Shown here piece by piece: positions 1-51,256 of a stretch of DNA of 51,256 nt. The stretch is from Gammaproteobacteria bacterium (GTDB lineage Bacteria > Pseudomonadota > Gammaproteobacteria > Steroidobacterales > Steroidobacteraceae). How positions within the stretch are numbered: the stretch's first letter is position 1; each line of letters opens with the position of its first letter. The stretch covers positions 1 to 51,256 of the forward strand of contig JANYJY010000058.1 in the NCBI GenBank assembly GCA_025358295.1, read 5' to 3'. A model generated the notes under the pieces. The model did no database searches. It was not told where the DNA came from and saw only the letters and a program-made list of their open reading frames with translations. The position numbers were made by a program, and so were the translations under genes.

Positions 1-373
1 AACGCGAGCCCCCGCCATTACCCGTGCGTATCACCAGCGGCAACGAGATTTGGCCGTTGGTCATATAGCGGGTTTTGGCAATCTCATTGGCGGCGATATC
101 CCAGCAAACCGCCAGAAAATCCGAGAACATGATTTCGGCGATCGGCTTCAAACCGGTCATCGCTGCGCCCATGGCGGCGCCCAAGATCGCTTGCTCGGCG
201 ATGGGCGTATCGCGCACCCGACGCGGGCCAAATTTTTCCAGCAAACCGACGGTAGCCTTGAACACGCCGCCCGCCGCGGCGATATCCTCGCCCAGGCACA
301 CCACCATCTCGTCGCGCTCCATTTCCTGGGCGATGCCCGCCGCGACGGCCTCGCGATACGTTAGTTCCGCCAT
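1..373 (-). CDS. 2-oxoacid dehydrogenase E1 component, beta subunit (partial)
   Basis: This is the N-terminal 124 residues of the beta subunit of a thiamine-diphosphate 2-oxoacid dehydrogenase (pyruvate, acetoin or branched-chain type); the gene runs off the left edge. It begins MAELTYREAVAAGIAQEM and keeps the family landmarks 'GEDIAAAGGVFKAT', 'RDTPIAEQAILGAAMGAAM' and 'AEIMFSDF'. With the alpha subunit it forms the alpha2beta2 E1 that decarboxylates the 2-oxoacid and passes the acyl group to the lipoyl E2. The ATG overlaps the end of the alpha gene by 13 bases, so the two are translationally coupled. E2 and E3 would be expected further left. The sequence does not fix the substrate; acetoin and pyruvate are both possible. 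Confidence 0.9.
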   Translation of the reverse strand, partial: MAELTYREAVAAGIAQEMERDEMVVCLGEDIAAAGGVFKATVGLLEKFGPRRVRDTPIAEQAILGAAMGAAMTGLKPIAEIMFSDFLAVCWDIAANEIAKTRYMTNGQISLPLVIRTGNGGGSR

Positions 374-1428
374 GCCCAGCCTCCATCCGCCCATACATCC
401 TTAAAAATCAGCCCATCCGCGGGCGCCGGAGATGCCTTGGCCGCGGCGGTTGCCTGATCGACCTCCCGTTTGATGCCCTCTTCGATTGCGAGGATTGCCG
501 CTTCGGCCACACCCGAATCAAGCAGGCGTTGGCGATACAGCGGAATGGGATCGCGTTTCAACCAAGCCGCCACTTCCTCCGCGGGACGATACTTGCCTGG
601 GTCGGCCCGGGAGTGGCCGTGATGCCGATAGGTCAGCGCCTCGATGAGCGAAGGACCTTCGCCGGCGCGGGCACGGGCAATGGCCATCTGCGCGGTCCGG
701 TAGACCACATCGGCATCGTTGCCGTCGATGAGAATTTTGTCGAGCCCATACGCGGCCGCACGATCGGCGGCCGGATTCTTGACGGGCGTCACCGCCGAGA
801 TCGGCGTGTATTCCATGTAGAGATTATTTTCGCAGACGAACACCACCGGCAGCTTCCAGATCGAAGCCATGGACAGCGCCTCGTGGAATGCGCCGATATT
901 GGTCGTACCATCGCCGAAAAAGCAGACCGCGACCTGTTGGGTGCCCCGATATTGTGCCGACCACGCAGCGCCCATGGCGATCGGAAGATGGGCGCCGATA
1001 ATGGCATAGGACCCCATGACGCCCTTGTCCACATCGGTCAAGTGCATGGATCCGCCCTTGCCGCCCATCAGACCGCACTCGCGACCCATGAGTTCGCCCA
1101 GCACGCCCGTCATCGAAGAGCCGCGCGCCAGCGTATGAGCATGACCGCGATAGGTGCAGAAACTCCAGTCTCCGGGAAGCATGGCGGTGCCGAAGCCGGC
1201 AGCGATCGCCTCCTGGCCAATCGCCAAGTGACTGGTGCCTTTGATGAGATTCTGGAGAAACAGATCATAGGCCCGCTTCTCCACCATTCGAATCTCAACC
1301 TGGCTGCGGTAGAGGGCGAGTCGCGTCGCCGTGTCGATCCCGTCATTTGTCAGCGGCCGCGATTCGGCCACCGTGTGTACCTTTACCAAGGCCATATCCT
1401 CTCGTGGTTCGAAGCGTTTCCGAGCCAT
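361..1428 (-). CDS. 2-oxoacid dehydrogenase E1 component, alpha subunit
   Basis: This 355-residue protein matches the E1 alpha subunit of pyruvate/acetoin-type dehydrogenases. The thiamine-diphosphate signature is clear: 'GDGTTNIGAFHEALSMAS' followed by 'VVFVCENNLY', the GDG-x(about 25)-N motif that holds Mg-ThDP. The phosphorylation-loop-like 'YRHHGHSRADPGKYR' and the 'CTYRGHAHTLARG' segment are also present. The chosen ATG has GGAG a few bases upstream; an internal ATG at 1395 is the alternative. A perfect GCAAACGTTTGC palindrome sits 38 bases upstream of the start and is shared with two other promoters in the window, so the E1 genes are probably induced together with the neighbouring uptake and oxidation genes. 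Confidence 0.92.
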   Translation of the reverse strand: MARKRFEPREDMALVKVHTVAESRPLTNDGIDTATRLALYRSQVEIRMVEKRAYDLFLQNLIKGTSHLAIGQEAIAAGFGTAMLPGDWSFCTYRGHAHTLARGSSMTGVLGELMGRECGLMGGKGGSMHLTDVDKGVMGSYAIIGAHLPIAMGAAWSAQYRGTQQVAVCFFGDGTTNIGAFHEALSMASIWKLPVVFVCENNLYMEYTPISAVTPVKNPAADRAAAYGLDKILIDGNDADVVYRTAQMAIARARAGEGPSLIEALTYRHHGHSRADPGKYRPAEEVAAWLKRDPIPLYRQRLLDSGVAEAAILAIEEGIKREVDQATAAAKASPAPADGLIFKDVWADGGWAWRN

Positions 1429-1462
1429 TGCTCCAACAGCGTCATGCGCAGCATATCAGCAA

Positions 1463-1480
1463 TGCGCAAACGTTTGCACA
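1463..1480. promoter_or_regulatory. Candidate LacI-family operator, copy 1 (E1 alpha promoter)
   Basis: TGCGCAAACGTTTGCACA: a perfect 12-base palindrome GCAAACGTTTGC (1466-1477) extended to 18 bases with one mismatch. The central CG in an even-length palindrome is typical of LacI/GalR-family operators. It lies between the receptor stop codon at 1528 and the E1 alpha start at 1428, so it can only serve the E1 genes. The same core recurs at 5180-5191 and 6077-6088. Confidence 0.75.
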
Positions 1481-1527
1481 CCATCAATGGCGAAAAACGG
1501 GGCGTCACGGCTGCCGCCCCGTTCGGA

Positions 1528-3747
1528 CTAGAAGCCAACCGTGGCGTTCACGCTAAACCACCGCGGCCGATTGACGCGCGCGATATTGTGGAACGGGTTG
1601 ACATCGGGCACGGGCCAGAAAACGGTGTTGTAGGAAGTGCTCGTCAGGTTGGTCCCGGCGACCGTGAGTTTCCAGCGCCCGTGCTTAAGCCACGCGGATG
1701 CATTCAACAGATGGTAAGCCTCTTGAAAAGCCGAGTTCTGGGGGTCCCAGTAGGACCGCCCGATGAACGAAGCCTCCGTGCGGGCGCCCACCAGGTAGCC
1801 GCCGAAATCATGCTTCCAATCGAGCGTCGTACTTGCGGTATACGCCGGGGCGAACGGCACGTTCAAGCCGTCCAGCTGCTGCGGTGTGCCCGGCGGAATA
1901 TTTCCGTTACCTGGATTCACGAAGCCATTGGTTTGGCCCCACCGCGCACGCAGCACGCCCCCGCCAATGCTCACCTTGAATCCCCCCGGCAGCGGCGCGG
2001 CAAGGTCGAACTCCGCCCCGACGTTGGTCGAGGGGCCGATGTTGGCCGTCAAATCCTGAATCGGCCCGTTCGCGAGCCGCTGGTAGAGATACAACCTGTC
2101 CTTGTAGTAGGTATAGAAAACGGCAGCATCCAACTGCACGCCGTACTCGAACAAGGCCTTGTAACCCACTTCGTACTGGGTCGCAATCTCCGGACGAAAC
2201 GGATGGATTACGAAATTCTCCTCCACCAGGTCGCCGGGCGTGAAGCCCCGCGAAATCGCGCCATAGACGTTGGCGGTCGGGCTGAACTTGTACTGCGCCG
2301 AAACGCGCGGCGAGAATTCGTGCCCGGAGAGCGATTCGGGCGCAATGGGAAGAACCGGAGTCGTATAGTCGCCGTTGGCTACGTTGTTCGTGTTCACGGC
2401 CGACAGCGAACTCGTGTAGTACTCGCCTCGCAGGCCCAGTTCGTACTGCCAGTTTCCGTGATGCAGCGTGACGTCTCCAAACACGGCGTATTCCCGCTGC
2501 ATCTTCTCGTTGCGATCATAATCCTGCGGGAGGCCGCCTGGGCCGGGCGCGATGAGCAGCGGGTTGTTCGGATCGCTGTTGTAGTTGTTGTCGACGGCCA
2601 ACGCCGCACTCTTGTGCCCCTGAAAGAACGCACCGACGAGCCAGTCCACGTTCGAACCCCCGGTCGATGCAAGCCGCAGTTCCTCGCTATAGACCCGGTT
2701 GTCCACATTTTGTTGCAACAAGTCGATTGGGACGGGTTGCTTGAAGAAATCCGTCACTCCGCGATTGTAGGACGTGAAATAGGAAGTCAACGAAGTCAGC
2801 GCGAGATTCCCCTCCATCTGATGATCCAACTGGAGTGCGACGGAGCCGATGTGCCGGACAAAGGACGGGACGAAGAAATCCTCCACCGTGCGTGAATAAG
2901 TATGCGCGTCCGGTGGTTCGTACATGAGGTTCTGCGAACTCGTACTGAAGTCGTCCGCGGAGAGCCATAAGCGGATCTTGTTGGAGTCGTTCGGCGCGGC
3001 CACCAGGGTGACGCGGGCGCCACGGTCGGTGGCCGCGCCATAGTCGAATTTGTTGACGGTGTCGTAGACATTACCGTCGTGATGGTCGTAGTACACGCTG
3101 GCTCGTACCCCTACCGTGTCGCTAATCGGACCGGAGAAGACGGCCTGATAATTGCGCGTGGCATAGGACCCGAATTCCACCGTCGCCTCATTCTCCCATG
3201 TGCTGGTGGGTTCCTTGGTCACGTACTTGATGGCCCCGCCGACATTCGCGCCGCCAAATAGCGTTCCCACCGGTCCCTTCAGTACTTCGATGCGTTCTAT
3301 GTCGATCGGCCTCGCGATCTGTCCTTCAAAAACCTGCACGTCGTTGACGTAAAAGCCCACACCCGCGACGAGGCCGAAGCTGCCGACGCCGCGCAGCACC
3401 ACATCCGGTGTGTTGTCGTGCGCCTCGTCGATATTGAGATTCGCCACCAGCGCGCTCAGGTCGTCAAGCTGAGTGATGTGCGCGTCCTCGATAGTCGCGG
3501 CCGAAATGGCCGTGATAGAGGCCGGGATATCCCGGAGATTTTCGGAACGTTTTCGTGCCGTGACCACAATCTCGCTAAGACCGGTATCCGTCGAAGCGGC
3601 GGACTCCGCCGCCTTCTGGTCGGCTGCCAGGGAGACGGATGCATTGAAAGCGCCGCTCAGTCCCAGCACCAGGGTGGCCAGACCGATTCGCCTCCAAATT
3701 CCGCGAGTAGCCCCCGACAGGGCGGCTGCACGTACAAATTCACTCAT
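1528..3747 (-). CDS. TonB-dependent outer-membrane receptor
   Basis: This 739-residue protein has an N-terminal signal region, a TonB-box-like 'EIVVTARKR' at about residue 60, a plug domain ('RDIPASITAIS', 'VLRGVGSFG', 'IERIEVLKGPVGTLFGGANVGGAIKYVTK') and a long beta-barrel ending in an aromatic residue ('WFSVNATVGF'). Length and order fit the large receptors of oligotrophic proteobacteria that import diverse organics as well as siderophores. The start ATG follows a purine-rich GGGGGGAA. It lies 57 bases downstream of the M24 gene on the same strand and may be read with it; that gene's promoter carries the shared palindrome. The ligand cannot be told from sequence. Confidence 0.93.
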   Translation of the reverse strand: MSEFVRAAALSGATRGIWRRIGLATLVLGLSGAFNASVSLAADQKAAESAASTDTGLSEIVVTARKRSENLRDIPASITAISAATIEDAHITQLDDLSALVANLNIDEAHDNTPDVVLRGVGSFGLVAGVGFYVNDVQVFEGQIARPIDIERIEVLKGPVGTLFGGANVGGAIKYVTKEPTSTWENEATVEFGSYATRNYQAVFSGPISDTVGVRASVYYDHHDGNVYDTVNKFDYGAATDRGARVTLVAAPNDSNKIRLWLSADDFSTSSQNLMYEPPDAHTYSRTVEDFFVPSFVRHIGSVALQLDHQMEGNLALTSLTSYFTSYNRGVTDFFKQPVPIDLLQQNVDNRVYSEELRLASTGGSNVDWLVGAFFQGHKSAALAVDNNYNSDPNNPLLIAPGPGGLPQDYDRNEKMQREYAVFGDVTLHHGNWQYELGLRGEYYTSSLSAVNTNNVANGDYTTPVLPIAPESLSGHEFSPRVSAQYKFSPTANVYGAISRGFTPGDLVEENFVIHPFRPEIATQYEVGYKALFEYGVQLDAAVFYTYYKDRLYLYQRLANGPIQDLTANIGPSTNVGAEFDLAAPLPGGFKVSIGGGVLRARWGQTNGFVNPGNGNIPPGTPQQLDGLNVPFAPAYTASTTLDWKHDFGGYLVGARTEASFIGRSYWDPQNSAFQEAYHLLNASAWLKHGRWKLTVAGTNLTSTSYNTVFWPVPDVNPFHNIARVNRPRWFSVNATVGF

Positions 3748-3804
3748 AATAATTCCCCCCCTAATCGTCGTTTTTTTACTACGTGTAGCGGCCGGCGCAG
3801 GCGC

Positions 3805-5151
3805 TCAATACCTGTTCGCGATCGGCAGTTCCTGGGCCGGGAACAATGTGATGACTTCACAGCCCTTATTGGTCACAACCAACTCTTCCTCAATGCGCGC
3901 GGCGGACCGTCCATCGGAGGCCGGGCAGTAGGTCTCTAGCGCAAATACCATGCCCTCCTTGATCTCGAGTGGGTGTTCGAGAGAGACCAGACGCGAGATA
4001 ATCGGCCGCTCATGGAGCGCAACACCCAAACCATGACCAAACTGCAGCGCAAAGGCCTCCATTTCGTTGGGAAAGCCGAATTCCTGGGCACGCGGAAACA
4101 CGGCTGCAATTTCGTCTGTCCCGACGCCGGGCCGCACCCTGGCGATCCCCGCGTCCATCCACTCGCGCGCCTTGGTGTAGGCATCCTTTTGCGCATCGCT
4201 CGCCTTGCCCACGGCGAAGGTGCGGTAGTAGCAGGTGCGATAGCCCATATAGGCGTGGATGATGTCGAAGAAAGCCTGATCACCCGGACGGATCAGGCGA
4301 TCAGTGAAATTATGCGGGTGCGGGCTGCAGCGTTCACCGGCCACCGCGTTGACCGCCTCGACGTCGTCGGAACCCATTTCGAACAACCGCTTGGTTGCCA
4401 TCGCGACGATGTCCGACTCGCGCACGCCCGGCTTGAGGGCTTCATAGATGTCTTGATACACGCCGTCGACCATGGCGGCAGCGGTATTCAACAACATGAT
4501 TTCGTCGCGGCTCTTGATCTCCCGCGCATCCAGCATCACTTGCTGGCCGTCCACAATCTTCAAGCCCAATTTTTGCAGCGCGAACAGCATGGGCGGTTCG
4601 ATCACATCGATGCCCAAGGGCATGTCGGCGACGCCCTGCTGCTGTAGGACATCATAGATTTCCTGTGCCGCACGCTTGACCAATCCCTGATCGGGCGGAA
4701 TCGTCCCGCGCAGGCCCACATTGCCGGCGTGGCAGCAAATCGGCTGCAACCACGGCGCATAGATTCGATGATGGGCGGCCGCCGAGCCGAAATCCCACAA
4801 GTGCGGCTCGCCGTTTCCGCTCAGCACGGCGAAGCGGCAGAATTTGTCCCGTGACCATTCGCCGATCGCGGTCGAGGTGATGTAACGGATATTATTGTTG
4901 TCGAAACATAACAATGCGCCGAGGGTCGAATTGCGTACCGCCTGCCGGGCGCGCCCCAGGCGATAGCGGTGCAGACGCCGGAAGTCGATGCGCTCTTCGA
5001 AATCGACATTCATGACCCCATGAGCATTGAGGCGCGACCAATCGTGATGGGGATCGATATCGTCCGGCAGGATTTCGAGGCGTTCGGACACCGCCGCTTT
5101 CGTCGGCTTACCGCGCTTCGCCTTGCGATTTTTTTGTTGCTGCTCGCTCAT
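3805..5151 (-). CDS. M24-fold (Xaa-Pro peptidase-like) protein with altered metal site
   Basis: This 448-residue protein has the creatinase-type N-terminal domain followed by the pita-bread M24 domain. The ATG at 5151 is chosen because GGAGCGG precedes it and the highly charged 'MSEQQQKNRKAKRGKP' begins there; the frame upstream lies inside the divergent GST. Metal and catalytic positions seen are D296, H373 ('FGHGLGVALHERP'), E406 ('FALET') and E421/E422 ('RIEEELVV'). The second aspartate, expected 11 residues after D296 in the 'GYxSDxTRT' motif, is Cys307 ('GYRTCYYRTF'). A standard dinuclear aminopeptidase is therefore doubtful; M24 homologues with other chemistries (creatinase, DddP lyase) are alternatives. 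There is no signal peptide. It is divergent from the GST, with the shared operator between them. Confidence 0.85.
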   Translation of the reverse strand: MSEQQQKNRKAKRGKPTKAAVSERLEILPDDIDPHHDWSRLNAHGVMNVDFEERIDFRRLHRYRLGRARQAVRNSTLGALLCFDNNNIRYITSTAIGEWSRDKFCRFAVLSGNGEPHLWDFGSAAAHHRIYAPWLQPICCHAGNVGLRGTIPPDQGLVKRAAQEIYDVLQQQGVADMPLGIDVIEPPMLFALQKLGLKIVDGQQVMLDAREIKSRDEIMLLNTAAAMVDGVYQDIYEALKPGVRESDIVAMATKRLFEMGSDDVEAVNAVAGERCSPHPHNFTDRLIRPGDQAFFDIIHAYMGYRTCYYRTFAVGKASDAQKDAYTKAREWMDAGIARVRPGVGTDEIAAVFPRAQEFGFPNEMEAFALQFGHGLGVALHERPIISRLVSLEHPLEIKEGMVFALETYCPASDGRSAARIEEELVVTNKGCEVITLFPAQELPIANRY

Positions 5152-5176
5152 GATCCGCTCCGATCTCCAGCCCCTA

Positions 5177-5194
5177 TGCGCAAACGTTTGCACG
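5177..5194. promoter_or_regulatory. Candidate LacI-family operator, copy 2 (M24/GST divergent promoter)
   Basis: TGCGCAAACGTTTGCACG, identical to the E1 alpha copy in 17 of 18 bases. It lies in the 108-base gap between the divergent M24 gene (start 5151) and GST gene (start 5260), so one bound dimer could control both. Confidence 0.75.
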
Positions 5195-5259
5195 GAGTAC
5201 AATACGCTCGTTTTAGAAAAAGGCAATACCGCGATTCGTCGGCCGCAAAGGAATCTTTG

Positions 5260-6045
5260 ATGTCGGAACTTATTCTGTACAACGTACCGCAGTCCACGTG
5301 TAGCCAGAGGGTTCGGTTCGTCCTGCACGAGAAGGGTCTTGCGTTTTCCGAGCGCAAGCTCGATCTGTTTTCGGGCGATCAGCTGCGCCCGGAATATCTG
5401 CTGATCAATCCTAACGGCGTGGTTCCGACCCTCGTGCACGGCGGCCCAGCCATCGTCGACTCGGCGGTCATCATCGAATATCTCGATGAAGTATTTCCAC
5501 TCCCCACGGCTCTGGTGCCGCGCGACGCGGTCAGGCGGGCAGCGATGCGGTCCTTCATTCGCTACACCGACGAGGTGCCGACACCCGCTGTGCGCATTCC
5601 CTCCTACAATATTGCGTTTTTGCCGCACTATTGTGATATGTCGGAAGCCGAGTTCGTCGCCCTGGCCGAATCGAAACCCCTGCGTAAGGAATTCCTCCTG
5701 GCCATGGGGCGGACCGGCTTTTCCGAGCAAGAGATGTCAAAGGCATTGGCACGGCTGCGCCAGTCCATGGTGAGAATGGCCGACACGCTGCGCAGCAGCG
5801 GCGGACCCTGGCTGATGGGCTCGGACTTCACCTTGGCCGACATTGCGATCATGCCCGTCATCGTACGTATGGACGATTTGGGCCTCGGCACGCTCTGGGA
5901 GCATCTGGACGAAATCCGTGGTTGGCTCGATGCAATTCGAATGCGTCCCGCGTTCTCCAAGACCTACTATTTTGGGTCGCTGTTGACGGAGAAATATCCC
6001 AACCTCAAGAACAGCCTGATTCATCGGGATTTCGCCGCTAATTGA
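5260..6045 (+). CDS. Glutathione S-transferase family protein
   Basis: This 261-residue GST has a thioredoxin-fold N-terminal domain ('LILYNVPQSTCSQRVRFVLHE', then 'NPNGVVPTLVHGG' and 'DSAVIIEYLDEVF', the glutathione-binding loop and cis-Pro region) and an all-helical C-terminal domain containing 'FTLADIAIMPVIVRMDDLG', the usual N-capping motif. Ser/Cys residues in 'STCSQ' are the candidate thiol-activating residues. It is cytoplasmic. The ATG is preceded by AAAGGAA; the reading frame is open further upstream, but that stretch contains the operator and the M24 start. Its place under the shared palindrome suggests conjugation or ether cleavage of the same inducing compound rather than general detoxification; that is inference. 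Confidence 0.88.
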   Translation: MSELILYNVPQSTCSQRVRFVLHEKGLAFSERKLDLFSGDQLRPEYLLINPNGVVPTLVHGGPAIVDSAVIIEYLDEVFPLPTALVPRDAVRRAAMRSFIRYTDEVPTPAVRIPSYNIAFLPHYCDMSEAEFVALAESKPLRKEFLLAMGRTGFSEQEMSKALARLRQSMVRMADTLRSSGGPWLMGSDFTLADIAIMPVIVRMDDLGLGTLWEHLDEIRGWLDAIRMRPAFSKTYYFGSLLTEKYPNLKNSLIHRDFAAN

Positions 6046-6073
6046 AGATTGCGCTGATCTGCGCTTAAGTTGC

Positions 6074-6091
6074 GGTGCAAACGTTTGCTCG
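6074..6091. promoter_or_regulatory. Candidate LacI-family operator, copy 3 (hydroxylase operon promoter)
   Basis: The perfect core GCAAACGTTTGC at 6077-6088 lies in the 60-base gap between the GST stop and the binding-protein ATG at 6106. The core matches copies 1 and 2; the outer bases differ. Its placement supports the ATG at 6106 over a TTG at 6070, which would put the operator inside the coding sequence. Confidence 0.72.
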
Positions 6092-6105
6092 CTAGGATCC
6101 CGCCG

Positions 6106-7143
6106 ATGACAATCTCCGCAATTAGAGCCGCCCGCCCTTCCGAAATCGTAGGGGGGCTGCAAATAGGCCGGCGGGCGTTGCTCGCCGGTGCCTTACTGGC
6201 GATGTCATCGCTGCTGCATGCACAGGCGCCGCTGCGGGTCATGAGCTTCCCCGGCGGTGCGAACCTGCCCCTCTGGGTAGCCGAGGCGAAGGGATTGTTT
6301 GCCCGAGAGCGGCTCGCCGTGTCGCTCAGCTCGACTCCCAACTCCGTCGTATTGTTCCAAAGCCTCGACCGGAGCGAACAAAACATCGCCTTCGCGGCGT
6401 TCGACAATGTAGTCGCTTATCAAGAAGGTCAGGGCGAGATCACGCTGTCGACCAAACGCGACTACTTTGCGTTCATGGGCATCACGCGAGGAACGCTTCG
6501 ATTGGATGTCGGTCCCGGCATCCAGGAATACGCGGACTTGCGCGGCAAGACGCTGGCCGTCGACTCGGTTTCAACCGGCTATTCGTTGGTCCTGCGCGAG
6601 CTTCTGCAACGGGGTGGGCTAGAGGAAGCGGATTATCACTTGGTGTCTGTCGGCGCCACGAAGATGCGTGCGCAGGCATTGATGGAGGACAAGGTTTCCG
6701 GAACGATCTTGACCACACCGCTCGAGATCGCGCCGGAGTTCCGGGGATATCGGCGTCTCGCCAACGCCGTCGACGTACTCGGACATTATCAAACCATCGT
6801 CGGCATCTCCCGGCATGGATGGGCGAGGGCTCACCGCGACGACCTCGTCGGCTTCATCCGCGCGACGAGCGAGGCGGTCGATTGGCTGCTCGATCCGCAG
6901 AACCACATTGAGGCAACGGCGATTTATCGGCGTCACCTGCCGAATTCGCCTGAGGAAGACGCGGCGCGCGAGGTCGATGCGCTGCTCGATGCGCGTGAGG
7001 GTTTTTCGCGCGGCGGTGCATTTGATCCGCAGGGGATCATGACGGTGCTGCGGATTCGGTCGCACTGGGGAACCCCGCGCAAATCATTGACCGATCCGGC
7101 GCGATACGTCGACGAGCGCTACCGTGCTGCGGCGCAACGCTGA
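6106..7143 (+). CDS. Exported NMT1/THI5-like substrate-binding protein (orphan)
   Basis: This 345-residue protein resembles periplasmic binding proteins of the NMT1/SsuA type. An N-terminal twin-arginine-containing signal ('GRRALLAGALLAMSSLLHAQA') leads to 'LRVMSFPGGANLPLWVAEAKGLFARE', the typical first lobe. 'LRGKTLAVDSVSTGYSLVLRELL' and 'QALMEDKVSGTILTTPLEI' follow in the family order. These proteins usually deliver nitrogen- or sulfur-containing aromatics or thiamine precursors to an ABC importer, but no permease or ATPase gene is present here. It sits 6 bases before the iron-sulfur subunit gene of the molybdenum hydroxylase as first gene of a six-gene operon, so it may bind the enzyme's substrate in the periplasm or supply it to a distant transporter. 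Confidence 0.82.
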   Translation: MTISAIRAARPSEIVGGLQIGRRALLAGALLAMSSLLHAQAPLRVMSFPGGANLPLWVAEAKGLFARERLAVSLSSTPNSVVLFQSLDRSEQNIAFAAFDNVVAYQEGQGEITLSTKRDYFAFMGITRGTLRLDVGPGIQEYADLRGKTLAVDSVSTGYSLVLRELLQRGGLEEADYHLVSVGATKMRAQALMEDKVSGTILTTPLEIAPEFRGYRRLANAVDVLGHYQTIVGISRHGWARAHRDDLVGFIRATSEAVDWLLDPQNHIEATAIYRRHLPNSPEEDAAREVDALLDAREGFSRGGAFDPQGIMTVLRIRSHWGTPRKSLTDPARYVDERYRAAAQR

Positions 7144-7149
7144 CCCTTG

Positions 7150-7650
7150 ATGAAAGCACGCCTGTCCACCCTCAATGTCAATGGAGCCGACCATCGGGTT
7201 ACGGCGGATCCTTCGACCCCTCTACTCTACGTGCTGCGCAATGACTTGCGGCTGAACGGCGCCAAGTACGGATGCGGCCTCGGTCAGTGCGGCAGCTGCA
7301 CGGTGCAGGTAGACGGCGCGGCGGTCTTCTCGTGTCTGATCCCGGTTGCCGCTGTGCAAGGTCGGCGCGTGCGCACGGTGGAGGGTCTCGGCACGGCGGC
7401 GAAGCCGGGCATTCTGCAACAGGCATTCGCAATCGAGCAAGCCGCGCAATGCGGCTATTGCACGGCCGGCATGATCATGCGTGCGCAAGCCCTCCTCGAC
7501 CAAACACCCGCGCCGACCGACGCCATGATCCGCGCCCAGATGCAGCCCAACCTATGCCGCTGCGGAACCCAGTTGCGAGTCTTGCGAGCGGTCCATCGTG
7601 CCGTCGAGATGCTGCGCCGCCAATCGGCCCACGCGCACTCCGGCCCTTGA
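7150..7650 (+). CDS. 2Fe-2S subunit of molybdenum hydroxylase (IorA-like)
   Basis: This 166-residue small subunit of the xanthine oxidase family carries two [2Fe-2S] clusters. The ferredoxin-like one uses C42, C47, C50 and C62 ('YGCGLGQCGSC...FSC'). The helical one uses C101, C104, C136 and C138 ('QCGYCTAGM...LCRCG'). This size without an attached FAD domain is the isoquinoline 1-oxidoreductase or aldehyde oxidoreductase arrangement, in which electrons leave through the clusters to a cytochrome rather than through FAD to NAD. It has no signal peptide and would travel folded with the Tat-signal-bearing large subunit. The ATG at 7150 is chosen over the adjacent TTG at 7147. Its stop overlaps the next start (TGATG). 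Confidence 0.93.
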   Translation: MKARLSTLNVNGADHRVTADPSTPLLYVLRNDLRLNGAKYGCGLGQCGSCTVQVDGAAVFSCLIPVAAVQGRRVRTVEGLGTAAKPGILQQAFAIEQAAQCGYCTAGMIMRAQALLDQTPAPTDAMIRAQMQPNLCRCGTQLRVLRAVHRAVEMLRRQSAHAHSGP

Positions 7651-9884
7651 TGCGGTACGACGCCCCACTGTCGTTGACCCGACGCTCCGTTCTGACGGCC
7701 GGCGCGCTCACCGTGGCCTTCGCATTCGTTTCGCGCGCGTTCGGACAGCCCACAGCCCTCGCGGAGAGTCAATCGTCGCTCAAGAATACACCCTGGCTGG
7801 ACGCATGGATCCGCGTGGACGGCGACGGCCATATCACCGTATTCACCGGCAAGGCCGAACTCGGCCAAGGGATCCGCACCGCACTGACTCAAGTGGCCGC
7901 CGAGGAACTGGATGTTTCTCCCTCCGGCATTGAACTCATCACCGCCGACACCTGGCGCACACCGGATGAGGGTCTGACCGCCGGCAGCCACTCGATGCAA
8001 GACAGCGGCACCGCCATTCGAAATGCCGCCGCGAACGTACGGATGCGTTTGACGGAAGCTGCGGCCGCGGCCTGGGGGACGAGCGCCGCTGCGATTGCGA
8101 CCACCGGTGACGGGCATCTTGGCCATCGGGACGGTCGACGCGTGAGCTATGGCGAACTCGCGCGGACGCTCTCGCTGCACGTCGCAGCATTGGCCGATGT
8201 GCCGCTGCGCGATCCCGCACAATTTCGAACGGTGGGAACGCCCCTGCCGCGCCTCGACATCCCGGCAAAACTGACCGGCGAAAGCGCCTTTTTGAGTGAC
8301 CTGCGTCCGCCGGGGATGCTCCACGCGCGCGTCGTGCGCGGGCCGAGTGAAGGGACACGGTTGCAATCACCGGACGTCGCCGCCGTCAGGGCGCGCCCCG
8401 GGGTGGTCAACGTGATCCAGGCCGGCTCCTTCATCGCCGTCGTGGCGGAGCACGAATGGACCGCGATCACAGCCATGCGCGACCTTGAGCGAACTCCCGC
8501 CGTTCGGTCCGCCCCGGTCACTCTCAGCGACGATCTGTTCGCCGGCCTGCAGCGCCTTCCGGCCCAGGAGATCCCGGTCCTGGATACCCATGGCGAGGCG
8601 GCGATCGCGGTGCGCGCGGTGACCGCGCGTTATACACGCCCCTGGTTGAGCCACGGCTCCATCGGACCGTCCTGCGCCCTGGCGCACTTCGACGGCACTG
8701 TGATGACCCTCTGGACGCATAGCCAAGGCATTTTTAATGTGCGCCGCTTCGTCGCCGAACTCTTGAGTCTCGCGCCGCAGAACGTCCACGTCATCCATGC
8801 CGAAGGTGCCGGCTGCTACGGCCAGAACGGCGCCGACGATGTCGCCGCCGACGCCGCCTTCATTGCCAAGGCAATGCCGGGCCGGCCGATCCGTCTGCAG
8901 TGGATGCGTGAGCAGGAATTCGGCTGGGAGCCCTTGGGACCCGCCATGGCGACCGAACTCGAAGCCGCGCTGGATGCGAATCAGCGCATCGTGTCATGGC
9001 GACACGAAATTTGGAGCAATCGCCACAACAATCGACCGCAGAGCGCCGGTGCCGTTTGGATCGGCGGTGAGCTAGAGCCGGCATTTCGGCCGCAGCAAGG
9101 CGCACCCATCCCGATGCCGGAAGGCGACGGCCACCGGAATTCGAACCCGCTCTATACACTGCCGAATATGCACGTCGTCTACCACTACCTTCCGGACATG
9201 CCGCTGCGCGTTTCCGCACTACGATCGCTCGGAGCACACGTCAACGTATTCTCCATCGAATGCATGATGGATGAACTCGCCAAAGCCGGTGAGGTGGATC
9301 CGCTTGCGTTGCGTCTTGCCCATATGCAGGACGAGCGCGCAGTCGCGGTGATGCAGAAGGCAGCTGAGCGCTTCGGCTGGTCGACGCGACTGCCCGGCGA
9401 CGGACGCCGCGGCTGCGGCATGGGCTTTGCGCGCTACAAGAATATCGGCGCCTACTGCGCGATCGTGATGGAGATCGACCTCGAGCGCACGACGGGACGG
9501 ATCGCCATGCGCCGGATCGTTGCGGCCGTGGATGTGGGACTTGCGGTCAATCCCGACGGCGTTCGCAACCAAATCGAAGGCGGGATCATCCAATCGCTGA
9601 GTTGGACGAGCGGCGAGGCCGTGACCTTCGACCACAATGGCCGTACCAGTCTCAACTGGGGTTCCTACCCGATACTGCGCTTCGCCGACGTCCCTGATTC
9701 GATCGACGTGTTCATCGTAGACCGCCCCCACATGCCGTTTCTCGGCGTGGCAGAGGCCGCGCAAGGCCCAACCGCCGCGGCGCTCGGAAATGCCCTCGCC
9801 GACGCGGGCATACGCCTGCGCGACATGCCCTTCTCTCCCCAACGCGTCAAGGCCGCCCTCAGCGCAAACAGGACCCCGATATGA
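7650..9884 (+). CDS. Molybdopterin subunit of molybdenum hydroxylase (IorB-like)
   Basis: This 744-residue large subunit binds the molybdenum-cytosine-dinucleotide cofactor and hydroxylates a heterocycle or aldehyde using water. 'LTRRSVLTAGALTVAFAF' at the N-terminus is a twin-arginine signal, as in other IorB proteins. Family landmarks in order are 'FTGKAELGQGIRTALTQVAAEEL', 'SHGSIGPSCALAHF', 'AEGAGCYGQNGADDVAADAA', 'RSLGAHVNVFSIECMMDEL' and the active-site glutamate E702 in 'LGVAEAAQGPTAAALGNAL'. The glutamate that activates the Mo-bound water is thus kept. The length is normal for the family. The next gene overlaps by 4 bases (ATGA). No XdhC/CoxI-type chaperone gene is nearby. The substrate is unknown; an aromatic N-heterocycle is a reasonable guess. 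Confidence 0.92.
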   Translation: MRYDAPLSLTRRSVLTAGALTVAFAFVSRAFGQPTALAESQSSLKNTPWLDAWIRVDGDGHITVFTGKAELGQGIRTALTQVAAEELDVSPSGIELITADTWRTPDEGLTAGSHSMQDSGTAIRNAAANVRMRLTEAAAAAWGTSAAAIATTGDGHLGHRDGRRVSYGELARTLSLHVAALADVPLRDPAQFRTVGTPLPRLDIPAKLTGESAFLSDLRPPGMLHARVVRGPSEGTRLQSPDVAAVRARPGVVNVIQAGSFIAVVAEHEWTAITAMRDLERTPAVRSAPVTLSDDLFAGLQRLPAQEIPVLDTHGEAAIAVRAVTARYTRPWLSHGSIGPSCALAHFDGTVMTLWTHSQGIFNVRRFVAELLSLAPQNVHVIHAEGAGCYGQNGADDVAADAAFIAKAMPGRPIRLQWMREQEFGWEPLGPAMATELEAALDANQRIVSWRHEIWSNRHNNRPQSAGAVWIGGELEPAFRPQQGAPIPMPEGDGHRNSNPLYTLPNMHVVYHYLPDMPLRVSALRSLGAHVNVFSIECMMDELAKAGEVDPLALRLAHMQDERAVAVMQKAAERFGWSTRLPGDGRRGCGMGFARYKNIGAYCAIVMEIDLERTTGRIAMRRIVAAVDVGLAVNPDGVRNQIEGGIIQSLSWTSGEAVTFDHNGRTSLNWGSYPILRFADVPDSIDVFIVDRPHMPFLGVAEAAQGPTAAALGNALADAGIRLRDMPFSPQRVKAALSANRTPI

Positions 9885-11494
9885 CTCCTCCCACGCGACG
9901 CGATTTCTTGAGATCGGCGGCGCTCATGCCGGCGGCGGTGGCGGCGTTTGCCCGTGCAGCGAGCACCGATCGATTTGACTACGTGCTCGCCGGAGCGGGT
10001 CACAACAGCCTCATCTGTGCCGCATACCTGGCAAAGGCCGGTCAGCGCGTGCTGCTGTTGGAGGGACGGGCGATGATCGGCGGCGGCTGCAAAACCGCGG
10101 AAATTCTGCTGCCGGGATTCAAGGAGGATCTGTGTTCGAGCGCGCACAGTGTCATCGCCCGCACGCCCATCCTGCGCGACAACGAGCTCGGTCTCGATCA
10201 CTACGGTTACGAACTGCTGTATCCGGACGTGGTCCTGCACTATCCGTTCCTTGACGGCGCATCCCTCACCGCATTTCACAATGACATCGAGCGCACCGCG
10301 GCAACGATTGCACGCGTCTCGAAGACGGATGCCGAAACTTTCCGGCGTCTGGCGCCCGAGCGGCAACGCATCAAAGCGATGGCCCCCGGCGATGCCGCGA
10401 AGACCCGCAGCGGGCTTTACTTTCAGAGGCTGGCCGCGCTGACCGGATATGCCGCGGCCAATCAGGTCTGGGAAAGCCGCTACATGCGTGCAGCCAGTCT
10501 CTCGGGCGGACGATTCTTCGGCACGCCGGGCAGCGACGTCGGCTCGGGCGCACAGGCGTTTTCGATGATGGACCACATGGCGGGCCGGCCGATTCCGCGG
10601 GGTGGTTCGGGCATGTTGACGGTCGCTCTGGGACGACTGATCGAAGACCATAACGGCGTCATCCTGACCGGCAAACCCGTTACCCGGCTGCTCATCGAAG
10701 GCGGCCGATGCAACGGCGTGGAATGCCTCGATGGGAGTCAGTTCCGGGCAGAGAAAGGCGTAGTTTCCACGATCCACATCAAGCACCTGATCGATATGGC
10801 GCCCCGCGAACTCTGGGGCGATGCGCTGCTGGATGGCGTCGAACTGATGCAACCGGAACTCGCCATGTTCCAGTTTCACTACGCCCTGAGTGAAGCACCC
10901 CGCTATCCACTCGCCCCGAGCGGCTCGGTGTCCAGCTGCGAGGCGTCGATCATGCAGAATCCCGACAGCATCTTTGTGCTCAACTCCGACGATGCCCGCG
11001 GGGAATTGCACCTCGAGGACTGCGCCCTCCAGGTCGTCCACCCCGCCGTATTCGATGCCAGCCGAGTCCCACCCGGACAAGGACTGTTGAAGATCGAGGG
11101 CGTGGCGCCGTACCACCTCAAGGAAGGACCCGAGCACTGGGACGCAATCAAAGAGCAGGTCGCCGACACCATCGTCACGCATTACTTCAAGCACACCTCG
11201 AATCTATCCAAGGGAAAGATCCTCGCCCAATTTCTGTTGAGTCCGCTCGACATTGAACGGATGAATCCTGCGATGTGGCGCGGCAGCGTGCACCATTTCG
11301 ACAACCGCTGGGGTAACTTCGCGCCCTATCGGATGCCGATTGCCGGGCTCTATCAAACCGGAGCGTGTACCGCGCCGGGAGGCTCGATTTCCGGCATGCC
11401 GGGCCGCAATGCGGCCGCGGTAATATTGCAAGACGACGGCAAGACGCTGCAACAGGCGATCGGTGCCGAGAGCGCCAAGTCAGGTGGCCTGTGA
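9881..11494 (+). CDS. Tat-exported FAD-dependent oxidoreductase (phytoene-desaturase-like)
   Basis: This 537-residue protein belongs to the COG1233 phytoene dehydrogenase/amine oxidase-like flavoproteins. The N-terminal 'TRRDFLRSAALMPAAVAAFARA' is a near-perfect Tat signal. The FAD-binding Rossmann motif follows at about residue 37 ('VLAGAGHNSLICAAYLAKAG', then 'VLLLEGR' and 'GGGCKTAE'). The C-terminal 'GLYQTGACTAPGGSISGMPGRNAAAVI' is the second FAD-contact motif typical of the group. It overlaps the neighbouring genes by 4 bases on each side, so its amount is tied to the hydroxylase. It probably desaturates or oxidises the same substrate or its hydroxylated product in the periplasm. Carotenoid chemistry is unlikely, since no other carotenoid gene is present. 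Confidence 0.85.
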   Translation: MTPPTRRDFLRSAALMPAAVAAFARAASTDRFDYVLAGAGHNSLICAAYLAKAGQRVLLLEGRAMIGGGCKTAEILLPGFKEDLCSSAHSVIARTPILRDNELGLDHYGYELLYPDVVLHYPFLDGASLTAFHNDIERTAATIARVSKTDAETFRRLAPERQRIKAMAPGDAAKTRSGLYFQRLAALTGYAAANQVWESRYMRAASLSGGRFFGTPGSDVGSGAQAFSMMDHMAGRPIPRGGSGMLTVALGRLIEDHNGVILTGKPVTRLLIEGGRCNGVECLDGSQFRAEKGVVSTIHIKHLIDMAPRELWGDALLDGVELMQPELAMFQFHYALSEAPRYPLAPSGSVSSCEASIMQNPDSIFVLNSDDARGELHLEDCALQVVHPAVFDASRVPPGQGLLKIEGVAPYHLKEGPEHWDAIKEQVADTIVTHYFKHTSNLSKGKILAQFLLSPLDIERMNPAMWRGSVHHFDNRWGNFAPYRMPIAGLYQTGACTAPGGSISGMPGRNAAAVILQDDGKTLQQAIGAESAKSGGL

Positions 11495-12072
11495 TCACCG
11501 TAACCCCCCGCCATTGGCCCATCGGTGTCGCAGTGCTGGCACTGCTCTTCACGGCCTCCGTGCGCGGCGAACACTCCTCGCCTGCCACGCTGGCCGTGCC
11601 CGTCAATTCCGCACCGCATCGGGCCCCGGAACAGCCGTTGCCGTTCAGCCACCGGGAACACGTCGCCGCCCTGCATCTGGATTGCAGCACCTGCCACACC
11701 AACCCCGAACCCGGTAGACAAATGACTTTTCCCGCGACCTCAGTCTGCATGGGTTGTCATGCATCGATCGCAACCGACAAACCGGCCATCCAGAAACTCA
11801 CAACGTACGCAAATTCCGGTGAGCCGATCCCGTGGGTCCGTGTTTACACGGTTCTACCCGGCGTCACCTGGACGCATCGCAAACACGTGCAAGCCGGGGT
11901 GAAGTGCGAATCGTGTCATGGATCTGTCGGGGAACTGGCCTCCATGCAAGAGTTGTCGGCGGTGACATCGATGGCGAGTTGCATCGGGTGCCATCAAAAG
12001 CGGCATGTCAGCGCCGCATGCGTCACCTGCCATGCATGGCCTAAGGCGAGCCTCGACGTGCCGGCCCGGTAG
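11491..12072 (+). CDS. Periplasmic pentaheme cytochrome c
   Basis: This 193-residue protein has a signal peptide and five CxxCH heme sites, at C65-H69, C86-H90, C139-H143, C164-H168 and C177-H181. 'FSHREH' and 'WTHRKH' before the first and third sites look like distal histidine ligands of cytochrome c3/c7-type folds. The start is a GTG overlapping the previous stop as GTGA; the open frame further upstream lies inside the flavoprotein gene. The position directly after a molybdenum hydroxylase and a flavoprotein, both Tat-exported and both lacking an NAD-linked partner, makes it the likely electron acceptor for one or both, passing electrons towards the respiratory chain. That role is inferred from context. 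Confidence 0.88.
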   Translation: MITVTPRHWPIGVAVLALLFTASVRGEHSSPATLAVPVNSAPHRAPEQPLPFSHREHVAALHLDCSTCHTNPEPGRQMTFPATSVCMGCHASIATDKPAIQKLTTYANSGEPIPWVRVYTVLPGVTWTHRKHVQAGVKCESCHGSVGELASMQELSAVTSMASCIGCHQKRHVSAACVTCHAWPKASLDVPAR

Positions 12073-12090
12073 GGGCCGCTGACAGCCCCC

Positions 12091-12903
12091 ATGTCACTGA
12101 CAATCTCATTAAGTTTGTTTTTAGCGGCAGGTCTCGTCGGCGGACTCCTTCTCGGTCTCATCGGGGTTGGGATGGCGCTGATCGCGGTTCCGCTGCTCAC
12201 CATGACCCTGCCGCTCTTCGGCATCGGACCCGACGCCGCGCCGCTGACTGCGCTCGCCACGTCGATGGCGATCGTATCCGTCGGTTCGATCTCCTCGATT
12301 GTCACGCATCACCGCCTGGGTAACGTCGATTGGCAATTGGTGAAGACCACGGTACCGGCCAGCCTGACCGGGGTCGCGCTCGGCAGCGTGGCTGCGACCC
12401 ATCTAACCGGCGATACCCTGCGCTCGATCTTCTGTGGTTTTCTGCTCGTCATCGCCGCCCGAATGCTGTTGCCGGAAAAAAAACGTGCCGATAAAGCGAT
12501 TACAACCGGCGCTTGGACCTATCGTCTCGTTGGCGCGCTCATTGGCGTCGCGGGCAGCCTCATCGGTGCGGGAGGCGGCGTCTTCATGGTGCCCTTCCTC
12601 GCCAGTCGCGGCCACACCATGGTCCGCGCCGTTGCCACCTCAACCACGATCGGGCTGCCCGTTTCGGTCTTCGGCGCAATCGTCTACAGCTGTCAGCCGG
12701 CCCCGGTCCCAGGCAGCACGATGCTGGGCTACGTGTTTCTGCCGGCATTCTTCGGACTCAGCGTCGGCAGCTTACTCGCGGCACCATTCGGTGCGAAGCT
12801 TGCCTCTCGAGTCCCGGCTCGAGTGCTCCGGCGGGGGTTCGCGATCCTTCTTCTCATCCTGGCGATCAAGATGCTGGTAGCCTTCAATCCGCTGACGAGA
12901 TGA
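12091..12903 (+). CDS. TauE/SafE-family membrane transporter
   Basis: This 270-residue membrane protein has about eight hydrophobic segments and the duplicated TauE/SafE pattern: 'GLLLGLIGVGMALIAVPLL' in the first half and 'GVAGSLIGAGGGVFMVPFLASRG' in the second. Family members export sulfite, sulfoacetate or other organic anions, but most are uncharacterised. It starts 18 bases after the cytochrome gene and closes the six-gene operon, so export of a product or an associated anion is plausible. Its 3' end overlaps the convergent exported-protein gene by 20 bases. Confidence 0.87.
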   Translation: MSLTISLSLFLAAGLVGGLLLGLIGVGMALIAVPLLTMTLPLFGIGPDAAPLTALATSMAIVSVGSISSIVTHHRLGNVDWQLVKTTVPASLTGVALGSVAATHLTGDTLRSIFCGFLLVIAARMLLPEKKRADKAITTGAWTYRLVGALIGVAGSLIGAGGGVFMVPFLASRGHTMVRAVATSTTIGLPVSVFGAIVYSCQPAPVPGSTMLGYVFLPAFFGLSVGSLLAAPFGAKLASRVPARVLRRGFAILLLILAIKMLVAFNPLTR

Positions 12904-13666
12904 TCGGGCCGCGCGGCGTAGCCGCTGCCCGGGTCAGCGCCTTGTGGCCGTCCGACCGGGTGATGCGATCGCGGCAGCGGGACATGTCCTTCAGATCCTC
13001 GACGGGCCTCTTGCCCGCATACACCTGACGTTCAACATCGTCATCCCAGGCGCATTTCGTCTTTAAGTATCGCGTGAACGACGGCGACCGATAGCCCATG
13101 CTTTTCTGATCATCCGCCGAGAGCCAGTACGCATCGTCCGAGGCGCGGCGAAACATTTCTTCCACTAGATAGTCGGGCACCGCATTCTCGCGCAGAAACG
13201 CGCGCACGGGTGCCAGAGCACGGCCTTCCGCGGTCGCGGCATCTGCATCCACAAGGTAGGGGCGGTTGATTCCGATGAGCCGCTCGCCGTCGACCGCGCG
13301 CTGCACGGCGGCGGCATAAATGAAAAAACACGCGCTGACGCAACGGCCGGTCAGCGGCCCGACGCTCACCGCGGCATACAGCGACTTGACCAGCGCGGCG
13401 ATTTTGAGCGCTTCGGCCACATCGCCGCCGTCGGACGCCAGGATGAGCGTATTCAGGGCAAAGAAACGATTCTCATCCGCGGTGATCCGCGACAATAGGC
13501 GTGTGTAATCCCCCGCAACGATTTCACCGGACATGACCAAGGGGCCGACGGACCCCACGTAGTGATCGGTAAACCGATCGTGATCCATGTAGAAAAGCTC
13601 CGCCCCCAGGGCGGGCATGCTCGCCACGAGCAACGCGAATTGGCAGAGGGCAAGCCGCGGGCGCAT
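12884..13666 (-). CDS. Exported ClpP/crotonase-fold protein, possibly inactive
   Basis: This 260-residue protein has a signal peptide ('ALCQFALLVASMPALGAEL') and a ClpP-like core: 'LNTLILASDGGDVAEALKIAALVK' is the oxyanion-loop region, and 'GRCVSACFFIYAAA' carries the nucleophile-position Ser111 flanked by the cysteines usual in the periplasmic COG3904-type group. In that group the next strand normally reads 'IGxHRP' with the catalytic histidine; here it is 'IGINRP', with Asn134. The protein may therefore bind peptide without cleaving it. It is convergent with the TauE gene and alone in its transcription unit. Function is unknown. Confidence 0.7.
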   Translation of the reverse strand: MRPRLALCQFALLVASMPALGAELFYMDHDRFTDHYVGSVGPLVMSGEIVAGDYTRLLSRITADENRFFALNTLILASDGGDVAEALKIAALVKSLYAAVSVGPLTGRCVSACFFIYAAAVQRAVDGERLIGINRPYLVDADAATAEGRALAPVRAFLRENAVPDYLVEEMFRRASDDAYWLSADDQKSMGYRSPSFTRYLKTKCAWDDDVERQVYAGKRPVEDLKDMSRCRDRITRSDGHKALTRAAATPRGPIISSAD

Positions 13667-13732
13667 GCCCGATTTTGACGGGACTGTGCCTGCCTGACCA
13701 GCCGACTAGATCACGCCCCGAGAATCGGCCAC

Positions 13733-14905
13733 TTACCGGAGCGCGCCCCGCAGGCGGCTGACATCCGCATGCCGCGTCGTGATGTCACGCCGATCGGCGG
13801 CAAGGCGCAGGTCGCGCAGCACTTCCAGAGAGCGCAGCAACACGGGTAACGGCGGTCCGCTGGCCGTGATCCCTTCCAAGCCCTGCTCGTTCAGATTCGC
13901 CGCGGGGGCCTCGATGAAACGCTTAACCAGTCCGTCGTGATGCTGTGCGGCCGCCTCACCGAACAGATCGCAGACCTCAAGGTAGGCGCGAACATTGCGC
14001 TGAAACCAATCCGCGTGCTGGTGTGAGTCGGCCAGCACCAGCAGTTCATCGAGCAGGCTGGTGCGCGTCATGCACTCGCGCAGTCGCGCCTGATCCGAGG
14101 GCAGCATGAACAGCATTTTATCGACCAGTAGCTGCGCATAATAAGGATCGTTGGCGCGGCACAGGCCCAACAGCAAGTCGATCTCGTTGATGCCTGAAAA
14201 ATCCCCGGCATTGGCGCCGCGATATTCTTGTCGCCCGACACGATACGGCTTGTAATACGGCCGTACCGAATAGAAGAATCGCTCCACATCGAGCTGATTG
14301 AACAGGCGATCGTTGAAGCGGATCACATCGCGCAATGCCTGCTTGGCTGCATCGAACATGACATCCGCCACGGGACTGGACACCCCAAGATGCACGATGC
14401 TGGTCAGCGCATCCGCCGCACGCTGTAGGGAGAGAATGCCGCGCGTATTCTCATCGATGAACAGGAACTCGTCCGGCAAGGAGGTGAAGCTCTTGCGAAC
14501 GCCCGCTCGCGCGCGATTGTGCGTCGCCAGGTGGCCAGTGGAGAAACGTGGCGCCATGCCGAGAGACGCCCCGACATGCAAGGCAAGGGATGACGCCTCG
14601 GGGAAGGGCGAACGCTCTTCGCGTGCCGGATTGGAGAGCTCGTGGCGGCGCAGCGCCCCCATGTACAGTCCGACGCTGCCGAGCACGCCGTAGGCGCTGT
14701 CGAAACCCTCGCCGGTGTTGCCCTCGGCCAGCAGCGCAATCACATGCGTGTGACCTTCATCGCGCAGCAACGCCTTGATCGACTCGCCGCAACCGATCAC
14801 TTGCGCGCGGTTCGCCTGCGCGAAATACAGGTTCTCCAGCTCCGTGTTCATCTGGACAAAGGAGGTCCGAATCCACTGTTCGAATGCTTCTACTTTGTTG
14901 ATCAC
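13733..14905 (-). CDS. PrnB-like heme dioxygenase-superfamily protein (DUF1864)
   Basis: This protein of about 390 residues resembles PrnB, the pyrrolnitrin-pathway member of the indoleamine/tryptophan 2,3-dioxygenase superfamily. Matches recognised by eye are 'GFDSAYGVLGSVGLYMGALRRHE' (PrnB has a GW-GF...GFFLGSLKRHG segment), 'TSLPDEFLFIDE' and 'VRPYYKPYRVGRQEYRG'. A histidine in 'AAAQHHDGLVKR' (residue 322 or 323 from this start) aligns with the proximal heme ligand region. PrnB ring-rearranges 7-chlorotryptophan; relatives outside pyrrolnitrin clusters have no assigned reaction. No halogenase or other prn gene is present. The GTG start is my choice; a TTG at 14932 would overlap the amidohydrolase end by 11 bases. 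It is last in a minus-strand set with an exported amidohydrolase, AKR, TIGR04076 protein and LysR. Confidence 0.7.
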   Translation of the reverse strand: MINKVEAFEQWIRTSFVQMNTELENLYFAQANRAQVIGCGESIKALLRDEGHTHVIALLAEGNTGEGFDSAYGVLGSVGLYMGALRRHELSNPAREERSPFPEASSLALHVGASLGMAPRFSTGHLATHNRARAGVRKSFTSLPDEFLFIDENTRGILSLQRAADALTSIVHLGVSSPVADVMFDAAKQALRDVIRFNDRLFNQLDVERFFYSVRPYYKPYRVGRQEYRGANAGDFSGINEIDLLLGLCRANDPYYAQLLVDKMLFMLPSDQARLRECMTRTSLLDELLVLADSHQHADWFQRNVRAYLEVCDLFGEAAAQHHDGLVKRFIEAPAANLNEQGLEGITASGPPLPVLLRSLEVLRDLRLAADRRDITTRHADVSRLRGALR

Positions 14906-14921
14906 GCCTGACTCGGCGGGC

Positions 14922-16250
14922 CTAGTTTGCAACGATTTCGCGGCGGTCGTCGCGCGCCACCACGCCGCCCTTCATGACGAAGTGAATGGTCCGCAACGCC
15001 CGAATGTCCTTGATCGGATCCGCATCGAGGGCGACGATGTCCGCATATTTTCCTACGCTGATGCTGCCCACATCCGCATCCATCGCCAGCATCTTGGCGG
15101 CTTGAGTGGTTGCCGATTGCAGCGCCTGCAAGGGCGTCATGCCCGCCTTGACGTAGAGCTCGGCCTCGGCGACGGTGGCGGTAGTGCCGTCATTGGGTTC
15201 GAATGGAAACTGATCGGTGCCCAGTGCGATGTTTACGCCCAGCCGGATCGCGTTCTGCAGCATGGCCCAGTGGTCAGCACCGGTGATCCGGACGCGTTCC
15301 AAATACCAGGGCGGCGAGCCGATCTTGTGATAGAACTCCAGGGCACCGGGTTGGGTCACCACGATCGTCGGCACCAGCCAGACCCCCTTGGCCTTCATGT
15401 CCTTCAATATCGAGGCGTCCAAGTGGTACCCATGCTCGAAACCATCGATGCCGAATTTCAGCGCCTGCCGCGCCGCTTCGCTCGAGCCGTTATGGGCCGT
15501 GACTTTGATGCCGTTGCGATGCGCCACTTCGATCAAGACTGACATTTCCTCGTCGGTCATCGGCGCCGCTGAAATGCTGCCATGGGTATCCGAGATTCCG
15601 CCGGAGATGGCAATCTTGATCCAATCCGCCCCGCTTTTGATCTGTTCGCGCACGACATGAGCAAAACCGTAGGGACCATCGGCCTCCATGGAGCCGTGGC
15701 CCCCCGTCGGGATGATGACTTCACCCGCCGTCTTGATGCGCGGCCCGATCACTTCGCCGCGATCGATGGCGCTGCGCAGCGCAAAGTCGGTGCCGTGATC
15801 CTCTCCGACCAGGCGCAGGGTGGTGACGCCGGAGAGCAGTGATAAGCGCGCGTTCCCCGCCATGCGCAGCGCTTCTTCAGGATCGGTTTCAGTGACCAGC
15901 GAGTCGCCCGCGGCACCGGGCAATTTCAGTCCCAAGTGCACATGCATGTTCATCAGGCCCGGGATCAGCCACTGACCCGTCATCGGAATGACCTTGGCGC
16001 CGGCAGGAATCGGCGTTGAATCGGCCGGGCCGATTCGCACGATCCGCTCGCCTGAAACCAGCACGGTGGAATTATGGACCGTGGCCCCACCGTCCACCGC
16101 GACCACTGTGCCGCCGACCAAAGCGGTGATCGCCGGCGAATCAGGCGTCGCAGCCATAGCAGTGGTGCCGCCGCCGAAGACGGCCAGGGGCGCCATGCAC
16201 AGGGCTGCCGCGCACAGGGCTGCGGCTGGAAGGAACTTATGAGAGGTCAT
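14922..16250 (-). CDS. Exported metal-dependent amidohydrolase (imidazolonepropionase-like)
   Basis: This 442-residue protein has a signal peptide and an amidohydrolase TIM-barrel. Metal-site residues are visible: HxH in 'GLMNMHVHLGLK', the lysine in 'DWIKIAISGG' (carboxylated in this subgroup), histidines in 'VTAHNGSSEAA' and 'FEHGYH', and aspartate in 'ALGTDQFPF'. Characterised members cleave Xaa-Pro, Xaa-Arg/Lys or N-acyl amino-acid amides. The ATG at 16250 is chosen because the signal peptide begins there; the frame extends upstream to a TTG inside the AKR region. It ends 16 bases before the PrnB-like gene, which suggests they act on one substrate, perhaps hydrolysis of an amide before or after oxidation. 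Confidence 0.85.
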   Translation of the reverse strand: MTSHKFLPAAALCAAALCMAPLAVFGGGTTAMAATPDSPAITALVGGTVVAVDGGATVHNSTVLVSGERIVRIGPADSTPIPAGAKVIPMTGQWLIPGLMNMHVHLGLKLPGAAGDSLVTETDPEEALRMAGNARLSLLSGVTTLRLVGEDHGTDFALRSAIDRGEVIGPRIKTAGEVIIPTGGHGSMEADGPYGFAHVVREQIKSGADWIKIAISGGISDTHGSISAAPMTDEEMSVLIEVAHRNGIKVTAHNGSSEAARQALKFGIDGFEHGYHLDASILKDMKAKGVWLVPTIVVTQPGALEFYHKIGSPPWYLERVRITGADHWAMLQNAIRLGVNIALGTDQFPFEPNDGTTATVAEAELYVKAGMTPLQALQSATTQAAKMLAMDADVGSISVGKYADIVALDADPIKDIRALRTIHFVMKGGVVARDDRREIVAN

Positions 16251-16281
16251 GGCCAAGGCAGTCGCTCCAATTGGGCCCGCA

Positions 16282-17322
16282 TTATGTCGCAAAAATCTCT
16301 TTCTGTTGCAGATCGTACTTCATGATACGGCCGTGACGGCCGCCTCGATCGCGCTCGAGCGAGTAGACGTCCCCGAGCGGGCCCTGGCGCTGGCTCAACA
16401 CCGCCTGAATGGCCTGATCGTCCTGCGCGTCGAGCTGCAGATCGGCAATTCTACGATTCGCGCCCAGATGCGAGGCGTTGGTGGCGCCGACGATGATCGC
16501 ACCCACCTGATCCCAATTCAGCACCGCCCGCGACGCCACCGTCGCGATATCGCAGCCGTGTTTGGCGGCAATCCGGCTCAAGACTTCCAGGAGTCGCTGG
16601 AACAACTCCCAGCCGCCGAAGTCGTCGATGATCAATTTGTACTTGGTAAGCGAACGGTTGGTCAGATCGCCCGCCGGCTCGTGCCGCCCCAGCCAGCGTT
16701 CCGACAGAAAGCCGCCGGCAACGGTGCCGTAGCAGATGATCGCAATATGGTGGTTGCGGCATAACTCGATCATGCCGTTTCTTGGGCGCTCATCGAGCAG
16801 GGAGTACTGCGCCTGCATCGAGACCACAGGAATGCCGGCGTCGAGTATCTCTTTCAGATGCGGGACATCGAAATTGGTCACGCCGATGTTGGCGATTTTG
16901 CCCTGGTCGCGCAGTCTCGACAGCGCGCCCGCCGCTTCCACATAGCCGGGAATGGCGTAGTCCCACCAGTGAAATTGCACCAGGTCCAGTCGCTCCTGCC
17001 CGAGGCGCATCAAGGAACGATCGATGGATCGCTCCACGCACGCAAAGTCGACCTCGGCCAGCATTCGAAGATCGGGAATGAACTTCGTATGCACCTGCAC
17101 TTGTGTCGCCAGCTTGGGATACAGAGCGCGAAACCTTCCGATCAAGGCTTCGACGCCGGTGTAGATGTCGGCGCAATCAAAAGTGGTTATTCCGCCTTCG
17201 ACGAACGCCGCCATGTCATGCACGGCTTGTTCCGGATCGATGACGCCATGATCGCCGGCAAGATGCCAGCCGCCTTTGATGACGCGCGATATATTATACC
17301 CGCCGGATAATGTAAATCGCAT
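16282..17322 (-). CDS. Aldo/keto reductase
   Basis: This 346-residue (alpha/beta)8 oxidoreductase uses NAD(P)H. Landmarks are 'ITTFDCADIYTG' with the catalytic Asp and Tyr54, the lysine in 'QVHTKFIP', 'LDLVQFHWWDY' in place of the usual histidine segment, 'IGVTNFDVPHL' and the C-terminal cofactor site 'AIIVGATNASHLGANRRI'. The start ATG at 17322 is chosen because the conserved first strand ('MRFTLSGGYNISRVIKGGWH') begins there; the open frame upstream overlaps the next gene. It is 11 bases downstream of the TIGR04076 gene and 31 bases upstream of the amidohydrolase, consistent with one operon. The substrate is not predictable. Confidence 0.88.
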   Translation of the reverse strand: MRFTLSGGYNISRVIKGGWHLAGDHGVIDPEQAVHDMAAFVEGGITTFDCADIYTGVEALIGRFRALYPKLATQVQVHTKFIPDLRMLAEVDFACVERSIDRSLMRLGQERLDLVQFHWWDYAIPGYVEAAGALSRLRDQGKIANIGVTNFDVPHLKEILDAGIPVVSMQAQYSLLDERPRNGMIELCRNHHIAIICYGTVAGGFLSERWLGRHEPAGDLTNRSLTKYKLIIDDFGGWELFQRLLEVLSRIAAKHGCDIATVASRAVLNWDQVGAIIVGATNASHLGANRRIADLQLDAQDDQAIQAVLSQRQGPLGDVYSLERDRGGRHGRIMKYDLQQKEIFAT

Positions 17323-17333
17323 GGCCACGGCGA

Positions 17334-17720
17334 TTACTTCCGGATCGTCGGGACGGGAGTCGCGGTGGTCGAACTGCGTTCGAAGCGGCGTTTGCCCAGA
17401 CGGGTGATCCTGAATCTGGAAGGACAATGAGGGTCCGGGCATGCGACCTCGGCGTCCGAAGCCATCCAATCGTAGGGGTCCAGCATGCGTTGCTTGGCGG
17501 GCAGCAGCAACATCAATGCCGCCAGTGAATAGATCGAGAATCCTTGATTGGGCGGCAGGTAGAGCATCTCGCCGCGCAACTCGAACCAATCGCCCGGCTT
17601 GGCGCCGCACAGAATTTTCGCACCCGGCGGCGCGATGACTTCCACCCTCAAGTCAAACAGCTCAAAGGATGGAGAATGCAGGTCCGTCCCTTGGGAATCT
17701 TTGGCGTCGTCTTGGCTCAT
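17334..17720 (-). CDS. TIGR04076-family small protein
   Basis: This protein of about 128 residues matches the TIGR04076 pattern: a beta strand 'LRVEVIAPPGAKILCGAKPGDWFELRGEMLYLP', a central 'QGFSIYSLAALMLLLPAKQR' where family members have 'YPYILALRFGG', then 'DWMASDAEVACPDPHCPSRFRITR'. The cysteines in 'VACPDPHCPS' are a possible metal or redox site. The family is common next to aldo/keto reductases and oxidoreductases of the radical-SAM or AKR kind but has no assigned function. The ATG at 17720 is one of several possible starts; 17765 is another. Confidence 0.65.
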   Translation of the reverse strand: MSQDDAKDSQGTDLHSPSFELFDLRVEVIAPPGAKILCGAKPGDWFELRGEMLYLPPNQGFSIYSLAALMLLLPAKQRMLDPYDWMASDAEVACPDPHCPSRFRITRLGKRRFERSSTTATPVPTIRK

Positions 17721-17795
17721 CTGAACGTCATGCTGCGGGAATGGGCTGCGGGCAATCAATAACATGCACGCCGAAGTGCATTGCGTTTGCCGCAA

Positions 17796-18743
17796 TCAGG
17801 GGTCGGTCGAATCACCGGCCGCAATTTCCGGCAAATCAATGACGGCGCCGGACGCCTGCAGATACGTGGTCAGGGCGTTGAGCATGCGCAGCGGCGCCGG
17901 CGGCAGGCGTCTGCCCAGACGGCTGATGAGCTGAACCGCGGCGTCTTGGAAGGTCGTGCTGTCGATGGGCACCGCGGCGAAGTGTCCGCTCTCCACCTCC
18001 TTGCTGACCGCGAGCGCCGGCAAGAGGGTGAAGAACTCCCCTGAACTCAGCAGGCTCTTCATCAGAGTGATGGAATTGGACGTCAAGCTCGGCTGCAGGG
18101 ATACGCGTTCGCTTGATTCGGCTGCCTGCAATAACTGCCGGGTCCTGAATGAGGATTCGGGCAGGCATAGACGATACGGCTTAAGGTCGGCAAGCTTGAG
18201 AAGCTTGTGTGCCGCCAGCGGGTGATCGATCCTCATAATGGCGCAAAGCGGCTGGCGCACCGAGGCCAGCACCCGAATCCGCGGATCGTCCGAGGACTGG
18301 AACACCAAGCCCAGATGAGCATCGTCCTCGGCGACCAGCCGGACAACCTCGTTGGAGGATGCTGACATATGGACATTGACGAACAGCCCGGGATACCTGG
18401 CGTTGAAGCGAATCAGCAAATTCGATAAGGGCTCACCGATGAATCCTTCGCCGATCGCCAGCAGAATGCGCCCGGTGCGCAGCCCCTTGATGTCGGAGAG
18501 CTTGGCATCGAAGGATTCATTCAGCCGCAGCTGCTCCGTGTAATGCTCGACCAGCAGCATCCCGGTCTCCGTCAGCTTGATGGTGCGGCGTCCATGCTCG
18601 ATCAGGCCGACACCGATCTCGGCCTCCAATTGGGAGATTTGCCGGCTTACGGAGGAGACCGCCACGCCGAGATTGTCGGCGGCAGCCCGCATCGAGCCCA
18701 GCTTGGCAGCCTCGTAGAGATAGCGAAGATTCAGCTCCTGCAC
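17796..18743 (-). CDS. LysR-family transcriptional regulator
   Basis: This 315-residue LysR protein has an N-terminal winged helix ('LRYLYEAAKLGSMRAAADNLGVAVSSVSRQISQLEAEIGVGLIEH') and a periplasmic-binding-fold effector domain from about residue 90. It is the first gene of the minus-strand series TIGR04076 - AKR - amidohydrolase - PrnB-like and is separated from it by 75 bases. LysR genes are usually divergent from their target, so this codirectional order is less common; it may control itself and the set downstream. A perfect 7-base inverted repeat lies just ahead of its start (18757-18780) and is a candidate self-operator. Confidence 0.9.
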   Translation of the reverse strand: MQELNLRYLYEAAKLGSMRAAADNLGVAVSSVSRQISQLEAEIGVGLIEHGRRTIKLTETGMLLVEHYTEQLRLNESFDAKLSDIKGLRTGRILLAIGEGFIGEPLSNLLIRFNARYPGLFVNVHMSASSNEVVRLVAEDDAHLGLVFQSSDDPRIRVLASVRQPLCAIMRIDHPLAAHKLLKLADLKPYRLCLPESSFRTRQLLQAAESSERVSLQPSLTSNSITLMKSLLSSGEFFTLLPALAVSKEVESGHFAAVPIDSTTFQDAAVQLISRLGRRLPPAPLRMLNALTTYLQASGAVIDLPEIAAGDSTDP

Positions 18744-18756
18744 GAAACCCTACCCT

Positions 18757-18780
18757 CGTGAACTGCGGGTGCAGTTCGCG
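18757..18780. promoter_or_regulatory. Inverted repeat upstream of the LysR gene
   Basis: GAACTGC-GGGT-GCAGTTC (18760-18777), extended by two more pairs across one T/G mismatch. It lies 14 bases upstream of the LysR ATG and 10 bases after the end of the double DUF885 gene. No T-tract follows on either side, so a regulator site is more likely than an intrinsic terminator. Confidence 0.4.
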
Positions 18781-18789
18781 CAGTATGGC

Positions 18790-21700
18790 CTATCTGCTGC
18801 GTTGAGCCGAAATCCAACCATTGACCCCCTGTTCAAGAATGGTCAGGGGCATGCTGCCGCCCAGCAAAATTTGGTCGTGAAAGGCTTTAAGGTCGAATTT
18901 CGCACCCAGCTCATGCTCTGCTCGCAGCCGAAGTTCGCGGATCTTCAGCTCCCCCAGTTTGTACGACAGGGCTTGACCGGGATAGGCGACATAGCGCTCG
19001 ACTTCGGCAGTAGCCTGGTCGCGCGACATGGACGAATGTTGCATCATCCATTGCACGCCGGTCTCGACGTCCCAGCCCATGGCATGCAAGCCCGTGTCGA
19101 TCACCAAACGGTTCGCCCGCAGGATGGCGTAGTTCAAGTGTCCGTAGTAGTTCCAAGGATCATCGAATAATCCCATCTCGGTGCCCAGCGACTCCGAATA
19201 CAGTGCCCAGCCCTCACCGTAGGCATTGGTGGCGTCGAATCGCCGAAAGGCGGGTAACCCGGCCTGTTCCTGAGCGATCGAGGTCTGAAAATGATGGCCC
19301 GGCAAGCCCTCGTGCAGGGTAAGGGTCATGACATTGAATTTGTCGCTGACGCCCGGCGCATAGGTATTGATCCACAAGATGCCCGGGCGGGAATTGTCGG
19401 CGCCGGCCGCAGAATAGTAGCCGTTGCCCTGCGAGTTCTTCGACGAATCGGGCAACGCACGGATCTGAAATTCGGCGCGCGGCATGACATCGAAGAGCTG
19501 CGGCAGCTTGCCGGAGATGAGTTGCCGGTCCGTCTCGAACGCCGGAATGATCTGCTCGCGAGAGGAGAACTTCAGCGCGCTGTTCACGCGAACCGAGGCG
19601 AAGAATGCCTGCAACGATCCCTTAAAGCCCACCGCGGTCTGCACCTTGGCAAGCTGCGCTTCGATTCGGCTCACCTCCGCGATGCCGATGGCATGGATCT
19701 GCGCCGGGTCGAGGGACATCGTGGTGTGGTAGCGAACGTCATAGCCGTACAGCGCCGGACCGCCCGGAATTTCCCCGAGCCCCACACTGTCGCGCGCATG
19801 CGGCAGGTAGTCGGTCTGCAAGAACCGAAACAGCCGCCGATAGGCCGGTTCAATCACGCCGGCGATTTTGAGTCGATAGGCCGATGCGAGACGCCTGCGT
19901 TCGGCGGGTGTGATGGTCGCCGGGAACATTGTCAGCGGCTGCCAAAACTCGGTTTTCTCCGGCGCCTGGCCAAAATGCGCGCTGAGCTGCGGCAGAATTC
20001 GCCGCACCACCATGCGCGGCAACACCACGCCTGCCTTCAATCCCTCGCGCAGGCGGGCAATCGCATCATCCGTCCAGCGCGCATAGGCATCCGCTCGGGA
20101 AAGAGCATTGTCGTAGTCCACGAGCGTCTTGAACGGATAGTTGCCGGCACCGGCCGCATCCGCCGCAAACGCGGTGTGCAGTCCCTGAAACTGATCGACG
20201 GGCAGCATTCGCCACGTGTCGAACAGGGAACCGGAATAAAATGCTTGAGCGTCGGTCAATTGCTCCCGCAACATGGCCAGGCTGGTCCGATCGGTCGGCG
20301 ACAACGCGGCCGCCGAGTATCCGGCGCAGAGCCGCAAATACTTATCCAGCATCGCCAACGTCTGCGTTCGCCAGGAGTCCCGCAGCGAGTCGTCGAATTG
20401 ACTCTCGTATCGGTCATCGCCGTGGGACAGGGCGATGATGGGATTTAGGCGCAGATACTCCTGCCAATAGTCCTCGAATACCTGGTTGAGCGCGGCGTTT
20501 GCCGATGCCGGCACCGGCTCCTGGGACTTGGCATCGATCCAGGCCGTAACTTTTTGCTCGAGCGCCCACAGCGGTATGTAGCCGCTGCTCAGCGCCAGTT
20601 GATGGTATTCGCGCAAATCGAAGCGCGCTCCCAGCGCCACCCGCGCGCGCTCTCGTTCTGCGACGAACTTGCGCATGCCCACCATGAATGAAGTTGCCTG
20701 TCCCGGCACGGCCAGGTAGCGGTCGACTGCATGGACATTGGTTGCCTCAGGGCTCGGTGTATTGTCGTTCAAATAGCGGATCGCTTGAGCGCGAGTCCAG
20801 TGCTTGTAATGCAGGCCACTGTCGACGACCAAGCGGCTCGCGCGCCACAGCTCCCCGGACAGGAGGCCGAATTCCGAATAAGGATCCTGAAAGAAACCCA
20901 AATCCCTGCCCAAACGCTCGGCATACAGGCCCCACCCTTCGACAAAGGCGCTGTCCTGCCACCACTCATTGACCTTGCGTGATTTCGGGATGGACGGGTC
21001 GACTTGGATGGTCGATATCTGCATGTGATGACCCGGAATGCCCTCGTGATAAAGGAGGTCCTCCAAATCATTGATCGGCATCGCCTGCATGTTGGACAAA
21101 TTCAAATACACGGTGCCCGGGCGGCTGCCGTCGGAGGATCCCGGTTCGTAGAAACCTTCGGGCGAGGACGCCTCCTTGTAGGCGTCGGTTCTCATCACGC
21201 GCAGCGGCAGGGGTGCCGGTGCCTTGAAGGCATCCGTACTTTTCACCTGCATGGCAGCGACGATGCCGCGGGCCTTGGCGAGGTAGGCAGCCCGCCCCGC
21301 GTCGTCATTGCTCTCGTAGTTGCGCGGGTCCGACTTCATCTTGGCCATGAATTCGCGGACCGTGCCCTTGAATCCCACCTTGTCCATGAGCGCCGCAATT
21401 TCTTGCTGCGAGCGGGCAACTTCCGCCAAGCCCATCGCATGAATCTGTGCCGGCGTCATATCCGTCGTCGTGAACTGTCTGATTAGAAACGCATAGAACT
21501 GATCGCCGTCGGGCAGCTGCCAAACGCCGCCGGCGATCGGTGTGCGTGCGCCCTGCGCTTTGAGCAGGCGAATGAGCTGCTCGTAGGCCGGCTGCAACTC
21601 CTGCAGTAAGGCCGCGCGCGCCTCCCCGATCAACTGAGCCTTGCGTTCGGGGGCTAGATTGAGTTGCTCTACCCGTCGCTTGAAGTCGGCCAGAATCGGA

Positions 21701-22356
21701 CCGTCGGCGCCCGAATCATGCGGCGCACCCGTGATCACGTTCTGCGCCCCTTCAATCAGCAAGGGATACACGCTCTTCGGGATGTAGATCCCATGCGCAG
21801 CCTGGGCCCGCATGTGCACGACGAGGTTGTGGATCGCCGGACGCGCTGCGCGGATGCGCCGGACATAGGCCTGTGCGTCGCCCTCCGTCTCCAGGATCTG
21901 CTGTCCGGTCAGAGCACCGGGAATATCGATATGCAGCCCGACAATCTGGTTCAGCGCATAGAAGTGATTACGCCAACGATAGCGATCGAGCAGCAGCCGC
22001 TGCTCATCAAGAAACACCCGATATTGGAGCTGGCCGGCGGGATCGAGCTTCGCATAATCGAATGCGGCCTTCGCCTCGGCTATATAACCGCGGACTCGGG
22101 CCGCGTCGGCGGCCAACGCCGGCTCCGACGTATCGTCCCAACGGTCACTGCCCAATCTGGATCCGGCCTCGGTGGCAATCTGCGGACTGTGAGCCAGGGT
22201 CTGCTGGTACACCGAATCCAAAAAGGCGGCGAAGCGCTGCGACTCATCGTCACCCGCTTCCGCCGGGGCGGCCCAAGCCGCTCCGGAGAGCGCGACCGCC
22301 GCGAGAACGGTGGACAGCGCCATGCCTGCCCACCCTCTGCGACCGGCCCCGCGCAT
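18790..22356 (-). CDS. Double-length exported DUF885 protein (two peptidase-like domains)
   Basis: This 1188-residue protein has a signal peptide ('MALSTVLAAVALSGAAWAAP') and two complete DUF885 domains in tandem, about residues 37-620 and 625-1188. DUF885 proteins are normally about 580-600 residues. Each copy has its own zinc-protease-like motif: 'HEGIPGHHMQ' at residues 437-446 and 'HEGLPGHHFQ' at 1015-1024. Each also keeps its companion segments ('EGWGLYAERLG' and 'EGWALYSESLG', 'DSGLHYKHW' and 'DTGLHAMGW'). Both domains should therefore be active. The family is predicted to be periplasmic or lipoprotein carboxypeptidases; few have been assayed. It starts 4 bases after the stop of the TonB receptor gene, so receptor and peptidase are co-expressed. 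Confidence 0.88.
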   Translation of the reverse strand: MRGAGRRGWAGMALSTVLAAVALSGAAWAAPAEAGDDESQRFAAFLDSVYQQTLAHSPQIATEAGSRLGSDRWDDTSEPALAADAARVRGYIAEAKAAFDYAKLDPAGQLQYRVFLDEQRLLLDRYRWRNHFYALNQIVGLHIDIPGALTGQQILETEGDAQAYVRRIRAARPAIHNLVVHMRAQAAHGIYIPKSVYPLLIEGAQNVITGAPHDSGADGPILADFKRRVEQLNLAPERKAQLIGEARAALLQELQPAYEQLIRLLKAQGARTPIAGGVWQLPDGDQFYAFLIRQFTTTDMTPAQIHAMGLAEVARSQQEIAALMDKVGFKGTVREFMAKMKSDPRNYESNDDAGRAAYLAKARGIVAAMQVKSTDAFKAPAPLPLRVMRTDAYKEASSPEGFYEPGSSDGSRPGTVYLNLSNMQAMPINDLEDLLYHEGIPGHHMQISTIQVDPSIPKSRKVNEWWQDSAFVEGWGLYAERLGRDLGFFQDPYSEFGLLSGELWRASRLVVDSGLHYKHWTRAQAIRYLNDNTPSPEATNVHAVDRYLAVPGQATSFMVGMRKFVAERERARVALGARFDLREYHQLALSSGYIPLWALEQKVTAWIDAKSQEPVPASANAALNQVFEDYWQEYLRLNPIIALSHGDDRYESQFDDSLRDSWRTQTLAMLDKYLRLCAGYSAAALSPTDRTSLAMLREQLTDAQAFYSGSLFDTWRMLPVDQFQGLHTAFAADAAGAGNYPFKTLVDYDNALSRADAYARWTDDAIARLREGLKAGVVLPRMVVRRILPQLSAHFGQAPEKTEFWQPLTMFPATITPAERRRLASAYRLKIAGVIEPAYRRLFRFLQTDYLPHARDSVGLGEIPGGPALYGYDVRYHTTMSLDPAQIHAIGIAEVSRIEAQLAKVQTAVGFKGSLQAFFASVRVNSALKFSSREQIIPAFETDRQLISGKLPQLFDVMPRAEFQIRALPDSSKNSQGNGYYSAAGADNSRPGILWINTYAPGVSDKFNVMTLTLHEGLPGHHFQTSIAQEQAGLPAFRRFDATNAYGEGWALYSESLGTEMGLFDDPWNYYGHLNYAILRANRLVIDTGLHAMGWDVETGVQWMMQHSSMSRDQATAEVERYVAYPGQALSYKLGELKIRELRLRAEHELGAKFDLKAFHDQILLGGSMPLTILEQGVNGWISAQRSR

Positions 22357-22360
22357 CGGC

Positions 22361-24634
22361 TTACTTGGTCCGAACCGTCAGCCTGACACCGATATTGCGG
22401 TACGACGGCTCGAGAAACATGCCGGTTGCAAACGCCTTTTCATAGGCATTGCTGTAGTACTTGCGATTGAACAAGTTCTCGGCGAACGCAGTCACGCTCC
22501 AGTTGTCCCGGATGACGCCGGCGCGCAGATTCCAGACGTTATAGGCGGGCACATCCCAGGGATAGCCGGTGTGAAATTCCGCGTTCTGATCGGGCACGAT
22601 GCCGCCCTTGTAATACCACTCCAAACGCGCGAAGCCGGACACGAAGTCAGAGAACTTATGGTCGTACTCGGTATCGGCGTGCAAGGTCCACTTCGGCGAG
22701 TTCGGCAGCGTGGCGCCGCTCAAGTCACCCTGGGTGCCGAGGCCGGTCTGCGCATCCTTGTAGTCGACATAGTAGGCGCGGTCGTAGCCGGCCCCCGCGC
22801 CAACGGTCAGGCCCGACACCACCAACGCCGTTGCTTCGGCCTCGACGCCGTAGCTGCGCGCCTTGGCAGCGTTGGCCACGCCGGTGATGAAGGACACGCC
22901 ACCGCCGGGAACCGTCTGGCCCACGGCAAAATTGGCTTGGATGTCCTTCCAATCCATGTAGAACACATCGGCGTCGAAGCGCAGGCGCTTGTCCGCCGAT
23001 TCGCTCTTCATTCCGACTTCGTAGTTGGTCAGCGTTTCCGGCTTGTACACATCATTCGGCACGCCGAGGGGCTGCGCCTCGAGACCGCCGGCCTTGAAGC
23101 CGCGCGAAATGGTGGCGTACATATTCGTCTGATCGGTGACCATGTACAGCATGGACACGCGCGGCGAGAAATTGTTGAACGTGGACGTGCCGTTGACGTA
23201 GTTCAACACCGTGGAGCCTGACGTGTTGAAGCTGTCGTTGGTGACCGATTCGTGGGTGTAGCGGGCCCCGACCGTCAAGGACAGCCGCGGATCGATGTGC
23301 CATACGCCCTCGCCGAAGAGAGCCGTGCTGACATCTGAGGTATCCGACAACGAGGAAGTAACCTGGAAGCCGTTGGGCAAGCCGAAGGGATTGTCCGCGC
23401 CCGTGAAGGTGTACTGGGTCGTGTGGCCACTGTCATGCCCGTAGAAAACCCCGCCGGTCCAATCGATCTTGCCGCCGGGCAGCGATTGGATCCTCAGCTC
23501 TTCGCTCAGCGAGGTGCGCTTGATCGACTCGTTCTCATAGAACAGATCCAGGCTGGAGCCGTCGATGTCGCCGCCCTCGAATTCGTTCGAGTACAGATAG
23601 CCGACCACGTTCGTGACGGTGAAGGACTCCGCATTGAACTTGATCCGATTGCTGACGGTGTTGAAGCGCGTGCCGTCGTCCTGCGGGCGGTCGAAATTCA
23701 CCCGCGAGGTGTTGTTCGGATAGAATCCCACGCCATCGGGAATTGCGACGCCGTTATACGGCGGTCCGGCATACAGAACGCTGCCGGAGAAGTCGCCGAG
23801 CACGCCCGAGGGCACGCCGTTGCGCATGCCGACATGCTCGTTCGACACCGTGCCGGTGGTGTCGATGGTCAGCTGTTCATTCGGCGTGTAGCGCACGATG
23901 ACCTTGCCGTAGGTGTACTTGCTGTTGTTGCCGCCGCCGATCAGATTGATGTTCTTGATGTTGCCGTCGCTGGTCTGATCGCGGCCGACCAGGCGCACCG
24001 CCAGCACATTGTCGATGATGGGCAGGTTCAAGATGACATGCGAATCGACGGTGTTGAAACTCGAATACTGCGCGCTGGCTTCCGCGTAGAAGTCGTTCGT
24101 CGGCTGCTTGGTGGTGATATTGATGGCGCCGCCGACGGAGTTGCGTCCGAAGTAGGTGCCCTGAGGACCGCGCAGTACTTCGATCCGGTCGATATCGACG
24201 ATTTCCGGATTGGAGGTGCCTTGCGCCACGTTGAAATCATCGATGTAGAAACCGAAACTGCCTTCCTTGATGTTGCCGTCCGCGCTCAACTGGTCGCTGA
24301 CGCCGCGCAGCGAGAGCTGCTTGCGGTCACGCGTTCCCTGGCTCGTAAAGCTGACGTTCGGAGTCTGCGAGAAATAGCTTTCCACGCCCTGAAAATTCTG
24401 CTGCTCGATGGCGACCGAATTGAACACGGTGAGGCTGATCGGTACGTCTTTCGCATTTTCCTGACGGCGCTGTGCGGTGACGGTGATCTCCTCCAGGGCG
24501 TCGCTCGAAGCGGCGGCGGTGTCCGCTGCGCTCGCCTCGGCGAGGCAGGCAGAGCCGTAGGACGCGGCGAAAGTTGCCGCGGTTCCACACAATATCAGCC
24601 TGATGCGATCACGAGTGTTGAGGGGTCCTGTCAT
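22361..24634 (-). CDS. TonB-dependent outer-membrane receptor
   Basis: This 757-residue receptor has a signal peptide ('LILCGTAATFAASYGSACLA'), a TonB-box region 'EEITVTAQRRQENAKDVPISLTVF', the plug motif 'IDRIEVLRGPQGTYFGRNSVGGAINITTK' and a barrel ending 'NIGVRLTVRTK'. The ATG at 24634 has GGAGA eight bases upstream; the longer frame to 24718 has no such site. The terminal residue is lysine rather than aromatic, although the preceding pattern is barrel-like. It is co-directional and nearly contiguous with the double DUF885 gene and an NTF2-like gene upstream, which points to import of peptides or amino-acid conjugates. Confidence 0.93.
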   Translation of the reverse strand: MTGPLNTRDRIRLILCGTAATFAASYGSACLAEASAADTAAASSDALEEITVTAQRRQENAKDVPISLTVFNSVAIEQQNFQGVESYFSQTPNVSFTSQGTRDRKQLSLRGVSDQLSADGNIKEGSFGFYIDDFNVAQGTSNPEIVDIDRIEVLRGPQGTYFGRNSVGGAINITTKQPTNDFYAEASAQYSSFNTVDSHVILNLPIIDNVLAVRLVGRDQTSDGNIKNINLIGGGNNSKYTYGKVIVRYTPNEQLTIDTTGTVSNEHVGMRNGVPSGVLGDFSGSVLYAGPPYNGVAIPDGVGFYPNNTSRVNFDRPQDDGTRFNTVSNRIKFNAESFTVTNVVGYLYSNEFEGGDIDGSSLDLFYENESIKRTSLSEELRIQSLPGGKIDWTGGVFYGHDSGHTTQYTFTGADNPFGLPNGFQVTSSLSDTSDVSTALFGEGVWHIDPRLSLTVGARYTHESVTNDSFNTSGSTVLNYVNGTSTFNNFSPRVSMLYMVTDQTNMYATISRGFKAGGLEAQPLGVPNDVYKPETLTNYEVGMKSESADKRLRFDADVFYMDWKDIQANFAVGQTVPGGGVSFITGVANAAKARSYGVEAEATALVVSGLTVGAGAGYDRAYYVDYKDAQTGLGTQGDLSGATLPNSPKWTLHADTEYDHKFSDFVSGFARLEWYYKGGIVPDQNAEFHTGYPWDVPAYNVWNLRAGVIRDNWSVTAFAENLFNRKYYSNAYEKAFATGMFLEPSYRNIGVRLTVRTK

Positions 24635-24726
24635 AAAAGTCTCCGATTTCTTAGATATTCGATAGGTCCGCGCAGCAAATGCGCCGCGCCGGACGATTGA
24701 GCCAATTCCCCTGACCAATCAGGCAT

Positions 24727-25224
24727 TCATTTTTTCTTGTCGGAACTGTCCGGTGCCGGATCCGGCACGCTGACAAAATTGATTAACGAGATCTTGCCGT
24801 CTCTGATGGACGCATAGCCCATGACCCGCTCGCGGCTCACCGGCTTGCCGTGCTCGCGGGCGCGCACGAAGTGATGCGTGAATATGCGGTCGCCGTTGGC
24901 GGATGAAAATTCATCGATGAAGGGCAGATCGATCACCACCATCTCGGTGTTCGCCTGAATGACGCGAAAGTGCCTTGCCAGGTCCTCGACGCCCTTGCAG
25001 CGCTCACTGCCGTTGATGACCATCACGGCATCGGCAGTGAAGTAACGGGAGAAGGACTCCGTCGTGAAGCCATCCTTCTGCGTATAGGCCTCATTCCACC
25101 AAACGAACATGGCCACCAGGGGATCGGATTTACCAGGATGCGCCGCCGCGCCCGCGATCGGACTCAGTACCGCCGCCAGGGCTAAGACAAAAGCCGCCCG
25201 GGTGAATAATCGTCTGCGCTGCAT
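24727..25224 (-). CDS. Exported NTF2/SnoaL-like protein
   Basis: This 165-residue protein has a signal peptide ('LFTRAAFVLALAAVLSPIAGAAA') and an NTF2-like cone fold: 'VAMFVWWNEAYTQKDGFTTESFSRYFTADAVMVING' and the closing strand 'MGYASIRDGKISLINFVSV' are typical. The fold serves binding proteins and small enzymes, so no reaction can be given. The ATG at 25224 has GAGGGATTGAG before it. It is 92 bases ahead of the TonB receptor gene on the same strand, probably the first gene of a three-gene operon with the double DUF885 protein. Confidence 0.75.
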   Translation of the reverse strand: MQRRRLFTRAAFVLALAAVLSPIAGAAAHPGKSDPLVAMFVWWNEAYTQKDGFTTESFSRYFTADAVMVINGSERCKGVEDLARHFRVIQANTEMVVIDLPFIDEFSSANGDRIFTHHFVRAREHGKPVSRERVMGYASIRDGKISLINFVSVPDPAPDSSDKKK

Positions 25225-25292
25225 TCTCAATCCCTCGCTCGATGGTTTTTAGCCACGACTGTGCCGAGCGATAATCCAGCCCGGGAACCCTT

Positions 25293-25311
25293 CTTGCAAT
25301 GACATTGCAAG
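25293..25311. promoter_or_regulatory. Perfect 8-base inverted repeat upstream of the NTF2/receptor/peptidase operon
   Basis: CTTGCAAT-GAC-ATTGCAAG, a perfect 19-base palindrome with a 3-base spacer, 69 bases upstream of the NTF2-like ATG. There is no T-run on either side, so an operator for the receptor-peptidase operon is more likely than a terminator. The binding factor is unknown. Confidence 0.5.
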
Positions 25312-25339
25312 GCCGGATCGTTGCCTTCAGCGCAACGAC

Positions 25340-25354
25340 TGTGAATTTTTCACA
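25340..25354. promoter_or_regulatory. TGTGAA-TTT-TTCACA palindrome
   Basis: Perfect 15-base palindrome 7 bases beyond the Na+ symporter stop codon. It resembles half-sites of CRP (TGTGA/TCACA), but with a 5-base instead of 6-base spacer. It may be a weak CRP/FNR-type site for the downstream operon or a short hairpin at the end of the symporter mRNA. Confidence 0.3.
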
Positions 25355-25361
25355 ACAAAGG

Positions 25362-26723
25362 TCAGCGGACGGAGAGAAAGATAATGACGATGGCCAAGGG
25401 CACGACGTAGCGCACCAGTGCGCGCCAGGCGTTGTAAGCGAAACCGCTTCCCAAGCCCAACTCCCGGGACGTGGCTTCCCGCGACAGCGCCCAACCGGCG
25501 ATCAGCGCCACCATGAGGCCGCCGGCGGGCATCATGATATTCGACGTGAGGTAGTCGAGCAGCTCAAAGGGTGTTTTTGACGATGAAATGCCAAATAACC
25601 GCAGCGGGTACACAGCGCTCCAGCGGTTGAATGACAGCACGGTCACTATGCCCGCCAGCCAGATCAGCACGGCGCCTCCGTACGCGACCAGGCGGCGGGA
25701 AAGTCCGGTGTACTCCTGCAGGACGGACACGACGGTCTCGAAAATCACGGTGGTTGCCGTGATCGCGGCGAACGACAGGGTCAGGAACAATGCGGTGCCG
25801 AACACCTGTCCATAGGGCATTTGCCCAAATGCCACGGGCAGGGTGACGAAAATCAGGCCCGGGCCCTGGGTGGGTGCGAGGCCATAGGTGAACACCAAGG
25901 GAAAGATCGACAGACCCGCGACCAGCGCCACCAATCCCTGAGCAAAGGCGACGGTGAAAACTGCCCGCGGAATCGAGTATTCGGGCTTCATATAGGCCCC
26001 CATGGTCAGCATCACGCCGACCCCGATGCCCAGCGAGAAAAACGCCTGCCCCACCGCGGTCACGACCACGGCCGGCGTCAATCGCGACCAATCGATGGTG
26101 AACAAGAAGCGCAACGCCGCGCCGATATCCGCGAAACAGACCGAATAAACGAGCAAGCAGACCAGAATGACCAGGCGCGTGGGCGTGAGTACCCCCGAGA
26201 CCCGCTCGATGCCCTTGTTCACGCCGAGCGCGACGACGGCTGCGGTAACCGCGAGAATCACGCCCGAATAGAAAAGCATGCCCTTGGGATCGGCGAGCAT
26301 GTCCCGGTACGCCGCCGCCGAGCCCGCGGCATCGATTCCCTTGAATCCGCCTTTCAAGCCGAATACAAAATAGTTCACCATCCAGCCGCAGACGACGCAG
26401 TAATAGCTCAAAATCAAGAACACCGCGACCGTCGCCATGATCCCGAAAATCTTCCAAAACGGCGCTATGCCGTCGCGCGCCACCAGGACATTCAAGGTGC
26501 CGATGGCGCTCTTGCCGCCGTGCCGGCCAATGAGCATCTCGGCCATCAATGCGGGAATGGCGACGACTATCAGGGCAATGAAATACAGGGCGACGAACAA
26601 GCCTCCGCCGTTCGCACCCGCGAGGTAGCTGAACTTCCACACATTGGCAATGCCCGCTTCGGTGCCGATGGCGATGATGAGAAACAGGAGATTGGAGGAC
26701 CAGCGATTGGAAGTCGTATTCAA
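25362..26723 (-). CDS. Neurotransmitter:sodium symporter family transporter
   Basis: This 453-residue membrane protein of the SNF/NSS family (LeuT, MhsT) couples Na+ to amino-acid uptake. The first transmembrane helix with its unwound centre is plain: 'IIAIGTEAGIANVWKFSYLAGANGGGLFVALYFIAL'. About eleven helices follow, as in many bacterial members. It ends the minus-strand hydroxyproline gene series after the GntR regulator (126-base gap), so proline or hydroxyproline is the natural candidate substrate, though the sequence itself does not show it. A weak separate promoter could lie in the gap. Confidence 0.9.
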   Translation of the reverse strand: MNTTSNRWSSNLLFLIIAIGTEAGIANVWKFSYLAGANGGGLFVALYFIALIVVAIPALMAEMLIGRHGGKSAIGTLNVLVARDGIAPFWKIFGIMATVAVFLILSYYCVVCGWMVNYFVFGLKGGFKGIDAAGSAAAYRDMLADPKGMLFYSGVILAVTAAVVALGVNKGIERVSGVLTPTRLVILVCLLVYSVCFADIGAALRFLFTIDWSRLTPAVVVTAVGQAFFSLGIGVGVMLTMGAYMKPEYSIPRAVFTVAFAQGLVALVAGLSIFPLVFTYGLAPTQGPGLIFVTLPVAFGQMPYGQVFGTALFLTLSFAAITATTVIFETVVSVLQEYTGLSRRLVAYGGAVLIWLAGIVTVLSFNRWSAVYPLRLFGISSSKTPFELLDYLTSNIMMPAGGLMVALIAGWALSREATSRELGLGSGFAYNAWRALVRYVVPLAIVIIFLSVR

Positions 26724-26849
26724 TTCAAAGTACCCATCGAGTCTGTCTGGCGGAATGCACTCCTCGATATCCTGGCACGAAATCGCGGTTCGCGTCGGAC
26801 GGTGCCGCGCGCCTCACACGAATTTTGTGCACTTTTATGCGGTTGCCGG

Positions 26850-27509
26850 TCACCGCATAGGCGCAGACATGACCCGCACCAGGTCGTCGTGCGTGGACTC
26901 GATGTGCGCGTGAACCAGGGTGCGAGTTTCCTTTGATTTGCCCGCGGTCCAGGCTTTCAACAGCAATGCGTGTTCGCGCGCCGCGCGCTTGACCCGGCCC
27001 TCCGGGCGCAGATGGGCCTGCACGTAGCGCTGCGCGAGGGTGTGCAACCGGCTCAAAATCTCGGCCGCCACGGGCTGCCGGCGCGGCACCACGAGCAGAA
27101 GATGGAACTCGCGATTCAGCCGGCCGGAAGCTGAGAACTCTTCGTTGCCGAGGGCATCATTCAGTTGCTCGAGCGCCTTGCGCGCGGCGGCGTGATCCGC
27201 CGCAGTCGCAAGTTTCGCGGCTTGCACGACGGCGGCGGGTTCAATCCGCAGACGCAGATTGAAAACCTCATCCAGCTCGCCGATGGTCAGCGGACGCACC
27301 TGGAAGCCTCGATGGGGAAAAATGTTGACCAGTCCCTCGGCCTGCAGCTGCACCAGCGCCTCGCGCACCGGGATCTTGCTGGTGCCGAATTCGGACGCCA
27401 ATGTATCTTGTCGCAGCGCCGAGCCGGGTGCATAGGTGCCTGACAGGATGCGGTCGCGAAAACGCACCAGGAGCTGGCTGGTCACCGATTGCACCAGCGG
27501 TTCGCTCAC
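26850..27509 (-). CDS. GntR-family (FCD) transcriptional regulator
   Basis: This 219-residue regulator has a winged-helix domain ('GSALRQDTLASEFGTSKIPVREALVQLQAEGLVNIFPHRGFQV') and an all-helical FCD effector domain ('LRLRIEPAAVVQAAKL', 'NREFHLLLV', 'EHALLLKAW'). The GTG start overlaps the epimerase stop as GTGA. FCD regulators usually sense the pathway substrate or an intermediate, here probably hydroxyproline or its product. A GTATAC-centred palindrome between the divergent catabolic genes (29383-29394) is the likely operator. Confidence 0.9.
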   Translation of the reverse strand: MSEPLVQSVTSQLLVRFRDRILSGTYAPGSALRQDTLASEFGTSKIPVREALVQLQAEGLVNIFPHRGFQVRPLTIGELDEVFNLRLRIEPAAVVQAAKLATAADHAAARKALEQLNDALGNEEFSASGRLNREFHLLLVVPRRQPVAAEILSRLHTLAQRYVQAHLRPEGRVKRAAREHALLLKAWTAGKSKETRTLVHAHIESTHDDLVRVMSAPMR

Positions 27510-28438
27510 GCGCGGATGCCCCAACAGAAAGGATCCTCAGGGTCGCAATGCAGCACCGACTCCCCGGTCACGTACGCCGTGCCCGTGATCGAGGGCGCGA
27601 TCTGCCCCTTGTCGCGATCGAGCCAGCGGTAGCGGCCTTCGAAGGTGCTGCCGATCAAGCTCTCTTGGACCCACACATCGCCTTCAAGGAGTTTGCCGTC
27701 CGCGGCGAGACAGGCGAGCTTTGCGCTCGTGCCCGTGCCGCAGGGCGAGCGGTCGTAGGCCTTACCGGGACACAGGACGAAATTCCGGCTGTCGGCGCCG
27801 CGCAATGTCGAGGCAGAGAACAGCTCGATATGATCGACTTGCGGATGGCCTTGGGCATTGATGGCAGCGCGCACTCGCCAGGAGAAGTCGGTCAGGGCCT
27901 CGACATGGGGCAAATCGATGACCTGATTGTGCTCGGAGATCAAAAAAAACCAATTCCCTCCCCAGGCGACATCGCCGGTCACCGCGCCGATGCCGGGAAC
28001 CTCCACCGCCAGCCGCCGCACTGAACGGTAGCTCATCACATTGGCCACGCTGATCCGCCCATCGGGATGCAGCTGCGCCTCGATGGGTCCCACGGGCGTA
28101 TCGATCTTCACCGTTCCGGGCACCAAGCTGCCGGCATGCTTGAGCGAAGCGATCAAGCCGATCGTGCCGTGCCCGCACATGCCCAGATAATCCACATTGT
28201 TGAAGAAGATGACGCCCAGATCGCAGTCGGCGCGATCCGGTTTGACCAGCATGGCGCCAACCAGGGGATCGGAGCCGCGCGGTTCATTGACGATGGCCGA
28301 ACGATAGGCATCGAAGCGCTCGCGAAAGCGCTGCACGCGGCCCGCCAGCGGCCCGTCGCCTAAATCCGGGCCGCCCTCGAGCACGAGGCGCGTGGGCTCG
28401 CCGCCAGTATGCGAATCGATGACGCGGATGCGTTGCAT
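27506..28438 (-). CDS. 4-hydroxyproline 2-epimerase (proline racemase family)
   Basis: This 310-residue proline-racemase-fold enzyme has both catalytic cysteines: C88 in 'MCGHGTIG' and C233 in 'SPCGTGTSA'. Two cysteines give a racemase/epimerase; a Ser or Thr in the first position would give the dehydratase. Context favours conversion of trans-4-hydroxy-L-proline to cis-4-hydroxy-D-proline over proline racemisation: it overlaps a DHDPS-like gene by one base (TGATG) and a GntR regulator by four, and is divergent from a D-amino-acid dehydrogenase. This is the first step of the bacterial hydroxyproline pathway in the cytoplasm. Confidence 0.9.
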   Translation of the reverse strand: MQRIRVIDSHTGGEPTRLVLEGGPDLGDGPLAGRVQRFRERFDAYRSAIVNEPRGSDPLVGAMLVKPDRADCDLGVIFFNNVDYLGMCGHGTIGLIASLKHAGSLVPGTVKIDTPVGPIEAQLHPDGRISVANVMSYRSVRRLAVEVPGIGAVTGDVAWGGNWFFLISEHNQVIDLPHVEALTDFSWRVRAAINAQGHPQVDHIELFSASTLRGADSRNFVLCPGKAYDRSPCGTGTSAKLACLAADGKLLEGDVWVQESLIGSTFEGRYRWLDRDKGQIAPSITGTAYVTGESVLHCDPEDPFCWGIRA

Positions 28439-29343
28439 CAGCGAGGGCGCGAGTCCCGCGCCCGCTCCACCATGTCGATCACGGCCGCGCGGCGCACGCC
28501 CGTCAGCGGCAGGCGCGGCGGTCGAACGCGCTCCGAGCCTCGACCCATGACTTGTTCGGCCAACTTGATCGACTGCACCAGATCGTGCTCGGCGTCCAAG
28601 TGCAGCAAGGGCATGAACCAGCGGTAGATCTTGCGTGCCGTCGCGAGATCGCCTTTATTGAGCGCCTCATAGAGCAGCAGCGATTCGACCGGAAATGCAT
28701 TGGTGAGACCGGAAACCCAGCCTTTCGCGCCCAGCGTCAGGCCCTCGAACGCGATGTCGTCGAGGCCGGCGAACAGCACGAATCGCTCGCCGAAGGCATT
28801 GAAAATGTCGGTGAAGCGGCGCGAATCGGGCGCCGATTCCTTGATCGACACAATGGTCGGTACTTCGGCCAGACGACCGAGAGTGGCCATATCGATGTTC
28901 ACTCGGTACGAGGGAGGATTGTTATAGAGCATGATGGGTAATCCCGATGCAGCCGCCACGGTGCGGAAGTGATATTCCAGCTCTTCAGGCTTGGGCACAT
29001 ACACCATGGCGGGCAACACCATCAGCCCGGCAGCACCGAGGCGTTCGGCGTCGCGCGCAAACTGTGCCGCAGCGCCCGTCGTGAATTCAGAGACGCCGAC
29101 AATGACGGGCACCTTCGATCCCGCCACCTCCACCGCGGCAGCGAGCACTTTGCGCTTCTCTTCGGCCGTCAGGGAGTTGCCCTCACCGACCGTGCCCATG
29201 AGCACGAGACCGTGGACACCGTCGTCGAGCAAGGCCTTTTGTACCCGCTGCGTGGCCGTCAAATCGACCTCCAAAGCGGCATTGAACTGCGTGGTGGCGG
29301 CCGGAAACACACCGGACCAATTGCATGAAATCGGAGTAACCAT
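28438..29343 (-). CDS. DHDPS-family lyase/deaminase, probable pyrroline-4-hydroxy-2-carboxylate deaminase
   Basis: This 301-residue Schiff-base aldolase fold has Lys168 ('VSIKES') as the imine-forming residue and Tyr140 in 'IMLYNNPP'. 'LMGTVGEGNSLT' corresponds to the DHDPS 'GTTGEsxTL' substrate loop. In hydroxyproline clusters this family member removes ammonia and water from 1-pyrroline-4-hydroxy-2-carboxylate to give 2-oxoglutarate semialdehyde. The ATG at 29343 is preceded by AAGGA at 5 bases; an upstream ATG at 29358 is possible. Linkage to the epimerase and the FAD dehydrogenase supports this role over lysine synthesis or sialate metabolism. Confidence 0.85.
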   Translation of the reverse strand: MVTPISCNWSGVFPAATTQFNAALEVDLTATQRVQKALLDDGVHGLVLMGTVGEGNSLTAEEKRKVLAAAVEVAGSKVPVIVGVSEFTTGAAAQFARDAERLGAAGLMVLPAMVYVPKPEELEYHFRTVAAASGLPIMLYNNPPSYRVNIDMATLGRLAEVPTIVSIKESAPDSRRFTDIFNAFGERFVLFAGLDDIAFEGLTLGAKGWVSGLTNAFPVESLLLYEALNKGDLATARKIYRWFMPLLHLDAEHDLVQSIKLAEQVMGRGSERVRPPRLPLTGVRRAAVIDMVERARDSRPR

Positions 29344-29382
29344 GAGATCCTTCGTCATTAATCGTTGCTTGCGGGATCGTAG

Positions 29383-29394
29383 ATCGTATACGGT
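29383..29394. promoter_or_regulatory. Candidate GntR/FCD operator (GTATAC palindrome)
   Basis: ATCGTATACGGT, with perfect core CGTATACG at 29385-29392, in the 51-base gap between the divergent deaminase and FAD dehydrogenase genes. GTATAC centres are common in FCD-type GntR operators, and the GntR gene is in the deaminase operon. It abuts the ATG at 29395, so the plus-strand gene would have a very short leader, or would start at the ATG at 29401. Confidence 0.5.
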
Positions 29395-30651
29395 ATGGCC
29401 ATGGATGAGCAAGATACGATCGCAGTCATCGGCGCCGGGGTAATCGGCGCGGCGGTGACCCTGGCATTGGCGCGCGAGGGGCGGCGGGTCATGCTGCTGG
29501 ATCGCGCGGCGCCGGGAGTGGCGGGTGCGAGCTTCGGCAATGTCGGTCATATCGCCGCGGAATTGGTGCAGCCGCTGCCCTCCCCGGCCCTGCTGTTCGG
29601 ATTCTGGCGCGAGCTGGTCCGCTTCGGCGGCGCGCTCGACCTCCCGCCGAGCCGGGCGCTCGGCATGCTGCCGTGGATAACGCGGTTCGCAGCAGCGGCG
29701 TTCCGGCGCGCCGAGAACACACAGCACTTGGCGCCCTTGGTGCTGCCGGCCGCGGCCCAGTGGTCGGCCTGGCTCGAGGCCATCGGGCGCCCCGACTTGT
29801 TGCGCCGCCAGGGTCACTACGAAATCGAATTCGGTGCGCGAGGACACGCCGTCATGCAAGCGCAGGCACTCGCCATGGCACAACTCGGCGTCAAAACCCG
29901 GCCGGTTTCTGCCGAGGAATTGCTGCCCTTGCAAAAAGCGGCGGGCGCGGACATGTCCGCCGGACTGTGGTTCGAGAATTCAGCGCATGTCATCGATCCG
30001 CTGCACGCAGTACAGGCCTTCACCGATGCGGCCATCGCCAGCCACGCCACGTTCACCGAACTCGAGGTCCGTTCTCTGCGGGCCCGCGGCGATAAAATTG
30101 AGATATTGAGTGAACGTGAGCCGTTGCAGGTCGGCACCGTAGTAGTGTGCGCAGGCATGGGTTCCGAGGCGCTGCTTGCGCCCTTCGGGCTGCACGCGCC
30201 GCTGCAATCCGTGCGCGGTTACCATGTCGAGCTTCCCGGACATGCGCCCTTTCTGGATGCCCCGGTGGTGTACACCCGCGAACACACCCTGGTCACTCCC
30301 ATGGACGGGCGCTTACGCGCGTCGAGCTATATGGAATTCGCCGCGGCCGATGCGCCTGCCGACCCGCGCAAGCCTGCGGCCCTGCGCAAAACAGTGCGCA
30401 AGCTCGGCTATGCCTGCGATCCTGAAGGCGCTAGCTGGGTCGGCTCGCGGCCGATTCTGCCGGACTATTTGCCGGGGATCGGCCGCGCGCCCGGCCCGGC
30501 GAAATTGTTCTATGCAGTCGGACACCAGCACATTGGCCTGACTCTCGCACCGATCACAGCGGAGTTGGTGGCCGATCTGGTGGCCGAGCGCACGCCGCGC
30601 CTGCCGGTGGCAGCTTTCGACCTGCAGCGTTTCGGCGCTGCCGCTCCCTGA
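29395..30651 (+). CDS. FAD-dependent D-amino-acid dehydrogenase, probable D-hydroxyproline dehydrogenase
   Basis: This 418-residue DAO-family flavoprotein has the FAD Rossmann motif 'IAVIGAGVIGAAVTLALAREGRRVMLLDR' and the C-terminal substrate/FAD segment 'GVRPILPDY'-like 'WVGSRPILPDYLPGIG...GHQHIGLTLAPITAELVADLV' seen in DadA/LhpB proteins. The predicted reaction is oxidation of cis-4-hydroxy-D-proline to 1-pyrroline-4-hydroxy-2-carboxylate with electrons to the respiratory chain. It is divergent from the deaminase-epimerase-GntR genes. An alternative ATG lies two codons later at 29401. It starts the plus-strand run with DUF885 and TauE/SafE genes. Confidence 0.88.
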   Translation: MAMDEQDTIAVIGAGVIGAAVTLALAREGRRVMLLDRAAPGVAGASFGNVGHIAAELVQPLPSPALLFGFWRELVRFGGALDLPPSRALGMLPWITRFAAAAFRRAENTQHLAPLVLPAAAQWSAWLEAIGRPDLLRRQGHYEIEFGARGHAVMQAQALAMAQLGVKTRPVSAEELLPLQKAAGADMSAGLWFENSAHVIDPLHAVQAFTDAAIASHATFTELEVRSLRARGDKIEILSEREPLQVGTVVVCAGMGSEALLAPFGLHAPLQSVRGYHVELPGHAPFLDAPVVYTREHTLVTPMDGRLRASSYMEFAAADAPADPRKPAALRKTVRKLGYACDPEGASWVGSRPILPDYLPGIGRAPGPAKLFYAVGHQHIGLTLAPITAELVADLVAERTPRLPVAAFDLQRFGAAAP

Positions 30652-30686
30652 TTTCGATCAACGCTACGCTCATGAAGGGATCCGCT

Positions 30687-32441
30687 ATGCAATCACTGTC
30701 TCCTTGGCTCTTGGCCGCGACATGCGCCGCTCTGGTCGGGTTGTCCGGCAATGCAGCGATGGCCGGCGATGCCGACGCCGCCTTGCGATCGATCTACGTC
30801 GCCGAGTGGCAGTGGCGCAACGAGCAGCTGCCGGACACGGAGGATTCGCAGCATTCCATACGGGATCATTTGCCCAAGGTTGATCCGGCAAGCCAGGAAA
30901 TGCGGCTGCGCATGTGGCAGGACGTGTTGCGAAAACTGGACTCGATCTCCCGAGCGCAACTCTCGCCCACCGAGCAATTGAACTACGATGTTTATCGCCC
31001 GCAAATTCAGGCGCTGATCGCCGATCAACAATTCCGCGGTTTCGAGATGCCGGCCAATGCCGACACATCTTTCTGGACGGACTTGGGCTACACGGCTCGC
31101 CGCCCTTTCAGCAGCATCAAGGATTACCGCAACTGGATCGGGCTGATGAAGGATATTCCTCGGTATTTTCGCGAGCAAACGGCGGAAATGCGTGAGGGCA
31201 TGAAGCGCGGCTTCACGCCGCCGCGAGTGACCATGCAGGGCCGCGACGCATCGCTCACGGCGGTCACCGATGCAGCGCCGGAGGCGAGTCTCTTCTATAC
31301 GCCGTTCAAGGACATGCCGGGGATAGCGGAGACCGAACGGGTCAACCTGCGTGCGCAGGCGATCGCCATCATCCGCGACTCCGTGCAGCCGGCGTACCGG
31401 GATCTGTTGAAATTCGTACGCACCGAATACCTGCCCGGCTCGCGCACCACGCTTGCGGCCTACGATCTGCCACACGGCAAGGCCTTCTATCGCGCCAAGA
31501 TCCTGGAATTCACCACTCTGGACGAAGACCCCGCCGTCATCCACGCATTCGGCGAGTCCGAGGTGAAACGCCTGCATGAACAGATGCTCGACGTCATGAA
31601 GGAAACCGGCTTCACCGGAGATTTCACCGCGTTTCTGAAATTTCTGCGCTCAGACCCGCGCTTCTTCGCCAAGACGCCCGAAGAACTTCTGATGCACGCG
31701 GCATGGATCGCCAAACGCTTCGACGGCAAGGCGTCCCAGTACTTCGGGATGCTGCCGCGAGCCCGATTTGCCATCCGGCCCGTACCCGACGATCTGGCGC
31801 CGTTCTACACTGCGGGACGCGGTGGCCCCGGTCTGTACCTGGTCAACACCTACGATTTGCCGAGTCGCCCTCTCTACAATCTCACCGCGCTGACTCTGCA
31901 CGAGTCCGCGCCTGGACACGCCTTCCAGATGCCGCTCGCGCTCGAACACAAGGATCAGCCGGAGTTTCGCCAACATACTTATATCTCCGCCTATGGCGAG
32001 GGATGGGCGCTGTACTGCGAATCGCTGGGTCAGGAAATGGGCATGTACGAGACGCCGTATGACCGCTTCGGCATGCTCAACTACCAGATCTGGCGCGCCG
32101 CGCGTCTGGTGATCGATACGGGAATCCATTCGCAGGGCTGGAGCCGCGAAAGGGCCGTTGCCTATCTGCGCGACGTGTCGGCGATGCCGGCGCACGAAAT
32201 CGAGACCGAAATCGACCGCTACATTGCCTGGCCCGCGCAGGCCCTGTCCTACTATCTTGGTGAGGACGCCATTCTCAAGGCGCGCGCCAAAGCGGAGAAG
32301 GCATTGGGACCGCAATTCAATCTGCGGGCATTCCACGACACGGTGCTGGAGCTCGGGTCGGTGCCGCTGCCGGCAATGGCGGCGCGCATCGATGGTTTCA
32401 TTGCCGGGGGCGGGAAGGGCCCCTATCCGGACATGGAATAA
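30687..32441 (+). CDS. Exported DUF885 peptidase-like protein
   Basis: This 584-residue single-domain DUF885 protein has a signal peptide ('SPWLLAATCAALVGLSGNAAMAG'). The motif is 'HESAPGHAFQ' at residues 405-414, with 'YGEGWALYCESLG', 'DTGIHSQGW' and 'YIAWPAQALSYYLGE' in order. Compared with the double protein at 18790-22356, the first glycine after HE is Ser and the second His of GHH is Ala, while HE and GH are kept. The ATG at 30687 is chosen for the AAGGGA 7 bases upstream; 30672 is possible. It follows the D-hydroxyproline dehydrogenase by 35 bases, suggesting it releases hydroxyproline from peptides in the periplasm. Confidence 0.87.
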   Translation: MQSLSPWLLAATCAALVGLSGNAAMAGDADAALRSIYVAEWQWRNEQLPDTEDSQHSIRDHLPKVDPASQEMRLRMWQDVLRKLDSISRAQLSPTEQLNYDVYRPQIQALIADQQFRGFEMPANADTSFWTDLGYTARRPFSSIKDYRNWIGLMKDIPRYFREQTAEMREGMKRGFTPPRVTMQGRDASLTAVTDAAPEASLFYTPFKDMPGIAETERVNLRAQAIAIIRDSVQPAYRDLLKFVRTEYLPGSRTTLAAYDLPHGKAFYRAKILEFTTLDEDPAVIHAFGESEVKRLHEQMLDVMKETGFTGDFTAFLKFLRSDPRFFAKTPEELLMHAAWIAKRFDGKASQYFGMLPRARFAIRPVPDDLAPFYTAGRGGPGLYLVNTYDLPSRPLYNLTALTLHESAPGHAFQMPLALEHKDQPEFRQHTYISAYGEGWALYCESLGQEMGMYETPYDRFGMLNYQIWRAARLVIDTGIHSQGWSRERAVAYLRDVSAMPAHEIETEIDRYIAWPAQALSYYLGEDAILKARAKAEKALGPQFNLRAFHDTVLELGSVPLPAMAARIDGFIAGGGKGPYPDME

Positions 32442-33391
32442 TGCTCGCCATGAACATCGGTACGATTGGCCTCCTGTCGACCCTCACCATTGTCGGCATT
32501 GCCTACATTGCCTCGTGGTGGAAGCTGGAGCGCGCCCGCGCAGACACCCTGGCCGCGAATCCGGATGAGCCGGCCGCGGGGCAGTCCCGCAGCATGCACT
32601 TCGCCGATCTCATCGTGGGATTCGTCACCAATTTCTTCGACACCCTCGGCATCGGCTCGTTTGCGCCGACCACGGCGTACTTCAAGCTTCGTGGGCGCAT
32701 GCCCGATGAGCAAATTCCCGGCACCTTGAATGCGGGTCAGGCCTTGCCCACGATGACGCAGGCGTTGATTTTCATCTCCATCGTCAGCGTGGATCTGTGG
32801 ACGATGGTCAGTATGATCGGCGCGGCGGTGCTGGGCGCCTGGTTCGGGGTCGGATGGGTGTCGAAGCTGTCGCGGCGCTCGATTCAACTCGGCATGGGCG
32901 TGGCCCTGTTATGCGCCGCCGCTCTTTTTTTGGCCAGCAATTTGCACTGGATGCCGGGCGGCGGTGAGGCTCTGAAACTGACGGGACCCCTCTTGGTCGT
33001 GGCGATTGTCATCAACGCCTTTCTGGGCGCGTTGATGATGCTGGGCGTGGGCCTGTATGCGCCCTGCCTGATCTTGGTCAGCCTGCTTGGAATGAGCCCG
33101 CTCGCCGCCTTTCCCATCATGTCAGGATCCTGCGGACTGCTGATGCCCGTCGGCGGTGTCCGCTTCGTGCGCAGCGGCCGCTACAATCTCGGCGCGGCGT
33201 TGGGTCTTGCGCTCGGCGGAATTCCCGGTGTGCTGGTGGCCGCCTACATTGTGAAATCCCTGCCGATCGCGTGGCTGCGCTGGCTGGTGCTGGTGGTGGT
33301 GCTGTACGCGGCCATCGCCATGTTGAGGTCGGCGCGGCAAACCGGCGCCGCCCCGGCGGCCCCTTCCGGCGCGGCATCTTCAGGGCAATGA
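32441..33391 (+). CDS. TauE/SafE-family membrane protein
   Basis: This 316-residue protein has about eight membrane segments and belongs to the TauE/SafE permease superfamily, although its repeats are less canonical than those of the 12091-12903 protein: 'LIVGFVTNFFDTLGIGSFAPTTAYFKL' and 'VAIVINAFLGALMMLGVGLYAPCLILVSLLGM'. It overlaps the DUF885 stop by one base (TAATG), so they are coupled. The substrate is unknown; export of an anion or amino-acid derivative is possible. Confidence 0.8.
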   Translation: MLAMNIGTIGLLSTLTIVGIAYIASWWKLERARADTLAANPDEPAAGQSRSMHFADLIVGFVTNFFDTLGIGSFAPTTAYFKLRGRMPDEQIPGTLNAGQALPTMTQALIFISIVSVDLWTMVSMIGAAVLGAWFGVGWVSKLSRRSIQLGMGVALLCAAALFLASNLHWMPGGGEALKLTGPLLVVAIVINAFLGALMMLGVGLYAPCLILVSLLGMSPLAAFPIMSGSCGLLMPVGGVRFVRSGRYNLGAALGLALGGIPGVLVAAYIVKSLPIAWLRWLVLVVVLYAAIAMLRSARQTGAAPAAPSGAASSGQ

Positions 33392-33437
33392 ATTATGTGA
33401 TGCGATCCATGGTGCCTCCAATTGCCGGTTTTCTCGG

Positions 33438-33455
33438 CTATCGCCCATGCGATAG
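33438..33455. promoter_or_regulatory. Inverted repeat upstream of the cyanophycin genes
   Basis: CTATCGC-CCAT-GCGATAG, a perfect 7-base inverted repeat in the 108-base gap between the TauE/SafE stop and the cyanophycinase ATG (45 bases upstream of the ATG). There is no T-tract, so an operator is more likely than a terminator. Confidence 0.4.
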
Positions 33456-33499
33456 GCTCGATATCATGAGCCCTTAGCTCTTGGAGACGCCCGACATCC

Positions 33500-34339
33500 A
33501 TGCCAAGTAAAATTCCCGAAGGTGAGACCCGCGGCTGGATCGTGCCCATCGGTGGTGCCGAGAACAAGGAAAACGACCGCCACATACTCGAGCGCTTCAT
33601 ACGGGTCTCGGGTGGCGAGCATGCCGATATCGTGGTGATCCCCACCGCCAGCCGGATGCACGAGACCGGCCCGCGCTACGAGAAGCTCTTCAATGACTTG
33701 GGCGCAGCCCAGGTAACCGTCATGGATTTCGACACCCGCCGCGACTGCCATGAAGCCGGGCGGTTGCGCCGCCTCGAGGAGGCAACGGGCATATTCTTCA
33801 CCGGCGGCAACCAATTACGCCTGACCACCTTGCTCGGCGGCACGCCGGTCGCAAAACTCATTCGCGTGCGCAATGCCAACGGCGTCACGGTAGGCGGGAC
33901 CAGCGCGGGCGCCAGCATTTTGAGCGAACACATGATCGCCTTCGGCGACGAGGGCGCGTCGGTGGTCTCGGGCAGCGTGCGGCTCGCGCCGGGGTTGGGA
34001 CTCACCAACCGGTTCATCATCGATCAACACTTCCGCCAGCGTGACCGCCTCGGCCGCCTGATTACGGCCCTGTCCTATAACCCATTTGCGGTGGGGATAG
34101 GGCTCGACGAGGACACGGCTGCCTTCATTGGTCCGGACGAGACCATCGAAGTCGAGGGCAGCGGCGGCGTGACCGTAGTGGACGCGTCCGACCTCACTTA
34201 TTCGTCTATCGGCGAAGTCAGTGAAGGCCAGCCGGTGTGTATGCTCGGCCTGCGGTTGCACATTCTGGTTGCCGGTGCGACATTCAACCTGCACACACGA
34301 CTGGCGGCTGCCGGTGGGCTGGTGCAAGCTAAGGAATAA
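33500..34339 (+). CDS. cphB: Cyanophycinase
   Basis: This 279-residue S51-family serine exopeptidase cleaves beta-Asp-Arg dipeptides from cyanophycin. The nucleophile is Ser135 in 'VGGTSAGASI'; 'FFTGGNQLRLT' (Gln105) and the opening 'WIVPIGGAENK' are family signatures. The length is normal for intracellular forms and there is no signal peptide. It is the first of three cyanophycin genes, 31 bases ahead of cphA. An isoaspartyl dipeptidase to finish degradation is not evident in the window. Confidence 0.95.
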   Translation: MPSKIPEGETRGWIVPIGGAENKENDRHILERFIRVSGGEHADIVVIPTASRMHETGPRYEKLFNDLGAAQVTVMDFDTRRDCHEAGRLRRLEEATGIFFTGGNQLRLTTLLGGTPVAKLIRVRNANGVTVGGTSAGASILSEHMIAFGDEGASVVSGSVRLAPGLGLTNRFIIDQHFRQRDRLGRLITALSYNPFAVGIGLDEDTAAFIGPDETIEVEGSGGVTVVDASDLTYSSIGEVSEGQPVCMLGLRLHILVAGATFNLHTRLAAAGGLVQAKE

Positions 34340-34370
34340 CAGGGCCGCATGTGCGGCGGAGTATCGCACC

Positions 34371-37211
34371 ATGCGCATTCTCGATCGTTCCGTGTACGTC
34401 GGCCCGTCGCTGTACGCACGATTTCCCGTTATCCGGCTCGAGTTGGACTTGGGCACTCTCGAAGCCTGGCCCACCGGCCGCTTAGGCCCTGAATTCGTCG
34501 ATGCTCTCGCCGCCGCGCTACCCGGCCTCGCGGAACATGGCTGCTCTTACAAGGTTCCCGGCGGCTTCCTGCGCCGCATGCGCGAGGACGACGGCACCTG
34601 GCTCGGCCATGTCCTCGAACATGTTGCCATCGAACTGCAGAACATGGCCGGCGAGGAAGTCACCTTCGGCAAGACCCGCAGCAACGGAGCGCCAGGCGTC
34701 TATACCGTGGTCTACGAATATGCGCAGCGCGACGAGGGCATTGCCGCCGGCGATCTTGGGTTGCGGCTGTTGAGTTCGCTCCTGCCCGTAACGATCCGGC
34801 CGGCCGATTCCGTTCCCGACGGTTGGAATTGGCAGGAGGCGCGGGATGAGTTCATCCGCTTCGCACAGCGCCGCGCGCTCGGGCCCTCGACCGCCTCGCT
34901 GGTGCGCGCGGCCGAGAATCAGGGGATCCCGTGGTTGCGCCTCAACGATCAGTCGCTGGTGCAACTCGGCCATGGCAAGTACCAGCAGCGCATCCAGGCG
35001 ACGGTCACGAGCCGCACTTCCCACATCGCGGTGGAACTCGCCAGCGACAAGGAGGAGACCAACAAGATCCTCGCGACGCTCGGTCTGCCGGTGCCGAAGC
35101 AGGAACTCGTGCAAAGCGAGGCCCAAGCGGTGCGCGCGGCACAGCGTATCGGGTTCCCGGTGGTGACCAAACCGTACAATGGCAATCATGGCCGCGGGAT
35201 CTCCATTCGCCTCACCACCGACGAGGAGGTGGCGCTAGGATTTCTGGTGGCGAGTGAACACTCGCGTTCGGTAATCGTCGAGACATTTTTGGAAGGCGAC
35301 GATCATCGCCTGCTGGTCGTCAACGGCGAACTGGTCGCCGCCACGCGGCGCACCCCCGGTCACGTCGTCGGCGACGGCAAACATTCCGTGGAACAATTGA
35401 TCGAGATCGTGAATCAAGATCCGCGTCGCGGCGTGGGCCATGAAAAGGTTTTGACGCGTCTTGAACTGGACGCACAAGCCAAAAAAATGCTCGGCCGCGT
35501 CGAGCTGACCGCCGAGTCGATTCCGGCGCCCGGCCAGATCGTTTATCTGCGCTCCACCGCGAATTTGTCGACGGGCGGCACAGCCACCGATGTCACCGAC
35601 GTGATCCATCCCGACAACCGTGAGATGGCGGAGCGCGCCGTGCGCGCCATCGGCCTCGATGTGGGCGGCGTCGATTTTCTCTCCATGAACATCACCGAAA
35701 GCTACCGCGCCATCGGCGGCGGCATCTGCGAAGTGAACGCAGCGCCCGGTTTTCGCATGCATGTGGCGCCGAGCGAAGGCACGCCGCGCGACGTCGCCGC
35801 GCCCGTCGTCGACATGTTGTTCCCGCCCGGCACCGCTTCGCGGGTTCCGATTGCCGCGATCACCGGCACCAACGGCAAAACCACGACGGCGCGCATGCTC
35901 GCCCACCTGACCAAGATGGGCGGCTACACGCCGGGATTGACCACCACGGACGGCGTCTATATCGATGGCCAGCGCACGGTTCAGGGGGACATGACGGGCC
36001 CGATTTCGGCCCGCATGGTGCTGGCCGATCCACAAATCGATATCGCCATACTGGAAACCGCGCGTGGCGGACTGCTGCGCGCCGGCATGGGCGTGCGCGA
36101 GGTCAACGTCGGGGGCGTTTTGAACGTCCAATCCGACCACCTCGGCCTCAAGGGCATCGATACCCTCGAACAGCTGGCCGAATTGAAGCGCATCGTGGTC
36201 GAGGTCGCCACCGACTGCGCCGTGCTCAACGCCGACGATCCTCTCGTGCTCAAGATGTCCGGTTACACCGAGGCGAAGAATATTTGCTACGTGACCATCA
36301 ACCCGCAACACACGTTGGTGCGCGAGCACATCCGCGCGGGCGGCCGAGCCTGCGCGCTTGAAGCCGGCGTCAACGGCCAGATGATCACTCTGTATGAACG
36401 CGGCAGCCACATTCCGCTGCTCTGGACTCACTTGATTCCGGCCACACTCGAAGGCCGTGCGATCCACAATGTGCAAAACGCGATGTTCGCGGCAGCCATG
36501 GCGTTCTCGCTCGGCATCAAGCTGGACGCCATCCGCCAGGGACTTCGCACCTTCGACTCAACGTTCTATCAAGCGCCGGGACGCATGAATGTTTTCAATG
36601 AACACCCCTTCAAGGTGCTGTTCGACTACGGGCACAACGCGCACGCTGTCGGCATGCTGGCCGATCTCGCGCTGCGCCTGGATGTGACCGGCCGGCGCAT
36701 CGTGGTGCTCGCAGGTCCGGGCGACCGGCGCGACGAGGATTTGGTGGCCATCGCGGACGCCGTCGCGGGACGGTTCGATCATTACATCTGTCGCCGCGAT
36801 GACAGCCTGCGTGACCGCGCACCCGACGAAGTGCCACGCATCCAAGCGCGGGCCTTACGCGCCGCCGGTGTGCCGGAGAGCGCCATTTCGATAATCCCCG
36901 ACGAGCAGGATGCCATCGACGCCGCATTGAAAATGGGCGAGTCCGGAGATTTGGTGCTGATCTTTGCCGATGCCTTGGTGCGCTCCTGGAAGCAGATCAC
37001 GAAATTCAAGCCAAGCGGAGCGGCGGTGCCGCAGACCGCTGCGACCTCGCAAGAACCGGCGCCGCCCAAGGTGGCCAGGACGAACGGCTCGGGCGACCGT
37101 GGTCATGCGCCTCCCCCGAGCGCACCCGCCGAGGCGGCGCCTGAATTCAATCTCGAGGGCTTGATCCGCGACGAACGCGGCATTCGGATGGCACCCGAGA
37201 GCGAGGACTGA
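34371..37211 (+). CDS. cphA: Cyanophycin synthetase
   Basis: This 946-residue enzyme builds the multi-Arg-poly-Asp nitrogen reserve. It has an N-terminal domain ('MRILDRSVYVGPSLYARFPVIRLELDLG', 'WLGHVLEHVAIELQNMAG'), an ATP-grasp domain at about residues 210-470 ('GNHGRGISI' near 270) that adds Asp to the backbone, and a Mur-ligase-like domain from about 490 with P-loop 'TGTNGKTTTARM' near 499 that adds Arg. The C-terminal 60 residues are a low-complexity Pro/Ala-rich tail. The ATG at 34371 matches the known N-terminus; the frame is open upstream into cphB. It is followed within three bases by a second Mur-ligase gene. Confidence 0.96.
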   Translation: MRILDRSVYVGPSLYARFPVIRLELDLGTLEAWPTGRLGPEFVDALAAALPGLAEHGCSYKVPGGFLRRMREDDGTWLGHVLEHVAIELQNMAGEEVTFGKTRSNGAPGVYTVVYEYAQRDEGIAAGDLGLRLLSSLLPVTIRPADSVPDGWNWQEARDEFIRFAQRRALGPSTASLVRAAENQGIPWLRLNDQSLVQLGHGKYQQRIQATVTSRTSHIAVELASDKEETNKILATLGLPVPKQELVQSEAQAVRAAQRIGFPVVTKPYNGNHGRGISIRLTTDEEVALGFLVASEHSRSVIVETFLEGDDHRLLVVNGELVAATRRTPGHVVGDGKHSVEQLIEIVNQDPRRGVGHEKVLTRLELDAQAKKMLGRVELTAESIPAPGQIVYLRSTANLSTGGTATDVTDVIHPDNREMAERAVRAIGLDVGGVDFLSMNITESYRAIGGGICEVNAAPGFRMHVAPSEGTPRDVAAPVVDMLFPPGTASRVPIAAITGTNGKTTTARMLAHLTKMGGYTPGLTTTDGVYIDGQRTVQGDMTGPISARMVLADPQIDIAILETARGGLLRAGMGVREVNVGGVLNVQSDHLGLKGIDTLEQLAELKRIVVEVATDCAVLNADDPLVLKMSGYTEAKNICYVTINPQHTLVREHIRAGGRACALEAGVNGQMITLYERGSHIPLLWTHLIPATLEGRAIHNVQNAMFAAAMAFSLGIKLDAIRQGLRTFDSTFYQAPGRMNVFNEHPFKVLFDYGHNAHAVGMLADLALRLDVTGRRIVVLAGPGDRRDEDLVAIADAVAGRFDHYICRRDDSLRDRAPDEVPRIQARALRAAGVPESAISIIPDEQDAIDAALKMGESGDLVLIFADALVRSWKQITKFKPSGAAVPQTAATSQEPAPPKVARTNGSGDRGHAPPPSAPAEAAPEFNLEGLIRDERGIRMAPESED

Positions 37212-37213
37212 GC

Positions 37214-39016
37214 ATTTCGCCGGCGCTGCCGTTCGAGGATTCGCGGCGCCTCACGGGCGGCAATCTGTTTTTTGCATCGACGGGAGCCGTGCTCGAGATC
37301 GCCGGTGTGACAATGGACGATGCCCTGCTCGGTGCCTGGCGCGCACGGGTGGCACGCGCGGGTGCTGCGCTTCATTGGGGCAACCGCCGCTGCGTCGCCC
37401 GCCGGCACGCGGGCGGCACGTCACTGGCGATTGCGGCGCCCATCGATCAATTGTTCCTGGCAACCGAAGTGAACGAATGGGCGCTGTGCGCCTCCCTGAT
37501 GGAGCGCGATCCCATACGGTGGAGCGGCCTCCAAGAAGCGCTGGTCGCGGAAGCCGTGCGCGCAGCCGAAGGCAGCGCGAGTCCAGTGGTGGATCTCGCG
37601 CCGGTGCTCGATGAGTCGGCCGCCCTGGCGCGCTTCAAATGTCTCGCCTCGCTGGAATCTCGCCCGCGACTGCAAGCGCTGCTGGATGCCGGCACGGCGC
37701 GCGGCCTGCCGCATATCCTCGATGAAACGGAGTTGACGCTGGGCGCCGGCGTGGGTGCTCGTCATTTTGCACTGAGTGATTTGCCGGACCCTGCCGCTGT
37801 TCCCTGGACGGAGCTGCGCAATATCCCGACAGCGATTGTCACAGGCTCCAACGGCAAAACCACCACGGTTCGCCTCATTGCCGCCTGCGCTCGGGCCAAT
37901 GGTTGGCATGCAGCATACAACTGCACCGACGGCGTATTTCTCGATGATGAGCCGCTGGCATCCGGTGACTACTCAGGACCGGCCGGCGCGCGCATGGTAC
38001 TGCGCGAGCCGCGAGCCGAGGCCGCCATTCTCGAAACCGCGCGTGGCGGCATTTTGCGCCGAGGGATTGCCGTGTCGCAGGCGCGGACGGCGGTGGTTAC
38101 GAATGTGAGTGCCGATCATTTCGGCGAATATGGGATTCACGATCTGGCCGGGCTGGCAGAGGTCAAGCTGGCGGTGGCCGCAGTGGTGGCGCCGGATGGT
38201 GTGTTGGTGCTGAACGCCGAGGACGCACAGCTGCGCGCACAAGCCGGTCACTTGGCGCAACGCTTCGGCCGATGTCCGCCGTTGGGCTGGTTTGCGGTGG
38301 GCGCCGATCCGCATATCTTGGATGAGTATCGCTCGCGCGGCACCGCCACCTGTGAGGTGCGCGAGGGGCGCTTGCAGCTCTGCCTGGCGAGCGGCGCGCA
38401 CGACCTTGGGCCGATTACCGAGATGCCCTTGTCCATGGGCGGAATTGCCGGGTACAACGTGGCCAACTTGGCCGCGGCGGCCCTTGCCGCGGCGGCCCTC
38501 GACATCCCGCCGAAAACCGTCGCCGCGGCATTCGCGCGCTTCGGATCCGATCTCAAAGACAATCCCGGCCGGATGATGCGTTTCGACATCGATGGCGTGA
38601 AGGTGCTGATCGACTACGCGCACAACCCGGACGGCCTGCACGGGTTTCTACGCGTCGCCGAGCACCTGCGCGGCGGCATCGGCCGCCTAGGGATGTTGCT
38701 CGGCCATGCCGTCAACCGCAAGGACGCCGACATCGAGGAATTAGCCCGGGTAGCCGCCCTGTACGGGCCTGACCTTATTGTCGTCAAGGAGGATGAGGGA
38801 CATTTGAGAGGCCGCGCGCCCGGTGAAGTACCGAGAATTATCCTTGCTGAGCTTAAGCGCCAGGGAATGGCGGACTCGAATCTGGCGATCGAGTACAGCG
38901 AAGTGGCTGCAGCGCGTCGCGCACTGCAGTGGGCGCAGGCTGGCGACGTGCTCGCACTGCCCATCCATTCGCCGAGCGCCCGCACCGCCGTTCTAGCCCT
39001 GCTGGAGAAGCATTGA
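37214..39016 (+). CDS. CphA-like Mur ligase family protein, apparent AUU start
   Basis: This protein of about 600 residues has one Mur-ligase core: P-loop 'TGSNGKTTTVRL' near residue 210, 'ILETARGGILRRGIAVSQA', 'VTNVSADHFGEYGI' and C-terminal 'DYAHNPDGLHGFLRVAEHL'. It lacks the ATP-grasp domain of CphA. Similar genes sit beside cphA in other proteobacteria (often called CphA-prime); their role is unsettled. Conserved N-terminal sequence ('FEDSRRLTGGNLFF') precedes the first GTG (37289), and no ATG, GTG or TTG exists between there and the in-frame stop near 37140. An ATT at 37214 has GAGGA six bases upstream, and a CTG at 37208 overlaps the cphA stop. I use the ATT. Confidence 0.82.
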   Translation: MSPALPFEDSRRLTGGNLFFASTGAVLEIAGVTMDDALLGAWRARVARAGAALHWGNRRCVARRHAGGTSLAIAAPIDQLFLATEVNEWALCASLMERDPIRWSGLQEALVAEAVRAAEGSASPVVDLAPVLDESAALARFKCLASLESRPRLQALLDAGTARGLPHILDETELTLGAGVGARHFALSDLPDPAAVPWTELRNIPTAIVTGSNGKTTTVRLIAACARANGWHAAYNCTDGVFLDDEPLASGDYSGPAGARMVLREPRAEAAILETARGGILRRGIAVSQARTAVVTNVSADHFGEYGIHDLAGLAEVKLAVAAVVAPDGVLVLNAEDAQLRAQAGHLAQRFGRCPPLGWFAVGADPHILDEYRSRGTATCEVREGRLQLCLASGAHDLGPITEMPLSMGGIAGYNVANLAAAALAAAALDIPPKTVAAAFARFGSDLKDNPGRMMRFDIDGVKVLIDYAHNPDGLHGFLRVAEHLRGGIGRLGMLLGHAVNRKDADIEELARVAALYGPDLIVVKEDEGHLRGRAPGEVPRIILAELKRQGMADSNLAIEYSEVAAARRALQWAQAGDVLALPIHSPSARTAVLALLEKH

Positions 39017-39087
39017 AACGCGGCCTATGATTGTCGCCTACCGGGCAAACGCGTGGTCCGGGGCGTGAACAAACTCGAGGTGATGAC

Positions 39088-39195
39088 ATGGCTCACATTA
39101 CGGTCACAAGCGAATACCACTACTCCCAGCAAATAGCGTCCGGTCATCACCGCTTGACCGCCGATGAGCCGATCGCCCGCGGCGAGCGCGCCGGC
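39088..39195 (+). pseudogene. OsmC-family protein, N-terminal fragment
   Basis: An ATG opens 'MAHITVTSEYHYSQQIASG', followed by 'HHRLTADEPIARGERAG', which matches the first 36 or so residues of OsmC/Ohr-related proteins up to the 'DEPxxxGGxxxGPTPYE' segment. The match stops there and the frame ends at 39273 without the redox-active cysteines. The sequence that follows belongs to a different gene on the other strand. It is a remnant, not a working peroxidase. Confidence 0.6.
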
Positions 39196-39440
39196 AGCAC
39201 CCGGATGGGCCGCCGATGCTGTGCCGAAGAAAAATCCTGCCATACGCCGCCCGTACTGCGCACCCGAACATGAATGTCGCCGATATGTACAAAGCCATCG
39301 CCCTGACGTTCCGTCTCGCGCGCGCCCGGCACAAAATCGAAACCTGGTTGAGCGTCCGGCGAGAGCCTGGCGAGCGTCTGGGTGTCGCGCCGCAGAGCAA
39401 TGCGGAATGCGCCGACGTGAAACCCGATGGTTCCATTTGC
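39196..39440 (-). pseudogene. Fragment of a DUF5695/DUF4450-like glycoside-hydrolase-type protein
   Basis: The minus strand encodes about 80 residues with real protein character: 'NGTIGFHVGAFRIALRRDT', then 'QTLARLSPDAQPGFDFVPGA', 'RQGDGFVHIGDIHVRVR' and 'GGVWQDFSSAQHRRPIRVLPA'. This looks like the N-terminal beta-rich part of large DUF4450/DUF5695-type sugar-active proteins. Both ends stop abruptly at fragments of plus-strand genes. The family call is from memory of the pattern and is tentative; the orientation and fragment nature are clearer. Confidence 0.45.
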
Positions 39441-40183
39441 CGAGCGCCAGCCCGTCCGGGCTGTTTCGCCCCGGCGGCAAACAGGCCTCAGAGCCGTTGA
39501 GTCATGCCGAGATTGCGGAAATCGTGGCCAGCTTTGCGCGCGCCGCTGAGAATGCTCGGCGCCTCGGTTTCGACGGCGTGGAAGTGCATGGTGCGCACGG
39601 CTATATTTTGGATGCATTCTTGTGGGAGGGGCTCAATCGCCGCACGGATGAGTACGGCGGACCGGTGGAGAACCGCGTTCGATTTTCGGTGGAAGTGATC
39701 GCCGCCATTCGTGCGGCGGTGGGCGCCGACTTTCCCATCATTCTGCGAGTCTCGCAGTGGAAGCAACAAGACTATGCCGCCAGGCTCGCCCAGACACCGG
39801 AGGCCCTGGCCCAGGTATTCATGCCGCTGGCATCCGCGGGAGTCGACATCTTCCACTGCTCGCAGCGACGCCACTGGGATGAGGAATTCCCGGGTTCGCC
39901 CATCAACTTTGCCGGCTGGATGAAAAAAGTCACCCAAAAGCCCGTGATCACCGTGGGCAGTGTCGGATTGTCGGCGCCCATGTCCGTTACCGAGCTCGGC
40001 GCGCCCACCGACCCCATTACTGATCTGGCGCCCATCGCGCAACGTGTCGCCGCCGGGGAATTCGATCTCGTCGCCGTGGGACGTGCTCTGTTGGTGGATC
40101 CGCAGTGGGCGCGCAAGTTGAAGGAGGGCCGCTACGACGAAATGCAGCCCTTTCTCAAAAGCGCGCTCGAAACTCTTTCTTGA
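39441..40183 (+). pseudogene. Old Yellow Enzyme-like NADH:flavin oxidoreductase, C-terminal part only
   Basis: About 247 residues of an FMN TIM-barrel enzyme remain, from 'SGLFRPGGKQASEPLSHAEI' through the landmark 'GFDGVEVHGAHGYILDAFLWEG', 'NRRTDEYGGPVENR', 'RVSQWKQQDYA' and the FMN-phosphate site 'FDLVAVGRALLVDPQWARKL'. The first 130-150 residues of the barrel are missing; in their place is reversed sequence of another gene. The frame stays open upstream to 39164, so a chimeric product is conceivable, but it would lack the first FMN-binding strands. Treated as a pseudogene. Confidence 0.75.
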
Positions 40184-40224
40184 TCGCCGCAGCGGCAATC
40201 TGCTGACGCACCGGAGCAATCCTC

Positions 40225-41028
40225 TTGGACCGAACCACAGCCTCGCCCGTCGCCCTGATGCGTCGCTACGTGAACGATTACGTCAACCGCCACGACTTCT
40301 CCGTGATTTCGCAGTTCATGGCGGACGATTACACCCTGCGCACCGGAGGCGCGACCATCTCCGGTCGCGATGGATTCTATCGTGACGCGGTCGCCAAGCA
40401 GCTGAGCCAATTCCCGGGCCTGATTTTCACTCTGCATGAAATTCATCACTGCGGAAATTCGGTTGCCATGCGCTTCACCGAGCACGGCGTGTCGACGCGC
40501 CATGCCGGCCGCGCGGCTGCATGGCCAAGCATTGCGATTTACAAGGTGCGCGGCGGCATGCTCGCTGAGTGCACCATCGAACAGGATTATTTCTCCCGCC
40601 GCCATCAATTGGAATCCGGCATCCCCGTGATCGTGGATCCTCCCGCCATCGCCCCCTGGGATACCGTGGAACAAGCACCCAATACGGCGGCCGAACTCGT
40701 CGTTCGACGCTGGCTGGAACAAGCTCCGTTCACTGCTGCAGGCCGCGTACAAATCGACGATGCCCGCGCAACCGGCGAAGTGGCGAAGATCATCGACGAC
40801 CCGACGTTCGAGTTCCTGGATATCATGTCCGCCGGGAATCACGTGGCGTTTCACGCGATGCAACGCGGACTGCTGGCGGCTGATTTCACCGACGGATCGA
40901 GCACTCCCTCAGGAACGCCGGTCTGCATGCATTTAAGTGGGCTGATCGAAGTTCGCGACGACACCGTGCACGCCGGAAATATAATCCGAGATCGGTGGGG
41001 CCTGTACCGTCGGCTAGATCGAACCTAA
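40225..41028 (+). CDS. SnoaL/NTF2-like protein with two domains
   Basis: This 267-residue protein appears to hold two NTF2-like cones: the first at about residues 8-130 ('ALMRRYVNDYVNRHDFSVISQFMADDYTLRTGGATISGRDGFY', 'AIYKVRGGMLAECTIEQDYFSRR') and a shorter second at about 150-262 ('AGNHVAFHAMQRG', 'LSGLIEVRDDTVHAGNIIRDRWGLYRRL'). The family covers ester cyclases, dehydratases and binding proteins; no reaction is inferred. The TTG start has GGAG 9 bases upstream; the next ATG at 40258 would cut the first helix. It lies 86 bases before an exported amidohydrolase gene. Confidence 0.72.
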   Translation: MDRTTASPVALMRRYVNDYVNRHDFSVISQFMADDYTLRTGGATISGRDGFYRDAVAKQLSQFPGLIFTLHEIHHCGNSVAMRFTEHGVSTRHAGRAAAWPSIAIYKVRGGMLAECTIEQDYFSRRHQLESGIPVIVDPPAIAPWDTVEQAPNTAAELVVRRWLEQAPFTAAGRVQIDDARATGEVAKIIDDPTFEFLDIMSAGNHVAFHAMQRGLLAADFTDGSSTPSGTPVCMHLSGLIEVRDDTVHAGNIIRDRWGLYRRLDRT

Positions 41029-41114
41029 ACCTGGGCTAGCCAAATTTCGAGGTGGTTCCGCAGCAAGTGCCCGGGAATCTTGTAACTTCGGATTTCTACG
41101 GCGATGATGCGAAT

Positions 41115-42464
41115 ATGATCAAGCGAATACTGTCTCTTCTGGCGGCGACATTGCTTGCCTGCAGCGCCGCCGGCGCTCAATCCTCCGGTTCTATCGCTCT
41201 GGTCGGCGGCCGCCTGATCGACGGGTTCGGTGGCACGCCGCTGGACCACAGCGTGATCCTGATTGAAGGTGAACGTATCAAGGCCGTTGGGACCCTGGAA
41301 ACCTTGGCTGTCCCTCCCGGAGCAACAGTCATATCGACGGCCGGCATGACCCTGCTCCCCGGACTCTGGGACGCACATGTACATACCTATCTCTTGGGTC
41401 ATGCCGACTACACTCATTGGGATAAAACCTACGGCTCGAGCCCGAGGCTGGCAAAAGAGATCATGCCCGCCGCCGCGCACCAGCTGCTCATGGCCGGCGT
41501 CACCAGCGCCCGCGATCTGGGTGGGCCGCTCGAGGCCAGCATCTCCGTTCGCGACCGCATCAATCACGGCGAGATCCCCGGCCCGACGCTGTATGTTTCC
41601 GGTCCCTTCATTCAGCACGCTCCTTACCCCGGCACGGAGAATTTTCGTTGGGGCATCAACGGCGTCGAAGACGCCCGCAAGAAGGTGAAGAAGCTCGCCG
41701 ACGCCGGCGTGAATATCATCAAGCTCATCGACCAGGATTTGATGCAGGAAGAGGAAGTTAAAGCCGTGGTCGAGGAGGCACACGCCCGTCACCTGCCCGT
41801 GGTTGCGCATGCGCACCGCCCTGAAGAGATCCGCCGCGGCCTGAAGTACAACGTGGATTGCTTCGAGCACACAGGTCTGGCCACCGCGCCGGGATATCCG
41901 GACGATGTCCTGCGGCTGATTGCAGAGCGCGCCGCGAGGGGAAATATGGGCCCGCTGTTCTGGACTCCGACCATCAGCGTGCTATACAACTATGAATATC
42001 TGCGCGACAACCCGATGCAACTCGATGATCCCGCCTGGCAATTGGACGTGCCCGCGGACATCGTCGCCGACATTAAAGGTTCATTTCGCCGACCCGGCCA
42101 ATTGAGCTATTTCCAATTGGTGCCATTGCGCCACCCCACCTTGGAAAACAAATTCCATCAGCTGCAACACTCCGGCGTCGTCATGTTGATCGGCACCGAC
42201 AGCGGCGTACCGATGAATTTCCACAGCACGTCCACCTGGCAGGAGATGGATACCTGGGTCAACCATTTGGGCGTGGACCCCATGAACACGATTCGCGCCG
42301 CCACTTACTGGCCGGCCGTACAGATGAAAGTGGAGCAAGACTACGGTTCAGTGAGCGAGGGTAAGTACGCGGATATCATCGCGGTGAACGGCGATGTGCT
42401 GCGCCACATCGACTTGCTCGAGCACGTGGACCTGGTCATCAAGCACGGCGTTCGCTACAAATAG
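41115..42464 (+). CDS. Exported metal-dependent amidohydrolase
   Basis: This 449-residue protein has a signal peptide ('[22 protein letters not shown]') and an amidohydrolase barrel. Metal-site residues are HxH in '[13 protein letters not shown]', lysine in 'NIIKLIDQD', histidines in '[10 protein letters not shown]' and 'CFEHTG', and aspartate in '[10 protein letters not shown]'. It belongs to the same imidazolonepropionase-like group as 14922-16250 but is clearly a different paralogue. Characterised relatives cleave Xaa-Arg, Xaa-Lys or Xaa-Pro dipeptides. The ATG at 41115 is chosen at the signal peptide; the open frame upstream overlaps the SnoaL-like gene's leader region. Confidence 0.86.
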
Positions 42465-42489
42465 ACTCCTTAACGTGCTAGTCCCAGCC

Positions 42490-43053
42490 ATGAGCGGTAC
42501 GGAAATCTACGTAAGCACGGACGTCGAGACTGACGGACCCATCCCCGGTCCGAATTCCATGTTGAGCCTCGGCTCGGCGGCATACACGAGCGGGAAAGTA
42601 CTGCTCGGCACATTCAGCGCAAACCTCGAGTCGCTGCCGGAAGCCGGGGCCGACCCCAAGACAACGGCATGGTGGGCGACACAACCGGAGGCATGGGCCG
42701 CCTGCCGGCGGGACCTGGAAACGCCTGAGGCGGCCATGCGCCGCTATGTGGTCTGGCTCAAGGCCCTGCCCGACAAGCCCGTGTTCGTCGGATACCCCGC
42801 CGGTTTCGATTTCTTGTTCGTTTATTGGTACCTGATTCGATTCGCGGGCGAAAGCCCCTTTAGTTTCTCGGCGCTCGACATTAAAACCTATGCCATGGCT
42901 GTGCTTAAGAAGGATTATCGCAAAACCGGCAAGCGCGCCATGCCCAAACACTGGTTCGACTCACATCCGCATACCCACATCGCGCTCGACGACGCCATCG
43001 AACAAGGCGCTCTGTTCTGCAACATGCTCGCGGAGAATCTGAGCAAGCCCTGA
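42490..43053 (+). CDS. DEDDh-type 3'-5' exonuclease family protein
   Basis: This 187-residue RNase-T/DnaQ-fold protein has ExoI '[12 protein letters not shown]' (D11, E13), ExoII-like '[14 protein letters not shown]' and ExoIII '[13 protein letters not shown]' (H-x4-D), which together are the two-metal DEDDh site. The size fits small stand-alone oligoribonuclease or exonuclease-domain proteins. It follows the amidohydrolase by 25 bases but is unrelated in function; they may simply share a promoter. Its end is convergent with the Rieske oxygenase gene, with 19 bases between. Confidence 0.82.
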
Positions 43054-43072
43054 CTGGACTCTGTCAACCCGG

Positions 43073-44152
43073 TTATCCAGCGGGCGTCGTAGAGCGTGCT
43101 TCCGGGCGTTGAGTTGCGCCATCACTGTGTTCGAGATCGATGAGCCGCGCGAGCACTCGTCGAAAGTGCGCGAGTGGTGCATCCGCCAGAATCCCGAGCA
43201 TCTGAAAGCTCGGATCCTCATCCAACGTCTGTTGCTGGCGTTCGATGATCTCTTTGTCTTCCATGAAGCCTTCGATGAGACTCTCGAGTAGCGTCCGGGA
43301 TACGGTCGAGTCCTCACCCTCAAAATTATTGAGATATGACCAGAAGAAATGCGTCGTCCGCTCCGTCTCCGGCGTCATGAACTGGCAGTTTCGGTATTCC
43401 TTGGCGCCCCCTCGGCTTGCCGCCTCCTTACCCTGCCCTGCTGCCGCGAATAATGTCTCCATATTGAAAATACCGGGCACCGTCATGGTCGCGATGTTGC
43501 GGCGGTCGAGCTTGGCGGCCTTGTCGGGGATGACCTTTCTGTGGAAAGGCGGCGGATCGCTGTTCAAATGCCAACGCTCGACACGAAACCCGCGCTCGAG
43601 GCGCTCGATGACAGTGGGCTTGGAGACGTAGGCATATTCCTCCGAGCCACCGAGCGTCTGGGTATGTACGAAGGCGAGGTGCGAGAAGTCGCTCAGGTTA
43701 TCGACAATCAGCAGGTAATTGGCTTTGTAGTGAAGGTAGGCCGGAATGCCTTTCCAACTCGGGTCACGCAAATAAGGAAGATCCAGGATCAAGGCAGGGT
43801 CCGCTTTCGCGGCATCGCCCAGCCAAACCCAGAGGAAGTGACCGCGCTCCACGATGGGATAACTTCTGACCCGAAGCTTGGGCGGAATCATGTCCTGACC
43901 GGGAATCTGCACGCACTTGCCCGAGCCGTCGTATTTGATGCCGTGATACATGCAGCGCACGCCGTCACCCTCGAGGCGGCCTTTGGAGAGCAAGGCGCCG
44001 CGATGCGGGCAGCGATCGTTCAGCGCACTGACACTGCCGCTCTCGCCCCGGTAGATGAGCAGGTGTTCTCCCAGCACTGTGCGGCCCAGCAATCGGCCGT
44101 GCGCCAACTCCTGATCCAGCGCCGCAACGTACCAACAGTTCTTGAGAAACAT
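43073..44152 (-). CDS. Rieske non-heme iron oxygenase, VanA-like
   Basis: This 359-residue oxygenase component has a Rieske [2Fe-2S] motif at C48-H50 and C67-H70 ('DRCPHRG...RCMYHGIKYDG') and a mononuclear iron site with H158 and H163 after Asp155 ('DNLSDFSHLAFVHT'). This layout is typical of vanillate and dicamba O-demethylases, which act on methoxy- or other substituted aromatics in the cytoplasm. The partner reductase is not next to it. It is divergent from an IclR gene; a perfect TATAAT on the minus strand (44212-44217) followed by a TTTCG-N5-CGAAA palindrome in its leader indicates repression. Confidence 0.9.
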   Translation of the reverse strand: MFLKNCWYVAALDQELAHGRLLGRTVLGEHLLIYRGESGSVSALNDRCPHRGALLSKGRLEGDGVRCMYHGIKYDGSGKCVQIPGQDMIPPKLRVRSYPIVERGHFLWVWLGDAAKADPALILDLPYLRDPSWKGIPAYLHYKANYLLIVDNLSDFSHLAFVHTQTLGGSEEYAYVSKPTVIERLERGFRVERWHLNSDPPPFHRKVIPDKAAKLDRRNIATMTVPGIFNMETLFAAAGQGKEAASRGGAKEYRNCQFMTPETERTTHFFWSYLNNFEGEDSTVSRTLLESLIEGFMEDKEIIERQQQTLDEDPSFQMLGILADAPLAHFRRVLARLIDLEHSDGATQRPEARSTTPAG

Positions 44153-44183
44153 ACTCGCCCTCGGTGCTGTCCCATCACCATTG

Positions 44184-44198
44184 TTTCGCCTAGCGAAA
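44184..44198. promoter_or_regulatory. Candidate IclR operator
   Basis: TTTCGC-CTA-GCGAAA, a perfect 6-base inverted repeat with a 3-base spacer, between the divergent Rieske gene (start 44152) and IclR gene. It lies downstream of the minus-strand TATAAT, a position suited to blocking transcription of the Rieske gene. A third half, GTTTCG, is at 44203-44208. Confidence 0.6.
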
Positions 44199-44211
44199 TT
44201 CGGTTTCGTCT

Positions 44212-44217
44212 ATTATA
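44212..44217 (-). promoter_or_regulatory. -10 element (TATAAT) for the Rieske oxygenase gene
   Basis: Perfect TATAAT read on the minus strand, 60 bases upstream of the oxygenase ATG. No good -35 box lies at 16-18 bases; TTGCCA is 21 bases upstream, so an activator or a weak -35 must be assumed. The same bases read TATTAT on the plus strand only a few bases before the IclR start. Confidence 0.45.
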
Positions 44218-44222
44218 ACGCC

Positions 44223-45071
44223 GTGGCTAAAAAACGAATGGCAACTTCCCTCCCGCCGCGTGCTGCGGCACGGCAACCGCGCGCGGAGGGAAGCGAGGGG
44301 CTGCAATCGTTGCAGGCCGCATTTCGTATTCTCGACGAGTTATCCAACGCCGACGGTCTCATGGGGCTGACCGATTTGGCAGCGGCTTTGGGGGAACTCA
44401 AGCCCCGCGTGTATCGGCACCTTTCCACCATGAAAAGCCTGGGTATCGTCGTGCAGGACGAGCGCAGCGGACGTTACGGTCTCGGCGGCAAGCTGTTCGC
44501 CCTTGGCGATGCTGCGCTCGAGCAGTTCGATCTACGCTCCATAGCCGCCCCCTACCTCACCCGTCTCCGCGACCAGACTCGCCAGACGGCGCTGCTATCC
44601 GTGCCGGTAAACGGCGAGCCGATCGTCGTCTCCTGCGTTGAATACCGCGATCGCGTATCCATTAGCTCGCGACCCGGCAATCGACCGCCGCCGCATTGCT
44701 CCTCCCAAGGGCGGATCGCGCTCGCCTTCACGGACGAACCGGCCCGCAAGCGCATTCTGGGTCGAAGACTCACCGCGTTTACGAGTCGTTCGAATACCAG
44801 TCGCACGGCTATCGAGGAACGCTTGCAGCTGATACGCGAGCGCCTCTACGAGGAAGCGAACGATGAGGTGCGAATAGGCGTCACCGCCCTATCGGCGCCG
44901 GTGTTTCGCGATGACGATGAGCTCGCCGGCATTCTCAGTATCGTGGGCACCTCGGCAGAGATTGGAGTGCCAGCCGGGAAGATGTTCATCGCATCTCTGC
45001 AGCGCTTGGCGGGCGCGCTTTCCGCCGAGATGGGCTCTCGACTGTATTATGAGCGCAATACGATGAGGTAG
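44223..45071 (+). CDS. IclR-family transcriptional regulator
   Basis: This protein of about 282 residues has an N-terminal winged helix ('LQSLQAAFRILDELSNADGLMGLTDLAAALGELKPRVYRHLSTMKSLGIVVQDE') and the GAF-like IclR effector domain ('VSISSRPGNRPPPHCSSQGRIALAF', 'GVTALSAPVFRDDDELAGILSIVG'). The start is uncertain: GTG at 44223 or ATG at 44238. It is divergent from the Rieske oxygenase and is its likely regulator; the effector would be the aromatic substrate. Confidence 0.88.
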   Translation: MAKKRMATSLPPRAAARQPRAEGSEGLQSLQAAFRILDELSNADGLMGLTDLAAALGELKPRVYRHLSTMKSLGIVVQDERSGRYGLGGKLFALGDAALEQFDLRSIAAPYLTRLRDQTRQTALLSVPVNGEPIVVSCVEYRDRVSISSRPGNRPPPHCSSQGRIALAFTDEPARKRILGRRLTAFTSRSNTSRTAIEERLQLIRERLYEEANDEVRIGVTALSAPVFRDDDELAGILSIVGTSAEIGVPAGKMFIASLQRLAGALSAEMGSRLYYERNTMR

Positions 45072-45145
45072 CCGAGGCGCCGCCAAGGCTCGTTGATTTT
45101 CGATTGATGGCGGACGTAGGAGGATACCTACACGCGGTAAGCGTC

Positions 45146-45160
45146 TTTCGGGTGCCGAAA
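45146..45160. promoter_or_regulatory. Second TTTCG-N5-CGAAA palindrome
   Basis: TTTCGG-GTG-CCGAAA, the same outer halves and length as the candidate IclR operator at 44184-44198. It lies 75 bases after the IclR stop and 32 bases before the AI-2E transporter start. It could be a second operator of the same regulator, or a short hairpin. Confidence 0.35.
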
Positions 45161-45191
45161 ACCCACAGCAATCGCTGCGCGGCCGCGATGA

Positions 45192-46406
45192 ATGCGCTAT
45201 GTTCTGGACGCTAAACGCAATAACACGGTGGCGACAGCTGTGAATACAGAAAAAATAGAATCAAGAGTACACAAACCTTCGGCAGTTCACGTCAAGCAAA
45301 TCACAGCAATCAAGGTGCTGGCGTTCGGCGCGATCGGCTTACTTCTCTACGTCGCGCATGTCGCCTTCATTCCCATCGCGTTGGCGCTGCTCTGTGCGCT
45401 AATCCTATCGGGTCCCGTCGAGGCCCTATATAGAGTTCACGTACCGCGCAGCGTGAGCGCAACGATTATTCTGTGCATCGTGTTGGGACTTCTGGCCGGG
45501 GCCGTGAATCTCATGTGGGGCCCGACCCAGGCATGGTTTGCGGACGCACCGCAAACCGTGCGCGTCATCAAGCGCAAGCTAAATCCGGCCATCAAGTTCA
45601 TCACGCACGTCGAAGCATTGCGCAGCAGCGCGGGGAGCATCGGTGCAACGGGCCAGCCGGCGGCCGCGCCCCCGGTTGCCACGATGGACAAGGAAAACGC
45701 GCCCGTGCTCATCATTGATGCGACTCGGGAAATGGCGGTGAGCCTGCTTACGTTCGTGATCGTGACCCTGTTTTTATTGGCGGGCGGACCGCCCATGCTG
45801 GCGCGAATGACGGCGGCGTTCGTCGATGACCTCAACGCCGCCCACGTCCTGTCCATCATCGAGAAGGTCCGCGGCGAGGTGGGGCGATTTTACGTCACCA
45901 CCGCGATCATCAATGTGGCATTGGGCTGCGCCACCGCCGGCGTGATGATGTTGTGTGGAATGCCCACACCCTACCTCTGGGGCATCATTGCCGCGGGACT
46001 TAATTTTATTCCCTACGCCGGCTCCACCCTGACGCTCGTCATTGTAACCGTCGTCGCATTCGTCTCCTTCGACCGTATCGGACCCGTCTTGGCCGTATCA
46101 GGTTCGTACCTGCTTCTGGCAATGCTCGAAGGCCAAATCATCCAGCCCTTGTTCGTCGGTCGGCGCCTCAAGATCAATCCATTGCTGATCTTTCTGGCTC
46201 TATGGTTCGGCGGTCTGTACTGGGGCATCGCCGGAGTAATTTTGGCGACACCGGCCTTGCTCACTCTCAAGGTTATCGCAGAGCATTCGATGGGCGGAAA
46301 ATCCATCATGGAATTTATGGGGCCGAACAATCAATCACCGGACGCCGGCAAGACGCTCAAGAAGCTGGTGCGGCCCATGGTGCGCATGTCCGGGTCGCGG
46401 GGCTAG
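45192..46406 (+). CDS. AI-2E family transporter (PerM-like)
   Basis: This 404-residue membrane protein has the TqsA/PerM layout: two paired hydrophobic segments at about residues 42-75 and 88-115, a soluble middle with 'TREMAVSLLTFVIVTLFLLAGG', then 'LWGIIAAGLNFIPYAGSTLTLVIV', 'EGQIIQPLFVGRRLKINPLLIFLALWFGGLYWGIAGVILATPALL', the strongest family signature. Members export small molecules or act as Na+/H+ antiporters; autoinducer-2 export is established for TqsA only. It stands alone between the IclR gene and the convergent katG. Confidence 0.9.
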   Translation: MRYVLDAKRNNTVATAVNTEKIESRVHKPSAVHVKQITAIKVLAFGAIGLLLYVAHVAFIPIALALLCALILSGPVEALYRVHVPRSVSATIILCIVLGLLAGAVNLMWGPTQAWFADAPQTVRVIKRKLNPAIKFITHVEALRSSAGSIGATGQPAAAPPVATMDKENAPVLIIDATREMAVSLLTFVIVTLFLLAGGPPMLARMTAAFVDDLNAAHVLSIIEKVRGEVGRFYVTTAIINVALGCATAGVMMLCGMPTPYLWGIIAAGLNFIPYAGSTLTLVIVTVVAFVSFDRIGPVLAVSGSYLLLAMLEGQIIQPLFVGRRLKINPLLIFLALWFGGLYWGIAGVILATPALLTLKVIAEHSMGGKSIMEFMGPNNQSPDAGKTLKKLVRPMVRMSGSRG

Positions 46407-46494
46407 CAGCAAGCATCGGATCGCTTCGCTGGCGCACCACGGCGCCGGGCAGACGGAACTGCCCCAGCGCCTGATCGCAGTCGCCCCAGTACAG

Positions 46495-48720
<2,226 letters not shown>

Positions 48721-48778
48721 CTACGGACGGGGGAGCGCTGTCGTTATTGTCAATTGAAGCGATAGACGGCATTGATGG

Positions 48779-49180
48779 CTATTGGGATTTCAGTGCCAAA
48801 CCCAAATAGTGAGGCCGCCCATGCTGCAAGGCATCCCAGACTAGCTTTTGGCACCCGGTGGCGCAACTGTCGAGCTGCTGTTGCGCCGGCTGCTCGGGGC
48901 GATTGATCAAACTTACCACTTGCGCCACGAGCCCCTCGTCCTTGTCGGTGAGTTCGATGTCGTCATTCGGAAACTGATTCTGCAAATTGCTGACCAGCAT
49001 TTCCGGATCATCTCCCACCATGATTGAACGGATCAGATGCTCGGACACAGCGATGATGACGAAACCCAGTGAACAGGGCGCAACGGCAAAGCCGATGGTC
49101 GCCGCCGTCCGGATGAGCGGGATGAATACGTCGGATGCTTGAAATCCGCTGTGATCTTGATTGGATGTCGATGTAAGCAT
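48779..49180 (-). CDS. Uncharacterised 133-residue protein
   Basis: I do not recognise this protein. The ATG follows AAGGAACC. A single hydrophobic stretch ('IRTAATIGFAVAPCSLGFVIIAVSEHL', about residues 24-50) could be one membrane helix. The rest is acidic and soluble-looking ('NDDIELTDKDEGLVAQVVSLINRPEQPAQQQL'), with a CATGC cysteine pair near the C-terminus. It lies between katG and the broken short-chain dehydrogenase on the same strand, but spacing does not force an operon. Confidence 0.6.
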   Translation of the reverse strand: MLTSTSNQDHSGFQASDVFIPLIRTAATIGFAVAPCSLGFVIIAVSEHLIRSIMVGDDPEMLVSNLQNQFPNDDIELTDKDEGLVAQVVSLINRPEQPAQQQLDSCATGCQKLVWDALQHGRPHYLGLALKSQ

Positions 49181-49219
49181 GTTGGTTCCTTGGGTAATGA
49201 GATGACTGTCGCGCCGCGT

Positions 49220-50132
49220 TCAGTTCGCTTTGAAGCGCTCGCCGACCAATTGTTCGCTTATTTGCCACAGCGCCTGCGCATGCGTCGGCTCGAGTGCGTA
49301 GGGCTGCACGCCGCTGCGAATCCCGGGTGTCGAATCGACCTCGGCGACATGACAGTCCTCGCAATAACGGCCGCCCACCGCTTCCGCGTCGGCTATGCAG
49401 GCAGCCCACACCGATGTGGCCGCACCTTGGGGAATGCTTTTCCAGCTAAAGGGCAGCGCACCCTTGGGCCGGCCAGCGTTGATATTGGCGATCAAAGCGT
49501 CGCGCACCTGCGCCGTCATGTGGCGCCCCAACTCTGTTTCAATTGCGCCTGGATGCACAGCGGTGGCGCGTACCCCGCGGCCTTTGTGCCGGCGATCGAA
49601 TTCAACGGCGAACAACACGTTCGCGGTCTTAGAGCGGCCGTAGGCAATGAACTCCTCGTACGGCGTATCCTCGAAGTACGGATCGTCCAGATCGACATCC
49701 CCGAAGCGATGACCCGCCGAGGATAGAATCACCAGGCGCCCGCCCGATTTGAGCAACGAGGCGATGCGATTCACGAGCACGAAATGTCCCAAGTGATTGG
49801 TGCCGAATTGCGTCTCAAAGCCATCGGCCGTGGAACCCTTAGGGCAGGCCATGACACCGGCATTGGCAATGATGAGATCGAACGGCTTGCCGGCGGTTAC
49901 TAAACCGTCGGCACAGCGGCGCACGCTCTCAAGCGAGGCCAGATCAAGTTGGATCAACTGCAAGGAGCCGCCTGCCGCGGCCTGCATCCGCGCTTTCGCC
50001 GTGGCGTTTTGCGCCTTGGACAAATCGCGTGCCGCGCCCACCACTACGGCGCACAAGCACCCGCTTGCCGGACAAATTGACGCCCTGCAGAACTTGGTCG
50101 GTGGTGGATGTAGCTCCAAATGGGTTGTTCAT
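49220..50132 (-). pseudogene. Short-chain dehydrogenase inactivated by deletion of the cofactor loop
   Basis: The gene starts 'MNNPFGATSTTDQVLQGVNLSGKRVLV' in one frame (ATG at 50132) and resumes as 'VVGAARDLSKAQ' in another, through to the stop at 49220. What should lie between is the TGxxxGxG dinucleotide-binding loop and helix, about 22 residues; it is missing and the frame changes near 50044-50053. The remainder is normal SDR: 'LIIANAGVMACP', 'VILSSAGHRFGDV', catalytic 'YGRSKTANVLF' and 'VHPGAIETELGRH'. An enzyme without that loop cannot hold NAD(P). It is divergent from a TetR gene that probably controlled it. Confidence 0.85.
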
Positions 50133-50195
50133 AGCCAAAACCTCGAGCGGTGCGCGCTCTATCGCGGCACACTGGAAAAGTGGTTTAATTGGAAT

Positions 50196-50234
50196 CGGAG
50201 GGAACCTCCGTTTAATATACGGAGGCATCCTCCG
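50196..50234. promoter_or_regulatory. Two identical TetR-type operators
   Basis: CGGAGG-GAA-CCTCCG at 50196-50210 and CGGAGG-CAT-CCTCCG at 50220-50234: two perfect 15-base palindromes with identical arms, 24 bases centre to centre, separated by TTTAATATA, which could be a -10 region for either strand. They lie between the divergent SDR remnant and TetR gene, as expected for an autoregulated TetR repressor. Confidence 0.75.
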
Positions 50235-50264
50235 TTTGGCAAGAGCTATTTAAGGAGCAGTTCG

Positions 50265-50852
50265 ATTACCGCAAAACGCAAGCCTGCCGCAGCAGCGCGC
50301 AAACCTCGCTCCGACGGCACGCGTAATCGACAGCTACTGATAGATGCCGCGAAGGCAGCCTTTGCCGACGTCGGCATCAACGTGAGCCTGGAAGAAATCG
50401 CCCGTCGCGCGAAAGTCGGCATCGGCACCTTGTATCGACACTTCCCGAGCCGAGAGGCGGTAATGGAGGCGGTATACCGCCGCGAGGTTGAACAACTCGC
50501 CGAGGCCGTACCGCAACTGCTAAAGACCTGGACCCCAGCAGACGCACTTCACAAATGGATGCACTTGTTCATCGACTACATCGCCACCAAACGATTGATC
50601 GCACCGGCCCTAGGACCTCTCACCGGCCGCTCCTCGGCGCTGTACGCGAGCTCGTCCGAACTGATCACGGGCGCCATTTCCACGCTGGTGAAGCGCGCGG
50701 TCGCCAGCGGCGATGTGCGCAAGGACATTGAGCCCTCCGATTTGCTGCGCGCCATGGTCGGCGTCAGCTATCAAAATCCGGACGCAGGCTGGGACGCGAG
50801 CGCACGGCGGGTTATTGATTTGCTGATGGATGGGCTCAGACGAAACGTATAA
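50265..50852 (+). CDS. TetR-family transcriptional regulator, apparent AUU start
   Basis: This 195-residue TetR protein has 'TRNRQLLIDAAKAAFADVGINVSLEEIARRAKVGIGTLYRHFPSREAVMEAVY' as a textbook DNA-binding domain, then an all-helical ligand domain. The family N-terminus would begin 'MTAKRKPAAAARKPRSDG', but the codon before ACC-GCA is ATT (50265), not ATG. A strong AAGGAG lies seven bases upstream. No in-frame ATG, GTG or TTG occurs nearby upstream, and the next one downstream is inside the HTH. Either AUU is used as a rare start, as in infC, or the start was mutated after its target SDR decayed. Confidence 0.82.
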   Translation: MTAKRKPAAAARKPRSDGTRNRQLLIDAAKAAFADVGINVSLEEIARRAKVGIGTLYRHFPSREAVMEAVYRREVEQLAEAVPQLLKTWTPADALHKWMHLFIDYIATKRLIAPALGPLTGRSSALYASSSELITGAISTLVKRAVASGDVRKDIEPSDLLRAMVGVSYQNPDAGWDASARRVIDLLMDGLRRNV

Positions 50853-50917
50853 GGCGTGAAACCCCCAACGCGGGTTGCCTTCCAGACACGCAGCAGTTGC
50901 CATTTTTATCCATACTA

Positions 50918-50955
50918 GGGGTCCCCTTGATTTTGGTGCAGTAACATACGGTAGG
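50918..50955 (+). repeat. Terminal inverted repeat of a Tn3-family element
   Basis: A 38-base stretch starts GGGGTCCCC and ends ACGGTAGG, matching the length and the GGGG...ACG-T-A-G ends of Tn3-family repeats. The other copy is not in the window, so the inner boundary is estimated. Confidence 0.65.
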
Positions 50956-51060
50956 ATTTCTCAGTAATTACAGTGCCCGGCACTTGATTGTCTTTGTAAA
51001 ACAGCTACTTGCCGTTCGTGATTTGAGCGATGCTATTGCACCTGAGGTGAGGAGGGGGCG

Positions 51061-51256
51061 ATGGACAACTGGCAAGCCACGTTTTTGGGTTTGAAGCAGC
51101 TGCCGCGGGAACTGACCGCCTTTGAGATCGAGGCCTTTTTCACCTTCACGCTGGCGGAACGGCAGCTTATTGAGGATCGGCGGCGCCCGACACTCAAGCT
51201 GGGTTTGGCCCTTCAGATTGGCTTTCTGCGCATGAGTGGGCGGCTGCTCGATGCGG
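51061..51256 (+). CDS. tnpA: Tn3-family transposase, N-terminal part
   Basis: The first 65 residues of a Tn3-type DDE transposase (DUF4158 region): 'MDNWQATFLGLKQLPRELTA', 'FEIEAFFTFTLAERQLIEDR' and 'LGLALQIGFLRMSGRLLD' are the classic opening. The gene runs off the right edge; a full protein would be about 970-1000 residues. GGTGAGGAGG precedes the ATG. It starts about 105 bases inside the terminal repeat. Confidence 0.9.
   Translation, partial: MDNWQATFLGLKQLPRELTAFEIEAFFTFTLAERQLIEDRRRPTLKLGLALQIGFLRMSGRLLDA

Follow-up and report, generated by a model that had tools for sequence, protein, structure and literature searches.

Three copies of a CG-centred palindrome as predicted operators of a LacI-family repressor at M24 and 2-oxo acid dehydrogenase genes of a Steroidobacteraceae bacterium

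In the portions of the LacI-family survey of Ravcheev et al. 2014 available to us (PMC4052901), a central CG is reported for 1173 of 1303 LacI regulators, and 176 of the 182 LacI groups with assigned pathways control carbohydrate metabolism. The accessible parts of Camas et al. 2010 (PMC2978694) link regulator residues 15 and 16 with operator positions NT-5 and NT-4, Arg20 with NT-6, and NT-2 with residues 55, 15 and 5. The locus described here lies in a 51,256-nucleotide stretch (the window) of a Steroidobacteraceae genome. It resembles the local regulons of Ravcheev et al. 2014, as far as those portions describe them (PMC4052901), in its even CG-centred palindrome, in sites lying before start codons, in a regulator close to its targets (here in relatives) and in the small number of target operons. 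With the TVSR regulators in the accessible parts of Camas et al. 2010 (PMC2978694) it shares the TVSR helix, G at NT-6 with Arg20, and the central CG. Its predicted targets differ from the carbohydrate regulons in the available portions of PMC4052901: they comprise an M24 protein, a 2-oxo acid dehydrogenase, a GST and a Mo-hydroxylase, and they do not look like sugar genes. The proposed regulon is of a known LacI kind, with unusual gene content. An initial annotation had proposed a single local regulon of LacI type; this is supported by the rarity of the 12-bp palindrome, by its conservation at orthologues and by a LacI gene in 25 of 80 related loci (the best 80 of 433). We consider it highly likely that the three palindromes are the predicted operators of one LacI-family repressor, orthologous to regulators near the M24-E1alpha-E1beta-ALDH-E2 genes of relatives.

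The window spans contig C24 completely; the genome comprises 4,023,380 bases in 74 contigs. String search placed exact copies of GCAAACGTTTGC, to which no strand was assigned, at 1466–1477, 5180–5191 and 6077–6088, the three places named in the initial annotation. Copy 1 falls within the 99-bp gap between the end of a TonB-dependent receptor gene (1528–3747, minus strand; PF00593/PF07715) and the ATG, at 1428, of an E1alpha subunit of a 2-oxo acid dehydrogenase (361–1428, minus strand; PF00676, E 1.8e-72), 37 bp before that ATG. The E1beta subunit gene (2–373, minus strand; Transket_pyr, E 3e-26) is cut by the contig end. Copy 2 occupies a divergent gap, 28 bp before the ATG at 5151 of a gene for an M24-fold protein, distantly DddP/DoeA/prolidase-like (3808–5151, minus strand; PF00557, E 8.1e-36), and 68 bp before the ATG at 5260 of a GST-family gene (5260–6045, plus strand; PF13417 and others). 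The TonB receptor gene lies downstream of M24 on the same strand after a 57 bp gap, and it is reasonable to suppose that it may be transcribed by read-through from M24. A DddP identity for the M24 protein was rejected, with 103.5 bits against the NF043017 equivalog model (cut-off 600).

Copy 3 lies between the GST stop (6045) and the ATG at 6106 of an NMT1-type periplasmic binding protein gene (SBP; 6106–7143, plus strand; PF09084, E 1.5e-14), 17 bp before that ATG. On the plus strand beyond it stand the [2Fe-2S] subunit of a molybdenum hydroxylase (7150–7650; PF01799/PF00111), the molybdopterin-binding subunit (7614–9884, start approximate; PF20256/PF02738), a CrtO/amine oxidase-like FAD oxidoreductase (9881–11494; PF01593, far below the cut-off of the NF045689 model), a multihaem cytochrome c7/c3-like protein (11440–12072, start approximate; PF14522) and a TauE/SafE-type transporter (12091–12903; PF01925, E 1e-51), the last a member by operon position only. 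Placement of the sites in start regions is borne out, at 17–68 bp from the chosen ATGs of E1alpha, M24, GST and SBP, where the GST and SBP starts are our choice and the ORF listing has longer, more upstream starts. The extended sites read TGCGCAAACGTTTGCAC at copies 1 and 2 and, reversed, GAGCAAACGTTTGCAC at copy 3. By eye, each site sits between a TTG-type hexamer and a weak -10-like one, an observation given no weight. Scanning the three places for sigma-70 promoters gave no sigma-70-like match, and this was counted against the local-regulon reading.

The palindrome is rare. Its frequency across the genome had been named as a check in the initial annotation, and GCAAACGTTTGC proved not to be common: the genome holds three exact copies, all in the window, versus none for the reversed-sequence control. 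Markov models of order 1–3, fitted on the window, predict 0.24–0.43 copies in the genome, 0.003–0.005 in the window and 0.0003–0.0005 in the 4.6 kb spanning the sites. It is also the sole repeated perfect 12-bp palindrome in the window (19 occurrences, 17 distinct). Allowing up to two mismatches adds one window match, at 20354. With one mismatch there are nine extra places in the genome (six for the reversed control); eight of them fall within a chosen ORF and the ninth lies 8 bases 5' of a 105-aa ORF, and none of the nine, inspected by eye, adjoins genes of this set. As first described, GCAAACGTTTGC is an even palindrome with central CG, as in LacI operators, and its core is presumably that of the E. 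coli PurR type. Its target genes differ from those of E. coli PurR/RbsR-type operators, and the likeness noted here is one of operator core. In the parts of the literature covered, the GCAAACGTTTGC string occurs in papers that include one with PurR in its title and one on purine nucleotides; the exact 14-mer occurs there in unrelated work.

Conservation was examined in 80 loci, the best 80 of 433 M24 relatives, each fetched with up to 10 kb on either side of M24 as the contig permitted and guided by M24 alignment. A site near M24 was defined as the form GCAnnCGnnTGC from -250 to +60 of the estimated M24 start. The orthologous promoters, proposed earlier as a comparison, carry it in 27 of these 80 loci, and the LacI profile matched a gene in the fetched stretch of the 25 mentioned above. 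The site is present in 21 of the 25 LacI-bearing loci versus 6 of the 55 without a LacI found, again among the best 80 of 433 (Fisher p 2.4e-10, uncorrected for relatedness); the loci are related, so p-values overstate their independence. Five of the six site-bearing loci without LacI have stretches of at most 12.9 kb, cut by a contig end. When all 64 outer triplets were compared in the same form, GCA led with 27 loci, followed by ATT with 14 and then 4; the ATT palindrome ATTnnCGnnAAT was set aside, its 14 loci being one identical sequence from near-identical genomes. Of the 73 strict sites in the 25 LacI loci, 59 fall outside deep coding sequence; such sequence covers 87% of the bases, leaving 13% outside. 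Four LacI loci have no site near M24 (L072, L089, L119 and L120); other sites there lie before the TonB gene in L072, near the LacI gene in L089 and 25 bases before the M24 ORF in L119. The remaining 49 of the 80 loci (best 80 of 433) gave no site and no LacI gene, so the M24 gene set also occurs without this control.

By record title, the site before M24 is kept in Alpha- and Gammaproteobacteria. Alpha proteobacterium Q-1 (L068) and Iodidimonas muriae (L069), whose M24 proteins are 86% identical to that of the window, each have three exact 12-mers at gene starts and a LacI gene in the same locus. The first is at the start of a deiodinase/redoxin-like gene, with a GST-like gene after it, the second before M24-E1alpha-E1beta-ALDH-E2, and the third before a TonB receptor gene; Q-1 has a malic-enzyme gene between GST and M24. 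After E2 come the LacI gene (helix VHLSTVSR), HIBADH and TauE, with an MFS gene also in I. muriae. Other relatives have the site ahead of HIBADH, TRAP transporter, MFS and TonB genes. In 86 related stretches, a count that takes one locus twice (L046 and L074), the window's [2Fe-2S] and Mo subunits have matches in 7 and 8 stretches, all LacI-bearing. GST is matched in 10 (7 LacI-bearing), SBP in 6 (2), the FAD oxidoreductase in 4 (2) and the cytochrome in 5 (3). The window TauE has no match at E 1e-15 in the 86. GST and, of the six-gene operon first proposed, the Mo-hydroxylase subunits, FAD oxidoreductase and cytochrome recur in such loci, while TauE belongs to that operon by position alone.

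A search of 217 genomes of the window's own family, that of the window among them, gave M24 matches at E 1e-60 in 24; in 8 of these, again counting the window's own genome, identity reaches at least 67%. One genome from another genus, G107, encodes an M24 protein 95% identical to the window's. Its M24/GST gap, like that of the window, contains an exact copy of the 12-mer (L046, a contig that also appears as L074), and past GST it has genes for SBP, the FAD oxidoreductase and the cytochrome; the contig breaks off within the TonB gene. The 95% identity together with patchy presence suggests horizontal transfer.

The link between the recognition helix and operator position 3 was assessed in a residue table of 27 loci, from which L144 and L145 (helices ending TASR) were omitted. 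Sites were taken from anywhere in the locus and filtered on outer bases and arm letters, a filter that dropped, for example, the exact copies of L069. A site bearing C at position 3, TGCACACG, occurs at least once in all eight loci with His at LacI residue 15 (helix HHS) and in one of the 19 non-HHS loci, L140, a counterexample with one C-bearing site and Ala15. Among half-site letters in HHS loci, 9 of 32 are A. The HHS helix is found in two separate tree groups. Residue 15 and NT-3 are linked in this small, related and filtered sample. The pairing of His15 with C at NT-3 is unlike the code in the accessible parts of Camas et al. 2010 (PMC2978694). Window sites have A at position 3 on both sides, so their regulator is predicted to be without His15.

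The LacI proteins of these loci come from Alpha- and Gammaproteobacteria and from two MAGs labelled Deltaproteobacteria/Myxococcota. Genes of the proposed pathway encode an M24 hydrolase, a 2-oxo acid dehydrogenase, an HIBADH-type reductase, a Mo-hydroxylase, a GST and a deiodinase-like redoxin. In the available portions of Ravcheev et al. 2014 (PMC4052901) this M24-linked group is not named. Literature searches found no description of the orthologue group, and nothing relevant on homarine catabolism, M24 with TonB/E1/LacI, Iodidimonas with LacI, or M24 with HIBADH/LacI/TRAP. We lean slightly towards a joint reading in which an undescribed LacI orthologue group controls a non-sugar catabolic pathway, its operator specificity having shifted between TGCAAACG and TGCACACG in step with a His at position 15 of the recognition helix.

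In agreement with the initial annotation, the window yielded no LacI gene. The 27 LacIs from M24 loci form one clade in a 35-row tree (support 100/99). LacI hits were left out of the tree if weaker than 1e-60 or under 230 residues long, which removed L089, the partial copy in L012 and weak second hits; of 12 G107 matches it takes in 5. No member of this clade was seen in the window's assembled genome, which has three LacI-family genes, on contigs C46, C64 and C17. With the Peristeroidobacter regulator as query, that genome gives only these three, at 29–31% identity, and the best-scoring LacI match in G107 is only 32% identical. Both the missing clade member and the G107 result were counted against the local-regulon reading. 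Among the 25 LacI loci the LacI gene lies 3' of M24 in 22 and upstream in three (L072, L089 and L099). Of five LacI-bearing loci from the window's own family, four have the gene upstream (L047, L072, L050 and L051), the exception being L073, where it is downstream. The upstream side of M24, fully visible in the window, has no LacI gene; this too was counted against the local regulon.

On the other side of the gene set, the contig breaks within E1beta. Residues 1–124 of the window E1beta are 85% identical to the L049 protein, and the remainder is in no other contig of the assembly, where the best match elsewhere is 52%; part of the operon is therefore missing from the assembly. The regulator gene of this organism is probably located beyond the left contig end (position 1); failing that, it may lie in another unassembled part of the genome or be one of the three assembled LacIs.

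That one of the LacIs of C46, C64 or C17 acts in trans on the window sites is improbable, though the genes are at hand in the same genome. C46 is the best candidate because its helix, VSASTVSR, has Ala15-Ser16 as in L097 (sites TGCAAACGTTTGCA); the same residue pair occurs in L099 and L140, and an orthologue 81% identical is encoded in G107, which carries the exact site. Against this, each of the three has a different CG-centred palindrome nearby, although these were picked by scan and may include chance hits: TGAAACCGGTTGCA twice near C46, like the site at its G107 orthologue; TGTCAGCGCTGTCA near C64, like sites at its G107 relative L167; and TGGTAGCGCTATCA near C17. All three LacIs also fall outside the M24-linked clade, in a tree for which the tool flagged meeting long branches, those of C46 and the M24-linked set being one case. 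By eye, the C46 gene adjoins a glycosidase-like gene and an MFS transporter that resembles a sugar porter.

It is very unlikely that a window-encoded regulator of another family binds the palindromes. GntR (26850–27524), IclR (44142–45071) and TetR (49797–50852) domains are present, as is, by eye, a LysR-like ORF (17796–18743), but no site lies within 20 kb of the first three, and the LysR-like ORF is some 12 kb away from the closest one. A CG-centred even palindrome that has G at position 6 follows the LacI pattern, as described in the accessible portions of PMC4052901 and PMC2978694, and LacI genes, the sole family compared, are linked to the same site in relatives. A chance or non-regulatory repeat is scarcely credible: 14 of 59 relatives do carry the 12-mer alone, with one or two copies each, in mostly unrelated-looking places (of 14 viewed, with four further copies unviewed, only L012 is in a LacI/HIBADH neighbourhood), but the window has three exact copies in 4.6 kb versus about 0.0004 expected, all in gaps before genes, and the site's retention before M24 spans two proteobacterial classes by record title.

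Under the preferred reading, control by one LacI-family repressor, a repressor dimer would, without inducer, sit on GCAAACGTTTGC in each promoter region and block transcription; both binding and mode of repression are inferred. The repressed units would be M24 with the TonB receptor; E1alpha-E1beta and probably the rest of that operon; GST; and the SBP/Mo-hydroxylase/FAD oxidoreductase/cytochrome operon. Release of the repressor would come from a putative inducer, either a substrate or an intermediate of an uncharacterised catabolic pathway. From the Mo-hydroxylase, GST and amidohydrolase genes, our guess is that the substrate is aromatic or heterocyclic.

One such switch would join scattered, function-unassigned genes into one pathway and give a handle for a substrate search. 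The pairing seen in natural sequences between LacI residue 15 and operator position 3 offers a testable specificity rule. A LacI repressor guarding a 2-oxo acid dehydrogenase/Mo-hydroxylase/GST pathway would widen the range of known inducers.

A C at operator position 3 (TGCACACG) was accompanied by His at LacI residue 15, in the recognition helix, at loci L072, L073, L047, L112, L115, L119, L124 and L139; L140 was a counterexample to this pairing. CG-centred palindromes, distinct for each gene, were also seen near the genome's three other LacI genes (L163 4702 and 4835, L165 9680 and L166 5493), and G107, a genome of another genus in the same family, has like sites for two of the three. The operator found in the window also adjoins deiodinase/redoxin-like genes (PF00837) in the Iodidimonas-type loci (L068 5408-6184 and L069 8274-9053) and, in a second lineage, at its LacI locus (L168 4503-5318).

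Another palindrome, ATTACCGTTAAT, was identical in 14 near-identical uncultured Alphaproteobacteria (L109, L111, L116 and 11 more), 195 bp upstream of the estimated start of the M24-fold protein gene. No LacI gene was found in the fetched stretches of these 14 loci.

The window M24 protein (3808-5151, minus strand) is 95% identical to that of the G107 locus L046 (8910-10253), from a different genus, although few members of the family carry M24. Such high identity with so sparse a distribution points to probable horizontal transfer of M24.
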